A DNA stretch of 46,871 nt from an uncultured bacterium. GTDB taxonomy: Bacteria; Krumholzibacteriota; Krumholzibacteriia; LZORAL124-64-63. Shown piece by piece: positions 1 to 46,871 of this stretch (position 1 is its first letter; every line of letters starts with the position of its first letter). The notes beneath the pieces were generated by a model that saw only the letters and a program-made list of their open reading frames with translations, had not been told where the DNA came from and did not search any database. Location of the stretch: the NCBI GenBank assembly GCA_903859215.1, contig CAIOLW010000080.1, positions 1 through 46,871 of the forward strand, read 5' to 3'. A program made the translations under genes and the position numbers.

Positions 1-818
1 CTCCAGGAGCCCAGGCCTTCCGCACCGATGGTTCTCGAGAGCAGTTCCTCGACGCCGATGTCGCCGCGTATCAGCGCGCCTACGTGCGCATCCGCCCCGT
101 GCAGGAACTCGCGTGCCTGGTTCGGCGCCACGTTCGTTGTCGAACGACACTGCGCCATGACAAAGGCCCCACACCCTCCAGCGATCGTCCGCATGACATC
201 TGCGTAGTCGACGCGCGACTTGCCGGCCATACGCAGGTACGATTTAGCCAGGTCGGGAGTGCGGAAATCATGAAGGGCGGCAGGGTCACCGCCGACCACC
301 GAAGGTGAGGTCAAGGTCAAGACGTCAAGTACGAGCCCCAGACGTTCGGCAATGTCCTCGTCGTCGCCGGTACGCCCGTCGCTCACCTTGGAAGAGACCA
401 GCCAGGGTACGGCGAAGGATACAGGAGCCTCGACCCGGCGGTCGTCGTTGCGCAGGCCATCGTGTTGCGCCAGAAGCACCAGGTGACGCTTGAAACCGTT
501 GACTTCATGTTCCAGGGTATTCAGGCGCGCCGCGTCCTCGTCGGCGCACCTGTAGGCGTTGGGCCCCATCCCACTGGCGACGACCACGACATTGACGACG
601 ACGCCGGCCAGGCTCGGCTGCACGCCGATCTCGACGAGCCTCGCCTCGAATTCCTTTCGCACAAACGTGCGAAGGGTATCGCGGATCTCCTCCCAGGTCT
701 GCGCGACCTGTACGAACTCCCTGGCCTTGTCGTCGAGACACCGGTACCACCGCGCCACAGCAAGCTGCGCGTACTCGTCCCGCGTCCAGACGATTCCCGG
801 ATACAGTTCGATCGGCAT
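1..818 (-). CDS. Hypothetical protein, last visible gene of the vWA/tubulin-like operon (3' end outside window)
   Basis: The frame stays open from an ATG at 818 to the window edge, giving at least 272 residues with no stop. The ATG overlaps the stop of the tubulin-like gene by one base (TGATG), a typical sign of translational coupling, which decides the start. The protein begins MPIELYPGIVWTRDEYAQ. It has a mixed alpha/beta look, with a hydrophobic Val-rich strand near residues 70-80 and charged helices afterwards; no signal peptide or membrane segment is visible. I do not recognise the family. Its position suggests that it works together with the GTPase and the vWA protein. The C-terminus is not in the window. 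Confidence 0.75.
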   Translation of the reverse strand, partial: MPIELYPGIVWTRDEYAQLAVARWYRCLDDKAREFVQVAQTWEEIRDTLRTFVRKEFEARLVEIGVQPSLAGVVVNVVVVASGMGPNAYRCADEDAARLNTLEHEVNGFKRHLVLLAQHDGLRNDDRRVEAPVSFAVPWLVSSKVSDGRTGDDEDIAERLGLVLDVLTLTSPSVVGGDPAALHDFRTPDLAKSYLRMAGKSRVDYADVMRTIAGGCGAFVMAQCRSTTNVAPNQAREFLHGADAHVGALIRGDIGVEELLSRTIGAEGLGSW

Positions 819-3628
819 CACAGGTCGACGATGTCCCTCGCGACCTTCTCGACGCGATCGCAGTATGCCGCCAGATCATTGAGCAGGCCCGCGAACTCGG
901 ACCGCTCCCGGAGCTTCTCGATATTGGCGCGCTTCGTGGCCACCGCGGCCAGCAGGCGCTCGCGGAACGCCGACCGGCCACCGGCCTGCGAACTCGCGAA
1001 ATGGGCCTCGAATTTCGCCACGAGCCCGTCGCGGCGAAACCGTTCGACAGCCTTGCGCAGCAGGCGTGAATAGTCGTCGGCCTCGTCCGACGACATGCGC
1101 ACCGGCTCGGTCGCCCCGAACACCTGCGCGTCGAACTGGACGGACTTGTCGTACACGTCGACCTTCATCGCGTCGAGCGCCCAGGAGACGGCCAGCATGT
1201 CCTGGACCCGGTCTGTGTCGCGCGGCATGAAGTCGTGCGCATCGATCCCGGCCAGCTCCTTCATCGTGATGGTGCAGGCCGGCTTGTTCGGGTCCTCGCT
1301 GCGCTCGGACTCGTAGACCCGCGCGCAGGTCTTCACTTCCCGCATCAAGCACAGCGGCCAGCCGATCTCGACATTAAGCACGTCATCACGCAGCGGGTCA
1401 TCGCTGCCGATCACCTGGAAGGCATTCTCGTTTCCGGCGTTTTCCTTTTCCTTGGTCGCCCACGCGTTGAGCGCCGCGCGCTCCTGCTGCTCCATGCCCG
1501 TGACGACCATCTTGATGCGCACAGGCCGCCGCCGCATGCCCATGACGCTGATGAACTCGTTATCATCGTCGGACATGTGGACGAGCGGGCTGCAGGCCTT
1601 CATCCGGCGCTGCAGGCGCTCAGCCGTATCGGCCGGACGCTTGGTCTTACGCACGGCGACTCGCTCGATTGCATCAACAGTCAGGTCCCGGATCAAGGCG
1701 CGCGTGGACTCGTCACTCGGGGCGGCGACGACACCGCGGAAGTTCTCAGCAGCGAAGCGCGCCAGGGACTCTGCCACCGCCTGGGACACCTCCGCCTTGA
1801 CGTCTTCAAGGTTGGCCTTGACCGCCTGGTTGATCGCCTCGGGCTCGATCAGCCACATGTCCTCGGGCGTGTCCATGCCGCCCGTCAGGCGCGCGGGCTC
1901 GAGGCTGTTGGCCTCCTGGCGCACGAGGTCCTGGAGGTGCGCCAGCCGTTCGGCGCGGAGCACGCATTGGTTCGAGAAGCGCGCCGCCTGGTCCCCGAAG
2001 GCCGCCCGAAGCTGCTCGAACACCACCTGGGCCACCCGGGCGCGCGCCCAGTTCATGGCCGCCGTGCTTTCAACCTTGTTCTTCATGATACCGGTCGTGC
2101 AGTCGCGGACAACGTCCGCGCGGGACGTTGCCGGGGCCGGCGCAGCCTTGCCCAGCATTTCAAGCCTCTCGGACAGGTGCCGCATCACGCGCTTGGCGCC
2201 GCCGATGCGGAACGCAGGCGATGCCACCAGCTCCTGGACGAGGACATTCAGCCACTCCTGCTCGGCGGCCGGCTCGGGCAGGCGGCCACACGCCCGGACT
2301 GCCGCCTGTGCAAGTCCTGAAGCCTCCATGTCGAACCGCTCGAGGGCGCGCGACAGTTCCGCAGGCTTCTCTGCGGTTCCGATGTCGGACATCAACTGAG
2401 AGAAACCTGAAAGCTCGGGCATCATGGCCAGGTCATCCACCTGGGCCTCGCGCAGCCTGAAGGCCGTGGAGTAGGCCTTGAAATCCTCGGGCAGGTTCTT
2501 CTTGATCACGGCATCGAGCGCGACACGACCCTGATCGGTCCACTCGAAGTCCCCGACCGCCTTGCCGACTCCGGCGGCGATTTCGCTGCACCAGGTCTTC
2601 AGCAGGTGGTGGCGCGGGATCTCGAGCCATTCCACACCGAATGTGCAATAGGTCGCCGGCTTGCCGTCGAGCGTGTGCTGCTGCGACGGGTCCAGGAAAT
2701 CCTTTACGTTGTCCATGACGGTGGTGAGGTTTTCCCGCGTGCCGCGGGCGATCTGCGCGTACAGCGCATGGGCGGCCCGCACCAGGACATCGCCCTGGTT
2801 GCTGAAGGCACTGCCGCCATGCTTGGTGTCGGTGAGCAGCGTGACCATGTTGAAAAGGGCGTCGCTGGTGCGCACGGCGCCGATGGGCTCCGGGTACTGG
2901 ACCACGAGCTGGTCCCTGCGGGAGATGATGAAGTCCATTTCCTTGAGCGCCGCGAATGCGTTGATCCGCCGCTGCCTGCCGGAGACGGTCTCCGCGTCGC
3001 GCGAAGCCAGGTGGACCACCGACGGCATGGCGAACATGCCGGTGATGCGGATGCCCGCCGATGTGTAGCCGCTGCGGATCAGGAGTTCCCGCGCGAGGAT
3101 CGCGGTATCGATGAACATCCCCGAGCACGTGCCGCCCGCCAGCGAGCCGACGATAAACACGCGGGGAGTGCGTGCGACATCTTCGTCGAGGCCCTTGCGC
3201 GCCATCTTGCTGAGCATGTCGACGCTGATGGCTGAACGGAAATCGGACTGCAGGGCGTCGTGGATCTTCTGGAACTGCTGGAAGAACACCAACCGGCCGA
3301 CCGGGCGCTGGGCCCCGGCCCCCTGATCGATGTAGCCGAGTGAGAAACAAGTCTTCGGGTACTTCCACCAACGCGCCACCAATGGGTGGTTTTCCAAGTG
3401 CGAGACCACGCCGCCGGCGTTGAAATCGCCCAGCTTCGTGTACATGTTGGTCGGCATGTAGGCCGCGCTCGTTGCCTGGTTGGTCTCCGAGGCCGTGTCG
3501 ATCGATCGCAGGAAGACAGAGTCGGGCACGCCACCGGTTTCCGTGGTCAGGAACCGCTCACGCAGCAACCGCACGACCGCATTGCCGACACCACCGAGGC
3601 CGATGACGAATGTGGGAATAGTCAGCAT
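818..3628 (-). CDS. Large tubulin/FtsZ-like GTPase (Tubulin_2-type)
   Basis: 936 residues. The N-terminus (MLTIPTFVIGLGGVGNAVVR) is a Rossmann-like nucleotide-binding start, and near residues 160-175 there is a tubulin/FtsZ signature loop, GSLAGGTCSGMFID, in which the usual second Gly of GGTGSG is Cys. These are hallmarks of the large bacterial tubulin-like family, much longer than FtsZ (about 400), with a long helical C-terminal half of unknown role. The ATG at 3628 is preserved because AAGGAG lies 8 bases upstream; an ATG at 3655 lies inside the preceding gene and lacks such a site. It sits 13 bases after the vWA gene and overlaps the next gene by one base, so the three form an operon. Expected activity is GTP binding and possibly polymerisation in the cytoplasm; that is inference from the family. 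Confidence 0.8.
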   Translation of the reverse strand: MLTIPTFVIGLGGVGNAVVRLLRERFLTTETGGVPDSVFLRSIDTASETNQATSAAYMPTNMYTKLGDFNAGGVVSHLENHPLVARWWKYPKTCFSLGYIDQGAGAQRPVGRLVFFQQFQKIHDALQSDFRSAISVDMLSKMARKGLDEDVARTPRVFIVGSLAGGTCSGMFIDTAILARELLIRSGYTSAGIRITGMFAMPSVVHLASRDAETVSGRQRRINAFAALKEMDFIISRRDQLVVQYPEPIGAVRTSDALFNMVTLLTDTKHGGSAFSNQGDVLVRAAHALYAQIARGTRENLTTVMDNVKDFLDPSQQHTLDGKPATYCTFGVEWLEIPRHHLLKTWCSEIAAGVGKAVGDFEWTDQGRVALDAVIKKNLPEDFKAYSTAFRLREAQVDDLAMMPELSGFSQLMSDIGTAEKPAELSRALERFDMEASGLAQAAVRACGRLPEPAAEQEWLNVLVQELVASPAFRIGGAKRVMRHLSERLEMLGKAAPAPATSRADVVRDCTTGIMKNKVESTAAMNWARARVAQVVFEQLRAAFGDQAARFSNQCVLRAERLAHLQDLVRQEANSLEPARLTGGMDTPEDMWLIEPEAINQAVKANLEDVKAEVSQAVAESLARFAAENFRGVVAAPSDESTRALIRDLTVDAIERVAVRKTKRPADTAERLQRRMKACSPLVHMSDDDNEFISVMGMRRRPVRIKMVVTGMEQQERAALNAWATKEKENAGNENAFQVIGSDDPLRDDVLNVEIGWPLCLMREVKTCARVYESERSEDPNKPACTITMKELAGIDAHDFMPRDTDRVQDMLAVSWALDAMKVDVYDKSVQFDAQVFGATEPVRMSSDEADDYSRLLRKAVERFRRDGLVAKFEAHFASSQAGGRSAFRERLLAAVATKRANIEKLRERSEFAGLLNDLAAYCDRVEKVARDIVDL

Positions 3629-3641
3629 CTTCGTCTCTCCT

Positions 3642-5585
3642 TCAACGCTTCGCATAGAAAGTGTATTCAGCCTGCGATGAACCGATGCGCACCTTCCAGG
3701 AACTACCGTTCCTGATCAGGTAGCCTCGCGACGTCTTCTTGGCGCGACGTCGGGCAAACTCCGGCTTGTGGCCCTCGGCCACCAGCAGGTAGGCACCCTT
3801 GCGCCAGATGCCCGAAACCGGCACCACCTGCACGAGTTGCGCAAACGGCGCCTGGATCTCTTGGTATTGCGGGAAGCCCTCAGCATCGAAACCGACAAGC
3901 TCTACGATCGGCGTGGATTCGAAGTCGGGACGATAGCTGGTGCTGATCCGGAACCGGACATTCGACCCCCGCGGCAACACCGTGCTCATGTACGCGACAA
4001 ACACCAGCGCCAAGACCACGAGATACACCGTCGCCTGCCCGGGAATCGCCACCGTTCCCGTCCACACCGGCTGCACCAGCCCGTCGACATGGAGTGCCAG
4101 CGGCACGTTGCGACTGCCGAGGAATTGCGGCTTGGCCTTCGTGGTGACGGTGATCTTCGCCCGCGGCGCCAACGCGCTGGCCGGCGCGGCGGGCCCGGAA
4201 CCGCCCTCGGCCAGGCTCACGCCCAGGGGCACATCGACCACACTCTCGAGTGTCAGGGTCGCACCACGTCCGAGCATCGCATCGACCATCGCGCCCAGAG
4301 CGCCCTTGGGCGCGACGCGCACCGGCTCTGCCACGACCTCGACCTTGCCCGTGGTCGCCAACACCGGGGAGAACGGCGCACGCACCGAAAGCTCCCACGT
4401 CGCGGCGCCGGCCTGCGCATCGAGGGCGTTGGCGCCGAACAGGCCGTCGCGCATCGCCTTGTCGTCGTGCGCCCCGTCGTCGTAGAGGACGGCATCGGCC
4501 GAGGCGGCGCCGCCATGCGCCAGCCGCAGCCGGCTTGTCGCCCTTTCGAGGAACATGGGCTGGCCGAGCGTCGTGCCTGGCGCGCTCATCACTTGTCCGC
4601 TGCAGGCGAACGGCAGGTTGCCGACCACCGAGGCGGGCATGACGGCCTGCAGCAGCAGCTCGCCGCGGGCATCGACGATCAGCTTGCCGGCGCCCGTCGG
4701 CACGCGGATGGCCAGGTCTCCGCCCTGCGCGCCCTCCAGCGAGACGACCTGGTACAAGGGACGGCGCACCACCGGCCCGGCGCCGTTGACGGTCAGCTCG
4801 CCGGACGCCGCGCCCGAAGATGCGAACCACGCCACCGTGACGCCCTTGGCCCAGTTGGGCGCCGTCGCCGAGACTTGGCCGCCACTGGTCTGCTGCTCGC
4901 TCACGAGCCAGCGCCCCGCCAACGCGCGCGAGACAGAGAAGAAACCCTCGAGCAGGTCGGTGGATGAAGCGGCGTAGAACGTCTCGCCACCTGTGGCGAT
5001 CTCGAGCCGTCGGAAGAGGTTGCGGTCGGCCTCGCGTGACAGGCCCAGGCCGTAGATGCGTGCACCCGCCTGGGCGATGGCACGCGCGGCGGCGTCGATC
5101 TGGTCGTTGCGCGTGGGATCGCTACCCGGAACCTGGTCGCAGCCGTCGGTCAGGAACAGCACGACAGGCGGGTACGCGGCGCGCTCCTCGGCGGTCAATC
5201 GCGAGACGAGGTCGTCGGCGTGACGTAGCGCCGCCAGCACATCCGTGATGCGGTCGCTGTCGCCACAGCGCGCCGCGTCGGAAGCGAGCGCGGCGCGCGT
5301 AGCCGGACCGACGTCAACGAATCCGCCGCTCAGGTCGCGCACACCCTCGCCGAACTCGCACAACGCCATGCGATCCCCGTCTTTCGACAGGGCGAGCAGC
5401 AGCTCGAAGGCTTCGACACGCAAACGTGAGGGATCGGTCTTGCGCATGCTGCCGGAGGCATCCAGCAGGACGACAAGCGAGGAGTGGGCTGCAGGCGCGG
5501 ACTGGGCCACAGTTGCTGCAGCCATGACAGCGAGCAACAGGAGTCCAACGGCGCATCTCTGCGCGGGCGACGTTGACCTCAACAC
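3642..5585 (-). CDS. Secreted/membrane-anchored von Willebrand factor A domain protein
   Basis: 647 residues from a GTG at 5585, chosen because AGGGAGG stands 7 bases upstream; in-frame ATGs at 5606 and 5609 and a GTG at 5627 have poorer sites. An N-terminal signal peptide (hydrophobic run GLLLLAVMAAATVA) is followed by a vWA domain whose MIDAS motif DASGS lies at about residues 42-46 and whose later metal-site Asp lies in LFLTDG. A second hydrophobic helix (VYLVVLALVFVAYM) near residue 540 precedes an approximately 100-residue C-terminal cytoplasmic tail. The vWA domain is therefore probably periplasmic, metal-dependent and protein-binding. It is first in the operon with the tubulin-like GTPase, a pairing that suggests an envelope sensor or scaffold connected to the cytoplasmic GTPase. 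Confidence 0.8.
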   Translation of the reverse strand: MLRSTSPAQRCAVGLLLLAVMAAATVAQSAPAAHSSLVVLLDASGSMRKTDPSRLRVEAFELLLALSKDGDRMALCEFGEGVRDLSGGFVDVGPATRAALASDAARCGDSDRITDVLAALRHADDLVSRLTAEERAAYPPVVLFLTDGCDQVPGSDPTRNDQIDAAARAIAQAGARIYGLGLSREADRNLFRRLEIATGGETFYAASSTDLLEGFFSVSRALAGRWLVSEQQTSGGQVSATAPNWAKGVTVAWFASSGAASGELTVNGAGPVVRRPLYQVVSLEGAQGGDLAIRVPTGAGKLIVDARGELLLQAVMPASVVGNLPFACSGQVMSAPGTTLGQPMFLERATSRLRLAHGGAASADAVLYDDGAHDDKAMRDGLFGANALDAQAGAATWELSVRAPFSPVLATTGKVEVVAEPVRVAPKGALGAMVDAMLGRGATLTLESVVDVPLGVSLAEGGSGPAAPASALAPRAKITVTTKAKPQFLGSRNVPLALHVDGLVQPVWTGTVAIPGQATVYLVVLALVFVAYMSTVLPRGSNVRFRISTSYRPDFESTPIVELVGFDAEGFPQYQEIQAPFAQLVQVVPVSGIWRKGAYLLVAEGHKPEFARRRAKKTSRGYLIRNGSSWKVRIGSSQAEYTFYAKR

Positions 5586-5909
5586 GGTCGGGCCTCCCTG
5601 GGGCATCATGAAATACCGGCACAACACAGAAGAAGATTGTTACGACCTTATCATGTTAGCGATTCGAAAGCAATAGCAAGGGGTTACGGGATTCTAACCT
5701 GACCTTGGAGGTCCGCTAATTTTCCGGGTGGTTCCACCAGACGGAACGCAAACGCGCATCAAAAAACACACAAAAGATCAAACCACAGCGCATCGCAGCA
5801 AAACAACCGCGAGCAGGCGTGCCGGCCGTGTCGCCACCGCGCTTTCGGTGTGCTAGCCTCCTCGGCATTCGTTGCTGTTCGCCGGGCCCTACATGCGGGA
5901 GCCGTGATC
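5586..5909. other. Divergent intergenic region without a gene
   Basis: About 320 bases between the divergent vWA and lipoprotein genes. It is locally AT-richer than its neighbours (5630-5800), as expected for back-to-back promoters. I see no coding potential, no long inverted repeat and no RNA gene. Exact promoter boxes cannot be assigned with confidence. Confidence 0.5.
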
Positions 5910-7940
5910 ATGATGTCCATCGATCCCCAACACCCACGGCACACACGCTCCCAATTTCGCCGTCTGGCCCTCGCCTGCGCCCTGACGGTGGCGTCCTGTC
6001 TGGTCGGCTGCGGCGGTGGTTCCGGGCTCGTTCTGGACTACACCTCGCAAGCGGCGCCCGTGATGCGCACGATTACCCATTCCGGCGCCACCGTCGCCGA
6101 TGTCGTGACCGACCTCAAGCGCAACCAGGCCGATGAAGGCCTGCGCGCGCTGGTGCAGCCGTACTTGGCCCCGATGTCCGGCTTGCTTGCGGGGGCCGCC
6201 CTGGACCCGGGCGCCCCGCGGACGTGGCGCGACCTGCAAGCCGAGCTTAGCGCCGCCGACAGAAACGATCCGAGTGCCCGTCCCGCCTGGCGCGACCTGT
6301 TGGACGAGGGCCGCTATCGCGTCTGCTACGACGCCGAGGGAGTGCGGCTGTTCGTTCCGGGTGCGGATGCGGGTATGGCGTTCGAGGCGGCCTGGCCACT
6401 CCTGCGCTACCCGGTGCGGTTCCTGCGCGATTCCGGCCGTTCCCGCTGCGCCACGATCGAGGTCTACGCCTACGACAACGATTATGCGGGATTGTCGCTG
6501 CGCGTGGGCGGCCGCGCGCACAAGGTCGATCCGGGCCTGATCGACGCCGCGCTTCCCGGCTTGGCGCCGCTGAACCTGGCCGCGCTGGACGACTTCATGC
6601 GCACCGGCACCATGCCGGCCGCAATCGAGGTCGATGAAGCTGCGAAGTTGTACCTGTACGGGCGCGAGGGCGAGACCGGCACGCTCGCCGGCTCGAACAT
6701 GACGCTGGCCGACCTGGCGGTCGCCTACCGGGCCGTATTCTGGTGCGGCGACAACGAACCCTACATCAGCCTGGACCAGAATGAGGACAACCGCTTCGCG
6801 AAGGTGAATTTCGGCGGCCTGCTGGCCGATACGAAGATCGGCCAGGTGACGCTCGATGCAGACCGCTACTTCAAGACGATCTCCACCGGTCTTGACCCGT
6901 TCAACGGCCGCGATCTCAGCGGGACGATCCGCGCGCAGGTCGCCGGTTTCTCACCCGGCTCGGTCAAGGACCTGACAACCGAAGCAGTCGGCCGTTCGTC
7001 CTACCGCTTCTGGTTCTATCCAGACTCGCTGCGCGTGGTGACCGATGGCAGCATCGGCGCCGTGGAATCACCCCGCTTCCTGGCCGACATCGAACGACAG
7101 GACGGCCCGCGGCGCATCTCCCGGGGCCAACGCGAATCGATCGACGACCTGAACAGCCGATATGAGGCCTACGGCCGCGCCGTGCCGACATACGCCGAGC
7201 TGGACAACGTCGGGCGTCTGCTGGCCCTCATGACATGGTTGCGCGAAACGAAGGCCGACGCGCGCGTCGACCTCGCCTCCCTGCTCTCGGTGGAGCTGCC
7301 GCCGTGGCGCACCGAGCGCGCCACGGGGAAGATCCTGGCCGTCAACTGCTACAGCGGGCCCGAGGCGGGACTCGACGAACGAGACCCGGCGTTCCTTCCC
7401 CGCACACGGGTGTTCGACTTTTCCACGAAGCTGTCGCAGTGCAAGTCGACGATTACCGAAGACGAGTTGCTGGAGTTCGGCGGCGCGTGCTTCGACCAGC
7501 TGCCGCGCTCGGCCTATACGCCGGCTGCGGAGCACGAGGCGAACCAGCGCCTGACCGCCATCAAGGCCGAGCTCGATCGCCAGGAGCGTGCCCTGAAGAA
7601 GATGTCCGACGATATCGACCGCACGCATGTCGACCAGTACAGCCAACCATCGATCGACGCCTACAATGCCAAGGTGGAACGCTACGAAGCGGCCCGGCAG
7701 GTCTTCAACGGCGAGGTCGAGCGCTACAACAGCATGGCAGACCAGACCAACGCCGCAGAAATCACCACACAGATGTACGTTTCCGTTGGGGGGGGCATCG
7801 ACCTGTCCCTGCGGCGCGCGCCGGTCGTGCGCCGCGCGCCGACCGCTCCCGCCGTGCGTGCGATTGCCTCGGCCCGGCCGAGCTTCGCGAACGCCGGCAA
7901 GGTGCAGGCAAGCGGCGGCTGGATTCGCAGCCGGCCCTGA
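5910..7940 (+). CDS. Predicted outer-membrane lipoprotein of unknown function
   Basis: 676 residues. The ATG at 5910 has GGGAG 8 bases upstream; the longer frame from 5850 is not supported. Residues 1-35 form a lipoprotein signal with lipobox LVGC, so the mature protein starts at Cys and is lipidated. The central part (about 150-520) is a soluble alpha/beta region I do not recognise. Residues about 545-610 are highly charged and likely coiled coil (repeated KAELDRQERALKKM and EVERYNSM-like segments). The C-terminus has a run of eight G bases (7788-7795) encoding Gly-Gly. It is convergent with the small secreted protein gene, 9 bases away. Possible partner of the envelope vWA protein; this is inference from proximity. 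Confidence 0.7.
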   Translation: MMSIDPQHPRHTRSQFRRLALACALTVASCLVGCGGGSGLVLDYTSQAAPVMRTITHSGATVADVVTDLKRNQADEGLRALVQPYLAPMSGLLAGAALDPGAPRTWRDLQAELSAADRNDPSARPAWRDLLDEGRYRVCYDAEGVRLFVPGADAGMAFEAAWPLLRYPVRFLRDSGRSRCATIEVYAYDNDYAGLSLRVGGRAHKVDPGLIDAALPGLAPLNLAALDDFMRTGTMPAAIEVDEAAKLYLYGREGETGTLAGSNMTLADLAVAYRAVFWCGDNEPYISLDQNEDNRFAKVNFGGLLADTKIGQVTLDADRYFKTISTGLDPFNGRDLSGTIRAQVAGFSPGSVKDLTTEAVGRSSYRFWFYPDSLRVVTDGSIGAVESPRFLADIERQDGPRRISRGQRESIDDLNSRYEAYGRAVPTYAELDNVGRLLALMTWLRETKADARVDLASLLSVELPPWRTERATGKILAVNCYSGPEAGLDERDPAFLPRTRVFDFSTKLSQCKSTITEDELLEFGGACFDQLPRSAYTPAAEHEANQRLTAIKAELDRQERALKKMSDDIDRTHVDQYSQPSIDAYNAKVERYEAARQVFNGEVERYNSMADQTNAAEITTQMYVSVGGGIDLSLRRAPVVRRAPTAPAVRAIASARPSFANAGKVQASGGWIRSRP

Positions 7941-7953
7941 GCGCGCGGCTCAG
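7937..7953. terminator. Possible bidirectional hairpin between convergent genes
   Basis: CTGAGC-GCGCG-GCTCAG is a perfect 6-bp stem with a 5-base loop that spans the stop codons of both convergent genes. There is no T-run on either side, so it is not a canonical intrinsic terminator. It may simply limit read-through. Confidence 0.3.
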
Positions 7954-8531
7954 TCGCCCGAGCGCACCCAACCGCCGGCGCGACGTTGCTCGGGCGTCAT
8001 AGCGCGCAGGCGCTTGATCTCGAGGACCGCCGGGTTTTCGGGCGCGACGACGATGTTCGAGCGGCCGGGCATCAGGAACAGCCCGCTCACCGGCCCGGGC
8101 ACGTAGGTCGGCGTCTCGATGTAGTGGATCGTGGCCTGGTCGCCGTTGCTAAACGTCGTCTGGACGGTGTTGGTCAGGTCGTTGAAGGTAGTGGTGGCCG
8201 ACGACCCGTCGCTGAAGGTCGTGTTGATGCGGTTGACGATTTCCAGGTACGTCGACCGCGACGTGCGGCCGTCGCTGTAGGTCGTGTTTGAAGCGAACAT
8301 GTTGTGGGTGGTGCGGCTCCAGGTGCCGTCGCTGAAGGTGGCGCGGCTGACGTCCAGGATGGGGTCGTAGGTGACGCGGCCGGTGAGGCCGGTGGAGAAG
8401 GTGATGTGGGCGACTTCGTGGGGGGCGGCGAGGAGGGCCAGATCGCTGGGGGCGGCGATAGTGACGCTGGGGGCAGCCACGGATAGCACGAGGACCAGCA
8501 GCCCGATGGCCGGCAGGGAGTGGCGTGACAT
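7950..8531 (-). CDS. Small secreted protein with tandem T(T/Y)FSDG-type repeats
   Basis: 193 residues. The start ATG at 8531 has an excellent AGGAGG 9 bases upstream. An N-terminal signal peptide (LLVLVLSVAAPSVTIAA) targets the protein to the periplasm or beyond. Residues about 45-135 contain short repeats built on the pattern TFSDG/TYSDG/TFSDG/TFSNG every 16-20 residues, each preceded by polar Thr/Asn-rich strands. This looks like a small repetitive beta-sheet. The C-terminal part is basic and ends MTPEQRRAGGWVRSGD. I do not recognise the family. It is divergent from the helicase gene and convergent with the lipoprotein gene. Confidence 0.75.
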   Translation of the reverse strand: MSRHSLPAIGLLVLVLSVAAPSVTIAAPSDLALLAAPHEVAHITFSTGLTGRVTYDPILDVSRATFSDGTWSRTTHNMFASNTTYSDGRTSRSTYLEIVNRINTTFSDGSSATTTFNDLTNTVQTTFSNGDQATIHYIETPTYVPGPVSGLFLMPGRSNIVVAPENPAVLEIKRLRAMTPEQRRAGGWVRSGD

Positions 8532-8788
8532 TCTCGGATCCTCCTGCTATTGCCTGCTCATGAAGCCGCGCCAGAAAGGCGAGTGACACGCGGATGGTAC
8601 CACATTGCGCTGCGGGATGTCTGCCAGCAGGCATGGCCGGTTCCGGGACATATCTCTGGATGGCCCATCGTTTCCCATCGTTCCCCGGGGCGTTATTGCT
8701 GTCCGCAGCAGCATCAAGCCCGACGGCCGCACTGCCGATGACTACACCCTATGCCACGCATGGCCTCATCGCTGAACCGAGGTAGGGA

Positions 8789-11700
8789 ATGCCAGGACTC
8801 GAGAATCGCATCCTCGACACCCTCAGGGCCTCTCCGGGCCTGAAGGCCGGCCAGATCGCATCCCGCCTAGGGGTGGAACGGACAGCCGTCAATTCGGCCT
8901 TGTACGGATCCTTGCGTGGCCGGGTTCGCATTACGGCGAGCTACCAGTGGTACCTGGTCAATGGTGCCCCCGATGCCGGCCCGGTCGCTGCACCGGTCGC
9001 TCAACAAACGCCCTTGGGCAATTTGTCGCGATACTACCTCGACTGCCTGAGCCTTGACGATCTCGGCGAGGTCAGCGTCTTCGCCAGTTCATCGCAAAAC
9101 GCGCTCAACTACTGCGAACTGCGAGCGCTTCCGCAGTTGGCGCCGGCTGATTCCAACCCGCTGGCAACGGAAGAGTGCAACCGGCTTGTCCTGGGCGCGC
9201 AGGCCAACAGAGGCGGGCATGCGTTGTCGATCGGCTATCCCACCCGCCTGCGCTTCGTTCGTGGGCGCTCGGGCTGGGAAGGATACATGGTGGAGCCAAT
9301 CCTGCTGTTCCCGATGGCCGCGCAGGGCATCGGCCAGGCGGGTACGGCGCCCGCCGTCGACCTTCCGCAGTTCAATTTCGGCGCCCTGGCCCACCTGATG
9401 AACGGGTCCCCTGCCACCAAGCTCGAGGAGGGCATCAACCTCGCGGCCGAATTGGGCCTGGACCGGACCGGCGACGAACAACCGGACTTGGAGGACCTCC
9501 TGGCGCGCCTGCGCGAGATCCGCCCCGAGTGGGATTGGCGCGAAGATCCCGCGGCCGCAGCGCTCAGCACGGGCGCACCACTGTCGGCCATGAATGCCCA
9601 AGGCATCTATAACCGCGCCATCCTGGTGCGATCCGAGCGTTCACCATATACGAAGGGCCTCGAGAACGAACTCGACTCGCTGCAGAAGAAGACCTCTGCC
9701 GAGTACGGCGCTACCGCCCTTGGCGCCTGGGTCGGCGGTGCGGACGCAGCAGATGCGGCGCTCGACGACCAGCCCCTGATCGAAGTCATCGGGCTGAACA
9801 GCGAACAGCGGCAGGCGGTGCGCCAGGCGATGACCAACCGTTTGACCGTGATCACCGGCCCACCCGGAACCGGCAAGAGCCAGGTTGTCGCCGCAATCCT
9901 GGCAAACGCCGCCTGGCGCCAGAAGCGGGTGCTCTTTGCGAGCAAGAACAACAAGGCCGTCGATGTTGTGACCACGCGCATCAATGCGCTGGGTCCACGG
10001 CCCGTCCTTCTCCGGCTGGGCGCAAACGAACACCTCGACAAGCTGTCCGAATACATGTCGGCGCTTCTGGCTGCCCAGGCCACCGGCGCCGACAAGACGG
10101 CATTCGACGGCAGCATGGCCCGGTACAAGGTGCTTCTTGAGAAGGCCACAGAACTGGATGCCGAGGCCCAGCGCGTATTCGGCCTGCGCAACGCGGTGGA
10201 CGAACTCGAGCAGGGCGTCGAATCCGCCCGCGAAAGCCTGGGCGAAGAGTTCTTCGCCTCGGCGCGTCAGGCGAATCTCGCCGCGGCAGCAACAGCGGTT
10301 CGCGCCATCGGCCAGGCCGCCCGCGCCGCCGACCGGGATTCCCAATCGTTCTTCACAAGGATCTTCTGGTCCTGGGTCTCCGCCGGCCGCCAAGCAGCCC
10401 TTGCGGCCACCGTGTCCACGCATGAAGGCGCCATCGTCATCGTGGGTGGGTCGCGGCCCAAGACCGACTCGGTCGCAAGTGAAGCCGGGGCCTGGCTTAG
10501 GCTTGTCGAGCAACTTGGGCGACGGCTGGGCGAGATGAGCCGGGTGCGCGACTACTTCGAAAGCCTTGATGCCCTCAGGAAGTCACGCCCACTGGAGGAA
10601 ATCAGCCGGCAAAGAACCGCCCTGATCGCGGATACGGCGCGGGTCTGCCGCGAGCTGTGGAACTGCTGGTTGCGCATGCAGCCGTCCCGTCTGACTGCCG
10701 AACAGCGGCGGATGCTCGGCGAGTACAACGCAACGCTGCGGCTGGTGGTCGGCGGCAGGGACCAGAATACGGCGGCCGCCGCGAACGCCCGCAAGAAGCT
10801 CAGCGCACTGTTCCCCAGCATCAGCAATGTGCTGCCATGCTGGGCTGTGACATCGCTCTCAGCGCGAGGCCGCATTCCGTTCGAACCGAACTATTTCGAC
10901 CTGCTTGTGATCGACGAGGCCAGCCAGTGCGACATCGCCTCTGCCCTGCCCCTGCTGTTCCGGGCCCGGTGCGCCGTGATCATCGGGGACCCCAAGCAGC
11001 TCCGGCACATTAGCAAGCTCCAGAGACAGCAGGATCTTCAGCTCCTGGCGAAGCATGAACTGGACGCCGACCGAACGGGCTGGTCATATTCGGCGACGTC
11101 CCTGTTCGACCTTGCCAGCAGCCTCGCCAAGAGCAGCGACCTTGTCGCCCTGCGCGATCACCATCGCTCCCACGCGGACATCATCGAGTACTCGAATGGC
11201 GCCTTCTACGAGAACCGCCTGCGCGTGGCCACCGACTATTCGCGGCTACGCCGGCCGAATCCGGACGAGCCCGCGGTCAGGTGGATCGACGTGAAAGGCC
11301 AGACCGTCCGCCCCGGCAGCGGCAGCGCCGTCAATGACATCGAGGCCAAGCGGGTGGTTTCCGAAATCGAACGCCTGCTGAGCCAAGGGTATGTCGGGTC
11401 CATCGGAGTGGTGAGCCCGTTCCGCGCCCACGCCAACCGGATCCGCGACTACGCATCGGCGAGCAACATCATCGCACCGCGCCTGGCGTCCATCGAATTT
11501 CTGGCTGATACCGTGCACGCCTTCCAGGGCGACGAGCGTGACGTCATGTTCTTTTCGCCGGTTATTTCCGCCGGCGCGCCACAGTCGACGATCGGTTTCC
11601 TCCAGGGCAATGCCAATCTCTTTAATGTCGCGGTCACACGCGCACGCGCGGCTCTGGTCGTGGTCGGGGACAACAACGCGGCTCTCGGGGGCCAGGTACA

Positions 11701-12127
11701 GTACCTGCGCGAATTCGCGGTATATGCGGCCAAGCTGAATCAGGGACCGGCGAATGCACCAATCATCGAGGCAAGCGACTTGGGCGCAGCCTACCCGCCC
11801 GTCGCGGACCCCGAGAAGGTGTCCGATTGGGAGCGCGTCTTCTACGGCGACCTCTACCGGGCCGGGATGCGCCCGATTCCCCAGTATGCCGTCGAGAAGT
11901 ACGTGCTGGATTTCGCCCTCGTAAAAGGTGATCACCGGCTGGACATCGAGGTCGATGGCGAACTCTATCACCGGAACTGGGACGGCGAACTGTGCTACAA
12001 CGACCAGCTGCGCAATCAACGCCTGTTCGAGTTGGGCTGGGATGTCATGCGGTTCTGGGTCTACCAGATCAGGGACGACAAGGAGTGGTGCCTGGCACGC
12101 GTGCGCGCCTGGTTGGACGCACACTAG
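8789..12127 (+). CDS. SF1 (UvrD/Dna2-like) helicase with C-terminal Vsr/DUF559-type nuclease domain
   Basis: 1112 residues. The ATG at 8789 follows GAGGTAGGGA. An N-terminal winged-helix-like segment (about 5-45) precedes an SF1 helicase core: Walker A GPPGTGKS near 356-363, Walker B VIDEASQCD near 707-715, HHRSH, a FQGDERDVMFFS motif and a terminal NVAVTRARAALVVVGD motif VI. The last 90 residues carry an LDIEVDGELYHR patch followed by QLRNQRLFELGWDVMRFW, the signature of very-short-patch-repair/DUF559-type endonucleases. The product should unwind or translocate on nucleic acid and cut it. Helicase-nuclease fusions like this are frequent in phage-defence islands. Two other predicted nucleases lie immediately downstream on the opposite strand. 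Confidence 0.85.
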   Translation: MPGLENRILDTLRASPGLKAGQIASRLGVERTAVNSALYGSLRGRVRITASYQWYLVNGAPDAGPVAAPVAQQTPLGNLSRYYLDCLSLDDLGEVSVFASSSQNALNYCELRALPQLAPADSNPLATEECNRLVLGAQANRGGHALSIGYPTRLRFVRGRSGWEGYMVEPILLFPMAAQGIGQAGTAPAVDLPQFNFGALAHLMNGSPATKLEEGINLAAELGLDRTGDEQPDLEDLLARLREIRPEWDWREDPAAAALSTGAPLSAMNAQGIYNRAILVRSERSPYTKGLENELDSLQKKTSAEYGATALGAWVGGADAADAALDDQPLIEVIGLNSEQRQAVRQAMTNRLTVITGPPGTGKSQVVAAILANAAWRQKRVLFASKNNKAVDVVTTRINALGPRPVLLRLGANEHLDKLSEYMSALLAAQATGADKTAFDGSMARYKVLLEKATELDAEAQRVFGLRNAVDELEQGVESARESLGEEFFASARQANLAAAATAVRAIGQAARAADRDSQSFFTRIFWSWVSAGRQAALAATVSTHEGAIVIVGGSRPKTDSVASEAGAWLRLVEQLGRRLGEMSRVRDYFESLDALRKSRPLEEISRQRTALIADTARVCRELWNCWLRMQPSRLTAEQRRMLGEYNATLRLVVGGRDQNTAAAANARKKLSALFPSISNVLPCWAVTSLSARGRIPFEPNYFDLLVIDEASQCDIASALPLLFRARCAVIIGDPKQLRHISKLQRQQDLQLLAKHELDADRTGWSYSATSLFDLASSLAKSSDLVALRDHHRSHADIIEYSNGAFYENRLRVATDYSRLRRPNPDEPAVRWIDVKGQTVRPGSGSAVNDIEAKRVVSEIERLLSQGYVGSIGVVSPFRAHANRIRDYASASNIIAPRLASIEFLADTVHAFQGDERDVMFFSPVISAGAPQSTIGFLQGNANLFNVAVTRARAALVVVGDNNAALGGQVQYLREFAVYAAKLNQGPANAPIIEASDLGAAYPPVADPEKVSDWERVFYGDLYRAGMRPIPQYAVEKYVLDFALVKGDHRLDIEVDGELYHRNWDGELCYNDQLRNQRLFELGWDVMRFWVYQIRDDKEWCLARVRAWLDAH

Positions 12128-12142
12128 CACTCGACGGCAACC

Positions 12143-13054
12143 TCACGCCCCCCAGCTCGCGCGCCCTGCGCTGCAATGCGGGCGGTAGCCACACCAGCCG
12201 CAGAGCGGCGAGATCAGCGCCGGGAATTTCCTCGCGCGACCCACTTCCGCAATCTGGGTCTCGAGGCTGCTGATCAGCGTCGATCGCGACGCTGTCGTCC
12301 AGGTGTGGGCCAGCGTGCGCTCGCCCTGCATATCCTCGACCCGCAAGCCGATCCTGGCGGCGCCCTGGTCCTCCGCCGCCCAGGCGCCGTAGACCTGCAG
12401 CTGCCGACTCTGGCTGGGACCCTTCACATTGCGGGAACTACCGGTTTTGTAGTCGATCACGTACACCATCCCGGCCTCATCGCGCGCCAGTCGATCGATG
12501 ACCCCGGTGAACGCAGCGCCGCCCGAAAGAACCATGCGGAATTGCTTTTCCAGGGCGATCGTTTGCGTCTTGTCGCCGGCTAGTATGCGTCGTTCGAACC
12601 TCTTCAACATCTCCATTCCCTGAGCATTGTATGTGCCCACCGACATTGCCTTCTTAACGACGCGCATTTCCTGCGAATTGCCAGCCGCCCAGAGGGCTTG
12701 GAAGTGAGTATCCAGCTCCTTGCTGCAGGGAGGGGCGCCCCGGCGATCCCGTTCCGCATAGGCCCATTCGAGGGTCGAGTGCACCGCGCGCCCGAGGAAC
12801 ATCTCGATCGTCCCGAATGACTCGGGCATGTTCTTGATGTAGCGGAATTCGTAGGCCTTGGGGCACTTCTCGAATTTCTCGAGGCGTGAGTGGCTGAAGG
12901 TGTTGGGGGCCCGGGGCGGCTCGGCCGGACGGCTTTCAGGGGTCGCGTACGGCCGGCGAGGTGCGGCAGTTGAGCGGCCGGACTTGGAGCGGGCGCTGGA
13001 GCGGGCTACGGCGAAGATGAGAACGGCGATTGCCAAGATGATCAGAACCGTCAT
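12143..13054 (-). CDS. Membrane-anchored PD-(D/E)XK nuclease-like protein with four cluster-type cysteines (Cas4/AddB-like)
   Basis: 303 residues; ATG at 13054 preceded by GGAGG 5 bases upstream. Residues 3-17 form one hydrophobic helix, so the nuclease domain appears tethered to the membrane. The domain starts with SHSRLEKFEKCPKAYEFRY (Cys64), has GRAVHSTLE (His92), then GVIDRL (Asp187) and VIDYKTG (Asp201, Lys203), the PD-(D/E)XK active-site pattern. Near the end are Cys285, Cys288 and Cys294; together with Cys64 they match the iron-sulfur-cluster pattern of Cas4 and AddB. Expected activity is exonuclease or endonuclease action on DNA. The membrane helix is unusual for the family. It is convergent with the helicase-nuclease gene. 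Confidence 0.85.
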   Translation of the reverse strand: MTVLIILAIAVLIFAVARSSARSKSGRSTAAPRRPYATPESRPAEPPRAPNTFSHSRLEKFEKCPKAYEFRYIKNMPESFGTIEMFLGRAVHSTLEWAYAERDRRGAPPCSKELDTHFQALWAAGNSQEMRVVKKAMSVGTYNAQGMEMLKRFERRILAGDKTQTIALEKQFRMVLSGGAAFTGVIDRLARDEAGMVYVIDYKTGSSRNVKGPSQSRQLQVYGAWAAEDQGAARIGLRVEDMQGERTLAHTWTTASRSTLISSLETQIAEVGRARKFPALISPLCGWCGYRPHCSAGRASWGA

Positions 13055-13084
13055 GGGATCCTCCGAATGAGTAGTGCGACCGGA

Positions 13085-13759
13085 TCACCACCGCGCCCAG
13101 ACAACCGGCGGACATGGATCATCGGACATGCGTTTCTCGCCCCATATGGCGTCCATGTAGGTCCGGCTTGCCAGAATGATCCAGCTCAGACGCGCCTTGT
13201 CTCCCATATCGGTGGAACCAAGAGTGCCGTTTTGCGCAGCCTCTACATCCTCGGGGGCCACCTCCGTCGCAAAACCGACAACCAGCTGCTCCGGTCCCGC
13301 AACGTCATAGCAATTGAACAGCATAAACTTGCCCTTGTGCTCGAAGGCCGGAGCCTGGCCACTGAAATAACAAAACCCATTGGAGCCACATACCTTTCGA
13401 ATGGCCGCCAAAGTGGTCTTCCCGAATACAAATCCACCGAAGTCCGTGGCGGCATCCTCCGGATGCCCGGCCCAACCGATCTGTAACCAAAGAATCACGT
13501 CGCGCTCAGTGTCGACCGTGACCTCCAGCTGACTACCACTTGGCAATATGAAATCCCGGATGGCGAGCGGCGGGTTGATAAGCGAATCGGCCGGCGTACT
13601 TCTGAGCTGCCGAACGGCGCTCATTGGAGAGCCAATTGTGATGCCGGCGACGGATTGTGCACTGGCTTCGATGTGCCAAGTAGCCAAAGCCACAAGGGCC
13701 AGCGCCACCCCCAGGCGGCGCAGTGAGCCGCGGGGCTCGCCAGATCGAAACGCGGACAT
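13085..13759 (-). CDS. Predicted periplasmic protein, unknown function
   Basis: 224 residues from the ATG at 13759, selected because AAGGGG lies 8 bases upstream; the longer frame to 13807 would add 16 unlikely residues. A twin-Arg-free signal peptide (LRRLGVALALVALATWHIEASA) ends with a plausible Ala-x-Ala cleavage site. The mature part begins QSVAGITIGSPMSAVRQL, a pattern like that of small periplasmic domains with a GxxxxxV helix turn. It has Cys residues in the pair CGSNGFCYF that may form a disulfide. Family not recognised. It sits between two nuclease genes on the same strand, with short gaps on each side. Confidence 0.7.
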   Translation of the reverse strand: MSAFRSGEPRGSLRRLGVALALVALATWHIEASAQSVAGITIGSPMSAVRQLRSTPADSLINPPLAIRDFILPSGSQLEVTVDTERDVILWLQIGWAGHPEDAATDFGGFVFGKTTLAAIRKVCGSNGFCYFSGQAPAFEHKGKFMLFNCYDVAGPEQLVVGFATEVAPEDVEAAQNGTLGSTDMGDKARLSWIILASRTYMDAIWGEKRMSDDPCPPVVWARW

Positions 13760-13808
13760 GACATGAACCCCTTTCGTCAAATCGAGCCACGCAAATTCAC
13801 ACCCCACA

Positions 13809-15719
13809 CTAACATTGCGATTCCCAGTGTTGGTAGATCATCACCATCGCAAGCGTGTCCAATTCACAGTAGCGCAACAGCCCCTCAGAAATCGCGCGGC
13901 GTTCTTCCGGACTCATCTCACAGAACTGCATGCGCGCCCAGGCCGTCATGGCCGCTCCGCCCTCACGTATTTCGTCCTCTGCATCGAGGAATTCGATAAC
14001 ATCCGGATCAATGTCGGCGAACAGCGGCGGCAGGAGTTTGTAGGGATCCTTGACGGCCCCCATGTCTCCATCACGTTGCCAAAGCGTGAAGCCGCGCAGA
14101 TTTGTCCCGAACGCCAGCGGCTTCGCATAGGCATCCTCGAGGCGCTTGCTGGCCTCCAGGACCGCCGGCAACACCGCTTTGATCGAATTGGAACCGCGCA
14201 TGCGCGCGTGGTAGTAGTAGTCGCGCACGAGCTGGCACATATCCACCATGGCGCGATCGCCATCCTTGGTGACCCGGTCGATCCAATTCGAATAGTCGGC
14301 CACATCAAAGCTCGCAGGAACCGGGCGGCATCCGCTGTGCAGTTGTGCCTTCAGGTGATTGAGAATGGTGTTTTCGTGCGCTGCATACCGAAAGATCGTC
14401 CCCGAATCGCTGAGCGACTTTCTCAGCTCCACGAGAAAGTCCCAGTTTGGAAATGCGCCGGCATCGGCACTCAGCCACTGGTCATGCGTGAGGCGTCCGT
14501 CAGCGTCCAGGTGATGGCAGGAGAACTGGAAAGCCAGGTTCTGGTACGGGTGCATCCCGGCATGAAAAGGGATCGCCGGCATGATGGTCTCGAAATCGAC
14601 GAAATGAAGCGGGAACTGCCACTGCCGCATCTCCGCGAACAACTGTGGAGCGATGACTTCCGACTCGCCTCGCCTGCCCAGAGTGACCTCCACTTGTAGC
14701 GTCTGGCGGTCGTTAAGATCGCTTGCCGGCACATCTTCCATGCGATAGACGCCTTCATCCAGCCAGGAATCCAGGTTCCGGGCATTCCAGATGTCAAAGA
14801 TGTGTGGCTGGTGGTGATCGAATTCGGGCCCGCGGTGCTCACGCCAGCATTCGAGGTAGCCGCTCAACTTGCCTTCGGCCAATTCAGCATCGCTGGCTCG
14901 GTATTCGCACTTCTTGCATCGGGGTCCGAGGTCCGCATCGAACCTGTCTCCGCAGCGATAGATAGCTGCGTACTGCTCGGCGCGCTGCGAAATGGGACGG
15001 GCATTCAGGGGGTCTTTCGCCGCATCGACTGCCCCGCCGGCAAGGAGGTTCTCGACCTCAGCAAGCACGTCGACCCTGGCCAGAAGATGCCGGCCAACGC
15101 GCTCAGCCGTAGGAACTGCGGTCAGCACCACTTCCGTCCGGCCGCTGCCACGCGAGATGCGGAACAACTGGTGGAGGCCGTCAACATCGGCGGTTTGAGA
15201 CTTGTCCACGAGCATGAGGAAGGGCCGCACCTGCCATTCCGGACGCGCTTGGCGCGTGACCCATGTCTGGAAGGCGACGTCGTCCAGATAGGGGAGCCAG
15301 TCCTTGTTGATCATCGCCGGGTTGCGCTTGTTGGCGAATGCCGTCTCGGCCGGCGCGTACGATTTTGCCTTTACCTCGATCAGCTCGATGTCATTGCCGC
15401 GCTTCACCAGGACATCGATGCGTATAAAGAAGTCGCCGTGGCGAATCGCAGCCTCGTAGATGACAACGTCGTTGCGCCGGAGCAGTTCATTTGTCTGTGC
15501 AACTGCTTCGTCGTAATCGAGGGTGGAAACGACATGGCCGTCAGGGAAATAGCATTGCGCCAGCGCGCCGACCTGATGGCCGCCTTCTGCAAGCGCTAGC
15601 AGAAAGTCGTTCTCTTTCTTGGTGTTGGGATATGTCTTTTCATCGGCGCAATAGAACAGCTTGCGCGGGCACTCGGAGGCCAGCTTGAATCGGGTCTTGG
15701 TCAAGTAGCGTGGCTTCAC
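13809..15719 (-). CDS. DUF2779-domain protein (nuclease-like, PD-(D/E)XK plus RNase-H/DnaQ-like regions)
   Basis: 636 residues from a GTG at 15719 (GAGGGG 8 bases upstream); the N-terminus KPRYLTKTRFKLASECPRKL is the usual beginning of this family, so a GTG at 15743 is less likely. Residues about 90-140 include RIDVLVKRGNDIELIEVKAKS, a PD-(D/E)XK-like core, and Cys residues near 265-275 (RCKKCEY) that may belong to a metal or iron-sulfur site. The C-terminal DUF2779 half has FVDFETIMP, a central RYAAHENTI segment, and CELDTLAMV, resembling DEDD exonuclease motifs. Predicted DNA or RNA processing enzyme. Its neighbours (another PD-(D/E)XK protein and a helicase-nuclease) support a shared nucleic-acid-processing or defence role. 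Confidence 0.85.
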   Translation of the reverse strand: MKPRYLTKTRFKLASECPRKLFYCADEKTYPNTKKENDFLLALAEGGHQVGALAQCYFPDGHVVSTLDYDEAVAQTNELLRRNDVVIYEAAIRHGDFFIRIDVLVKRGNDIELIEVKAKSYAPAETAFANKRNPAMINKDWLPYLDDVAFQTWVTRQARPEWQVRPFLMLVDKSQTADVDGLHQLFRISRGSGRTEVVLTAVPTAERVGRHLLARVDVLAEVENLLAGGAVDAAKDPLNARPISQRAEQYAAIYRCGDRFDADLGPRCKKCEYRASDAELAEGKLSGYLECWREHRGPEFDHHQPHIFDIWNARNLDSWLDEGVYRMEDVPASDLNDRQTLQVEVTLGRRGESEVIAPQLFAEMRQWQFPLHFVDFETIMPAIPFHAGMHPYQNLAFQFSCHHLDADGRLTHDQWLSADAGAFPNWDFLVELRKSLSDSGTIFRYAAHENTILNHLKAQLHSGCRPVPASFDVADYSNWIDRVTKDGDRAMVDMCQLVRDYYYHARMRGSNSIKAVLPAVLEASKRLEDAYAKPLAFGTNLRGFTLWQRDGDMGAVKDPYKLLPPLFADIDPDVIEFLDAEDEIREGGAAMTAWARMQFCEMSPEERRAISEGLLRYCELDTLAMVMIYQHWESQC

Positions 15720-15811
15720 GGGACACACCCCTCGTTGATTCACGGCTCAACATTCATCATTGATTTGACGTGGATGCCGAACTATCGCCCCTGACGCGAC
15801 CTCGCCGGCAA

Positions 15812-17071
15812 CTATTGATACAGCATCTCGACCAGTGCGGTTGCGATGTGCCTCGCTTCCGGCTCACGCTTCTCGTCATCGGTCGCCCACTCTACCGCCT
15901 GCCGGTCGATGAGACTCGCAATTGATTTGGTCTTGTCCGGCGAAACAAAGCGATGCTCGAAGTTCTTGATGGCCAGTACGGGGTCGATGTTCTCGAGATT
16001 GATCTTCTCCCACTTCTCGCGCACCACCGTGATCTGCAGATTGACGATGTCCTGCGGATGCCCCGTATGCGGGTCGACACCTGCGTATCCGACTTCCAGC
16101 AAGACACTCTGAAGCGGCGCCAGCAGCTGGAATGCCAAACCGGCGTATGCCAAGCCGACCGAACAAATGACACTGCACGCCGCTTCCACCATCTTCTTGG
16201 GGCTATTGGCATACTCTGTCATCTCGCGGCCGGCAGGCTTCATCTTGATGCCTGTCGGAGGCAGGAATTCGATTCCCGTCGGGAGATTGACGCAAACGTG
16301 CAAGGTGCCGGAATTCGGGAACCGGTAGCCTACGCTGGAATCCGTCGGATTCGCGACCGCATAGTCTTCATCCAGAGAAAACCGCATGGGGAAAGCGATC
16401 CCACAGACCTCTGCCATCACTTGCGTGTCGCCCTCTTGCGCTTTGCCGAACCACTTAAGACGCGCAAGCTCAAGGGCGTTGTGGGCAGCCTTTTCCAGCT
16501 CCATTTCCTGCAGGTATTGCTCCGTTGCGACACGAAACGCCTCAAGGGTCAACGCCAGGCGCTTTTCCGCATCGATCTTTCGGCTTGCCTCAGAAATCTT
16601 CAATTGGTCAAGTTCCGCCGCTGTATCCCGCTTGAACAGTTCATATTTGGCCGACGTCTTGTTGAACCAAGAGAACGGCCAAAGCCGCCACTGCTTCATG
16701 TTTTTGCAGTACTGGTCCAAGTCCCAGGCCAGCGCCGCGGTGAGGTACTCCAGTCTGGGATCGGGCCGAAAGTCCAGCTGCGGCTGGGTTGGAGCCGGCC
16801 GAGACGGCTTGAACGGAATCGCGCGCTTGAAGGCCGATTGCACCTTGTGCGCAGAGGCGTGCTGGGTATGAAACCTCGAAAGTGAGGTAACGAAATCGAC
16901 GTAGTCCGCGACTTCTGCCTGATCCGCCTCGGTTTGGGACTGTTGCGCCCGCGCCCGTTGTGCGTGTTCAGCCGCACGCCTGGCGGCCACCTGCCGTGCG
17001 CGATGGATCCGCTCGGACTCCCGCTCTCGATCCCTGCGCGCCCTCTCCGAGGATGTCAATTTGCGGCCCAT
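15812..17071 (-). CDS. Hypothetical protein with highly charged N-terminal coiled coil
   Basis: 419 residues from the ATG at 17071, with GGGAAAGGA about 10 bases upstream; the frame extends to 17128 without a convincing site. Residues 1-60 are extremely rich in Arg, Glu and Ala and would form a charged helix. A middle segment (about 110-170) includes LTAALAWDLDQYCKNMKQWRLWPFSWFNKTSAKYE-like sequence with many aromatic residues. The rest is mixed alpha/beta, with a short hydrophobic stretch near residue 290 (SVGLAYAGLAFQLLAPL) that could be a membrane helix. No enzymatic motif found and the family is not recognised. Confidence 0.65.
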   Translation of the reverse strand: MGRKLTSSERARRDRERESERIHRARQVAARRAAEHAQRARAQQSQTEADQAEVADYVDFVTSLSRFHTQHASAHKVQSAFKRAIPFKPSRPAPTQPQLDFRPDPRLEYLTAALAWDLDQYCKNMKQWRLWPFSWFNKTSAKYELFKRDTAAELDQLKISEASRKIDAEKRLALTLEAFRVATEQYLQEMELEKAAHNALELARLKWFGKAQEGDTQVMAEVCGIAFPMRFSLDEDYAVANPTDSSVGYRFPNSGTLHVCVNLPTGIEFLPPTGIKMKPAGREMTEYANSPKKMVEAACSVICSVGLAYAGLAFQLLAPLQSVLLEVGYAGVDPHTGHPQDIVNLQITVVREKWEKINLENIDPVLAIKNFEHRFVSPDKTKSIASLIDRQAVEWATDDEKREPEARHIATALVEMLYQ

Positions 17072-17509
17072 TGGTCTGCATTCCTTTCCCGAGACGCTCA
17101 ATCGCGACGCAATCAGTCCCCATATCAACTGGGGCTCTCGGTTGTTCGACGCTCGCCGCGCAGAAAATGCGTCCAGCGATCATGAAGTCATCCACGACGC
17201 AGCCAGGCTCCGCGGTCTCTCGTTACGCCATTGGCCGAAAGCTCGGAAGATGATATCACGTGCCCTCCGGGAGCCGGGATGATTTTCGCGGTCGCTTCCC
17301 CGCCTTCTGGACCCCGTTCAGGCGCGATATGGCCGGGGTATGCTCTCATCATCCCGCACTGGCTGAAGCGTGCCGGCCGCCGCATCCCCGGCCAGTCGAC
17401 CATACCGCAGTGACGTGCAATCCGAGATTGTGCTAACATCGGTGCCACGAATACTTCCGCAGGGTGCATCGGACCCTTTTCGGCCGCGAATGTTATGGGA
17501 GATATGGGA
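17072..17509. other. Divergent intergenic region without a supported gene
   Basis: 438 bases between divergent genes. Short open frames exist on both strands but none has a ribosome-binding site together with protein-like composition. No tandem repeat or RNA structure was recognised. Confidence 0.45.
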
Positions 17510-17986
17510 ATGCGACATTCATGCAAATTTGGTGTGGTGGCTTTAGCCGCGAATGCGACCATCTGCCGCGCCCAGGACAGCGGGCAATCGGAATCGGGAG
17601 CATCGTGGGAAATCGTCATCGGAGTCGCCATCGTCATTGTTGGGCTCGTGGCGACAATTTTCTACAATGCCTACAGCGGCACGTTGAAGCAGCGATTCAA
17701 CTTCAGCATCCTCAATGCGCCGGGGATCATCGTGGCGCTCATTGCGGAGATCCTGCTGTTCCTCGGATTGTCGCCCGATAGCGATCAGTCAATGGTGGCA
17801 CGGGTGATACTTGCTCTGATTGGCGCGGTGTTGCTCATTGGCCTGGTGGCGTTCAATGCTGCGCAGACGAGTGGCGAACATGCGTTGCTGGTGACGTTCT
17901 TCCAGTGCATCGCGGCGTTCCTGATCATGCTGGCCGTGGTGATGTTGATGTTGGCGCTTGGGAAGAGCAGCAAGAAGAGGCGATAG
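17510..17986 (+). CDS. Small integral membrane protein
   Basis: 158 residues. ATG at 17510 is preferred over 17495 because GGGAG is 8 bases upstream of it. Hydrophobic helices are visible at about residues 34-52, 71-90, 103-121 and 130-148, so four transmembrane segments are likely, after a weak N-terminal signal-like segment with Cys at position 5. The C-terminus ends with the basic tail GKSSKKRR, expected to be cytoplasmic. Function unknown. It stands alone between the nuclease region and the radical-SAM cluster. Confidence 0.7.
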   Translation: MRHSCKFGVVALAANATICRAQDSGQSESGASWEIVIGVAIVIVGLVATIFYNAYSGTLKQRFNFSILNAPGIIVALIAEILLFLGLSPDSDQSMVARVILALIGAVLLIGLVAFNAAQTSGEHALLVTFFQCIAAFLIMLAVVMLMLALGKSSKKRR

Positions 17987-18106
17987 GCGCTAATAGATTG
18001 TGCAGGTGACTCTTCTGTCATTTGTCCAGTTGGCCAATGGTCTACCTCTGATTCACACCTCACATGAGTATGGAGTGCACGGAAGGCGAGAGAAGAGGAT
18101 GTCATC

Positions 18107-18880
18107 GTGAGCCATGATCTTCGATTTGCGGTCAATGTCTACAGCGGCAAGACGGACTTTTCTGACTATGAGTACCGCGCGGAGACAATGGACCAAGCCC
18201 GCACGATTGCCTCCAAGAAGCAACCGTGTTGGGCACACGGCGCCGAAGCGGTTGAGGACGATTTCTTGGATATTGTCGTTGAGCTGGCGCGCATTCCCGG
18301 AGTGGAATTCGTAAATGTTCACGCCTCACCCATGGACGAATCCGTCGAATGCTGGAATGATGACTGCTGCTATATTTGGAACCGCAAGATCAACACAAAC
18401 TGCCCGCGATGTGGCGATCCGGTTCCAACATGGTGCGACGAGCCACAGTATTCGATCGACGGCGTCCGACACCTACTTATTAAAGCAAACACCATCCTAT
18501 CCAACTCCGGGAAGCGCTTATATGTCGAGAATGTGCGGGAGACCCCGGAACTCATGATGCGCATCCTTGAGGGCCTGCCTTCTGAGATCGGGTTCACTCT
18601 GGATGTCGGCCACGCCAATGTCGTCATTGGATCGCCGATACCATTTATCGACGCTCTTAGCCGCCGCCTCTGCCACCTGCACCTCCACGACAACCACGGC
18701 GGTGGACGGATGTCGTGCGATGAGCACCTTACGCCGGGGTTGGGCAATATTGATTGGGGCCACCTTGCAGAGTGCCTCTCGAACTTCGGATTTCAAGGCA
18801 CGGCGACATTCGAATGCATTCCTCCAAGTGCTGAATGGATGGCACGGTGGGCGCAGTCGGTGCTGCGCCCCTCGAATTGA
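18107..18880 (+). CDS. TIM-barrel sugar-isomerase/AP-endonuclease-2-like protein with zinc-ribbon insert
   Basis: 257 residues from a GTG at 18107 with AGAGGA 7 bases upstream. The metal ligands expected for the xylose isomerase-like TIM-barrel family are present: Glu in RLYVENV, Asp and His in TLDVGHAN, His and Asp/His in HLHLHDNHGG and Glu in ATFEC. Residues about 82-110 carry CWNDDCCYIW then CPRCGDPVPTWC, a rubredoxin/zinc-ribbon-like insertion that is not usual in this family. The enzyme probably acts on a sugar-like or small-molecule substrate; the insert might recognise a partner. A paralogue follows at 18992, and both run toward the convergent radical-SAM operon. Confidence 0.8.
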   Translation: MSHDLRFAVNVYSGKTDFSDYEYRAETMDQARTIASKKQPCWAHGAEAVEDDFLDIVVELARIPGVEFVNVHASPMDESVECWNDDCCYIWNRKINTNCPRCGDPVPTWCDEPQYSIDGVRHLLIKANTILSNSGKRLYVENVRETPELMMRILEGLPSEIGFTLDVGHANVVIGSPIPFIDALSRRLCHLHLHDNHGGGRMSCDEHLTPGLGNIDWGHLAECLSNFGFQGTATFECIPPSAEWMARWAQSVLRPSN

Positions 18881-19460
18881 CGGAATTGGGTGGGTCTGGC
18901 TGGGGATTGTGCGCATACGGCCGGCATCGCGTCAGTTGCGCACTCTCTTTGAGCGCACGAACAACCTTAAATCAAAGGGATGGTATTACTGATGAGTCAT
19001 GGCATTAGGTTCGGGGTTTCCGGACACGCCCCCCATCCCGGGTTCGAGTACTCTGAAGTGGCTGCGTACTGCATGGAGGAAGCACTGGCCATAGATCACT
19101 CAGGTGGACCCATTTGGGTTCATGGCCCCGAGCCGGCCCAGGAAGACGAGTTCTTCGATGTGCTCGCGACGTTGGCCAGAATATCGCGCGTGGAATTCGT
19201 GAATGTCCATGCTGGCCCGGCCGACGAAGAGGTCGAATGCACAAATGACGCCTGCCGCTTTATCTGGTCACGCACGATGATGCCTGCGTGTCCGCGATGT
19301 GGGCGAGGAGCCGACGACTGGTGTGATTTCCCATCCAGCTCGCTTAGTGGTATCTGCGAGGCGTTATGCGAAGCACAGCGGCAGCTGTCGCAATTTGGCA
19401 AACGCCTGTGCGTCGAGAATGGTCACGAGTCGCCGGCCCTTATGGCTCGCATCTTTGAGC

Positions 19461-19465
19461 GCCTG
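19461..19465. repeat. Target-site duplication, left copy (GCCTG)
   Basis: GCCTG immediately before the left IS end, repeated at 22136-22140 directly after the right end. Five-base duplication is within the range usual for IS21-family elements. Confidence 0.85.
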
Positions 19466-19470
19466 TGCGT

Positions 19471-19585
19471 ATTCCGACTGAAATCGGCCACTGATTCCGA
19501 CGCAATTCGGCCACCTATTCCGATTCAAATCGGCCACCCATTCCGATCGAAACCGGCCACCGATTCCGGCGCAATTCGGCCACCC
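19471..19585 (+). repeat. Five tandem 23-bp repeats at the left IS end
   Basis: Units start at 19471, 19494, 19517, 19540 and 19563, each fitting ATTCCG-N5-A(A/T)(A/T)CGGCCAC-NN with exact 23-base spacing, about two helical turns. They match inverted copies at 22041-22132 and are best read as transposase-binding sites. Confidence 0.85.
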
Positions 19586-19673
19586 CTGGCGGGGTAGACG
19601 GCCGTCAGCGACGCAGGACACCCCAGCGGGTACCGTGTTCCTTTTCTCGCCACGCCGAGCAGAAGGAGCCGAG

Positions 19674-21257
19674 GTGCCCAGAGAGCGGTTGTCCATGCGA
19701 AAGATCAAAGAGGTCTTGAGGTTAAAGAAGGGTTGCGGGCTGAGCAGCCGTGCCATCGCCCAGAGTTGCGGCATCGCGCGCAGCACGGTGGCGGAGTATC
19801 TGCGGCTGGCGACGACGGCGGGTCTGACGTGGCCGCTGGCCGAGGAACTCGATGACGCGGCGCTGGAGGCGCTGTTGTTCCCGCCGGCATCGACGCTGCC
19901 GGCGGACCAGCGGCCGCAACCGAACTGGGCGCAGCTGCATCTGGAACTGAAGCGGCACAAGGGCACGACGCTGTTCCTGCTGTGGCAGGAGCACAAGGAG
20001 GTTCACCCGGAAGGTCACCAGTACAGCCGGTTCTGCGATCTGTACGGCCAGTGGCGCGGTCGTCAGGACCTGGTGATGCGTCAGACGCACCGTGCGGGCG
20101 AGAAGCTGTTCATCGACTACGCGGGTCCGACAGTGCCGGTGGTCGAACGGTTGACCGGCGAGATCAGGCAAGCACAGATCTTCGTCGCGGTGCTGGGAGC
20201 GAGCAACTACACGTACTGCGAAGCGACGTGGACGCAGAAGCTGCCGGACTGGATCGCGTCCCACGTGCGTGCGTTGCAGTATCTGGGCGGAGTGCCGCAG
20301 GTGCTGGTGCCTGACAACCTCAAGTCCGGGGTGACGAGACCTCATCTGTACGAGCCGGACCTGAACCCGACGTACCAGGAGATGGCCACGCACTACGGCG
20401 TGGCGGTGTTGCCGGCGCGGGTATGCCGCCCGAAGGACAAGGCGAAGGCCGAGGGCGGGGTGCTGTTGATCGAGCGTTGGATCCTGGCCAAGCTGCGGCA
20501 CCGGACGTTCTTCTCGCTGGCGGATCTGAATCAGGCGATCGGCGAGCTGCTGGAGGCGCTGAACAGCAAGCGGTTCCAGAAGCTGGCCGGCAGCCGGCGC
20601 AGTCTGTGGGAAGAACTGGATCGGCCGGCGCTGCGGCCGTTGCCGTGTTCGCCGTACGAATACGCCGAGTGGCCGAAGGTGAAAGTGCACATCGACTACC
20701 ACGTGGCGGTGGACAAGCACTACTACTCGGTGCCGCATCAACTGGTGGGCCTTCGCTGCGAGGCGCGGGTGACTGCCTCGACGGTGGAGGTGCTGCACCG
20801 CGGGCGGCGCGTGGCGAGCCACGTGCGCAGCCACCTGCAAGGCCGCTACACGACGCTGCCCGAGCACATGCCGGAGCATCATCGGCAGCAGGCAGAGTGG
20901 ACGCCGGAGCGCGTGGTGCGCTGGGCCGGTGAGGCGGGTGGATCTGTGACCGCGGTGGCGACACGGATCATCGCGAGCCGGCCCCATCCCCAGCAAGGCT
21001 ACCGCTCGTGCCTGGGCGTGATACGTCTGGGCAAGCAGTACGGGAAGGATCGTCTGGAGGCGGCCTGCGAGCGAGCGCTGGCAACCGGCGCCTGCAGTTG
21101 CAAGAGCCTGGCCTCGATCCTCAAGAACGGTCTGGACCAACAGCCGTTGCCGGCGGCAGCGGCGCCGATGCCGGCGATCGATCACGAGAACATCCGGGGC
21201 GCCGACTACTACGCCCCCGTGCTGCCGTTCGCCGGCGAGGGAGGTCGGCCATGCTGA
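19674..21257 (+). CDS. istA: IS21-family transposase IstA
   Basis: 527 residues from a GTG at 19674 with AAGGAG 5 bases upstream (an ATG at 19695 is the alternative). An N-terminal helix-turn-helix (IKEVLRLKKGCGLSSRAIAQ then GIARSTVAEYLRLA) precedes an RNase-H-like DDE core: Asp in LFIDYAGPTVPV, Asp in LVPDNLKSGV, and Glu in KAKAEGGVLL. The C-terminal part includes the Mu-transposase-like beta-barrel segment (HYYSVPHQLVG). It cuts and joins the element's ends and acts with IstB. The frame is intact. Confidence 0.93.
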   Translation: MPRERLSMRKIKEVLRLKKGCGLSSRAIAQSCGIARSTVAEYLRLATTAGLTWPLAEELDDAALEALLFPPASTLPADQRPQPNWAQLHLELKRHKGTTLFLLWQEHKEVHPEGHQYSRFCDLYGQWRGRQDLVMRQTHRAGEKLFIDYAGPTVPVVERLTGEIRQAQIFVAVLGASNYTYCEATWTQKLPDWIASHVRALQYLGGVPQVLVPDNLKSGVTRPHLYEPDLNPTYQEMATHYGVAVLPARVCRPKDKAKAEGGVLLIERWILAKLRHRTFFSLADLNQAIGELLEALNSKRFQKLAGSRRSLWEELDRPALRPLPCSPYEYAEWPKVKVHIDYHVAVDKHYYSVPHQLVGLRCEARVTASTVEVLHRGRRVASHVRSHLQGRYTTLPEHMPEHHRQQAEWTPERVVRWAGEAGGSVTAVATRIIASRPHPQQGYRSCLGVIRLGKQYGKDRLEAACERALATGACSCKSLASILKNGLDQQPLPAAAAPMPAIDHENIRGADYYAPVLPFAGEGGRPC

Positions 21258-22009
21258 TCCATCCGACGGTGGAGAAACTGCGTGAGCTGCAACTGGCCGG
21301 GATGGCCGACGGCCTGGTCGACCAGTTGCAGACCCAGGACGTGGCCAGTCTGAGCTTCGAGGATCGGCTCGGGTTGCTGGTCGACCGGGAAGAAGCGGCC
21401 CGCGAGAACCGGCGTCTGAAGACCCGTCTGACGCAGGCGCGGCTACGGCTGCCGGCGTGCATGGAGGATATCGACTACCGCAGCCGCCGCGGGTTGAGCA
21501 AGGCGCTGGTCCTGAGCCTGGCGTCGTGCCAGTGGATCAGCGAGCATCTTAACGTGGTGATCACCGGGCCCACCGGCGTGGGCAAGACGTACCTCGGGTG
21601 CGCGCTGGCACAGCAGGCATGCCGCCACGGGCTGCGCGTCACATACCAGCGCCTGCCGCGGCTGTGCCACGATCTCGAGATCGCCAAGGCCGACGGCAGC
21701 TACCGTAAGCAGCTGGCCAAGCTCGCGCGCGCCGACCTGCTGGTGCTCGATGACTGGGGACTGGCGCCACTGACGCCAGAGAACCGGCGGGACCTGCTGG
21801 AGGTCCTGGACGACCGCTACCAGGCGCGGTCGACCCTGATCACGAGCCAGCTGCCGGTCAGCGCCTGGCACCAGTACCTGGATGACCCGACGCTGGCCGA
21901 CGCAATCCTGGATCGGGTGATCCACAACGCGCACAAGATCGAGTTGACGGGCGAGTCCCTGCGCAAAAAGAAGGGAGAAACGTTGACCAGGACAGCGGAA
22001 GCGGGCTAA
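21251..22009 (+). CDS. istB: IS21-family AAA+ transposition helper IstB
   Basis: 252 residues. The ATG at 21251 lies inside the end of istA (7-base overlap) with GGAGG 6 bases upstream; a longer upstream frame would run far into istA and is not real. It has an N-terminal helical domain, Walker A GPTGVGKT near residues 105-112, Walker B LLVLDDWG near 165-172 and the sensor-like STLITSQLPVSAWH. IstB is the DnaA/DnaC-like ATPase that selects target DNA and stimulates IstA. Intact. Confidence 0.93.
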   Translation: MLIHPTVEKLRELQLAGMADGLVDQLQTQDVASLSFEDRLGLLVDREEAARENRRLKTRLTQARLRLPACMEDIDYRSRRGLSKALVLSLASCQWISEHLNVVITGPTGVGKTYLGCALAQQACRHGLRVTYQRLPRLCHDLEIAKADGSYRKQLAKLARADLLVLDDWGLAPLTPENRRDLLEVLDDRYQARSTLITSQLPVSAWHQYLDDPTLADAILDRVIHNAHKIELTGESLRKKKGETLTRTAEAG

Positions 22010-22040
22010 GAATGAAACCCCTGCGTCGCTACGCTCCGGC

Positions 22041-22132
22041 GGTGGCCGGAATGCGCCGGAACAGGTGGCCGAAATGGACTGGACTGCGCGGCCGGAATCG
22101 ATCGGAATGGGTGGCCGAAATCACTGGAATAC
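22041..22132 (-). repeat. Four tandem 23-bp repeats at the right IS end, inverted relative to the left
   Basis: Units start at 22041, 22064, 22087 and 22110 and follow (G/C)G(T/C)GGCCG(G/A)AAT-like sequence, the reverse complement of the left-end units; spacing is exactly 23 bases. The third unit has CGCGGCC in place of GGTGGCC. Confidence 0.8.
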
Positions 22133-22135
22133 GCA

Positions 22136-22140
22136 GCCTG
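22136..22140. repeat. Target-site duplication, right copy (GCCTG)
   Basis: Second copy of GCCTG, abutting the right terminal repeat and followed by CCGACAGAC of the interrupted gene. Confidence 0.85.
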
Positions 22141-22453
22141 CCGACAGACATCGGATTCACTCTCGACGTCGGACATGCGAATGTCGTCGCGGGGTCACCG
22201 ATTCCGTATGTAGCCGCGCTCAGTCACCGACTTAGCCACCTGCACCTGCATGACAATCACGGGGGCGGGCATATGTCGGGCGACGAACACCTGACGCCTC
22301 AATTGGGCACCATCGACTGGGAGCAGCTCGCGGTCAGCCTTGCTGGTGTGGGATTCCGGGGGACGGCGACGATTGAGTGCGACGACCCTCCGAGTCTTGA
22401 TTGGCTGAACAAATGGGCGGCAATTGTGTCCGCCTCGTGCCACAGATAAGAGT

Positions 22454-24046
22454 CTATTGGCTGCCACGCTGCCATGAAATGCCGACCAGAATGTCGTCGA
22501 ACGCCGCTCTGGCCTGCGTGTCGTAGATGTACTTCTCCAGCACATGGCTGTACATCATGGACATGACCTGGCAACGGCTGCTCTCAAGAACATTCATGGC
22601 CATTCGCCCCTTCTGCTGACGGTGCAGCACGGGGCAGACTCCGCAGTATGGCTTGAAGGCGCAGTAGTCGCAGTAGTACTGCTCGCTGATGGATGATTCC
22701 ACGATTGCTGCGGCATCGGGCGACCGTAAGATGGAACCGAGCGACTGCTGAGCAATTGCGCCGATGAAGAAATCGTCCCCGTCAATCATCCTTCCCTCGT
22801 CACAGGAGTAAACCCCGCCGTCGTGATTGTAGGTAATCTGGCCATATGCCGCACCGCACGGCGATCTTAGATCCATGAAGCCGCTTTCGTTGCCGAAGAG
22901 CTTCGTCAGGGCAAGTTCGAGATAGAAGTCATTAATGTCTGTCCCATTTCGGCGCAACTCGATGATGTATTCGATTGATGCGCACCAAAAATCGAAAAAC
23001 TCGCGCGGCGAATAGTCGATCTTGTCGGCGTTGTCGCTGGCATTGCCCAGGGGCGTCAATGGCCGCAAGCTGATCTTTCTCAGCCCTAGGCTACAATACT
23101 GGTCGATGATTGCCTTGTGTTCCGAAAGCGACCGCCGCGTCGTCGTCATCAGGGCGGAAAGCGGAATCTGGCCGTCCTTCTGGGCGAGCCACTCCGAGCG
23201 ATAGAGGTCCAGCGAGCGCACCAACTCCTCAAAGGCCCCCGGATATCCGACGCCTCGATTGGCATCGTGCAACTCCTGCGGCCCATCCAGAGAGAAGCAA
23301 ATGGAGACATTGTGCGCGATGAGATATCGCAGCTTCTCCGCCGTCACCGAGCGCGTGAAGTTGGAGATCAGGCTATACTCAATGCGCTTTCCCCGCGAGG
23401 CGGCCAATGACTCGGAGTACTCGATGATGTATTGCACCGTCGAAAAATTCAGCAAAGGCTCGCCGCCCTGAAACTCAATGATATATGAGTCCGAAGGGCT
23501 CTCGAGAATCCGGTCGACGACGACCTTGGCCGTTGCGTTATCCATGTCGCACTTTGCCGACGTTGGCGCCGAAACCTGACAATACACACACTTGAGATTG
23601 CAGTTCGACGTTACGACCACAATATGCAGGGTCGGGCCCTCCCGTAGGAATCCGAACTTGGCGCGCATCTTCTCGATGTAGGTGTCGTAATTGCGCTCGG
23701 TCAGCAATACGAAGTTCTTTTCGAGTTTGCGCTCGAGTTCAGGGCCCACCATACCGGCAGCCAGGGCCCTATACTCACCCTCGCTGAGAACACACCAGGC
23801 GCCCGTGTCGACTGAAATGAAGTGGTCGCCCTTGCTGGTGATCCAATGGCGATAATAGTTGAGGCAGGGCAGACTCGGACGGTTTCCGGCCGTTGCGATT
23901 CGCTTGCATCGCTGGCCTTGCCGAACGCGGGGCCGGCGCAGTGCGTCATTCAGGGCATTTCGAACGCTCGCTTCGGAATGGTCGGACAGCCGGGCCTGCT
24001 CTCTCACGCCCGGTTCATAAAAGTCGTCGGCAAGAGGCAACTCCAC
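22454..24046 (-). CDS. hxsB: HxsB-like radical SAM/SPASM maturase
   Basis: 530 residues from a GTG at 24046, 2 bases after the hxsD-like gene, with GGGAG 7 bases upstream. The N-terminal region (CLNYYRHWIT, TGAWCVLSEGEYRAL, FLREGPTLHIVVVTSNCN) follows the layout of His-Xaa-Ser system protein HxsB. The radical SAM cluster ligands are Cys149, Cys153 and Cys156 (CX3CX2C), and GGEP stands at 194-197. A C-terminal SPASM region has PCGA and the Cys-rich YYCDYCAFKPYCGVCPV plus a final Cys, able to hold auxiliary iron-sulfur clusters. Expected role: SAM radical chemistry on a peptide substrate, here probably the His-Xaa-Ser peptide at 35376. Last gene of the long operon, 4 bases from the convergent TIM-barrel fragment. 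Confidence 0.8.
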   Translation of the reverse strand: MELPLADDFYEPGVREQARLSDHSEASVRNALNDALRRPRVRQGQRCKRIATAGNRPSLPCLNYYRHWITSKGDHFISVDTGAWCVLSEGEYRALAAGMVGPELERKLEKNFVLLTERNYDTYIEKMRAKFGFLREGPTLHIVVVTSNCNLKCVYCQVSAPTSAKCDMDNATAKVVVDRILESPSDSYIIEFQGGEPLLNFSTVQYIIEYSESLAASRGKRIEYSLISNFTRSVTAEKLRYLIAHNVSICFSLDGPQELHDANRGVGYPGAFEELVRSLDLYRSEWLAQKDGQIPLSALMTTTRRSLSEHKAIIDQYCSLGLRKISLRPLTPLGNASDNADKIDYSPREFFDFWCASIEYIIELRRNGTDINDFYLELALTKLFGNESGFMDLRSPCGAAYGQITYNHDGGVYSCDEGRMIDGDDFFIGAIAQQSLGSILRSPDAAAIVESSISEQYYCDYCAFKPYCGVCPVLHRQQKGRMAMNVLESSRCQVMSMMYSHVLEKYIYDTQARAAFDDILVGISWQRGSQ

Positions 24047-24048
24047 GC

Positions 24049-24336
24049 CTACTCTCCCCCGCTGTAGGGAGACAGCGCCTGCTCCATGATGATGCGCCTC
24101 AGGTCTGCTGTTTGCCGTTCCCTCGTAACGAGAAACTCAGCCTCAATTAGTTCATTCAAGAACACCTGTACGGAAGCAGGCTCCTGGGAGGGCATCTTGC
24201 TTTCGAGCTCGACAACCCAATCGGTGCCGTCCTCCAGTATGCGCACCCAGTGTGTTGCCAAATATCTTTGCAGGGCCAATATGACCACTTCGCGGTCATG
24301 ACCGTCTCTGGCCAACCTGATATTGACTGCGTTCAT
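24049..24336 (-). CDS. hxsD: HxsD-like small protein of His-Xaa-Ser systems
   Basis: 95 residues, ATG at 24336 overlapping the methyltransferase stop by four bases (ATGA). The C-terminal segment FLNELIEAEFLVTRERQTADLRR, then IIMEQALSP, reproduces the (F/L)LN(D/E)(Y/L)-xLRE helix and the I-x-x-x-A-(F/L)-S ending characteristic of HxsD proteins. The N-terminal half forms a small alpha/beta unit with a DGTDWVVELES strand. HxsD has no known catalysis; a substrate- or enzyme-binding role is usually proposed. Its pairing with the HxsB-like gene strengthens both calls. Confidence 0.75.
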   Translation of the reverse strand: MNAVNIRLARDGHDREVVILALQRYLATHWVRILEDGTDWVVELESKMPSQEPASVQVFLNELIEAEFLVTRERQTADLRRIIMEQALSPYSGGE

Positions 24337-25079
24337 GCGTGATTCTCCTTGCGAGCCACGATTCTGATGCGTGTAGTGGCGTCCGGTTCGACTACGCCAT
24401 TGCTGTCGGCGTCAACAACCTCGACCGTCCTCAAGCCCACGTCTGCAAGCCCACGAACGACATCCTGTACGGCCAGCGCGGCGTGCTTGTGCTCCTCAAT
24501 GAGCGTCTTCCACTGCCCCTCTTGGAATACGTGCCAGATCATGTGCTCGACGCCCACGGAGCGCGTCACATCGAACGCAGAGAGCCGAACAAGAACCCAA
24601 TCCTCCCGCTCAATTACGGAACGATGCGCGGGCCAACATTCGCGAAGGTCGTATTCCGTAACGAAATCAAGGATGAAGTGTCCGGATGGCCTTAACGATT
24701 TCGCGACATTGCCAAATAGGGCAAACCAATCGCGGGTGTCTAACAGGTAGTTGATCGAGTCGAACAGACAAGTCGCCAAGTCCACCTGAACGGGCGGTCG
24801 GTACGTGACCATGTTCTCGTTGGCCACGGTAATGTCGCCTAGCGGTCGCAGCCTCTCCTGGGCCACTGAACACATTGCTTCACTCAGGTCACACCCAAAG
24901 ACAGTCCGGCCGTCGGCTGCCAGCTCCGCCATTAGCACGCCCGTACCGCACCCGAAGTCGCAGATGCTCTCAACGCCGTGGCGCTCCGCGAAATCTCGAG
25001 CAAAGAGCCTCGTCGGCGTGGGTAGGCCAGCGTTCAGTTCGTCATGTCGGGCTGCCGAATCACGATATGGATCCGTCAT
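24333..25079 (-). CDS. Class I SAM-dependent methyltransferase
   Basis: 248 residues from the ATG at 25079, which overlaps the preceding stop by four bases (ATGA) and has GGAG 7 bases upstream; a start at 25100 would lie well inside the upstream gene. Motif I is DFGCGTG at residues 41-47, followed by an acidic second strand end (FGCDLSEAM) and the post-motif DLATCLFDSINYL; the C-terminal half matches small-molecule or peptide methyltransferases of the UbiE/COQ5-like fold. No metal-binding motif. It may methylate the peptide product or a small partner; substrate unknown. Confidence 0.8.
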   Translation of the reverse strand: MTDPYRDSAARHDELNAGLPTPTRLFARDFAERHGVESICDFGCGTGVLMAELAADGRTVFGCDLSEAMCSVAQERLRPLGDITVANENMVTYRPPVQVDLATCLFDSINYLLDTRDWFALFGNVAKSLRPSGHFILDFVTEYDLRECWPAHRSVIEREDWVLVRLSAFDVTRSVGVEHMIWHVFQEGQWKTLIEEHKHAALAVQDVVRGLADVGLRTVEVVDADSNGVVEPDATTRIRIVARKENHA

Positions 25080-26773
25080 TTGTCCGCTCCGCGTCTCCAT
25101 AGATACTGAAATGACATATGGCCTTCGAGAAGGTCACTTGTTCGGTGCAATCCGCCGAGGCACAGCGCTATTTCGGAGACGATTGCCTTGCGTTCACTCG
25201 CAACCACCTCAAGCCTTTTGTCCCGGTAAGCGCGCCTGGGGCTCCAATCTCCCATACTAACGACGGCGCCCTCCGCTTCCAACGCCTGGCATGCCGGGGT
25301 GCCTGTGATGGGCTGATATGCGTGCACCTCGACCGAGTGGATGTGATCGAGATTGCGCGCGATGAAGTCCAGGGTGGCAGCGAAGTCCGAATCACTCTCC
25401 CCCGGATAGCCGACTATGACGAAAAGGTGGTTGCTGATACCGGCCAGAGCCGATTCGCGGAGAATCTCGGTTCGAGACTCCGGGGGCAAACCGCCCCCCT
25501 TACGCATTTTTAGCAGCACGTTACTACTGCCGCTTTCAAACCCCCAAGCCACGGCGCGGCATCCAATCCGATGTAGGCCTGCAAAGCGACCACTGCGCCG
25601 AAGAGCGTGGTCGAATCGCAGTTGCGCCGCCCAGCGAAGCTCGAGAGAGCCACACAGTTTTGCCGCTCCATTGAGGAGGCTCGGTGGCAAGGCATAGTCC
25701 AAGAACTGTAGGTGCCTTACTTCGTCGCCGAGATCTAGCTCGCACAATCGCGCCGCAAAGTCGGACGGGCTGGCGTGGCGGAATGGTTGGACTTGCTCAC
25801 ACGCGATAGCACAGAACGCACATCGCGACCAATAGCATCGAGATGTCGCCAACACGCCGGCCACTTTGATCGGGCTAAGATATTGCGCCATGTCGCTGTA
25901 AATCTTGGACTTGGCACCAACGCCGGCGAGCCCGTGATGCAGCCACAAGTCGGGTAACGATTCGCACGTCTCGCGGTAGAAATGACGTTCACAGCCGTTC
26001 GCGGCCCAATGGGCAAGATTGCCGCTGAGCGGCCCAAGCACAACGTTGTCGCAAACGTCGAATATCTGTGCCGGCATCCGCAGCGCGAGAACGGACTCCA
26101 GATAGCGGCCACCCACGGCGACTCTCGTGTGCAGGTTATGACGCAGCCAATGAGCCAGTGCCAGGCCAGGCAACAGCTGTTCTTCACATCGAATTGCCAC
26201 AAATGCCTGGACAAAGTCGGTTCGTTCCAGGAATTGAACCAAATACCTGTCAAACAACCTCTGCAGGCCGCCGTCGGCGCGCGATGCTTCGGCCAGGATG
26301 CTCTCGGCATCCCCCGCCGCAATGGGATGCAGAAACGCTTCCAGCCAAAGCGAAAGGCTGCCGTCAATTTGCTTCACGCGATAGTCCAGGAACCCGTTGA
26401 TGATTGCGGCACCATTGACATAGTCCGCATGGGTCAGGTTCTGAGCGCTGCCCGAGAAAAGGGCGACGGCCTGGCGGCGCAACTGATCGAGCCCCTCGAG
26501 CGATTCCGTGACGAAACCGCCGCCACCAATTCGGCCCAGCAGTTGGCGTTCATCCATGAAGCTGGCGCGACCAACGCACGACAACAGTTGGTCCGCGTCC
26601 GTGATCGGGGTGTTGTCTTCGATGATGGCTCGATACAAAACGGCATTGAGGTCGAGGGCGACTGCATCTACCCCCTGCGCGCACAATGAGGCGCACCATT
26701 GGAACGTTTCCGGGTACGGCATCCCAGGCTCCAAGAAGGGCGCCTCGATAATGGCTGTTCTCTTGCCTTTCAT
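25076..26773 (-). CDS. Radical SAM protein with long B12-binding-like N-terminus (CX4CX2C)
   Basis: 565 residues; ATG at 26773 overlaps the previous stop by four bases. The first 300 residues look like a B12-binding/Rossmann-type region (AIIEAPFLEPGMPYPETF, VDAVALDLN, VAVGGRYLE), without an obvious DxHxxG ligand motif. The radical SAM cysteines are Cys313, Cys318 and Cys321 in SRCYWSRCAFC, a CX4CX2C spacing rather than the classic CX3CX2C; other B12-type radical SAM proteins show variant spacing. Later motifs GFESGSSNVLLKM and VIVGYPGESDSDF fit the radical SAM barrel. Substrate and reaction unknown. Confidence 0.75.
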   Translation of the reverse strand: MKGKRTAIIEAPFLEPGMPYPETFQWCASLCAQGVDAVALDLNAVLYRAIIEDNTPITDADQLLSCVGRASFMDERQLLGRIGGGGFVTESLEGLDQLRRQAVALFSGSAQNLTHADYVNGAAIINGFLDYRVKQIDGSLSLWLEAFLHPIAAGDAESILAEASRADGGLQRLFDRYLVQFLERTDFVQAFVAIRCEEQLLPGLALAHWLRHNLHTRVAVGGRYLESVLALRMPAQIFDVCDNVVLGPLSGNLAHWAANGCERHFYRETCESLPDLWLHHGLAGVGAKSKIYSDMAQYLSPIKVAGVLATSRCYWSRCAFCAIACEQVQPFRHASPSDFAARLCELDLGDEVRHLQFLDYALPPSLLNGAAKLCGSLELRWAAQLRFDHALRRSGRFAGLHRIGCRAVAWGFESGSSNVLLKMRKGGGLPPESRTEILRESALAGISNHLFVIVGYPGESDSDFAATLDFIARNLDHIHSVEVHAYQPITGTPACQALEAEGAVVSMGDWSPRRAYRDKRLEVVASERKAIVSEIALCLGGLHRTSDLLEGHMSFQYLWRRGADK

Positions 26774-28137
26774 TCAAGTGATTCCAGATACTGAGGGTCC
26801 CAGAAGAACTTGCAGAGCGCGGATGTTTCGACGCGATCGCCGCCGCACAGCCGGAACGTGCCGCCCTCCACGACACACCTGTGCAAATCGTTCAGCTCCG
26901 CGACTTCATTGGCAAACACCGACAAGAAGTCGCGCTGGAAGTGGCCCGCGAACTCGCCAAGTTCAACGGTGCCATGATTCGCCAACCGATCCAAGACAAA
27001 TACACGCTGGCGATCCATGGCACCAATTAGGTCGAACACATATTGCCTGTCGTTGGGATCGAAGATTTCCGCTCTCTTGCGGTTCTCGTAACGCATGAAG
27101 TCCTGCGCATAGGAGTAGGCAGCATGCCCAAAGCCCATGATGCTGTTGCGGGCCGCCCTGTCAGGCTGGGTTCTGTATCCCATGAGGTCATATCGTGCCA
27201 GATGTTCCGCCGAGGAAAAGAACTGATATTCCGTGTAATCGTCACCGACGGTGTCTATCCACCCACATGCAGAAACGGTCTCACGCACAGCTTGAAGAAC
27301 TTCGGGGATATAGACAGTGTTGTACTCATCCAGCACATTTGAGACCTGCGCGCCCTCTTGGGTCAGATGCCGTTTCAGGTGGCGAAAGATGTATATTGTC
27401 ACGCAGTCCACGCCGCTTTCAATCAGGCGGCGGATCGCGCTGGTAACACCCTGGGTCGACTCACCCGGCAGCCCGATCATGAGGTCGACATTGATCTCCC
27501 GGAATCCTAAGGCCTTACTATGGTTGATTGTGGCACTGATGACAGAGATGTCAACGGGATCTCGCCTCACATTGGCAAGCACCGTCGGCTCTAGGCTCTG
27601 GACGCCAAAGCTCAGTCGGTTGATGCCAAATTCCCGCAATGCTCGGAGTTTGTGCACATCTGTAGTCAAGAAGGACTGCTCGACACATTTTTCCGCATAT
27701 TCGTCAAACGGCACCCCGTTAATGCGCTGAAGCAGGATGCGCATCTGCTCGACCGTCATCAGGCTTGGTGTACCACCGCCGATGTACAGGGCCCTGAAGG
27801 GCGTATTTTCCGCGACTGGGAGGAAGTAGTCAAATTCGTCGCACAGGTATTGCATATAGGAATCCGGCACAACGGCCGCATCGGGCACCTGGCTGTAGTA
27901 CATGCAGTAGCTGCATCGCTGGCCTTTACAGTACGGAATGTGGAAGTAGAGCGAGACGTTGTCCCGGAATCGCTCATCACACAGTATTTCCCTCCACGCA
28001 TTACGGACCACAGCTGCGGACTCAAACGCCAACCTGGGCGCGAACGACTGCACAGGGTTGAAGAGATTGTATTTGAGCGTGATCTCTCGAAACGCTTCTA
28101 TTTTTTGTGCGGCCGTCATGTCTGCAAGTCGGCGCAT
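26770..28137 (-). CDS. HemN/HemW-like radical SAM protein (CX4CX2C)
   Basis: 455 residues. ATG at 28137 has AAAGGA 5 bases upstream; stop overlaps the next start by four bases. The segment YFHIPYCKGQRCSYCMYY (Cys70, Cys75, Cys78) and the following ALYIGGGTPSLM, RLSFGVQSLEP and NVDLMIGLPGES blocks are typical of the coproporphyrinogen-oxidase-like radical SAM group, but there is one extra residue between the first two cysteines (CX4 instead of CX3). HemN-like proteins bind two SAM molecules or act as haem chaperones or methyltransferases. In this operon it is more likely a peptide- or cofactor-modifying relative than a haem enzyme. Confidence 0.8.
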   Translation of the reverse strand: MRRLADMTAAQKIEAFREITLKYNLFNPVQSFAPRLAFESAAVVRNAWREILCDERFRDNVSLYFHIPYCKGQRCSYCMYYSQVPDAAVVPDSYMQYLCDEFDYFLPVAENTPFRALYIGGGTPSLMTVEQMRILLQRINGVPFDEYAEKCVEQSFLTTDVHKLRALREFGINRLSFGVQSLEPTVLANVRRDPVDISVISATINHSKALGFREINVDLMIGLPGESTQGVTSAIRRLIESGVDCVTIYIFRHLKRHLTQEGAQVSNVLDEYNTVYIPEVLQAVRETVSACGWIDTVGDDYTEYQFFSSAEHLARYDLMGYRTQPDRAARNSIMGFGHAAYSYAQDFMRYENRKRAEIFDPNDRQYVFDLIGAMDRQRVFVLDRLANHGTVELGEFAGHFQRDFLSVFANEVAELNDLHRCVVEGGTFRLCGGDRVETSALCKFFWDPQYLESLE

Positions 28138-28146
28138 ACTCGTCCT

Positions 28147-29055
28147 TTATCGGAAAACCATTAGGCGTTGATGGGCGTCCTGCTCAATGTACCCAAGAAT
28201 GCGTTCTCCTTTGCGGCACTCTAGCGCGCCGCGGCTCACCGTCAGGTTATTGGACGACCAGAAGAAATGGTCGGGAGCATCGGCATGCGGCTCCCAGAGC
28301 CATCGCCGGCTGTATGCCAGGTTGTATTCCAAAACCGACCCATCGGGTCGAAAGTGATGCTCCTGCAAGGCGACAACCACGCCTCGAACGATCATAATCG
28401 GAACACACATTTCAGCGCGCACGGCTTCGAGCATCGACTTCATATCACGTGCACTCAGTTCCCGCTCCATCATGAGGCTGATGTCACGAGTATGTGTACA
28501 CGTAGCTGAACAAGGAAAGTAGTCGAAGAACAGTGTCCGACCCCAAAACAGGTACGCGAGCTTGTTGCCCCGATAGTCATACGAAGACTGCAATGGCGTG
28601 TTGTCTAGCCACACCTTCAGCCAATCGTGGTGTGCGCCGATTTCCTGATATGATGCCACACAACAATCCGGGTAGCCGAGAACCTTGCCAATCCCGTCGA
28701 TTTCGGCGGGATCATCCTCCATGGCCATGGCCGCCACCGCAGTGGCGCTGTCTCGCGCCACCATCATCGTGTACGGCAAGTGCTCTTCCTGGTCGAACGG
28801 AACCGGAATGGTATAGCTGTCGCCAAGGGCGCTGGTGAACGATGTCTTCTGGCGAAACCCGGAGCGCACACATGCCAGACCTAGACAGCTGAGACCCGAC
28901 TTCAGCGGCGCCTCGCATTCGTCATGAATGCTCAATCGCACAACGTTCTTGCTGCCCGAGAGTAGCGCCACAATCTCCAGGAAGTTCCTGAAGTTGAAGT
29001 CCGGAACCGCTTCCAGGAGTCTGGCAAGCGTATTGACGCGACTCAAATCGACCAC
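28147..29055 (-). CDS. YPxCC/PCSxxC-motif protein, short form
   Basis: 302 residues from a GTG at 29055; a TTG at 29046, overlapping the upstream stop by four bases, is an alternative start. Family not firmly recognised; the pattern resembles DUF483-type proteins. It has GYPDCCVASY at residues 128-137 and FPCSATC at 180-186, four conserved cysteines that could bind a metal or iron-sulfur cluster or act in thiol chemistry. Around them are charged and aromatic helices. The C-terminal domain of the next upstream gene (29043-30644) shows the same motifs in the same order. The two genes overlap by 13 bases, so the products probably work as a pair. Confidence 0.65.
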   Translation of the reverse strand: MVDLSRVNTLARLLEAVPDFNFRNFLEIVALLSGSKNVVRLSIHDECEAPLKSGLSCLGLACVRSGFRQKTSFTSALGDSYTIPVPFDQEEHLPYTMMVARDSATAVAAMAMEDDPAEIDGIGKVLGYPDCCVASYQEIGAHHDWLKVWLDNTPLQSSYDYRGNKLAYLFWGRTLFFDYFPCSATCTHTRDISLMMERELSARDMKSMLEAVRAEMCVPIMIVRGVVVALQEHHFRPDGSVLEYNLAYSRRWLWEPHADAPDHFFWSSNNLTVSRGALECRKGERILGYIEQDAHQRLMVFR

Positions 29056-30644
29056 CCCCCGAAGGGCATGAGCCGGATGTTGGTGTCTCTCAGTACCTTG
29101 AAGAACTTACCGCCCCGGTACAACGCGACCTCTCCAGGTCCGCGTGCAGCCAGAGCGTCAGATGCACTGATGTCGCGGCCCAGGCTATTGTATGTCGTCA
29201 TCCGCACAGAGTCGCCGGAATACGTGATGCAATTGTCGGTGACGCGTGCGCCGACAAAAATGTACACACCCCGATACTCGGTGTAGAGAGCTGGAGATGC
29301 CATCACGGTCGCCACTTCGCGGCCCCACTCCGGCATTACGTCACATATCACCTGGAAGTACTCCCGCGCCTGCCTTACAGCCTCGACACATACATAGGAA
29401 CATGGATAGTAGCTCACGATCTGATAGTGGAAATACCGTGCTGCTGTATTGAGAAGGAACGGCCACGGGCCTGATTCCAATGTCTGGTCGGCGATCAGAG
29501 GCGTCAGGTCACCCTGATGTCGAATTGCGCGCGGTAGGTTTCGTTCGAAGGAGGCACGACAACACGCCGGATATGACAATGCTTCGCCAAATCGCTGATC
29601 GCTATCGTGTTCCGCCGCGGCGGATTGGGCAGCTTGGCGGGCAGTCGTTGCAATATACAACATTCGTTCGTTTGAATACGCGTCGCCGTCGAGAGCCGGC
29701 TTATAGAGATTGCTCCATCCGCCCTTACCGCGGTCGACGCTGTATCGGTGTTGTTCGCAGTTAAGTCTGTATGAGAGGCCGTGAGCGGACAGCATCGCTC
29801 CAATCTTTCGCGCCCCGCGCTGCGCGATCGTGGTTCGCATTGAGGACTTGACGCCGGTGGCCACAAGTGCCAATTCCACAAGTTCTAGCCCATTCAGAAT
29901 GTTGGCGGCGCGCACCTCACTCACAAGCGCGCGTGCCGAGACAATCGAGGCACTGGAAGCATTGGGCCGCCTATCCTCATCCGGCACTTTGACGACTGCA
30001 GGATTGCGATCTTCAAGTGTTGCTGTATTATCGCAATGTAGAGGCTTGCCAGAAGTGTCAACGATCAAGTGCAAATCGGAATACAGCAAGAGGTATGCGC
30101 GATAGACACTCTCCGCGCTTGCACGGCTAGAGCCAAGCGCATCAACAACGAGGTGCGCCTGGGTGCGTTCGAATTCTTCCTCTACACTCACGACACCGAT
30201 ACAACGATACCGAAGGCGACGCGCCAGTTCGAAGATCCCATAGGCGCGCCCGTTCAAGTAGTGCGACTTGTCAATTAAGTTTCCCGCATACACCGGGTCT
30301 ATCGACACCAAGAGAGTCTTGTCTCTGACGCTAGACGCGGCTCCCACGACCGCGTTGTCCACGAACTGCAATGGAAGGTGGTGTTGTTGGTGGCCGCAGC
30401 TAAGCAGGGGCGCTCCGCTCAGCTGCAGCTGTGACACACCCAATTCGTCAATCAACGCCCCGGCGGCACGAAGTGATGCTCTTAGCTGATTGAGCGGCGC
30501 CGACTGCCACTTTTCCAGAACAATATGCACTGCGGCGACGGCAATCATCTGGCGAGAACGATGGCGCGCCGCAGCCAGCTGTCTGCGATCGTCAGCCAAG
30601 CGGCCACAAATATCGACCCGCAATGTGCTTTCGTCTTGAAACAT
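29043..30644 (-). CDS. YPxCC/PCSxxC-motif protein, long form
   Basis: 533 residues from the ATG at 30644, with GGAG 8 bases upstream; a GTG at 30653 is weaker. The N-terminal 230 residues form a domain I do not recognise, with strands such as TLLVSIDPVYAGNLIDKS and RYRCIGVVSVEEE. The C-terminal 200 residues carry SYPACCRASFE (Cys361, Cys362) and YYPCSYVC (Cys415, Cys419), the same cysteine set as in the smaller neighbour, so this is a two-domain version. Possible roles are metal-dependent peptide modification or substrate recognition for the radical SAM enzymes; no catalytic motif proves either. Confidence 0.65.
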   Translation of the reverse strand: MFQDESTLRVDICGRLADDRRQLAAARHRSRQMIAVAAVHIVLEKWQSAPLNQLRASLRAAGALIDELGVSQLQLSGAPLLSCGHQQHHLPLQFVDNAVVGAASSVRDKTLLVSIDPVYAGNLIDKSHYLNGRAYGIFELARRLRYRCIGVVSVEEEFERTQAHLVVDALGSSRASAESVYRAYLLLYSDLHLIVDTSGKPLHCDNTATLEDRNPAVVKVPDEDRRPNASSASIVSARALVSEVRAANILNGLELVELALVATGVKSSMRTTIAQRGARKIGAMLSAHGLSYRLNCEQHRYSVDRGKGGWSNLYKPALDGDAYSNERMLYIATTARQAAQSAAAEHDSDQRFGEALSYPACCRASFERNLPRAIRHQGDLTPLIADQTLESGPWPFLLNTAARYFHYQIVSYYPCSYVCVEAVRQAREYFQVICDVMPEWGREVATVMASPALYTEYRGVYIFVGARVTDNCITYSGDSVRMTTYNSLGRDISASDALAARGPGEVALYRGGKFFKVLRDTNIRLMPFGGWSI

Positions 30645-30664
30645 GCGGTTCACTCCGGGGCGTC

Positions 30665-31633
30665 CTAGATTCCGCAGAATAGTTTCACGACGTCCGGATC
30701 CTGCAGGGGCACGAACTCCGCGTCCCCAAACTGGTCAACATATTCCAGCCATGGACCCTCGCAGACCTTATCCATGAGACACCGTACACAGCTTGCGGAC
30801 TTGTGTTTTCCGAGCGGCCTCAAGACATCCCAACTCTTCAGGTCGGGGCTACCCGGTGTATGGATGGAAGCGCGGGATGCCTGTCGCTGAATCGAGTAGC
30901 GAATGTCCTGCGAGCACAACCAATGCGACGGCGCTTGAGGAAATGTGCAGTAGGGTACAGTTTCCAACATGACGTTCATCGTCTTCTCGCGCGCGACCTC
31001 AAGCACACGATATAGCTCCGGCTCCAAATCCGAGTATTTAGGAACTACGGCGGCAAATACTTCGCCTGGGAACTCCTCTGCATGCGGGAATGCAAGCACA
31101 GCATTCGTGACGCCTGAGTTCACAAGCGCCTCAAATGTCTCGGCAAGGCATGAAATGTTGCGTCGGGAAATTACCACCTTCCCGACAACCCGCACGTGGT
31201 CGAATTCCAGCAAGTTGGCGATCGCCTGCATCGTCTCAGAATAGCTGCCTCGGCGACGCGTTATGTCGTCGTGCACACAGGCATCGGGGCCGTGCACAGC
31301 CACGACGAACTGGACGGGGCGCGAGCCGCGCAGGAATGACACCGTCGCCTTATCGCTCAGCGCGCGCCCGTTTGTCTGTACCGTGACAGCCATCCCCTTT
31401 TTCAGGCCATACTCAACCAACGCGGCGAAATCAGGTCGTATCGTGACCTCGCCGCCGGTAAGGACAATGCCCTCTGATCCTGTAGAGGCCGCCACATCGA
31501 TACAAGCCATTATGGTCGCGGTGTCGTCATCGACACACAGCCCATCGTCTACGAGTTTGGCTTTCGATGGCGCAATCACACAGTGCGTGCATTGGTTGTT
31601 GCACGTAAAGCCGACCTTAATGTCCGTGAACAT
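30665..31633 (-). CDS. Radical SAM protein, possibly an HxsC-like maturase
   Basis: 322 residues; ATG at 31633 lies 12 bases after the protease gene. Cys11, Cys15 and Cys18 (FTCNNQCTHC) give the standard CX3CX2C cluster site; LTGGEVTIRPDF is the GGE motif, and VQTNGRAL and GSYSETMQAIANLLEF follow the barrel order also seen in HxsC. The C-terminus has CVRCLMDKVCEGPW, a three-Cys set that could bind an auxiliary cluster. Since an HxsB-like and an HxsD-like protein are encoded in the same operon, this is the best candidate for the missing second maturase; overall similarity to HxsC is not strong enough to name it. Confidence 0.75.
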   Translation of the reverse strand: MFTDIKVGFTCNNQCTHCVIAPSKAKLVDDGLCVDDDTATIMACIDVAASTGSEGIVLTGGEVTIRPDFAALVEYGLKKGMAVTVQTNGRALSDKATVSFLRGSRPVQFVVAVHGPDACVHDDITRRRGSYSETMQAIANLLEFDHVRVVGKVVISRRNISCLAETFEALVNSGVTNAVLAFPHAEEFPGEVFAAVVPKYSDLEPELYRVLEVAREKTMNVMLETVPYCTFPQAPSHWLCSQDIRYSIQRQASRASIHTPGSPDLKSWDVLRPLGKHKSASCVRCLMDKVCEGPWLEYVDQFGDAEFVPLQDPDVVKLFCGI

Positions 31634-31645
31634 GGCCCAACCTGC

Positions 31646-32242
31646 CTAGTGTTTCAGTGCTGAGTCCAACGCGTCCAGGGTCACATTTCTTGGAACCAGC
31701 GTTTCCCGAGCGGCGCGGAGGAGCGTTCCTTCTTCCTCCGGATGCACGAGATGGCGAAGTCCTGCGGACCGTGCCACGGCCAATTTGTCGTCGATGTGAT
31801 CGACTGCATACAGCCCAAATCGGCCGTCGCGTACAGGCCTGATATTCCCCCAAGCGAACATACCTGGCGGCCATGGCCGCCCGGCATGGTAGCAGATCAG
31901 GCCCAGCAGCATTGAAAGCCCTAGAGAAGCCCCCGTCAGGGAGAATCGCTTATCTTGCAGGAACTCGCGATCTTCGGCGTGCAATTCCAGGCTCAAGTTC
32001 GACATCGTTCCCGTCATTTTCGCATGGCATTCCAGGGCCGTCCAATATGCATCTTGCAATTCCGGGTCCGCGGCGAAGTGTTCAGTGTTCGACGCAATTC
32101 CACAACCGGGGGACCACTGCCACCGGGTCACAATCCCTCGAAGTTCACTGTGGTTGGTTGAGGTCGCGACAAACAGTCCCACGAATGAGCCCGGATGGCG
32201 AAGCTGCAAGGCGTTGCCCCCACCTGCGTCAACGTATTGCAA
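31646..32242 (-). CDS. Stand-alone Lon-type (S16) protease domain
   Basis: 198 residues if a TTG at 32242 is used, preceded by GGAGAG about 10 bases upstream; no good ATG exists and the start is uncertain (the frame is open to 32317, and a TTG at 32209 is also possible). The segment LTGASLGLSMLLGL, AWGNIRPV and DDKLAVARSAGLRHLVHP aligns in order with the Lon proteolytic domain (GPSAGIA, TGEI, KEKLLAA), placing the catalytic Ser at about 106 and the Lys at about 153. There is no AAA+ ATPase domain. In this operon a leader-cleaving or precursor-processing protease is the simplest guess. It overlaps the upstream radical SAM gene by 14 bases. Confidence 0.65.
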   Translation of the reverse strand: MQYVDAGGGNALQLRHPGSFVGLFVATSTNHSELRGIVTRWQWSPGCGIASNTEHFAADPELQDAYWTALECHAKMTGTMSNLSLELHAEDREFLQDKRFSLTGASLGLSMLLGLICYHAGRPWPPGMFAWGNIRPVRDGRFGLYAVDHIDDKLAVARSAGLRHLVHPEEEGTLLRAARETLVPRNVTLDALDSALKH

Positions 32243-33215
32243 GGTAGTCAATCTCTCCGGCGTCGAGCTGTACCGTGGCCTCCGGCGCGGAACACCCGCC
32301 CATGCAGCGGCCAACATATGGGCAATCCCGGCACTGCTGGGGAAGTCGCTGCACGCCCGTCAGCCGCTTGTATTCAAGATCTTGTTCGATGTCAGCGCGG
32401 TCCAGGGATCGAGATATCTGAGTGCGGCAGGAATAGCAGGAGACCAGTTCGTCATCGGACGTCACCGTCAGACTGCAGAAGGGCCCGCAATCCTCTCCAC
32501 GGCCCATGAATACGCGCTCCCCTAGTTCAATTGGATCAACCGCGCAGAACGGCGTGGCAAGACCCAGTTTATGCACGCTGGCCGGGTACCGATCCATGAG
32601 CAGCGACAGTTCCTCCGCAAGCGCCTGCATGTCCTCACGCAGTACAGGACGGCGTCCACTGAGAGTCATTTCCGCCCGAAGCGGGGACCAGCTGAGGCCT
32701 GGCACATTATCGCACAAGCGGACGAAGCTCTCGAGCCGGCCGATGTTTTCCCGCAGGACGACGGTAAGAATCTGAACTTCTGCCCCCGTGGCGAGACATT
32801 GGCCAATGGCACAGATCTTCTTGCGGAAAGCGCCTGGGACACCCGTGATCTGGTCAACGGTCGACTCGTCTGCGGCTGGAAGACTGATTTTGAACATGTC
32901 CACAGAAGATCCGAGGTCCTCGTATTTGCCGGCCGGGGCCAGGCCGTTGGAATTGATTATCACATAGCGCCCGAGTTCCTGAGCAAAGCGGGTTACCACG
33001 CCCAGTCCCGGATGGAGTAAGGGTTCACCGCCCGTGAATCTCACGGTCCCGATCCCATGCTCGGCAGCCCAACTGATCCGACGCTGAATGGCCGATACAC
33101 TCAAGTGTTGGTGAGACTTCCGAGTCCCATACTCTTGATGGCAGAAATTGCAGCGGGAATTGCAGCTCTCTGTGATTTCGAATTTCAATTCAAAATTGGC
33201 GGGGAACGAGGTCAT
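32229..33215 (-). CDS. Radical SAM/SPASM-type protein
   Basis: 328 residues; ATG at 33215 overlaps the previous stop by four bases (ATGA). Cys18, Cys22 and Cys25 (ESCNSRCNFC) bind the SAM cluster, and RFTGGEPLLHP is the GGEP motif. The C-terminal third has SCYSC and the Cys-rich CRDCPYVGRCMGGC, which fits a SPASM or twitch domain with auxiliary clusters as in peptide-modifying maturases such as AlbA-like and sactisynthase-like proteins. Radical chemistry on a peptide is the expected role. Confidence 0.82.
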   Translation of the reverse strand: MTSFPANFELKFEITESCNSRCNFCHQEYGTRKSHQHLSVSAIQRRISWAAEHGIGTVRFTGGEPLLHPGLGVVTRFAQELGRYVIINSNGLAPAGKYEDLGSSVDMFKISLPAADESTVDQITGVPGAFRKKICAIGQCLATGAEVQILTVVLRENIGRLESFVRLCDNVPGLSWSPLRAEMTLSGRRPVLREDMQALAEELSLLMDRYPASVHKLGLATPFCAVDPIELGERVFMGRGEDCGPFCSLTVTSDDELVSCYSCRTQISRSLDRADIEQDLEYKRLTGVQRLPQQCRDCPYVGRCMGGCSAPEATVQLDAGEIDYLAIR

Positions 33216-34195
33216 GGCTCCACACCCAGCGGACGCTCAATCCTAATGGCGCCGCCCTCATTTACTGCGCGGACGGTGCGGCCGCCCGGCAAGGACAGGG
33301 TCACATCTTCTTCACCCAACCAACTTTCAATCCACATGTCGCAATCATCGCAGATTGTGTGGGTCAGGTCCATTGTCTTGTGGCGTGCGCGGAATGCCGC
33401 AAGCTCCGAGCCAGAAAGCGCACCCAACAGAGTTGGCTCGACTGTGGTCTCCTGCATACACACACGGCTCGTGATGCAGCATGGCGCCATGCGACCGTCG
33501 GACATGATCGCCAAATAGGAGAACGGCTGCCTACAGGGGCGTCGACGCTTCAGGTGATCCGAGATTCCCAAGTCGTTCATGTAGCGAATGCTGTTCGGTC
33601 CGAACTCGACACCCTGGTAAAGGTAGATTGACGAGACCCTGTCGAGCCATTTCTCGACAAACGCCAGCACTTTCGGGTTTTCGACGCTGTCTCCGCGCTC
33701 AAGCACTGTGGTAACGACAATTCTTGCCGACCCTGCGTGTGCCCGCTGCAGCATGAGATCAAGATTCGCGACCTGTGCCCGCGCACGGTCGGTGCCACTC
33801 TGGTTTGGGGCGGCACATCCATCAGGGCCGGCCATGTCGAGAGACACCGCAACCGTGTCGCAACTTGCTAATATCACATGCATCAGCTCGGGCGAAGCCG
33901 GATGCAAGCGCGTCGAAAGCCATGGGCGCACATTGCGTCGGCGGCAATACTCCAACATGTCGACAATGCGAGGATGAAGGAGACTCTCCCCCTCGTAATT
34001 TAGAGTCAGCGAAATGGGATGACCGCACGAAGTGATTTCGTCAACAACGCGCGTGAACAGGTCATAGTCCATGTGAGCCCGCAACCGGGTATGCTGCGGC
34101 GCCTGCCAATTGACACGGTCGCAGTACTCGCACGAAAAGTGGCAGGCCGAAGACAACTCCAGGGCAATTGTCTGGGGAATACATACTTCAATCAT
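33212..34195 (-). CDS. Radical SAM protein with C-terminal cysteine cluster
   Basis: 327 residues from the ATG at 34195, which overlaps the stop of the upstream gene by 8 bases; the frame continues to 34285 inside that gene. Cys18, Cys22 and Cys25 (SACHFSCEYC) form the CX3CX2C site and TLNYEGESLLHP replaces the usual GGEP block with EGES. A later MSDGRMAPCCITSRVC and TICDDCDMW supply several cysteines for auxiliary cluster binding, as in SPASM proteins that modify peptides or form cofactors. Reaction unknown. Confidence 0.8.
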   Translation of the reverse strand: MIEVCIPQTIALELSSACHFSCEYCDRVNWQAPQHTRLRAHMDYDLFTRVVDEITSCGHPISLTLNYEGESLLHPRIVDMLEYCRRRNVRPWLSTRLHPASPELMHVILASCDTVAVSLDMAGPDGCAAPNQSGTDRARAQVANLDLMLQRAHAGSARIVVTTVLERGDSVENPKVLAFVEKWLDRVSSIYLYQGVEFGPNSIRYMNDLGISDHLKRRRPCRQPFSYLAIMSDGRMAPCCITSRVCMQETTVEPTLLGALSGSELAAFRARHKTMDLTHTICDDCDMWIESWLGEEDVTLSLPGGRTVRAVNEGGAIRIERPLGVEP

Positions 34196-35231
34196 TGCTG
34201 CATTGCTTTCTGAGATCTCCAACGTATCGCGCGAGGCTCGCCACTTCCACGTTGCCGGCGCGGCCCAGCGCTGCATCGAGAGCACACAGGAGAGACTCGC
34301 GGTCGCGCGGACTTAGGCCACGGAGATGCCCAGCGGGATCGTGTTTCTCATAGCACCCGTCAAGGCGACAGACGGCAAGCTCGTCAACGCCCAGCTCGCG
34401 CGCGGCGTCCACGAATCGCGGGATTTCTCTTAAATTGTCGGCCATGGCAACGAACTGAATTGAGACGTACCATCGCGCCATATCCGGCCTGGACAAGCTG
34501 CGGTCCCTATAATCAAGGACCATGCGTATTTGTTTGAGAATGTCACGCAGCCCCAATGGCCCGCTGCGCAATCGCGCAAACGTGTCCGGTTCAAGGCTGT
34601 CGATCGAGATGTGCAGATTCACTCTTGGGAGGCGAGACATTGCGTCGAGGATTTCGGGCGTCAACAAAGATCCGTTCGTCGTGACACTCATCGCCACGGA
34701 CGGGACCGCGTTGCTGTTAATGAACTTCAGCAACCCAGCGTCCAAGAAGGGCTCACCTCCGGAGACGTGCACGTGTGCCGCAAGGCATGCCAAATCGTAG
34801 AACAGATCGTGGGCGTGACGTTCATGCAGGCGGTCATGCCGCAGTCTTAGTGAGCACAATTGACACGAGTAGTTGCACGAATAGAGAAGGTCGGCACTGA
34901 TTGTGACCGGCAGGGCAGCCAGGACTGTCTTGCCGCGCACGAACTCGTTGCGGTTGCGTTCGAGGTTTTCACAGGCGTCACGGCTCAATATGTCTGTTTC
35001 GAACTGGTCATAGTATGCGGTGCCGATATGTCTTGCTTCGCACTCACGGCAGGCATCAGGAAGTCTGCCGTCCACGTGTGCCTGTCTCAGTGCGACAAAC
35101 TGAGGGGAGTTCCAGGACTCGCGCAAGGACAAGGATAGGTCCGGAGCCATGAAGGCGGATCCCAATGGGCACTCGGGGCCATAGCTTTCAGGCAGCAGCA
35201 TGAGGCTGGCCCACGGTACGGGACAAGTCAA
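34188..35231 (-). CDS. Radical SAM protein with cysteine-rich N-terminal region
   Basis: 347 residues from a TTG at 35231, chosen for TTTAGGAG standing 8 bases upstream; the frame is open to 35303 but without such a site. Residues 1-70 contain CPVPWASLML, YGPECPLGS and ACRECEARH, a SPASM-like cysteine set placed before, not after, the barrel. The core site is Cys119, Cys123 and Cys126 (YSCNYSCQLC), and HVSGGEPFLD is the GGEP motif. First enzyme gene after the peptide gene, 144 bases downstream of it; overlaps the next gene by 8 bases. Confidence 0.8.
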   Translation of the reverse strand: MTCPVPWASLMLLPESYGPECPLGSAFMAPDLSLSLRESWNSPQFVALRQAHVDGRLPDACRECEARHIGTAYYDQFETDILSRDACENLERNRNEFVRGKTVLAALPVTISADLLYSCNYSCQLCSLRLRHDRLHERHAHDLFYDLACLAAHVHVSGGEPFLDAGLLKFINSNAVPSVAMSVTTNGSLLTPEILDAMSRLPRVNLHISIDSLEPDTFARLRSGPLGLRDILKQIRMVLDYRDRSLSRPDMARWYVSIQFVAMADNLREIPRFVDAARELGVDELAVCRLDGCYEKHDPAGHLRGLSPRDRESLLCALDAALGRAGNVEVASLARYVGDLRKQCSND

Positions 35232-35323
35232 CTGCGACGCTCCTAAACCCGACCTGGGCACCAACGCGATGCCTCGACAGAACTGAGGGAATGTCGAAAC
35301 CACCGCTCGTCATGCAGCGCAAC

Positions 35324-35349
35324 GCGCCGGCCGCAATGGCGGCCAGCGC
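35324..35349 (-). other. Strong hairpin between peptide gene and enzyme operon
   Basis: GCGCCGGCCGC and GCGGCCAGCGC around the four-base loop AATG make an 11-bp stem; in the minus-strand transcript the single odd pair is G-U. It lies 26 bases downstream of the peptide stop and has no T-run, so it is more likely an RNA-processing or stability element, or a partial attenuator, that lets more peptide than enzyme be made. Confidence 0.55.
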
Positions 35350-35375
35350 GGCCCAACACTCGCGGACAGTAGTGT

Positions 35376-35546
35376 CTAGTGGTTTGTATTTGAGGAGTGT
35401 TTTGACGACGAGGCATGGCTCTGATGGGACGCTGCAAATTCGTCGCACGAGGCCTCGTCGCTCTTAACCTTTTCTGCAATCTTGCGCAGGATCTCATCCT
35501 TGGCTTTTTCCAGATCATCGGCGGGATTGTGCTTGTTGTCGGACAT
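35376..35546 (-). CDS. Candidate precursor peptide with His-Xaa-Ser tail (56 residues)
   Basis: Start ATG at 35546 has GAGGAG 6 bases upstream; stop TAG at 35376. The first 37 residues form an acidic and basic helix (DDLEKAKDEILRKIAEKVKS) typical of RiPP leader peptides. Residue 34 is Cys. The final 17 residues are SHQSHASSSKHSSNTNH, with His-Xaa-Ser triads at 41-43, 44-46 and 50-52, a composition unlike any other protein in the window. Radical SAM maturases of the Hxs type are named for substrates with His-Xaa-Ser repeats, though classical HxsA proteins are larger. This short version, directly upstream of HxsB/HxsD-like and six further radical SAM genes, is probably the substrate. No protease site or product is proven. 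Confidence 0.75.
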   Translation of the reverse strand: MSDNKHNPADDLEKAKDEILRKIAEKVKSDEASCDEFAASHQSHASSSKHSSNTNH

Positions 35547-35616
35547 CACCATCTCCTCATGGTCCGAAATTGCGTGGACGGACTAGTTTCGCCACGGTCA
35601 GCGTGCAGCCGTGGCA

Positions 35617-35646
35617 ATTGTGCGGACTATGGCAAGCGCGGGTCAA
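35617..35646 (-). promoter_or_regulatory. Candidate promoter for the peptide/radical-SAM operon
   Basis: On the minus strand TTGACC (35646-35641) and CACAAT (35622-35617) are separated by 18 bases, five of six and four of six matches to a sigma-70 promoter. It would give a leader of about 60 bases before the GAGGAG site. An imperfect hairpin (CCACGG/CCGTGG) lies at 35592-35614 in the leader. Weak, sequence-only evidence. Confidence 0.35.
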
Positions 35647-36083
35647 CGGCAAATCAATCGAAATTGGATTTTTCCATAGCACGGGCCCGGATTCTGAGTT
35701 TGAGATTCATTGCCTATTGGCGCCACTGGCCAGCTGGACCGTGAAGTCAGCAATTCGCGAATACGTGCTGGCGTGCGTGACATCGCTGGTACCGCCCGAT
35801 CGCGGCGCCACGATCATGTGTTGAGGCCTCGTTGAGAAGCACGGCTTCCATCATCAGGACGACGCAGTCCAGTGGTTCGCGGCGGAGCTCGGGATGCCAG
35901 AGCCCAAGCGGGTCGACGCGCGGGAGTATCTGCCTGGTGAAGAATGCCGCGTGGACCACGGCCTGTGCACACCGACGCCGTGGCGTTGGACGGCAGGCAC
36001 GTCGCAGCGAGCTCGCATGGTGCGCGCCCTGAGGAGAATGGCGCACAACCTGGACGGGATGAGACTAGACTGCCCCAGCCCCA
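35647..36083. other. Intergenic region, possible degraded coding remnant
   Basis: Between the peptide promoter and the 36-kb radical SAM gene. On the plus strand, from about 35825, a frame reads EKHGFHHQDDAVQWFAAELG then PEPKRVDAREYLPGEECRVDH and on to 36190, protein-like in composition but without a good start and running into the opposite gene. A stop at 35822 separates it from a shorter frame upstream. It may be a decayed gene fragment; no confident call. Confidence 0.3.
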
Positions 36084-37937
36084 TCAATCCCATGTTGTCG
36101 GCCCGGCCGGCAGGGCCAACGCCAGGTATTGACCGCTTTCACATGCCGCGAGCCCTGCAGTGGACAGGTCATCGAGGGCCGCGGCGATGACGGCGGAATC
36201 GACTCCAAGCCGCGTCCCCATTTCCGACGCCCCCAGGGAAGACTCCATGCACATTCGATACGCAGCGTCGGTTGCTCCATGCAATACCGTCTCCCTGAAC
36301 GCGCCGTCACGTCGATCTTCGATCACGGAAAACCCGAAGCCCTGGCGCGCCACGAGGCTGGGGGGTTCTTGCGCCGTCCAGGCCGCCTGCCACCGGGCGA
36401 TGGCCTCGCGGAGCGCCTCCGCCGCAGGAGTCACGACTCGGAGGCTCGGCGCCTCCCAATAGAATGCGATGTCCTCGATGGACTCCGCAGCCAGCGGATA
36501 GGCATGTCCATATGCGGGACGGGGCCGAAGCTCCGCTGGCCGCAGGCGAGCGTCACTGAAGTAACTGCTGTAGCGATCTATCCAGAGCGTGGACACGCCC
36601 GTTGGCGGCGGCAAGTGCAAGAGCCGCGGCACAAGATCTGTCATGTGCTGCAGGTGTCTGTCTTCCTGACCCGGGATGCCAAGGATGAGGTTCCAGCCGA
36701 CCTGCGCCCCATAGTAGGCGGACCATTTCAGAAACCTGACATTCGTCAACAGGTCGCTGCCCTTGTTCATCAGTCCGAGAAGCTCCGTGTTCAAACTCTC
36801 GATTCCCGGCTGCAACTGGCAAATCCCGGCAGAAACCAGGTCCCTGATGTCGCGACGCTGGAGGCTTGGCCGCACTGCGTAAAAGATCGTGTAGTCCGCT
36901 TCAGCCGCCGCCAGAAGCGGCGCCAGACGCGCCGCGCGACTGCGATCGAGAACCCGATCTGTAGCTTCGAAGTTCAGCTCCCGCGTCGCGCGCGACAGTT
37001 CCTCCAGTTCACTCACGGTGCGCTCTGGAGTCTTGGTTCTGTAGGCTTTGTCGTCCGCGTTCAGACCGCAGAACGAGCAGGGGCGCCGCGCGGCCCAATA
37101 GCAGCCGCGGGAACTCTCGAACGGAATCTGAATCGTACGGTCACCGATGACTCGCGCACGCCCCAGCCGATGCACCGTGTTCAAGTAGTCGCTATAGTCG
37201 GGTGTAGGGAGGTCTTCCAAGTTCACCGGTGGTGAAAACGCATTGATGGTCGACCCGTCAGGAGCGCGGCTGACGATCCCGGGACAATCAACGCAGGAAT
37301 CGCCGGACAAGATGCCCTGTACCAGCGCTGGAAAGGCATCGTCGGCCTCGCCGGTAGCGACATGATCGATCCACTCAAACAACTCGAGGCACTTCCGGCC
37401 GATGTCACCGAAGAAGTTCGCGCCACCCATCACGATCACGACATGCGGATGCCGCGACTTGATCGCCCGAGACAAGGCCAGGCTGGCCAACTGCTGTTCA
37501 AACGTCGAAGTGAAACCGATGACCCGATAGCGGCCCCAATCCGTGTTCTTGAGCCACGCCGCGAGCATCGCCGGCATTACGACATCTCTCAGCCCCTGTG
37601 CGTCTTGTTCACCCAGACCGAAAGACGCGAGCACTTCATGGACATCCGGATAGGTACGGGCTACATCCCCGATGGCGCTATCATGTTCGAATGCCGCTCT
37701 TCCCCAGAGCCATTCGCCGAGGAGACACTCCGTTCGCACCGTCGCTAGGTTGTCGTAAAGGTCAGCACCCAGCTCTGCGGCGAGCTCGAGATTCAAATAG
37801 TGAACGTCAGAGCGGATCCCTGCGCGGGCCAGGGACGCCTTCAAGAGCCCGCATTGAATGGACGGGCGATCCGCGTAGGCGAACGGGAGGTTTACCAGGG
37901 CGACAGGAGCTGGGGGCATTTCGTCCACGATATTCAT
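36084..37937 (-). CDS. B12-binding radical SAM RiPP-maturation protein (CX7CX2C type)
   Basis: 617 residues; ATG at 37937, weak ribosome-binding site. Residues 1-230 are a B12-binding-like domain (VALVNLPFAYADRPSIQCGLLKA-type start, then IVMGGANFFGDIG). The radical SAM site is FESSRGCYWAARRPCSFCG with Cys279, Cys287 and Cys290 (CX7CX2C), followed by YRTKTPERTVSELEEL, the characteristic block of RiPP maturation radical SAM protein 1 (rSAM_ocin_1), often described as C-methyltransferases of bacteriocin-like peptides. The C-terminal 130 residues may bind peptide. It lies 537 bases upstream of the peptide gene on the same strand, so it probably belongs to the same pathway but with a separate transcript. 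Confidence 0.85.
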   Translation of the reverse strand: MNIVDEMPPAPVALVNLPFAYADRPSIQCGLLKASLARAGIRSDVHYLNLELAAELGADLYDNLATVRTECLLGEWLWGRAAFEHDSAIGDVARTYPDVHEVLASFGLGEQDAQGLRDVVMPAMLAAWLKNTDWGRYRVIGFTSTFEQQLASLALSRAIKSRHPHVVIVMGGANFFGDIGRKCLELFEWIDHVATGEADDAFPALVQGILSGDSCVDCPGIVSRAPDGSTINAFSPPVNLEDLPTPDYSDYLNTVHRLGRARVIGDRTIQIPFESSRGCYWAARRPCSFCGLNADDKAYRTKTPERTVSELEELSRATRELNFEATDRVLDRSRAARLAPLLAAAEADYTIFYAVRPSLQRRDIRDLVSAGICQLQPGIESLNTELLGLMNKGSDLLTNVRFLKWSAYYGAQVGWNLILGIPGQEDRHLQHMTDLVPRLLHLPPPTGVSTLWIDRYSSYFSDARLRPAELRPRPAYGHAYPLAAESIEDIAFYWEAPSLRVVTPAAEALREAIARWQAAWTAQEPPSLVARQGFGFSVIEDRRDGAFRETVLHGATDAAYRMCMESSLGASEMGTRLGVDSAVIAAALDDLSTAGLAACESGQYLALALPAGPTTWD

Positions 37938-38491
37938 TGGGGCTTGAATCTACCTTGGCGCAGGACTGGGCCTGCCGGGCGCCAGACTGCATCGCGATCA
38001 GGGCCTTCAACCCACCCGGGTTGGCGGCCGGAAGCGTGTGGCATAGCCCAGCGGCCAGATCTTGTCTGAGAATTCTACCCCAAGCGCCATCGGTCGTCAC
38101 TTTGAGGTTCTGCGCCACCGCGGCCACTCCAAGTGGCCGCCAGTGGCCCGAAGGGCCCACAAATTGCCCCCAGCACGTCTGTCCGCGGCGGCGGCGACTT
38201 CCGCAAAATTGCCGTGCCCATGGTAGAGGACTTTTGCCGGCTGCTGCGTCGCGGCTGCGAGCCAAATACCAGAGTTGCGCAGGCTGGATTCGTAACAGAC
38301 CTGTTCCGAGCGCAACCGGGCTCCCGCGCACGCACGTCGAGCAATCGGAGCTGCCGCCCAGCGGCGCAACCGCACCGCTATGCAATTGACCCGCGTCGTC
38401 GCAATCGAGTACCCTGTATGTGCAATTGCAGGATGTCTCTCGGTGTCCTGCACAGATGCCATTGACCTTGGGTGTATTGGGAGGAGACACA
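37938..38491. other. Intergenic region without a supported gene
   Basis: About 550 bases between divergent genes. Several open frames exist on the minus strand to 38490 but lack a ribosome-binding site or protein-like composition. Several GC-rich palindromes (for example TGGCCGCCAGTGGCC near 38130) are present without a recognised function. Confidence 0.45.
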
Positions 38492-38884
38492 ATGGATAAG
38501 CCCAGCCGCGCGAAAATGTATCGGGATTACCTGGCTGAGGAAGGTTTCACGCCGAAGGTCGATGACGACGGCGACGTCTTCTTTAAATATGAAGGCAAGA
38601 ACTACGTCATTATCATTGAAGACGATGAGCAGTTCTTCCGCGTTTGCTTCCCCAATTTCTGGTCGATCGAGAGCGAAAAAGAACGCCAGAAAGTCCAGGA
38701 AGCTGCCCTTTACGCCTCTGCGAAGACAAAGGTCGCGAAGGTTTTCCCAGTGCAGGATGACACCTGGGCCGTGATTGAGTTGTTTTGCGATCCCCCGGAG
38801 AGCTTCTCGGGAGTGTTCAGGCGTTCGCTTGGGGCCCTGCAGGCGGGCGTGAACAACTTCATGGAGAAGATGCACGAGGACTAG
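38492..38884 (+). CDS. Small acidic cytoplasmic protein (possible YbjN/chaperone-like fold)
   Basis: 130 residues; ATG at 38492 has GGGAGGAG upstream. Alternating strands and acidic turns (YEGKNYVIIIEDDEQFFRV, then FWSIESEKERQKVQEAA) and the final helix (FRRSLGALQAGVNNFMEKM) resemble small secretion-chaperone or YbjN-type folds, though no close match is certain. A paralogue about 60% identical by eye, aligned without gaps, starts at 46483. Role unknown; it might be a peptide- or effector-binding chaperone. Confidence 0.7.
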   Translation: MDKPSRAKMYRDYLAEEGFTPKVDDDGDVFFKYEGKNYVIIIEDDEQFFRVCFPNFWSIESEKERQKVQEAALYASAKTKVAKVFPVQDDTWAVIELFCDPPESFSGVFRRSLGALQAGVNNFMEKMHED

Positions 38885-38991
38885 GCACTGCGGGACGCCC
38901 CGAGCAATGATGTTTCTGGAATCTGAGATGACCTAAGCTTCAGGTTATTGTTCACTGTTTCCGGCACAAATTCACAGGAGGCACCGTACTC

Positions 38992-39483
38992 GTGCAACCC
39001 AAGTCCATCAAACCAAGGGTCAACGTGCACGTGGGATACGAGTGGGCCGGCCCGGGCTCCGCACGCGATGACACTCACTGGACCCAACTGCGCGACTTGA
39101 TAAAGCGATCATCGCCAACATCGGTGGACGTCCGCCCGCTACGAATTCGCGGCACTCAGGGACAGGATTTGCTCACGACTATTCGGCGCCGTGTTGCCCA
39201 CGCCGACATTCTTGTGTTCGACATTACCAGCGTCAAGAATGGTTCGTTCAACTTCAACGTCGTGCTTGAGGTTGGTATGGCCATCGGGTGCAGCCATTTC
39301 AGAAAGAACCGGGTGTTTATCTTGGCCGGCCCGGGCGTTAAGCCAGGTAGCGATCTCGCGGGCATTTTGTACCTGAAGTACTCATTGCGCGGTGATCGCC
39401 TCGTGTTTGTGGACGAAGATGGGTTTAATCACGGCCTAGCGGCAGCCATTCGGGCTTGTGCCAAGGACAAGAGGCCTGCGTAG
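38992..39483 (+). CDS. Nucleotide-binding TIR/nucleoside-deoxyribosyltransferase-like protein
   Basis: 163 residues from a GTG at 38992 (AGGAGG 10 bases upstream). The core VAHADILVFDITS and NFNVVLEVGMAIG resembles the Rossmann-like fold of nucleoside deoxyribosyltransferases and of TIR-like effector domains, with a conserved Asp and Glu that could bind nucleotide or cleave NAD. It precedes a TPR protein, a common pairing of effector and sensor in bacterial conflict systems. The molecular target is not visible. Confidence 0.55.
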   Translation: MQPKSIKPRVNVHVGYEWAGPGSARDDTHWTQLRDLIKRSSPTSVDVRPLRIRGTQGQDLLTTIRRRVAHADILVFDITSVKNGSFNFNVVLEVGMAIGCSHFRKNRVFILAGPGVKPGSDLAGILYLKYSLRGDRLVFVDEDGFNHGLAAAIRACAKDKRPA

Positions 39484-39587
39484 TTGATCGCAATTGCACG
39501 CAACTGGAGCGGCGCCAACGCGGACTCCAATGTGGCCGCATTGCCAGAATAACATAGCCGGCTACTGCATCGGCGAGGAGCGCGTTA

Positions 39588-41213
39588 ATGGATAGGTCTT
39601 CTCGTAAGACGAAAGTATTCTCACGGTCGTGCCCGAACACAGACTTGAGCGCGCGACCAACGGAGGCGCTGGCCAAATACCCACGCAATGCCGATGCATC
39701 AGACGGCGAACTTGAACACGCCCGGCTCGACGACCCACTCTTGAACTGCACAGAGAAGCTCAAGTGTGCGCGCGCGAGTGCACGCACCATCAAGATGCCG
39801 GAAAGCCTGTACGATTTAAGCGTGATCCTGAACGAAATTGGCGACATCGAGAGCGATCGCGGCGATTTCAACGGGGCGCTTCCCAAGTACGCGGAAAGCC
39901 TGGAGATCCGACGTGCCCTTTCTCAGAAATTCAACACATCTGAGATCCATCGCGCCCTGAGTGTTGGTCTGGCAAAAGTGGCGCGCATGGAACAGGAACT
40001 CGGTGAATTCAGCGGCGCGTTACCAAAGTACGTGGAGAGCCTCGAGATTGCACGCGCGCTAGTAAAAGAACTTGGCACGCCCGAAAGCCTATTCGATTTG
40101 AGCATTGCCTTGAAAGAACTGGCCGGACTCGAAGTTGCTTCTGGAGATTTTGACGCCGCCACCTCAAAGCTAAAAGAGAGTCTCGAAATCGCCAGAACAC
40201 TTGCAAGTGAGTATCACACGCCCGAGATCGACTTCTGCATGATGGACAGCCTCCACCAGTTGGCCAAGATTCACGGTGAAGGAGGCGACAATGAGTGTGC
40301 GCTATCAACTGAACGAGATTGCCTTGAGGTCGCGCGCGCGCGCGCCGATGAAGATCAGACGCCCAAGAGCCAGGAATATTTGAAAAGCTGTTTGGACAAA
40401 GTGGCCACCATAGAACATGAGCTAGGTGATCTGGAAGGCGCACACGTCAAGTTTGAGGAGAGCCTTGAGATCGCTCGAGCGCTTTGGAGGGCTCACGGCA
40501 CTCCGGAGGCACTGGGCGACGTAGTTGAGGGCCTAGTCAAAGCGGCCTCAATCGAGAAATCTCGAAGCAATTCCGACATCGCATTATCGCTGTACAAGGA
40601 GGCTCTTGAGATTGAGCGAGCGCTCACAAATGAGTCTCCCACCCCGAATAGCTTGCAAGACTTGGTCGTGCGCCTGGCCGACGTAGCCATCATTGAGCGG
40701 GAACGCGGCAATCTGAACGATGCACTCATGAAGTTCGAAGAAGGCCTTGAGATCGCGCGGATGTTGGCAAAGGAGCTTGGCACGCCTGAGAGCCTGAGCG
40801 ACTTGAGCTTGTGCTTGGACGATGTCGCCAACATCCAGAAAGCGCGCGGCGACATGAAATGTGCTATTCCTAACTACGAGGAGAGATTGGATATTTCGAA
40901 GTATTTACGTGAAGAGGACTCCTCTGTGGACGCGCTAAACGAGGTTGTCTGGTCAGCCTTCCTCGCTGCCTCGTGCTATTTGGAGATGCAGCACCCTGAG
41001 ATTGCCGTCGGGCTATTGGGCGAACATCTCGCTGATGCTGAAGACCTCGAGCTTTCCGGAGGCGAAAGTCCCGATTTCCTCGACACGTGCGCAGAATTCT
41101 GGGGCGCCCTCGCGATTGGAGCCGAAGCACTTGGGCTTCATGGCGAATCTAGGCAGCACGCTGATCGAGCTAGCACCATCTGTGCGAAGATCAAGAGCTT
41201 AGATGACCGCTAA
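39588..41213 (+). CDS. Tetratricopeptide-repeat protein
   Basis: 541 residues; ATG at 39588 with GAGGAG 7 bases upstream. From about residue 70 to 440 it contains some seven repeats of about 50 residues built on the theme SLEIARAL-KELGTPESL-DLS-AL--LA-IE---GD---AL-K, a TPR pair per repeat. The C-terminus (about 450-541) is helical. TPR arrays mediate protein-protein binding. Located downstream of the TIR/deoxyribosyltransferase-like gene (104-base gap), it could be its scaffold or sensor. Confidence 0.8.
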   Translation: MDRSSRKTKVFSRSCPNTDLSARPTEALAKYPRNADASDGELEHARLDDPLLNCTEKLKCARASARTIKMPESLYDLSVILNEIGDIESDRGDFNGALPKYAESLEIRRALSQKFNTSEIHRALSVGLAKVARMEQELGEFSGALPKYVESLEIARALVKELGTPESLFDLSIALKELAGLEVASGDFDAATSKLKESLEIARTLASEYHTPEIDFCMMDSLHQLAKIHGEGGDNECALSTERDCLEVARARADEDQTPKSQEYLKSCLDKVATIEHELGDLEGAHVKFEESLEIARALWRAHGTPEALGDVVEGLVKAASIEKSRSNSDIALSLYKEALEIERALTNESPTPNSLQDLVVRLADVAIIERERGNLNDALMKFEEGLEIARMLAKELGTPESLSDLSLCLDDVANIQKARGDMKCAIPNYEERLDISKYLREEDSSVDALNEVVWSAFLAASCYLEMQHPEIAVGLLGEHLADAEDLELSGGESPDFLDTCAEFWGALAIGAEALGLHGESRQHADRASTICAKIKSLDDR

Positions 41214-41334
41214 TGCGGAGGATAGTGCGTTCCATATCGGACACCATCATGAGACAGCAACGATCTGCATGAATGGGCCAAGCCCTAAATCGACAGTTCA
41301 ACTATCTCGTTAAGCGCTCGCTATCACCAGCGCT

Positions 41335-41496
41335 TCAGCAGTGGGAGCGATTGGCGCGGGCCGCGCACTGCACTGACCTTGACGACCGAGATTGTCTGCT
41401 GCAATCAAAGGCTGGACGGGACACCAGCCGCTTCCAGAACCACCCCGGTAAATGCACATTCCAAAGTTCCGTGCCGTCGAACTTGCAATCCGCCAT
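41335..41496 (-). CDS. Small hypothetical protein, 53 residues
   Basis: ATG at 41496 has a very strong AAGGAGG 6 bases upstream. The protein begins MADCKFDGTELWNVHLPGWF and has a Trp/Phe-rich middle and a basic Ser/Arg C-terminus with three cysteines. It is 67 bases downstream of a same-strand small gene and might belong to its operon. The coding composition is plausible but no family is known. The rest of 41214-41563 shows no other gene. Confidence 0.45.
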   Translation of the reverse strand: MADCKFDGTELWNVHLPGWFWKRLVSRPAFDCSRQSRSSRSVQCAARANRSHC

Positions 41497-41563
41497 CTCT
41501 ACCCTCCTTGGCGGTGTCTGCATTCACTTAAGCGCGATTTGTCGACAAACCTGACTATCCCAC

Positions 41564-41773
41564 TCATCGCGTCTTCTCCTTGCCCTTGCCGGCTCCGGAG
41601 TCGGGCTTCGCTTCCGACATCTTGCGCATCGCGTCGCGGACGATCTCGGCGCCCCAGTCCCCCGGTTCATCGTCGCCGGGATGGGTCTCTTTGCGCTCCC
41701 GCAGTTCGTTGGGCATGTACTTTCGCAGTAGTTCTTCGACGTCCGCAAAGCTCGGTGACGTGTTCCTTGCCAT
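41564..41773 (-). CDS. Small highly charged hypothetical protein, 69 residues
   Basis: ATG at 41773 follows the upstream stop by 4 bases and has AAGGGGG about 9 bases upstream. The sequence is acidic and Lys/Glu-rich (SFADVEELLRKYMPNELRER and so on) with a basic C-terminal tail GKGKEKTR; mainly helical. It is cotranscribed with the proteasome-like protein and probably binds it; function unknown. Confidence 0.6.
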   Translation of the reverse strand: MARNTSPSFADVEELLRKYMPNELRERKETHPGDDEPGDWGAEIVRDAMRKMSEAKPDSGAGKGKEKTR

Positions 41774-41777
41774 TGCA

Positions 41778-43088
41778 CTACACCCCCTTCTCCGCTGCCG
41801 GAGCGAGTCTCGGGTTCAATCCGGCTTCGAAGTAGTGCTTGCGGCGAATCCAGATGAATCCATCGCCTTTGGATATGACGGCGACGTCGGATGCGCCGCC
41901 AACAGTCTCGTCGGTCATGGAGACCCGCTTCTGGAAGCTCGCGAGGCTGATCATGGTTTCCGCCATTGCCGCCAGCTCGCCGATCGGCAGCGTCTCCACT
42001 ACGCTCAGCACCGGTTCCACCGTGTGGGTTACGCGGAAGTCCCTCAATCCATTCAGGATGGTCTCGACGGCCGTATCGCGACGGCCCGCCATGGCCTCCC
42101 GCACAGCCTCATGATGAACGCCGGGGACGCGCATATGCGTCTTCAGCTCCTCAATGCCGGCATCCGGCAAAAGATCGATCATCTGTGCGATGCAAGATTC
42201 GACTTCGGCCTGGTACTGCGGGCTGACACCCTCCATGAAGGTGTTCACCATGTCACGCTGCGCGAACGGTGCGATGACGGCGAGCTGGGATTCGGCAACC
42301 GCATCCTCGTCGGCGATCCGCATGTGAACGCGGTTGGCTGCGATTCCCGTAACCTCGTAGCTGCAGACGGCCGGATAGATCTCCAGTTCGCCGAATCCCG
42401 CGACAACGATGCCTGACAGCCACGGTTCGTTATGCCCTTCGGGAAACCGTTCAAACATCAGTCCAACGATTTCGTGCAGGCGCCTCACGGCCGATCTGCT
42501 CATGGGCAGGTCTTCGAATTGCTTCTTTATGGCGGTGCGCATTTCCTTCGCGTACACCTGCGTGATCTTCTTGGCATGGCCCGTTGGCATCCTGGCCGCC
42601 AACGGTGCAGAACTCCAGCGCGCGTGCTCGGCCTTGATTTGAACATCCACGGCCTGCACGATTTCGCGTTCCGAAATCCGGCCGTCACGCTCAATGGCGG
42701 CCTCGATATCGTCGATGATGTTCTTCATGACGTAGTTGAGGTAGCTGCCAACCCTGGAACTGAAGAAACTCCTTTGGGCGCGGGCCGGAAAAACTAGGCG
42801 GTTCTTTTCGATGTAGCTGACGAAATCCCTCGCGTATGCGGCGGTCGTGTCAAGGCGCCTTGTACCGAGCCTCTTGCGGTACATCTTGACCACGGTCTCC
42901 CAGGGGACGTCATTTAACGCCGCGTTGCCGTAGATCATGATGCCGATCGGATTTCCACGGGAAAGCTCGAAGATCTTGTTGGCGCCGTTGAATATCTTGC
43001 CGATGCGGTCGCCTGTGGTGACCGTGACCGCGCTATAGGCTGCGAGGGCAACGGCAAGAGGGTTCATGATTGCGATTTCTGCGGTCAT
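41778..43088 (-). CDS. Proteasome/HslV-like (Ntn-hydrolase-fold) protein, catalysis uncertain
   Basis: 436 residues from the ATG at 43088 (GGAG 7 bases upstream; 43094 is too close to the site). Residues 8-60 (AVALAAYSAVTVTTGDRIGKI then KIFELSRGNPIGIMIYGNAALNDVPWETVVK) follow the layout of proteasome-beta-like bacterial proteins, usually with the pattern AADSAVTV; here Asp is replaced by Tyr and no N-terminal Thr, Ser or Cys nucleophile is evident. A long helical region follows. It may be an inactive or regulatory relative. It is 35 bases downstream of the large protein gene and 4 bases upstream of a small one, so they form an operon. Confidence 0.55.
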   Translation of the reverse strand: MTAEIAIMNPLAVALAAYSAVTVTTGDRIGKIFNGANKIFELSRGNPIGIMIYGNAALNDVPWETVVKMYRKRLGTRRLDTTAAYARDFVSYIEKNRLVFPARAQRSFFSSRVGSYLNYVMKNIIDDIEAAIERDGRISEREIVQAVDVQIKAEHARWSSAPLAARMPTGHAKKITQVYAKEMRTAIKKQFEDLPMSRSAVRRLHEIVGLMFERFPEGHNEPWLSGIVVAGFGELEIYPAVCSYEVTGIAANRVHMRIADEDAVAESQLAVIAPFAQRDMVNTFMEGVSPQYQAEVESCIAQMIDLLPDAGIEELKTHMRVPGVHHEAVREAMAGRRDTAVETILNGLRDFRVTHTVEPVLSVVETLPIGELAAMAETMISLASFQKRVSMTDETVGGASDVAVISKGDGFIWIRRKHYFEAGLNPRLAPAAEKGV

Positions 43089-43123
43089 TATCATTCTCCA
43101 TCTCGTCGGGATACGAGGCGCCT

Positions 43124-45895
43124 CTACTCTTCACGCACCGCCGTGAATGTCCCCGGCTTCACTTCTGGATCCAGCGAAATCTCAATCATGCTATCGATCG
43201 GAACCGTCGCAAAATCGGGGAATACGGACAGATGCAGGTGCGCAAGTGCGTCGCTGATCTTGGCGACTACCGCACTGCCCCTGCGCTGAGACCCGAACCA
43301 CTCAACGAGTTCGCGAACCGTAGTCCGCTTTGGCCGCCCCGTCGTCAATACGGATTCCGCAAGATTGAAGAAGCGCTTCGAAATGTACCTCGGCACAACG
43401 ATATGGGAGTCGTCGTCGGTACTGGCCCATGGATCCGCAGTCCCGCCGGCCTCACCCTCTTCATTGTCCAGGACATACACAAACTGGCCCGGACTTGTTT
43501 CCGGATTGAGGCGCAGTTCAATGGGGCTGTCCATGACAGAAGCATTCAGTTCAGGAAAACATTCGATGTTCGTGGCCTGCAGGCTGCCTGCCACTTCAGC
43601 CACGGTATTTTCTGTTCGCCTCTTGTAGCCGAACCAGCCGAACACCTCTCTTATCGTGGTCTTGTGGGGCGTTCCGGTGGCGTGTATCGCGTTCACCGTC
43701 TCAAGAAAGTCCGCATCGGCGGCCCCCGACAAACTGACGGTTTTCGGCGACTCGTCCAACGACGCCGGGGCGACGCTCTGCGCCCACTCAACGACCTCAT
43801 CCCACGAATCGAACTCTACATTTCTGATGTCGCCGCTGCTCCACTCATCATCACCGCGGCTGAGGTCGATGATTTCCTTCATCAGGTCCCAACATGCTTC
43901 GACAATGCGGAACTGGGCGCCGCAGGCCTCGCCATGGAACTCTGTGAGGTCGACATCAAGATCGTCGTCGGCGCAAGAAACTGACAGCGTGGCACACCCG
44001 GCCTGATCGTCCCCGCAGACGCTGTCCGGGTGGCACTTAAGCGATTCAATGTCGTCCGATACCTCGTATTGGACGAAGAACTGCGGCTTTTTGGGGCGAT
44101 GATTGAAGAACAGGCCGTTCATGCAAAGCCAAAGCACCGTGCTGGCGCCGCCGTCGAACAGAACCCACGGCATGAACCATACGGGAGCACCGTGAATGCT
44201 TATCGGCCTGACTCCAGTCAGGTCCGTAATGTGGCCGACTCCGCTGGAAAACTGCTCAACGAGTGCTTTCGCATCGTTCCCGCTGTCATTCGCCGCCGCG
44301 CCGGTCCAGTCGGGATTCGGCAATAGTGCACATGCTTCACCCAGAATGTCCGTGACGAAGTCCAACCGCGGCAATGCGCGCTCCGTGCGAATCGCCCGAC
44401 AGATGGAATCTACTTCGTCGGGAGTGAACTTCCTCATGAGCTCTTCCACGCGGTCCACGGCTGGGAAGCTGCGGCCGCGAATCGGCCGGTCTTCAAGCGT
44501 CGGGGTGACGAAGTAGTAGTCGTCCTTGTAGCGCGGGTCCGTCACCAGATTCAGGTATGGTGGGTCGACGCTGTAGTCAGAGCTGCTGTCGTCGCCGATG
44601 CCTGCCGAAGATCCGTCGCTGTTACCGGACGCGTTGTCCCGTTCGCCTTCCGGGTTCGCATCATCTTCGTCGTCTTCGTCATCTTCGTCGTCATCATCGT
44701 CTTCGTCGTCCTCCTCGACGGGACCGACAGGAGAAAACTCAGATTCAATCTCCCAGTGGCGCGCCAAGTCCGAAGCAAAGCTTCGTGAAATCGGCGTAAC
44801 TTCGTCGTCGGCGCAGATCAGATCGTCGACGATTTCAAGCAATGCGGTGAGTTCGATGACTGTGCGGGTGTCCTTGAGCCACTGCGCCAACTCGATGAAC
44901 AACGCAACGCGCGCCTCGGAACTTTCGAGTTCGTTGAAACGATTGCCGGCCGCCGCGAGATCTTCGTCACATCTCCCTGATGCGCCTTCACCGCCCCAAA
45001 CACTCATCGCCAACTTGATGACAAAGTCCTCCATGTCCGTGGTGGGACCGTCAACGATGGCTACCATGATCATGATGTAGGCAAGCACCTGGGCGTAGTT
45101 GCCCAGACCCCCGGGCACAACGGTCGGAATTGGGGTCAAACCAGGTCCTGAAACCAGCCCTGGGGGAAACACCGAACTGCCAACTTCAGCGTTCCAGATC
45201 TCGGCGCGGGCAAGATGGTCTTTCGTTGCGACTCTTACATACCGTTCGCCTCCAGAGCCGCGAATCCAAATGCTCGTACCGCGACACGCCTCGATGGCGG
45301 GGGTGTAGATGTCGTGGATGGCTTTAACGATTGGGAGCGAGCTGGCTTTGCCGTTTGGCGTGAACTCGGAGAGGGTTAGCACCCCCCCATCGGACACCAG
45401 ATGGAGATGGCAGCAACTCGGCTCGGGGACTTCGCACTCAGACCTGCCGGCCATGTCCCAGGCACAGATCATCGTTCCTTCGTTTTCGTCCTTAGGAGAA
45501 GCGGCATAAATGCCGTTCTTCCCGACTGCAGCCCACGAAAAGTACTTTCCAGCGAACACGACGCCTGGGAGGAACCACCAAACCTCTTTGTCTGAGAGCG
45601 TGCGGAGCTCGTCGGGCACATAGCAAAGCAGCGGAATGGCCTTGTTCCCTCGCATGTTCGATTCCAGGGACCGCAGCTCATCTGTGTTGGTCGGGGGTGA
45701 CGCATCGAGCAGCGCTGATATAGAATCGGGGATAAGTGCCTTCAATTGGGAGCCGCCGTAGGCGTTTGTGGCGGTTAAGTGCTGCGATAGGTAACTATCG
45801 GCGCTTACTTTCGTGGCTCCAGATTTTGGCGCGGACGTGACGAGAGGCAACGAAGCGCTATTCTTGCGGTTGTTGCTCTTGAAGAACCAACCCAT
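43124..45895 (-). CDS. Large hypothetical protein with acidic linker and duplicated C-terminal domain
   Basis: 923 residues from the ATG at 45895, preceded by GTGAGG; a TTG at 45919 is weaker. Residues about 395-450 are an Asp/Glu-rich linker. The C-terminal 200 residues contain two similar units of about 75 residues: GTPHKTTIREVFGWFGYKRR then FPELNASVMDSPIELRLN, and GRPKRTTVRELVEWFGSQRR then FPDFATVPIDSMIEISLD. This pattern resembles a winged-helix-like module found in some conflict-system proteins. Two longer halves (about 1-390 and 470-690) share the motifs PWVLF/WFLPGVVF and an SV-GDD--CATL-like strand, suggesting an older internal duplication, but I cannot prove it. Function unknown. Confidence 0.65.
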   Translation of the reverse strand: MGWFFKSNNRKNSASLPLVTSAPKSGATKVSADSYLSQHLTATNAYGGSQLKALIPDSISALLDASPPTNTDELRSLESNMRGNKAIPLLCYVPDELRTLSDKEVWWFLPGVVFAGKYFSWAAVGKNGIYAASPKDENEGTMICAWDMAGRSECEVPEPSCCHLHLVSDGGVLTLSEFTPNGKASSLPIVKAIHDIYTPAIEACRGTSIWIRGSGGERYVRVATKDHLARAEIWNAEVGSSVFPPGLVSGPGLTPIPTVVPGGLGNYAQVLAYIMIMVAIVDGPTTDMEDFVIKLAMSVWGGEGASGRCDEDLAAAGNRFNELESSEARVALFIELAQWLKDTRTVIELTALLEIVDDLICADDEVTPISRSFASDLARHWEIESEFSPVGPVEEDDEDDDDDEDDEDDEDDANPEGERDNASGNSDGSSAGIGDDSSSDYSVDPPYLNLVTDPRYKDDYYFVTPTLEDRPIRGRSFPAVDRVEELMRKFTPDEVDSICRAIRTERALPRLDFVTDILGEACALLPNPDWTGAAANDSGNDAKALVEQFSSGVGHITDLTGVRPISIHGAPVWFMPWVLFDGGASTVLWLCMNGLFFNHRPKKPQFFVQYEVSDDIESLKCHPDSVCGDDQAGCATLSVSCADDDLDVDLTEFHGEACGAQFRIVEACWDLMKEIIDLSRGDDEWSSGDIRNVEFDSWDEVVEWAQSVAPASLDESPKTVSLSGAADADFLETVNAIHATGTPHKTTIREVFGWFGYKRRTENTVAEVAGSLQATNIECFPELNASVMDSPIELRLNPETSPGQFVYVLDNEEGEAGGTADPWASTDDDSHIVVPRYISKRFFNLAESVLTTGRPKRTTVRELVEWFGSQRRGSAVVAKISDALAHLHLSVFPDFATVPIDSMIEISLDPEVKPGTFTAVREE
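44661..44718 (-). repeat. Low-complexity GAT/GAA/GAC trinucleotide stretch
   Basis: On the minus strand GAC, GAT and GAA codons alternate over about 58 bases and encode the Asp/Glu linker of the large protein. Microsatellite-like; could vary in length between strains. Confidence 0.7.
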
Positions 45896-46482
45896 TAGGG
45901 ACCTCACTGGATTAATCAATGGCAGAGAGACAAGTAACGGTATCTGTTGGGCGCGCGCGCTATTAGGCCTCCGGCTTCACAATAGATCGTGGCGTGTTTT
46001 TACTTAATATGGAATTGTCGCACAAGCCGTGAGCTTGTTGCAAAGTTTTCTGTGCTTTTCTCGCAGTACGATTATCAGAGGCTGGCCCCAGAGGGTCGCC
46101 ATCAGCCCCCCCCCACCCGGAATTATGGTCATTTTGTCGTGCGCGAATTGAAGGCGCAAATCACACCGCGTCGATCTTGATTGGCACACATGTTGCGCCA
46201 GTCCGAGTCGCCTTTGACACAATGGGCGCGCGGACGAGAGTCAGCCGTACGGCGCGCAATCCGCCGCGGGCCCATCCGAATGCGGGTCAGTCGTCCTGGC
46301 CGGCCCCGGGTGGCCCATGCTAGGCGTCCGCGCGCAGCGGCACGCGAAGCACGAAGCCGAACCATGAGCCCCATTGACCGGGCTCAAGCACCGCGATAGA
46401 CTCAACATCATGGTCAGCACAGGCTACCTGCGGTTTTCGTCGGCAATCAGATCTCAGGAATCTGCCGCAATAGGAGTGACTC
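45896..46482. other. Divergent intergenic region with a nine-base C run
   Basis: About 590 bases between the large protein and the second acidic-protein gene. No gene with ribosome-binding site found. A run of nine C (46106-46114) and AT-rich stretches near 46000-46080 suggest promoter DNA; a homopolymer like this can slip and alter expression. Confidence 0.5.
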
Positions 46483-46871
46483 ATGGATATCCAGGCCCGC
46501 ACTGCCATGTACAGGGACTTTCTATCAAAAGAGGGCTTCAACCCGATCGTGGATGAGGGTGGGGCCATCATGTTCAGGTTCGAGGGCAAGGGCTACATCA
46601 TCCTTGTGGATGACGACGATGAGTTCTTCCGCCTCATATTTCCAAACTTCTGGTCGATCGACAGCGAGGACGAGCGCATCAAGGTCCAAGATGCCGCGCT
46701 TCATGCATCGAGCCGCACGAAGGTGACCAAAATATTTCCGGCGCAGGATGACACCTGGGCAGTGATTGAGATGTTCTGCAATCCCCCGGAAAATTTTAAG
46801 AGTGTCTTCAGTCGGTCGATGAGTGCACTGCAGGCGGGCGTGCGTACGTTCACCGAGAAGATGAATGAGGA
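46483..46871 (+). CDS. Second small acidic protein (paralogue of 38492), 3' end at window edge
   Basis: 129 complete residues; ATG at 46483 has AGGAG 7 bases upstream. It aligns without gaps to the protein at 38492 (shared FFR-IFPNFWSI-SE-ER-KVQ-AAL-AS, TK-FP-QDDTWAVIE, FCNPPE/FCDPPE and F-RS-ALQAGV). The stop codon is expected a few bases beyond the window, because the paralogue ends KMHED and here KMNEE is seen. Same unknown function; the pair flanks an accessory block. Confidence 0.8.
   Translation, partial: MDIQARTAMYRDFLSKEGFNPIVDEGGAIMFRFEGKGYIILVDDDDEFFRLIFPNFWSIDSEDERIKVQDAALHASSRTKVTKIFPAQDDTWAVIEMFCNPPENFKSVFSRSMSALQAGVRTFTEKMNE

Follow-up and report, generated by a model that had tools for sequence, protein, structure and literature searches.

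The window, which comprises all 46,871 nucleotides of contig CAIOLW010000080.1 (GCA_903859215.1; positions 1-46,871, forward strand) from an uncultured Krumholzibacteriota bacterium, contains a compact operon spanning some 12.8 kb in which the gene for a small peptide comes first, followed on the same strand by 12 genes: seven radical-SAM proteins (HxsB among them), two DUF483-like proteins, a Lon-like protein, a methyltransferase and an HxsD homologue. A further radical-SAM gene precedes the operon. In 5' to 3' order, the features are:

36084..37937, minus strand: RiPP maturation radical SAM C-methyltransferase (TIGR03975, 520 bits, cut-off 281.85)
35376..35546, minus strand: candidate precursor peptide of 56 aa (frame, ribosome-binding site, HxS tail)
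35280..35375, minus strand: intergenic leader from peptide stop to rSAM1, containing a strong GC-rich hairpin, a possible expression-ratio element
34188..35303, minus strand: rSAM1, radical SAM with an N-terminal Cys/twitch region (its true start is probably TTG at 35231, after AGGAG)
33212..34285, minus strand: rSAM2, radical SAM/SPASM (possible start ATG at 34195)
32229..33215, minus strand: rSAM3, MoaA/PqqE-like radical SAM (4-nt overlap with the rSAM2 stop)
31646..32317, minus strand: Lon-like (S16) protease-domain protein, a possible leader peptidase (weak profile and pairwise similarity; start uncertain; syntenic partner in locus L015)
30665..31633, minus strand: HxsC4/HxsC-like radical SAM (47% identical to its L015 counterpart)
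29043..30653, minus strand: DUF483-like protein a (motif YPxCC ... YPCSxxC)
28147..29055, minus strand: DUF483-like protein b (motif YPDCC ... FPCSxxC)
26770..28137, minus strand: HemN/HutW-like radical SAM (C-x4-C-x2-C spacing; also in L015)
25076..26773, minus strand: radical SAM of the B12-dependent methyltransferase type (SAM-domain similarity; no B12-binding Pfam match)
24333..25100, minus strand: class I SAM methyltransferase (nearest NCBIfam model daptide_MTase)
24049..24336, minus strand: HxsD homologue
22454..24046, minus strand: HxsB radical SAM/SPASM maturase (TIGR03978; HxsB tree)

The peptide, MSDNKHNPADDLEKAKDEILRKIAEKVKSDEASCDEFAASHQSHASSSKHSSNTNH, ends at a TAG stop (minus strand, 35546-35376) and consists of a charged helical leader (residues 1-39) and a His/Ser tail of 17 residues, SHQSHASSSKHSSNTNH. 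The sequence bears out the HQS, HAS and HSS triads of the original prediction, as well as the strong ribosome-binding site: a Shine-Dalgarno sequence, AGGAG, lies 6 nt 5' of the ATG, and an alternative in-frame ATG immediately after the AGGAG would yield 58 aa at a poorer spacing. Read in triplets the tail is HQS, HAS, SSK, HSS, NTN and a final H, which places each tail His and all three triads in a single register. In 1.48 Mb of sequence (a background that takes in the window itself and Hxs loci), 5,027 ORFs are 40-80 aa long, and just two of them have at least three HxS triads in register within a stretch of 18 residues: the window peptide and a genuine short HxsA in another locus, L068. Three in-register triads were reached by a fraction of 0.0008 of shuffles of the whole peptide and 0.015 of shuffles of the tail alone; part of the HxS signal is thus due to composition. 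The tail is of low complexity and its repeat is interrupted; the GC3 of the frame is 0.64, compared with 0.62-0.73 in neighbouring genes.

As a small gene with a leader and a distinct core beside maturases, the peptide gene has the general form of a RiPP precursor. It scores below the cut-off of the HxsA model (TIGR03979; 12.8 bits, E 0.088, cut-off 121.65) and is not matched at E 0.1 by the models for HxsA2 (NF038296), HxsA3 (NF038309) and HxsA4 (NF038313), which do match short precursors at other loci, nor by the NHLP/Os1348 leader model NF038399. Its triads do not form a contiguous His-Xaa-Ser repeat, and it has neither a signal peptide nor a hydrophobic stretch. Searches of its own genome, of IMG/VR and of the metagenome-assembled genome (MAG) that contains L015 found no homologue.

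From rSAM1 to HxsB, the longest frames of neighbouring genes either overlap or leave gaps of no more than 12 nt. The last of them encodes a true HxsB, which scores 395.6 bits against TIGR03978 (cut-off 370). The HxsC-like protein is matched near full length by the HxsC4 model (NF038332) at 109 bits with a cut-off of 500, and by the HxsC model (TIGR03977) at 70.1 bits with a cut-off of 267.9; the HxsD homologue is likewise matched near full length by TIGR03976, at 28.7 bits (E 1.3e-6) with a cut-off of 50. The peptide had been described as lying upstream of HxsB- and HxsD-like genes, which is right as to direction, but about 11 kb separate it from both genes, which close the operon downstream, and three other radical-SAM genes come first. 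The hairpin between the peptide gene and rSAM1 (minimum free energy -48.2 kcal/mol, z -2.9, for positions 35280-35400) has no T run, and a terminator search in this gap found none; the structure could reduce expression of the enzymes relative to the peptide.

The Lon-like assignment of the protein encoded at 31646-32317 is a weak one. The protein has no Pfam match, Lon_C (PF05362) included; hhalign comparison with two Lon domains encoded in this genome gave a probability of 33% (E 4e-4); and its AlphaFold model (pLDDT 34) is unusable. Pairwise similarity is mixed for the window protein, shuffles being as good in 2/1000 and 203/1000 cases, and clear for the L015 fragment (1/1000 and 0/1000). 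The DUF483-like proteins (28147-30653) retain YPxCC and (F/Y)PCSxxC-type motifs; a fold search with DUF483b, for which the AlphaFold model is of moderate confidence (61.7), returned nothing below E 0.001, and a search of IMG/VR returned three weak viral matches.

Genome-wide scanning by HxsB alignment yielded 79 loci, with which the window can be compared. Most contain precursors with contiguous HGS/HSS repeats, and many HxsB loci bear precursors of 76-140 aa; those of the HxsA2 type at plasmid loci are about 90-100 aa long and have signal-peptide-like N-termini. At one locus (L013:3383-3697), a 61-aa hypothetical protein annotated 5' of hxsB resembles an HxsA2 precursor whose start has been placed too far downstream; extending the frame gives it a signal-peptide-like N-terminus. 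Descriptions of short Hxs precursors thus already exist, both at these loci and in the curated NCBIfam families HxsA2, HxsA3 and HxsA4 (model lengths 96, 81 and 93 positions; precursors of about 80-96 aa), contrary to the premise on which a new RiPP class had been suggested as possible, and the suggestion lacks support for that reason. The window resembles these systems in its true HxsB, its adjoining HxsD homologue, its HxsC4-like radical SAM and its short peptide with C-terminal HxS triads. It differs from them in that the triads number three and are interrupted, instead of the four to more than 20, mostly contiguous, that are usual in the loci that were read; that the peptide has no signal or hydrophobic stretch and is encoded about 11 kb from hxsB; that the peptide and the HxsC and HxsD homologues all fall below family cut-offs; and that at least five further radical-SAM proteins, the DUF483 pair, the methyltransferase and the Lon-like protein are present. 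Because of the interrupted triads, the missing signal stretch, the distance to hxsB and the scores below cut-off, we do not file the operon as a standard Hxs system; judged by sequence, it is a divergent, enzyme-rich Hxs variant with a true HxsB.

The best of the 79 loci, L015 (CAJWYZ010000017.1), belongs to an uncultured Marinimicrobia MAG and contains nine genes in the same order as the window, from Lon-like to HxsB, at 33-51% identity; other genes follow its HxsB. Its contig stops inside the Lon-like gene, short of the positions of the peptide and rSAM1-3. Neither rSAM1, rSAM3 nor the peptide was found elsewhere in this MAG, which may be incomplete, and the 5' third of the window operon is thus without a confirmed relative. 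The head of the operon is visible in locus L047 (JAENYK010000013.1), from a Halothermothrix MAG, which shares with the window HxsB, an HxsD homologue, an HxsC4-like protein, DUF483, a HemN-like protein and B12-type radical SAMs, of which it has two. At the head of the L047 operon are two peptides in tandem, 96 and 99 aa long (L047:566-1180), both of them Os1348/NHLP RiPP precursors by NF038399 (60.6 and 67.1 bits, cut-off 40), whose tails, YHSSSHVNHTDDSHGDASW and GHSDLHTSHDNDHNSSW, are irregular like that of the window peptide and have mostly Ser, Asn or Asp two positions after His. Differences from the window are the NHLP/Os1348 leaders, a second HxsB copy, M50 daptide-type and M16 proteases instead of a Lon-like protein, and a glycosyltransferase. 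In the HxsB tree the window and L015 proteins group with support of 100 and are joined to the two L047 copies at 86, all nested in a larger, mainly archaeal HxsB group (99). Where the head of the operon can be seen, the nearest HxsB relatives thus have short precursors with His/Ser tails in that position, their leader being of another type.

DUF483-like proteins occur as a tandem pair in the window and L015 and singly in L047, in every case within the HxsB operon; among 398 genomes of the Halothermothrix phylum, L047 alone has one. The genomes of four other loci with DUF483 (L016, L017, L036 and L056) show neither an HxS peptide nor an evident Hxs operon close to it and were set aside. A Myxococcota locus with HxsB, an HxsC-like protein and DUF483 together (L042) was dropped because it has no recognisable precursor and its HxsB lies elsewhere in the tree. 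In this locus and its extended form (L131, reverse complement 15586-19902), a very long frame adjoining HxsB fuses two radical-SAM domains with DUF483, at 1,064 aa in L042 and 1,438 aa in the extended locus, and no precursor is visible.

Searches with HxsB and DUF483b of 80 genomes of the host phylum found nothing, nor did a search with rSAM1 of a genome set spanning the same phylum group, which suggests that the operon was acquired horizontally. A scan of 84,980 genomes with patterns derived from the one rSAM1 sequence found no relatives, and the HxsC-like and HxsB pair had no match in IMG/VR. Just past HxsB, at the 3' end of the operon, lie an IS21-type transposase and an adjacent helper-ATPase-like frame (19635-22009, plus strand). 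Possible defence genes flank the operon at 38992-39483 (plus strand), 43124-45919 (minus strand) and 8789-13054, with features that include a CAP12-PCTIR TIR domain, a short DS11-like segment, a helicase-nuclease and PD-(D/E)XK proteins; the Hxs genes themselves were rejected as a defence system, their similarity being of the generic viperin/radical-SAM kind.

The peptide might be a RiPP precursor without being a substrate of the Hxs enzymes, if its main maturase were the upstream TIGR03975 C-methyltransferase, rSAM1-3 or both, and if the HxsB/HxsD/HxsC-like module acted elsewhere and the triads were coincidental. With the radical SAM C-methyltransferase RiPP systems the window shares a TIGR03975 protein, a true RiPP maturase encoded 537 nt upstream on the same strand. 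Its gene (36084-37937) has no recognisable precursor of its own and is probably a separate unit, which sets the operon apart from those systems; the enzyme may or may not act on the window peptide. The genes nearest the peptide are rSAM1-3, of which rSAM1 and rSAM3 are unseen in the L015 MAG. Moreover, a precursor with an HxS motif is known beside radical-SAM enzymes unrelated to HxsB and HxsC (PMC9062424), a case in which that paper allows for coincidence, so that HxS triads by themselves do not prove an Hxs substrate; the window, however, has HxsB and HxsD homologues within the operon. Coincidence is also at odds with triads that are in register and rare, and a separate module with the single run of overlapping or closely spaced genes from rSAM1 to HxsB. 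Against a module that acts elsewhere, the operon contains no other substrate candidate and the rest of the genome no gene with three contiguous triads: a genome-wide pattern of three contiguous HxS codon triplets, outside which irregular triads fall, matched one place, HPS-repeat DNA on contig C157, which was rejected as a substrate gene because a sensor-kinase frame occupies the opposite strand. (The window peptide is missed by a DNA pattern that requires two adjoining triads, since its first Ser is coded AGC and not TCN.) On balance we consider this explanation unlikely, though deserving of some weight.

An origin of the frame by chance, or as a relic, in the leader of a radical-SAM operon whose real substrate is encoded elsewhere would fit the failure to find a peptide homologue, the low-complexity Ser/His tail and the strong structured RNA immediately downstream, but is improbable given the Shine-Dalgarno spacing, the gene-like GC3, the rarity of the tail and the precursors that occupy the same operon position in L047. 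The His-rich C-terminus right before a strong hairpin would also suit a small regulatory or metal-sensing leader peptide that attenuates the operon and is no substrate; the hairpin has no terminator-type T run, 56 aa with a long helical leader are unlike classical attenuation peptides, and the context is one of Hxs genes, which makes attenuation the most doubtful of these explanations.

Most likely, the peptide is the precursor from which a divergent Hxs-type operon, rich in enzymes, makes a radical-SAM RiPP or a peptide-derived cofactor. This part of the original prediction is well supported by the tail, by the operon context (a true HxsB, an HxsD homologue, an HxsC-like protein and no other plausible precursor), by synteny with L015 and by the L047 precursors at the operon head, even though no homologue of the peptide turned up. 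From family knowledge and gene order, we infer that HxsD, a small protein, would present the leader (residues 1-39) to the maturases; that the His/Ser triads of the tail would be modified by HxsB and the HxsC-like enzyme; that further changes may be made by rSAM1-3, the HemN-like and B12-type radical SAMs, the methyltransferase and the Cys-rich DUF483 pair; and that the leader may be taken off by the Lon-like protein. As no transporter or signal peptide is evident in the operon, the product is more likely cytosolic than secreted. A bolder proposal, which we advance tentatively and rate below an even chance, is that the clade of the window, L015 and L047 represents a separate Hxs-derived pathway that uses at least seven radical-SAM enzymes and DUF483 proteins to turn a short cytosolic His/Ser peptide into a heavily modified peptide or peptide-derived cofactor, with chemistry new to RiPPs.

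In a limited literature search, Hxs systems were mentioned in passing only, and we know of no report on the chemistry of HxsB or HxsC. A substrate with three triads, encoded alongside a true HxsB, would make this chemistry easier to test than HxsA proteins with their many repeats. The operon further ties two Cys-motif proteins of DUF483, a family with no assigned function, to radical-SAM peptide maturation, both here and in the more distantly related L047 lineage.
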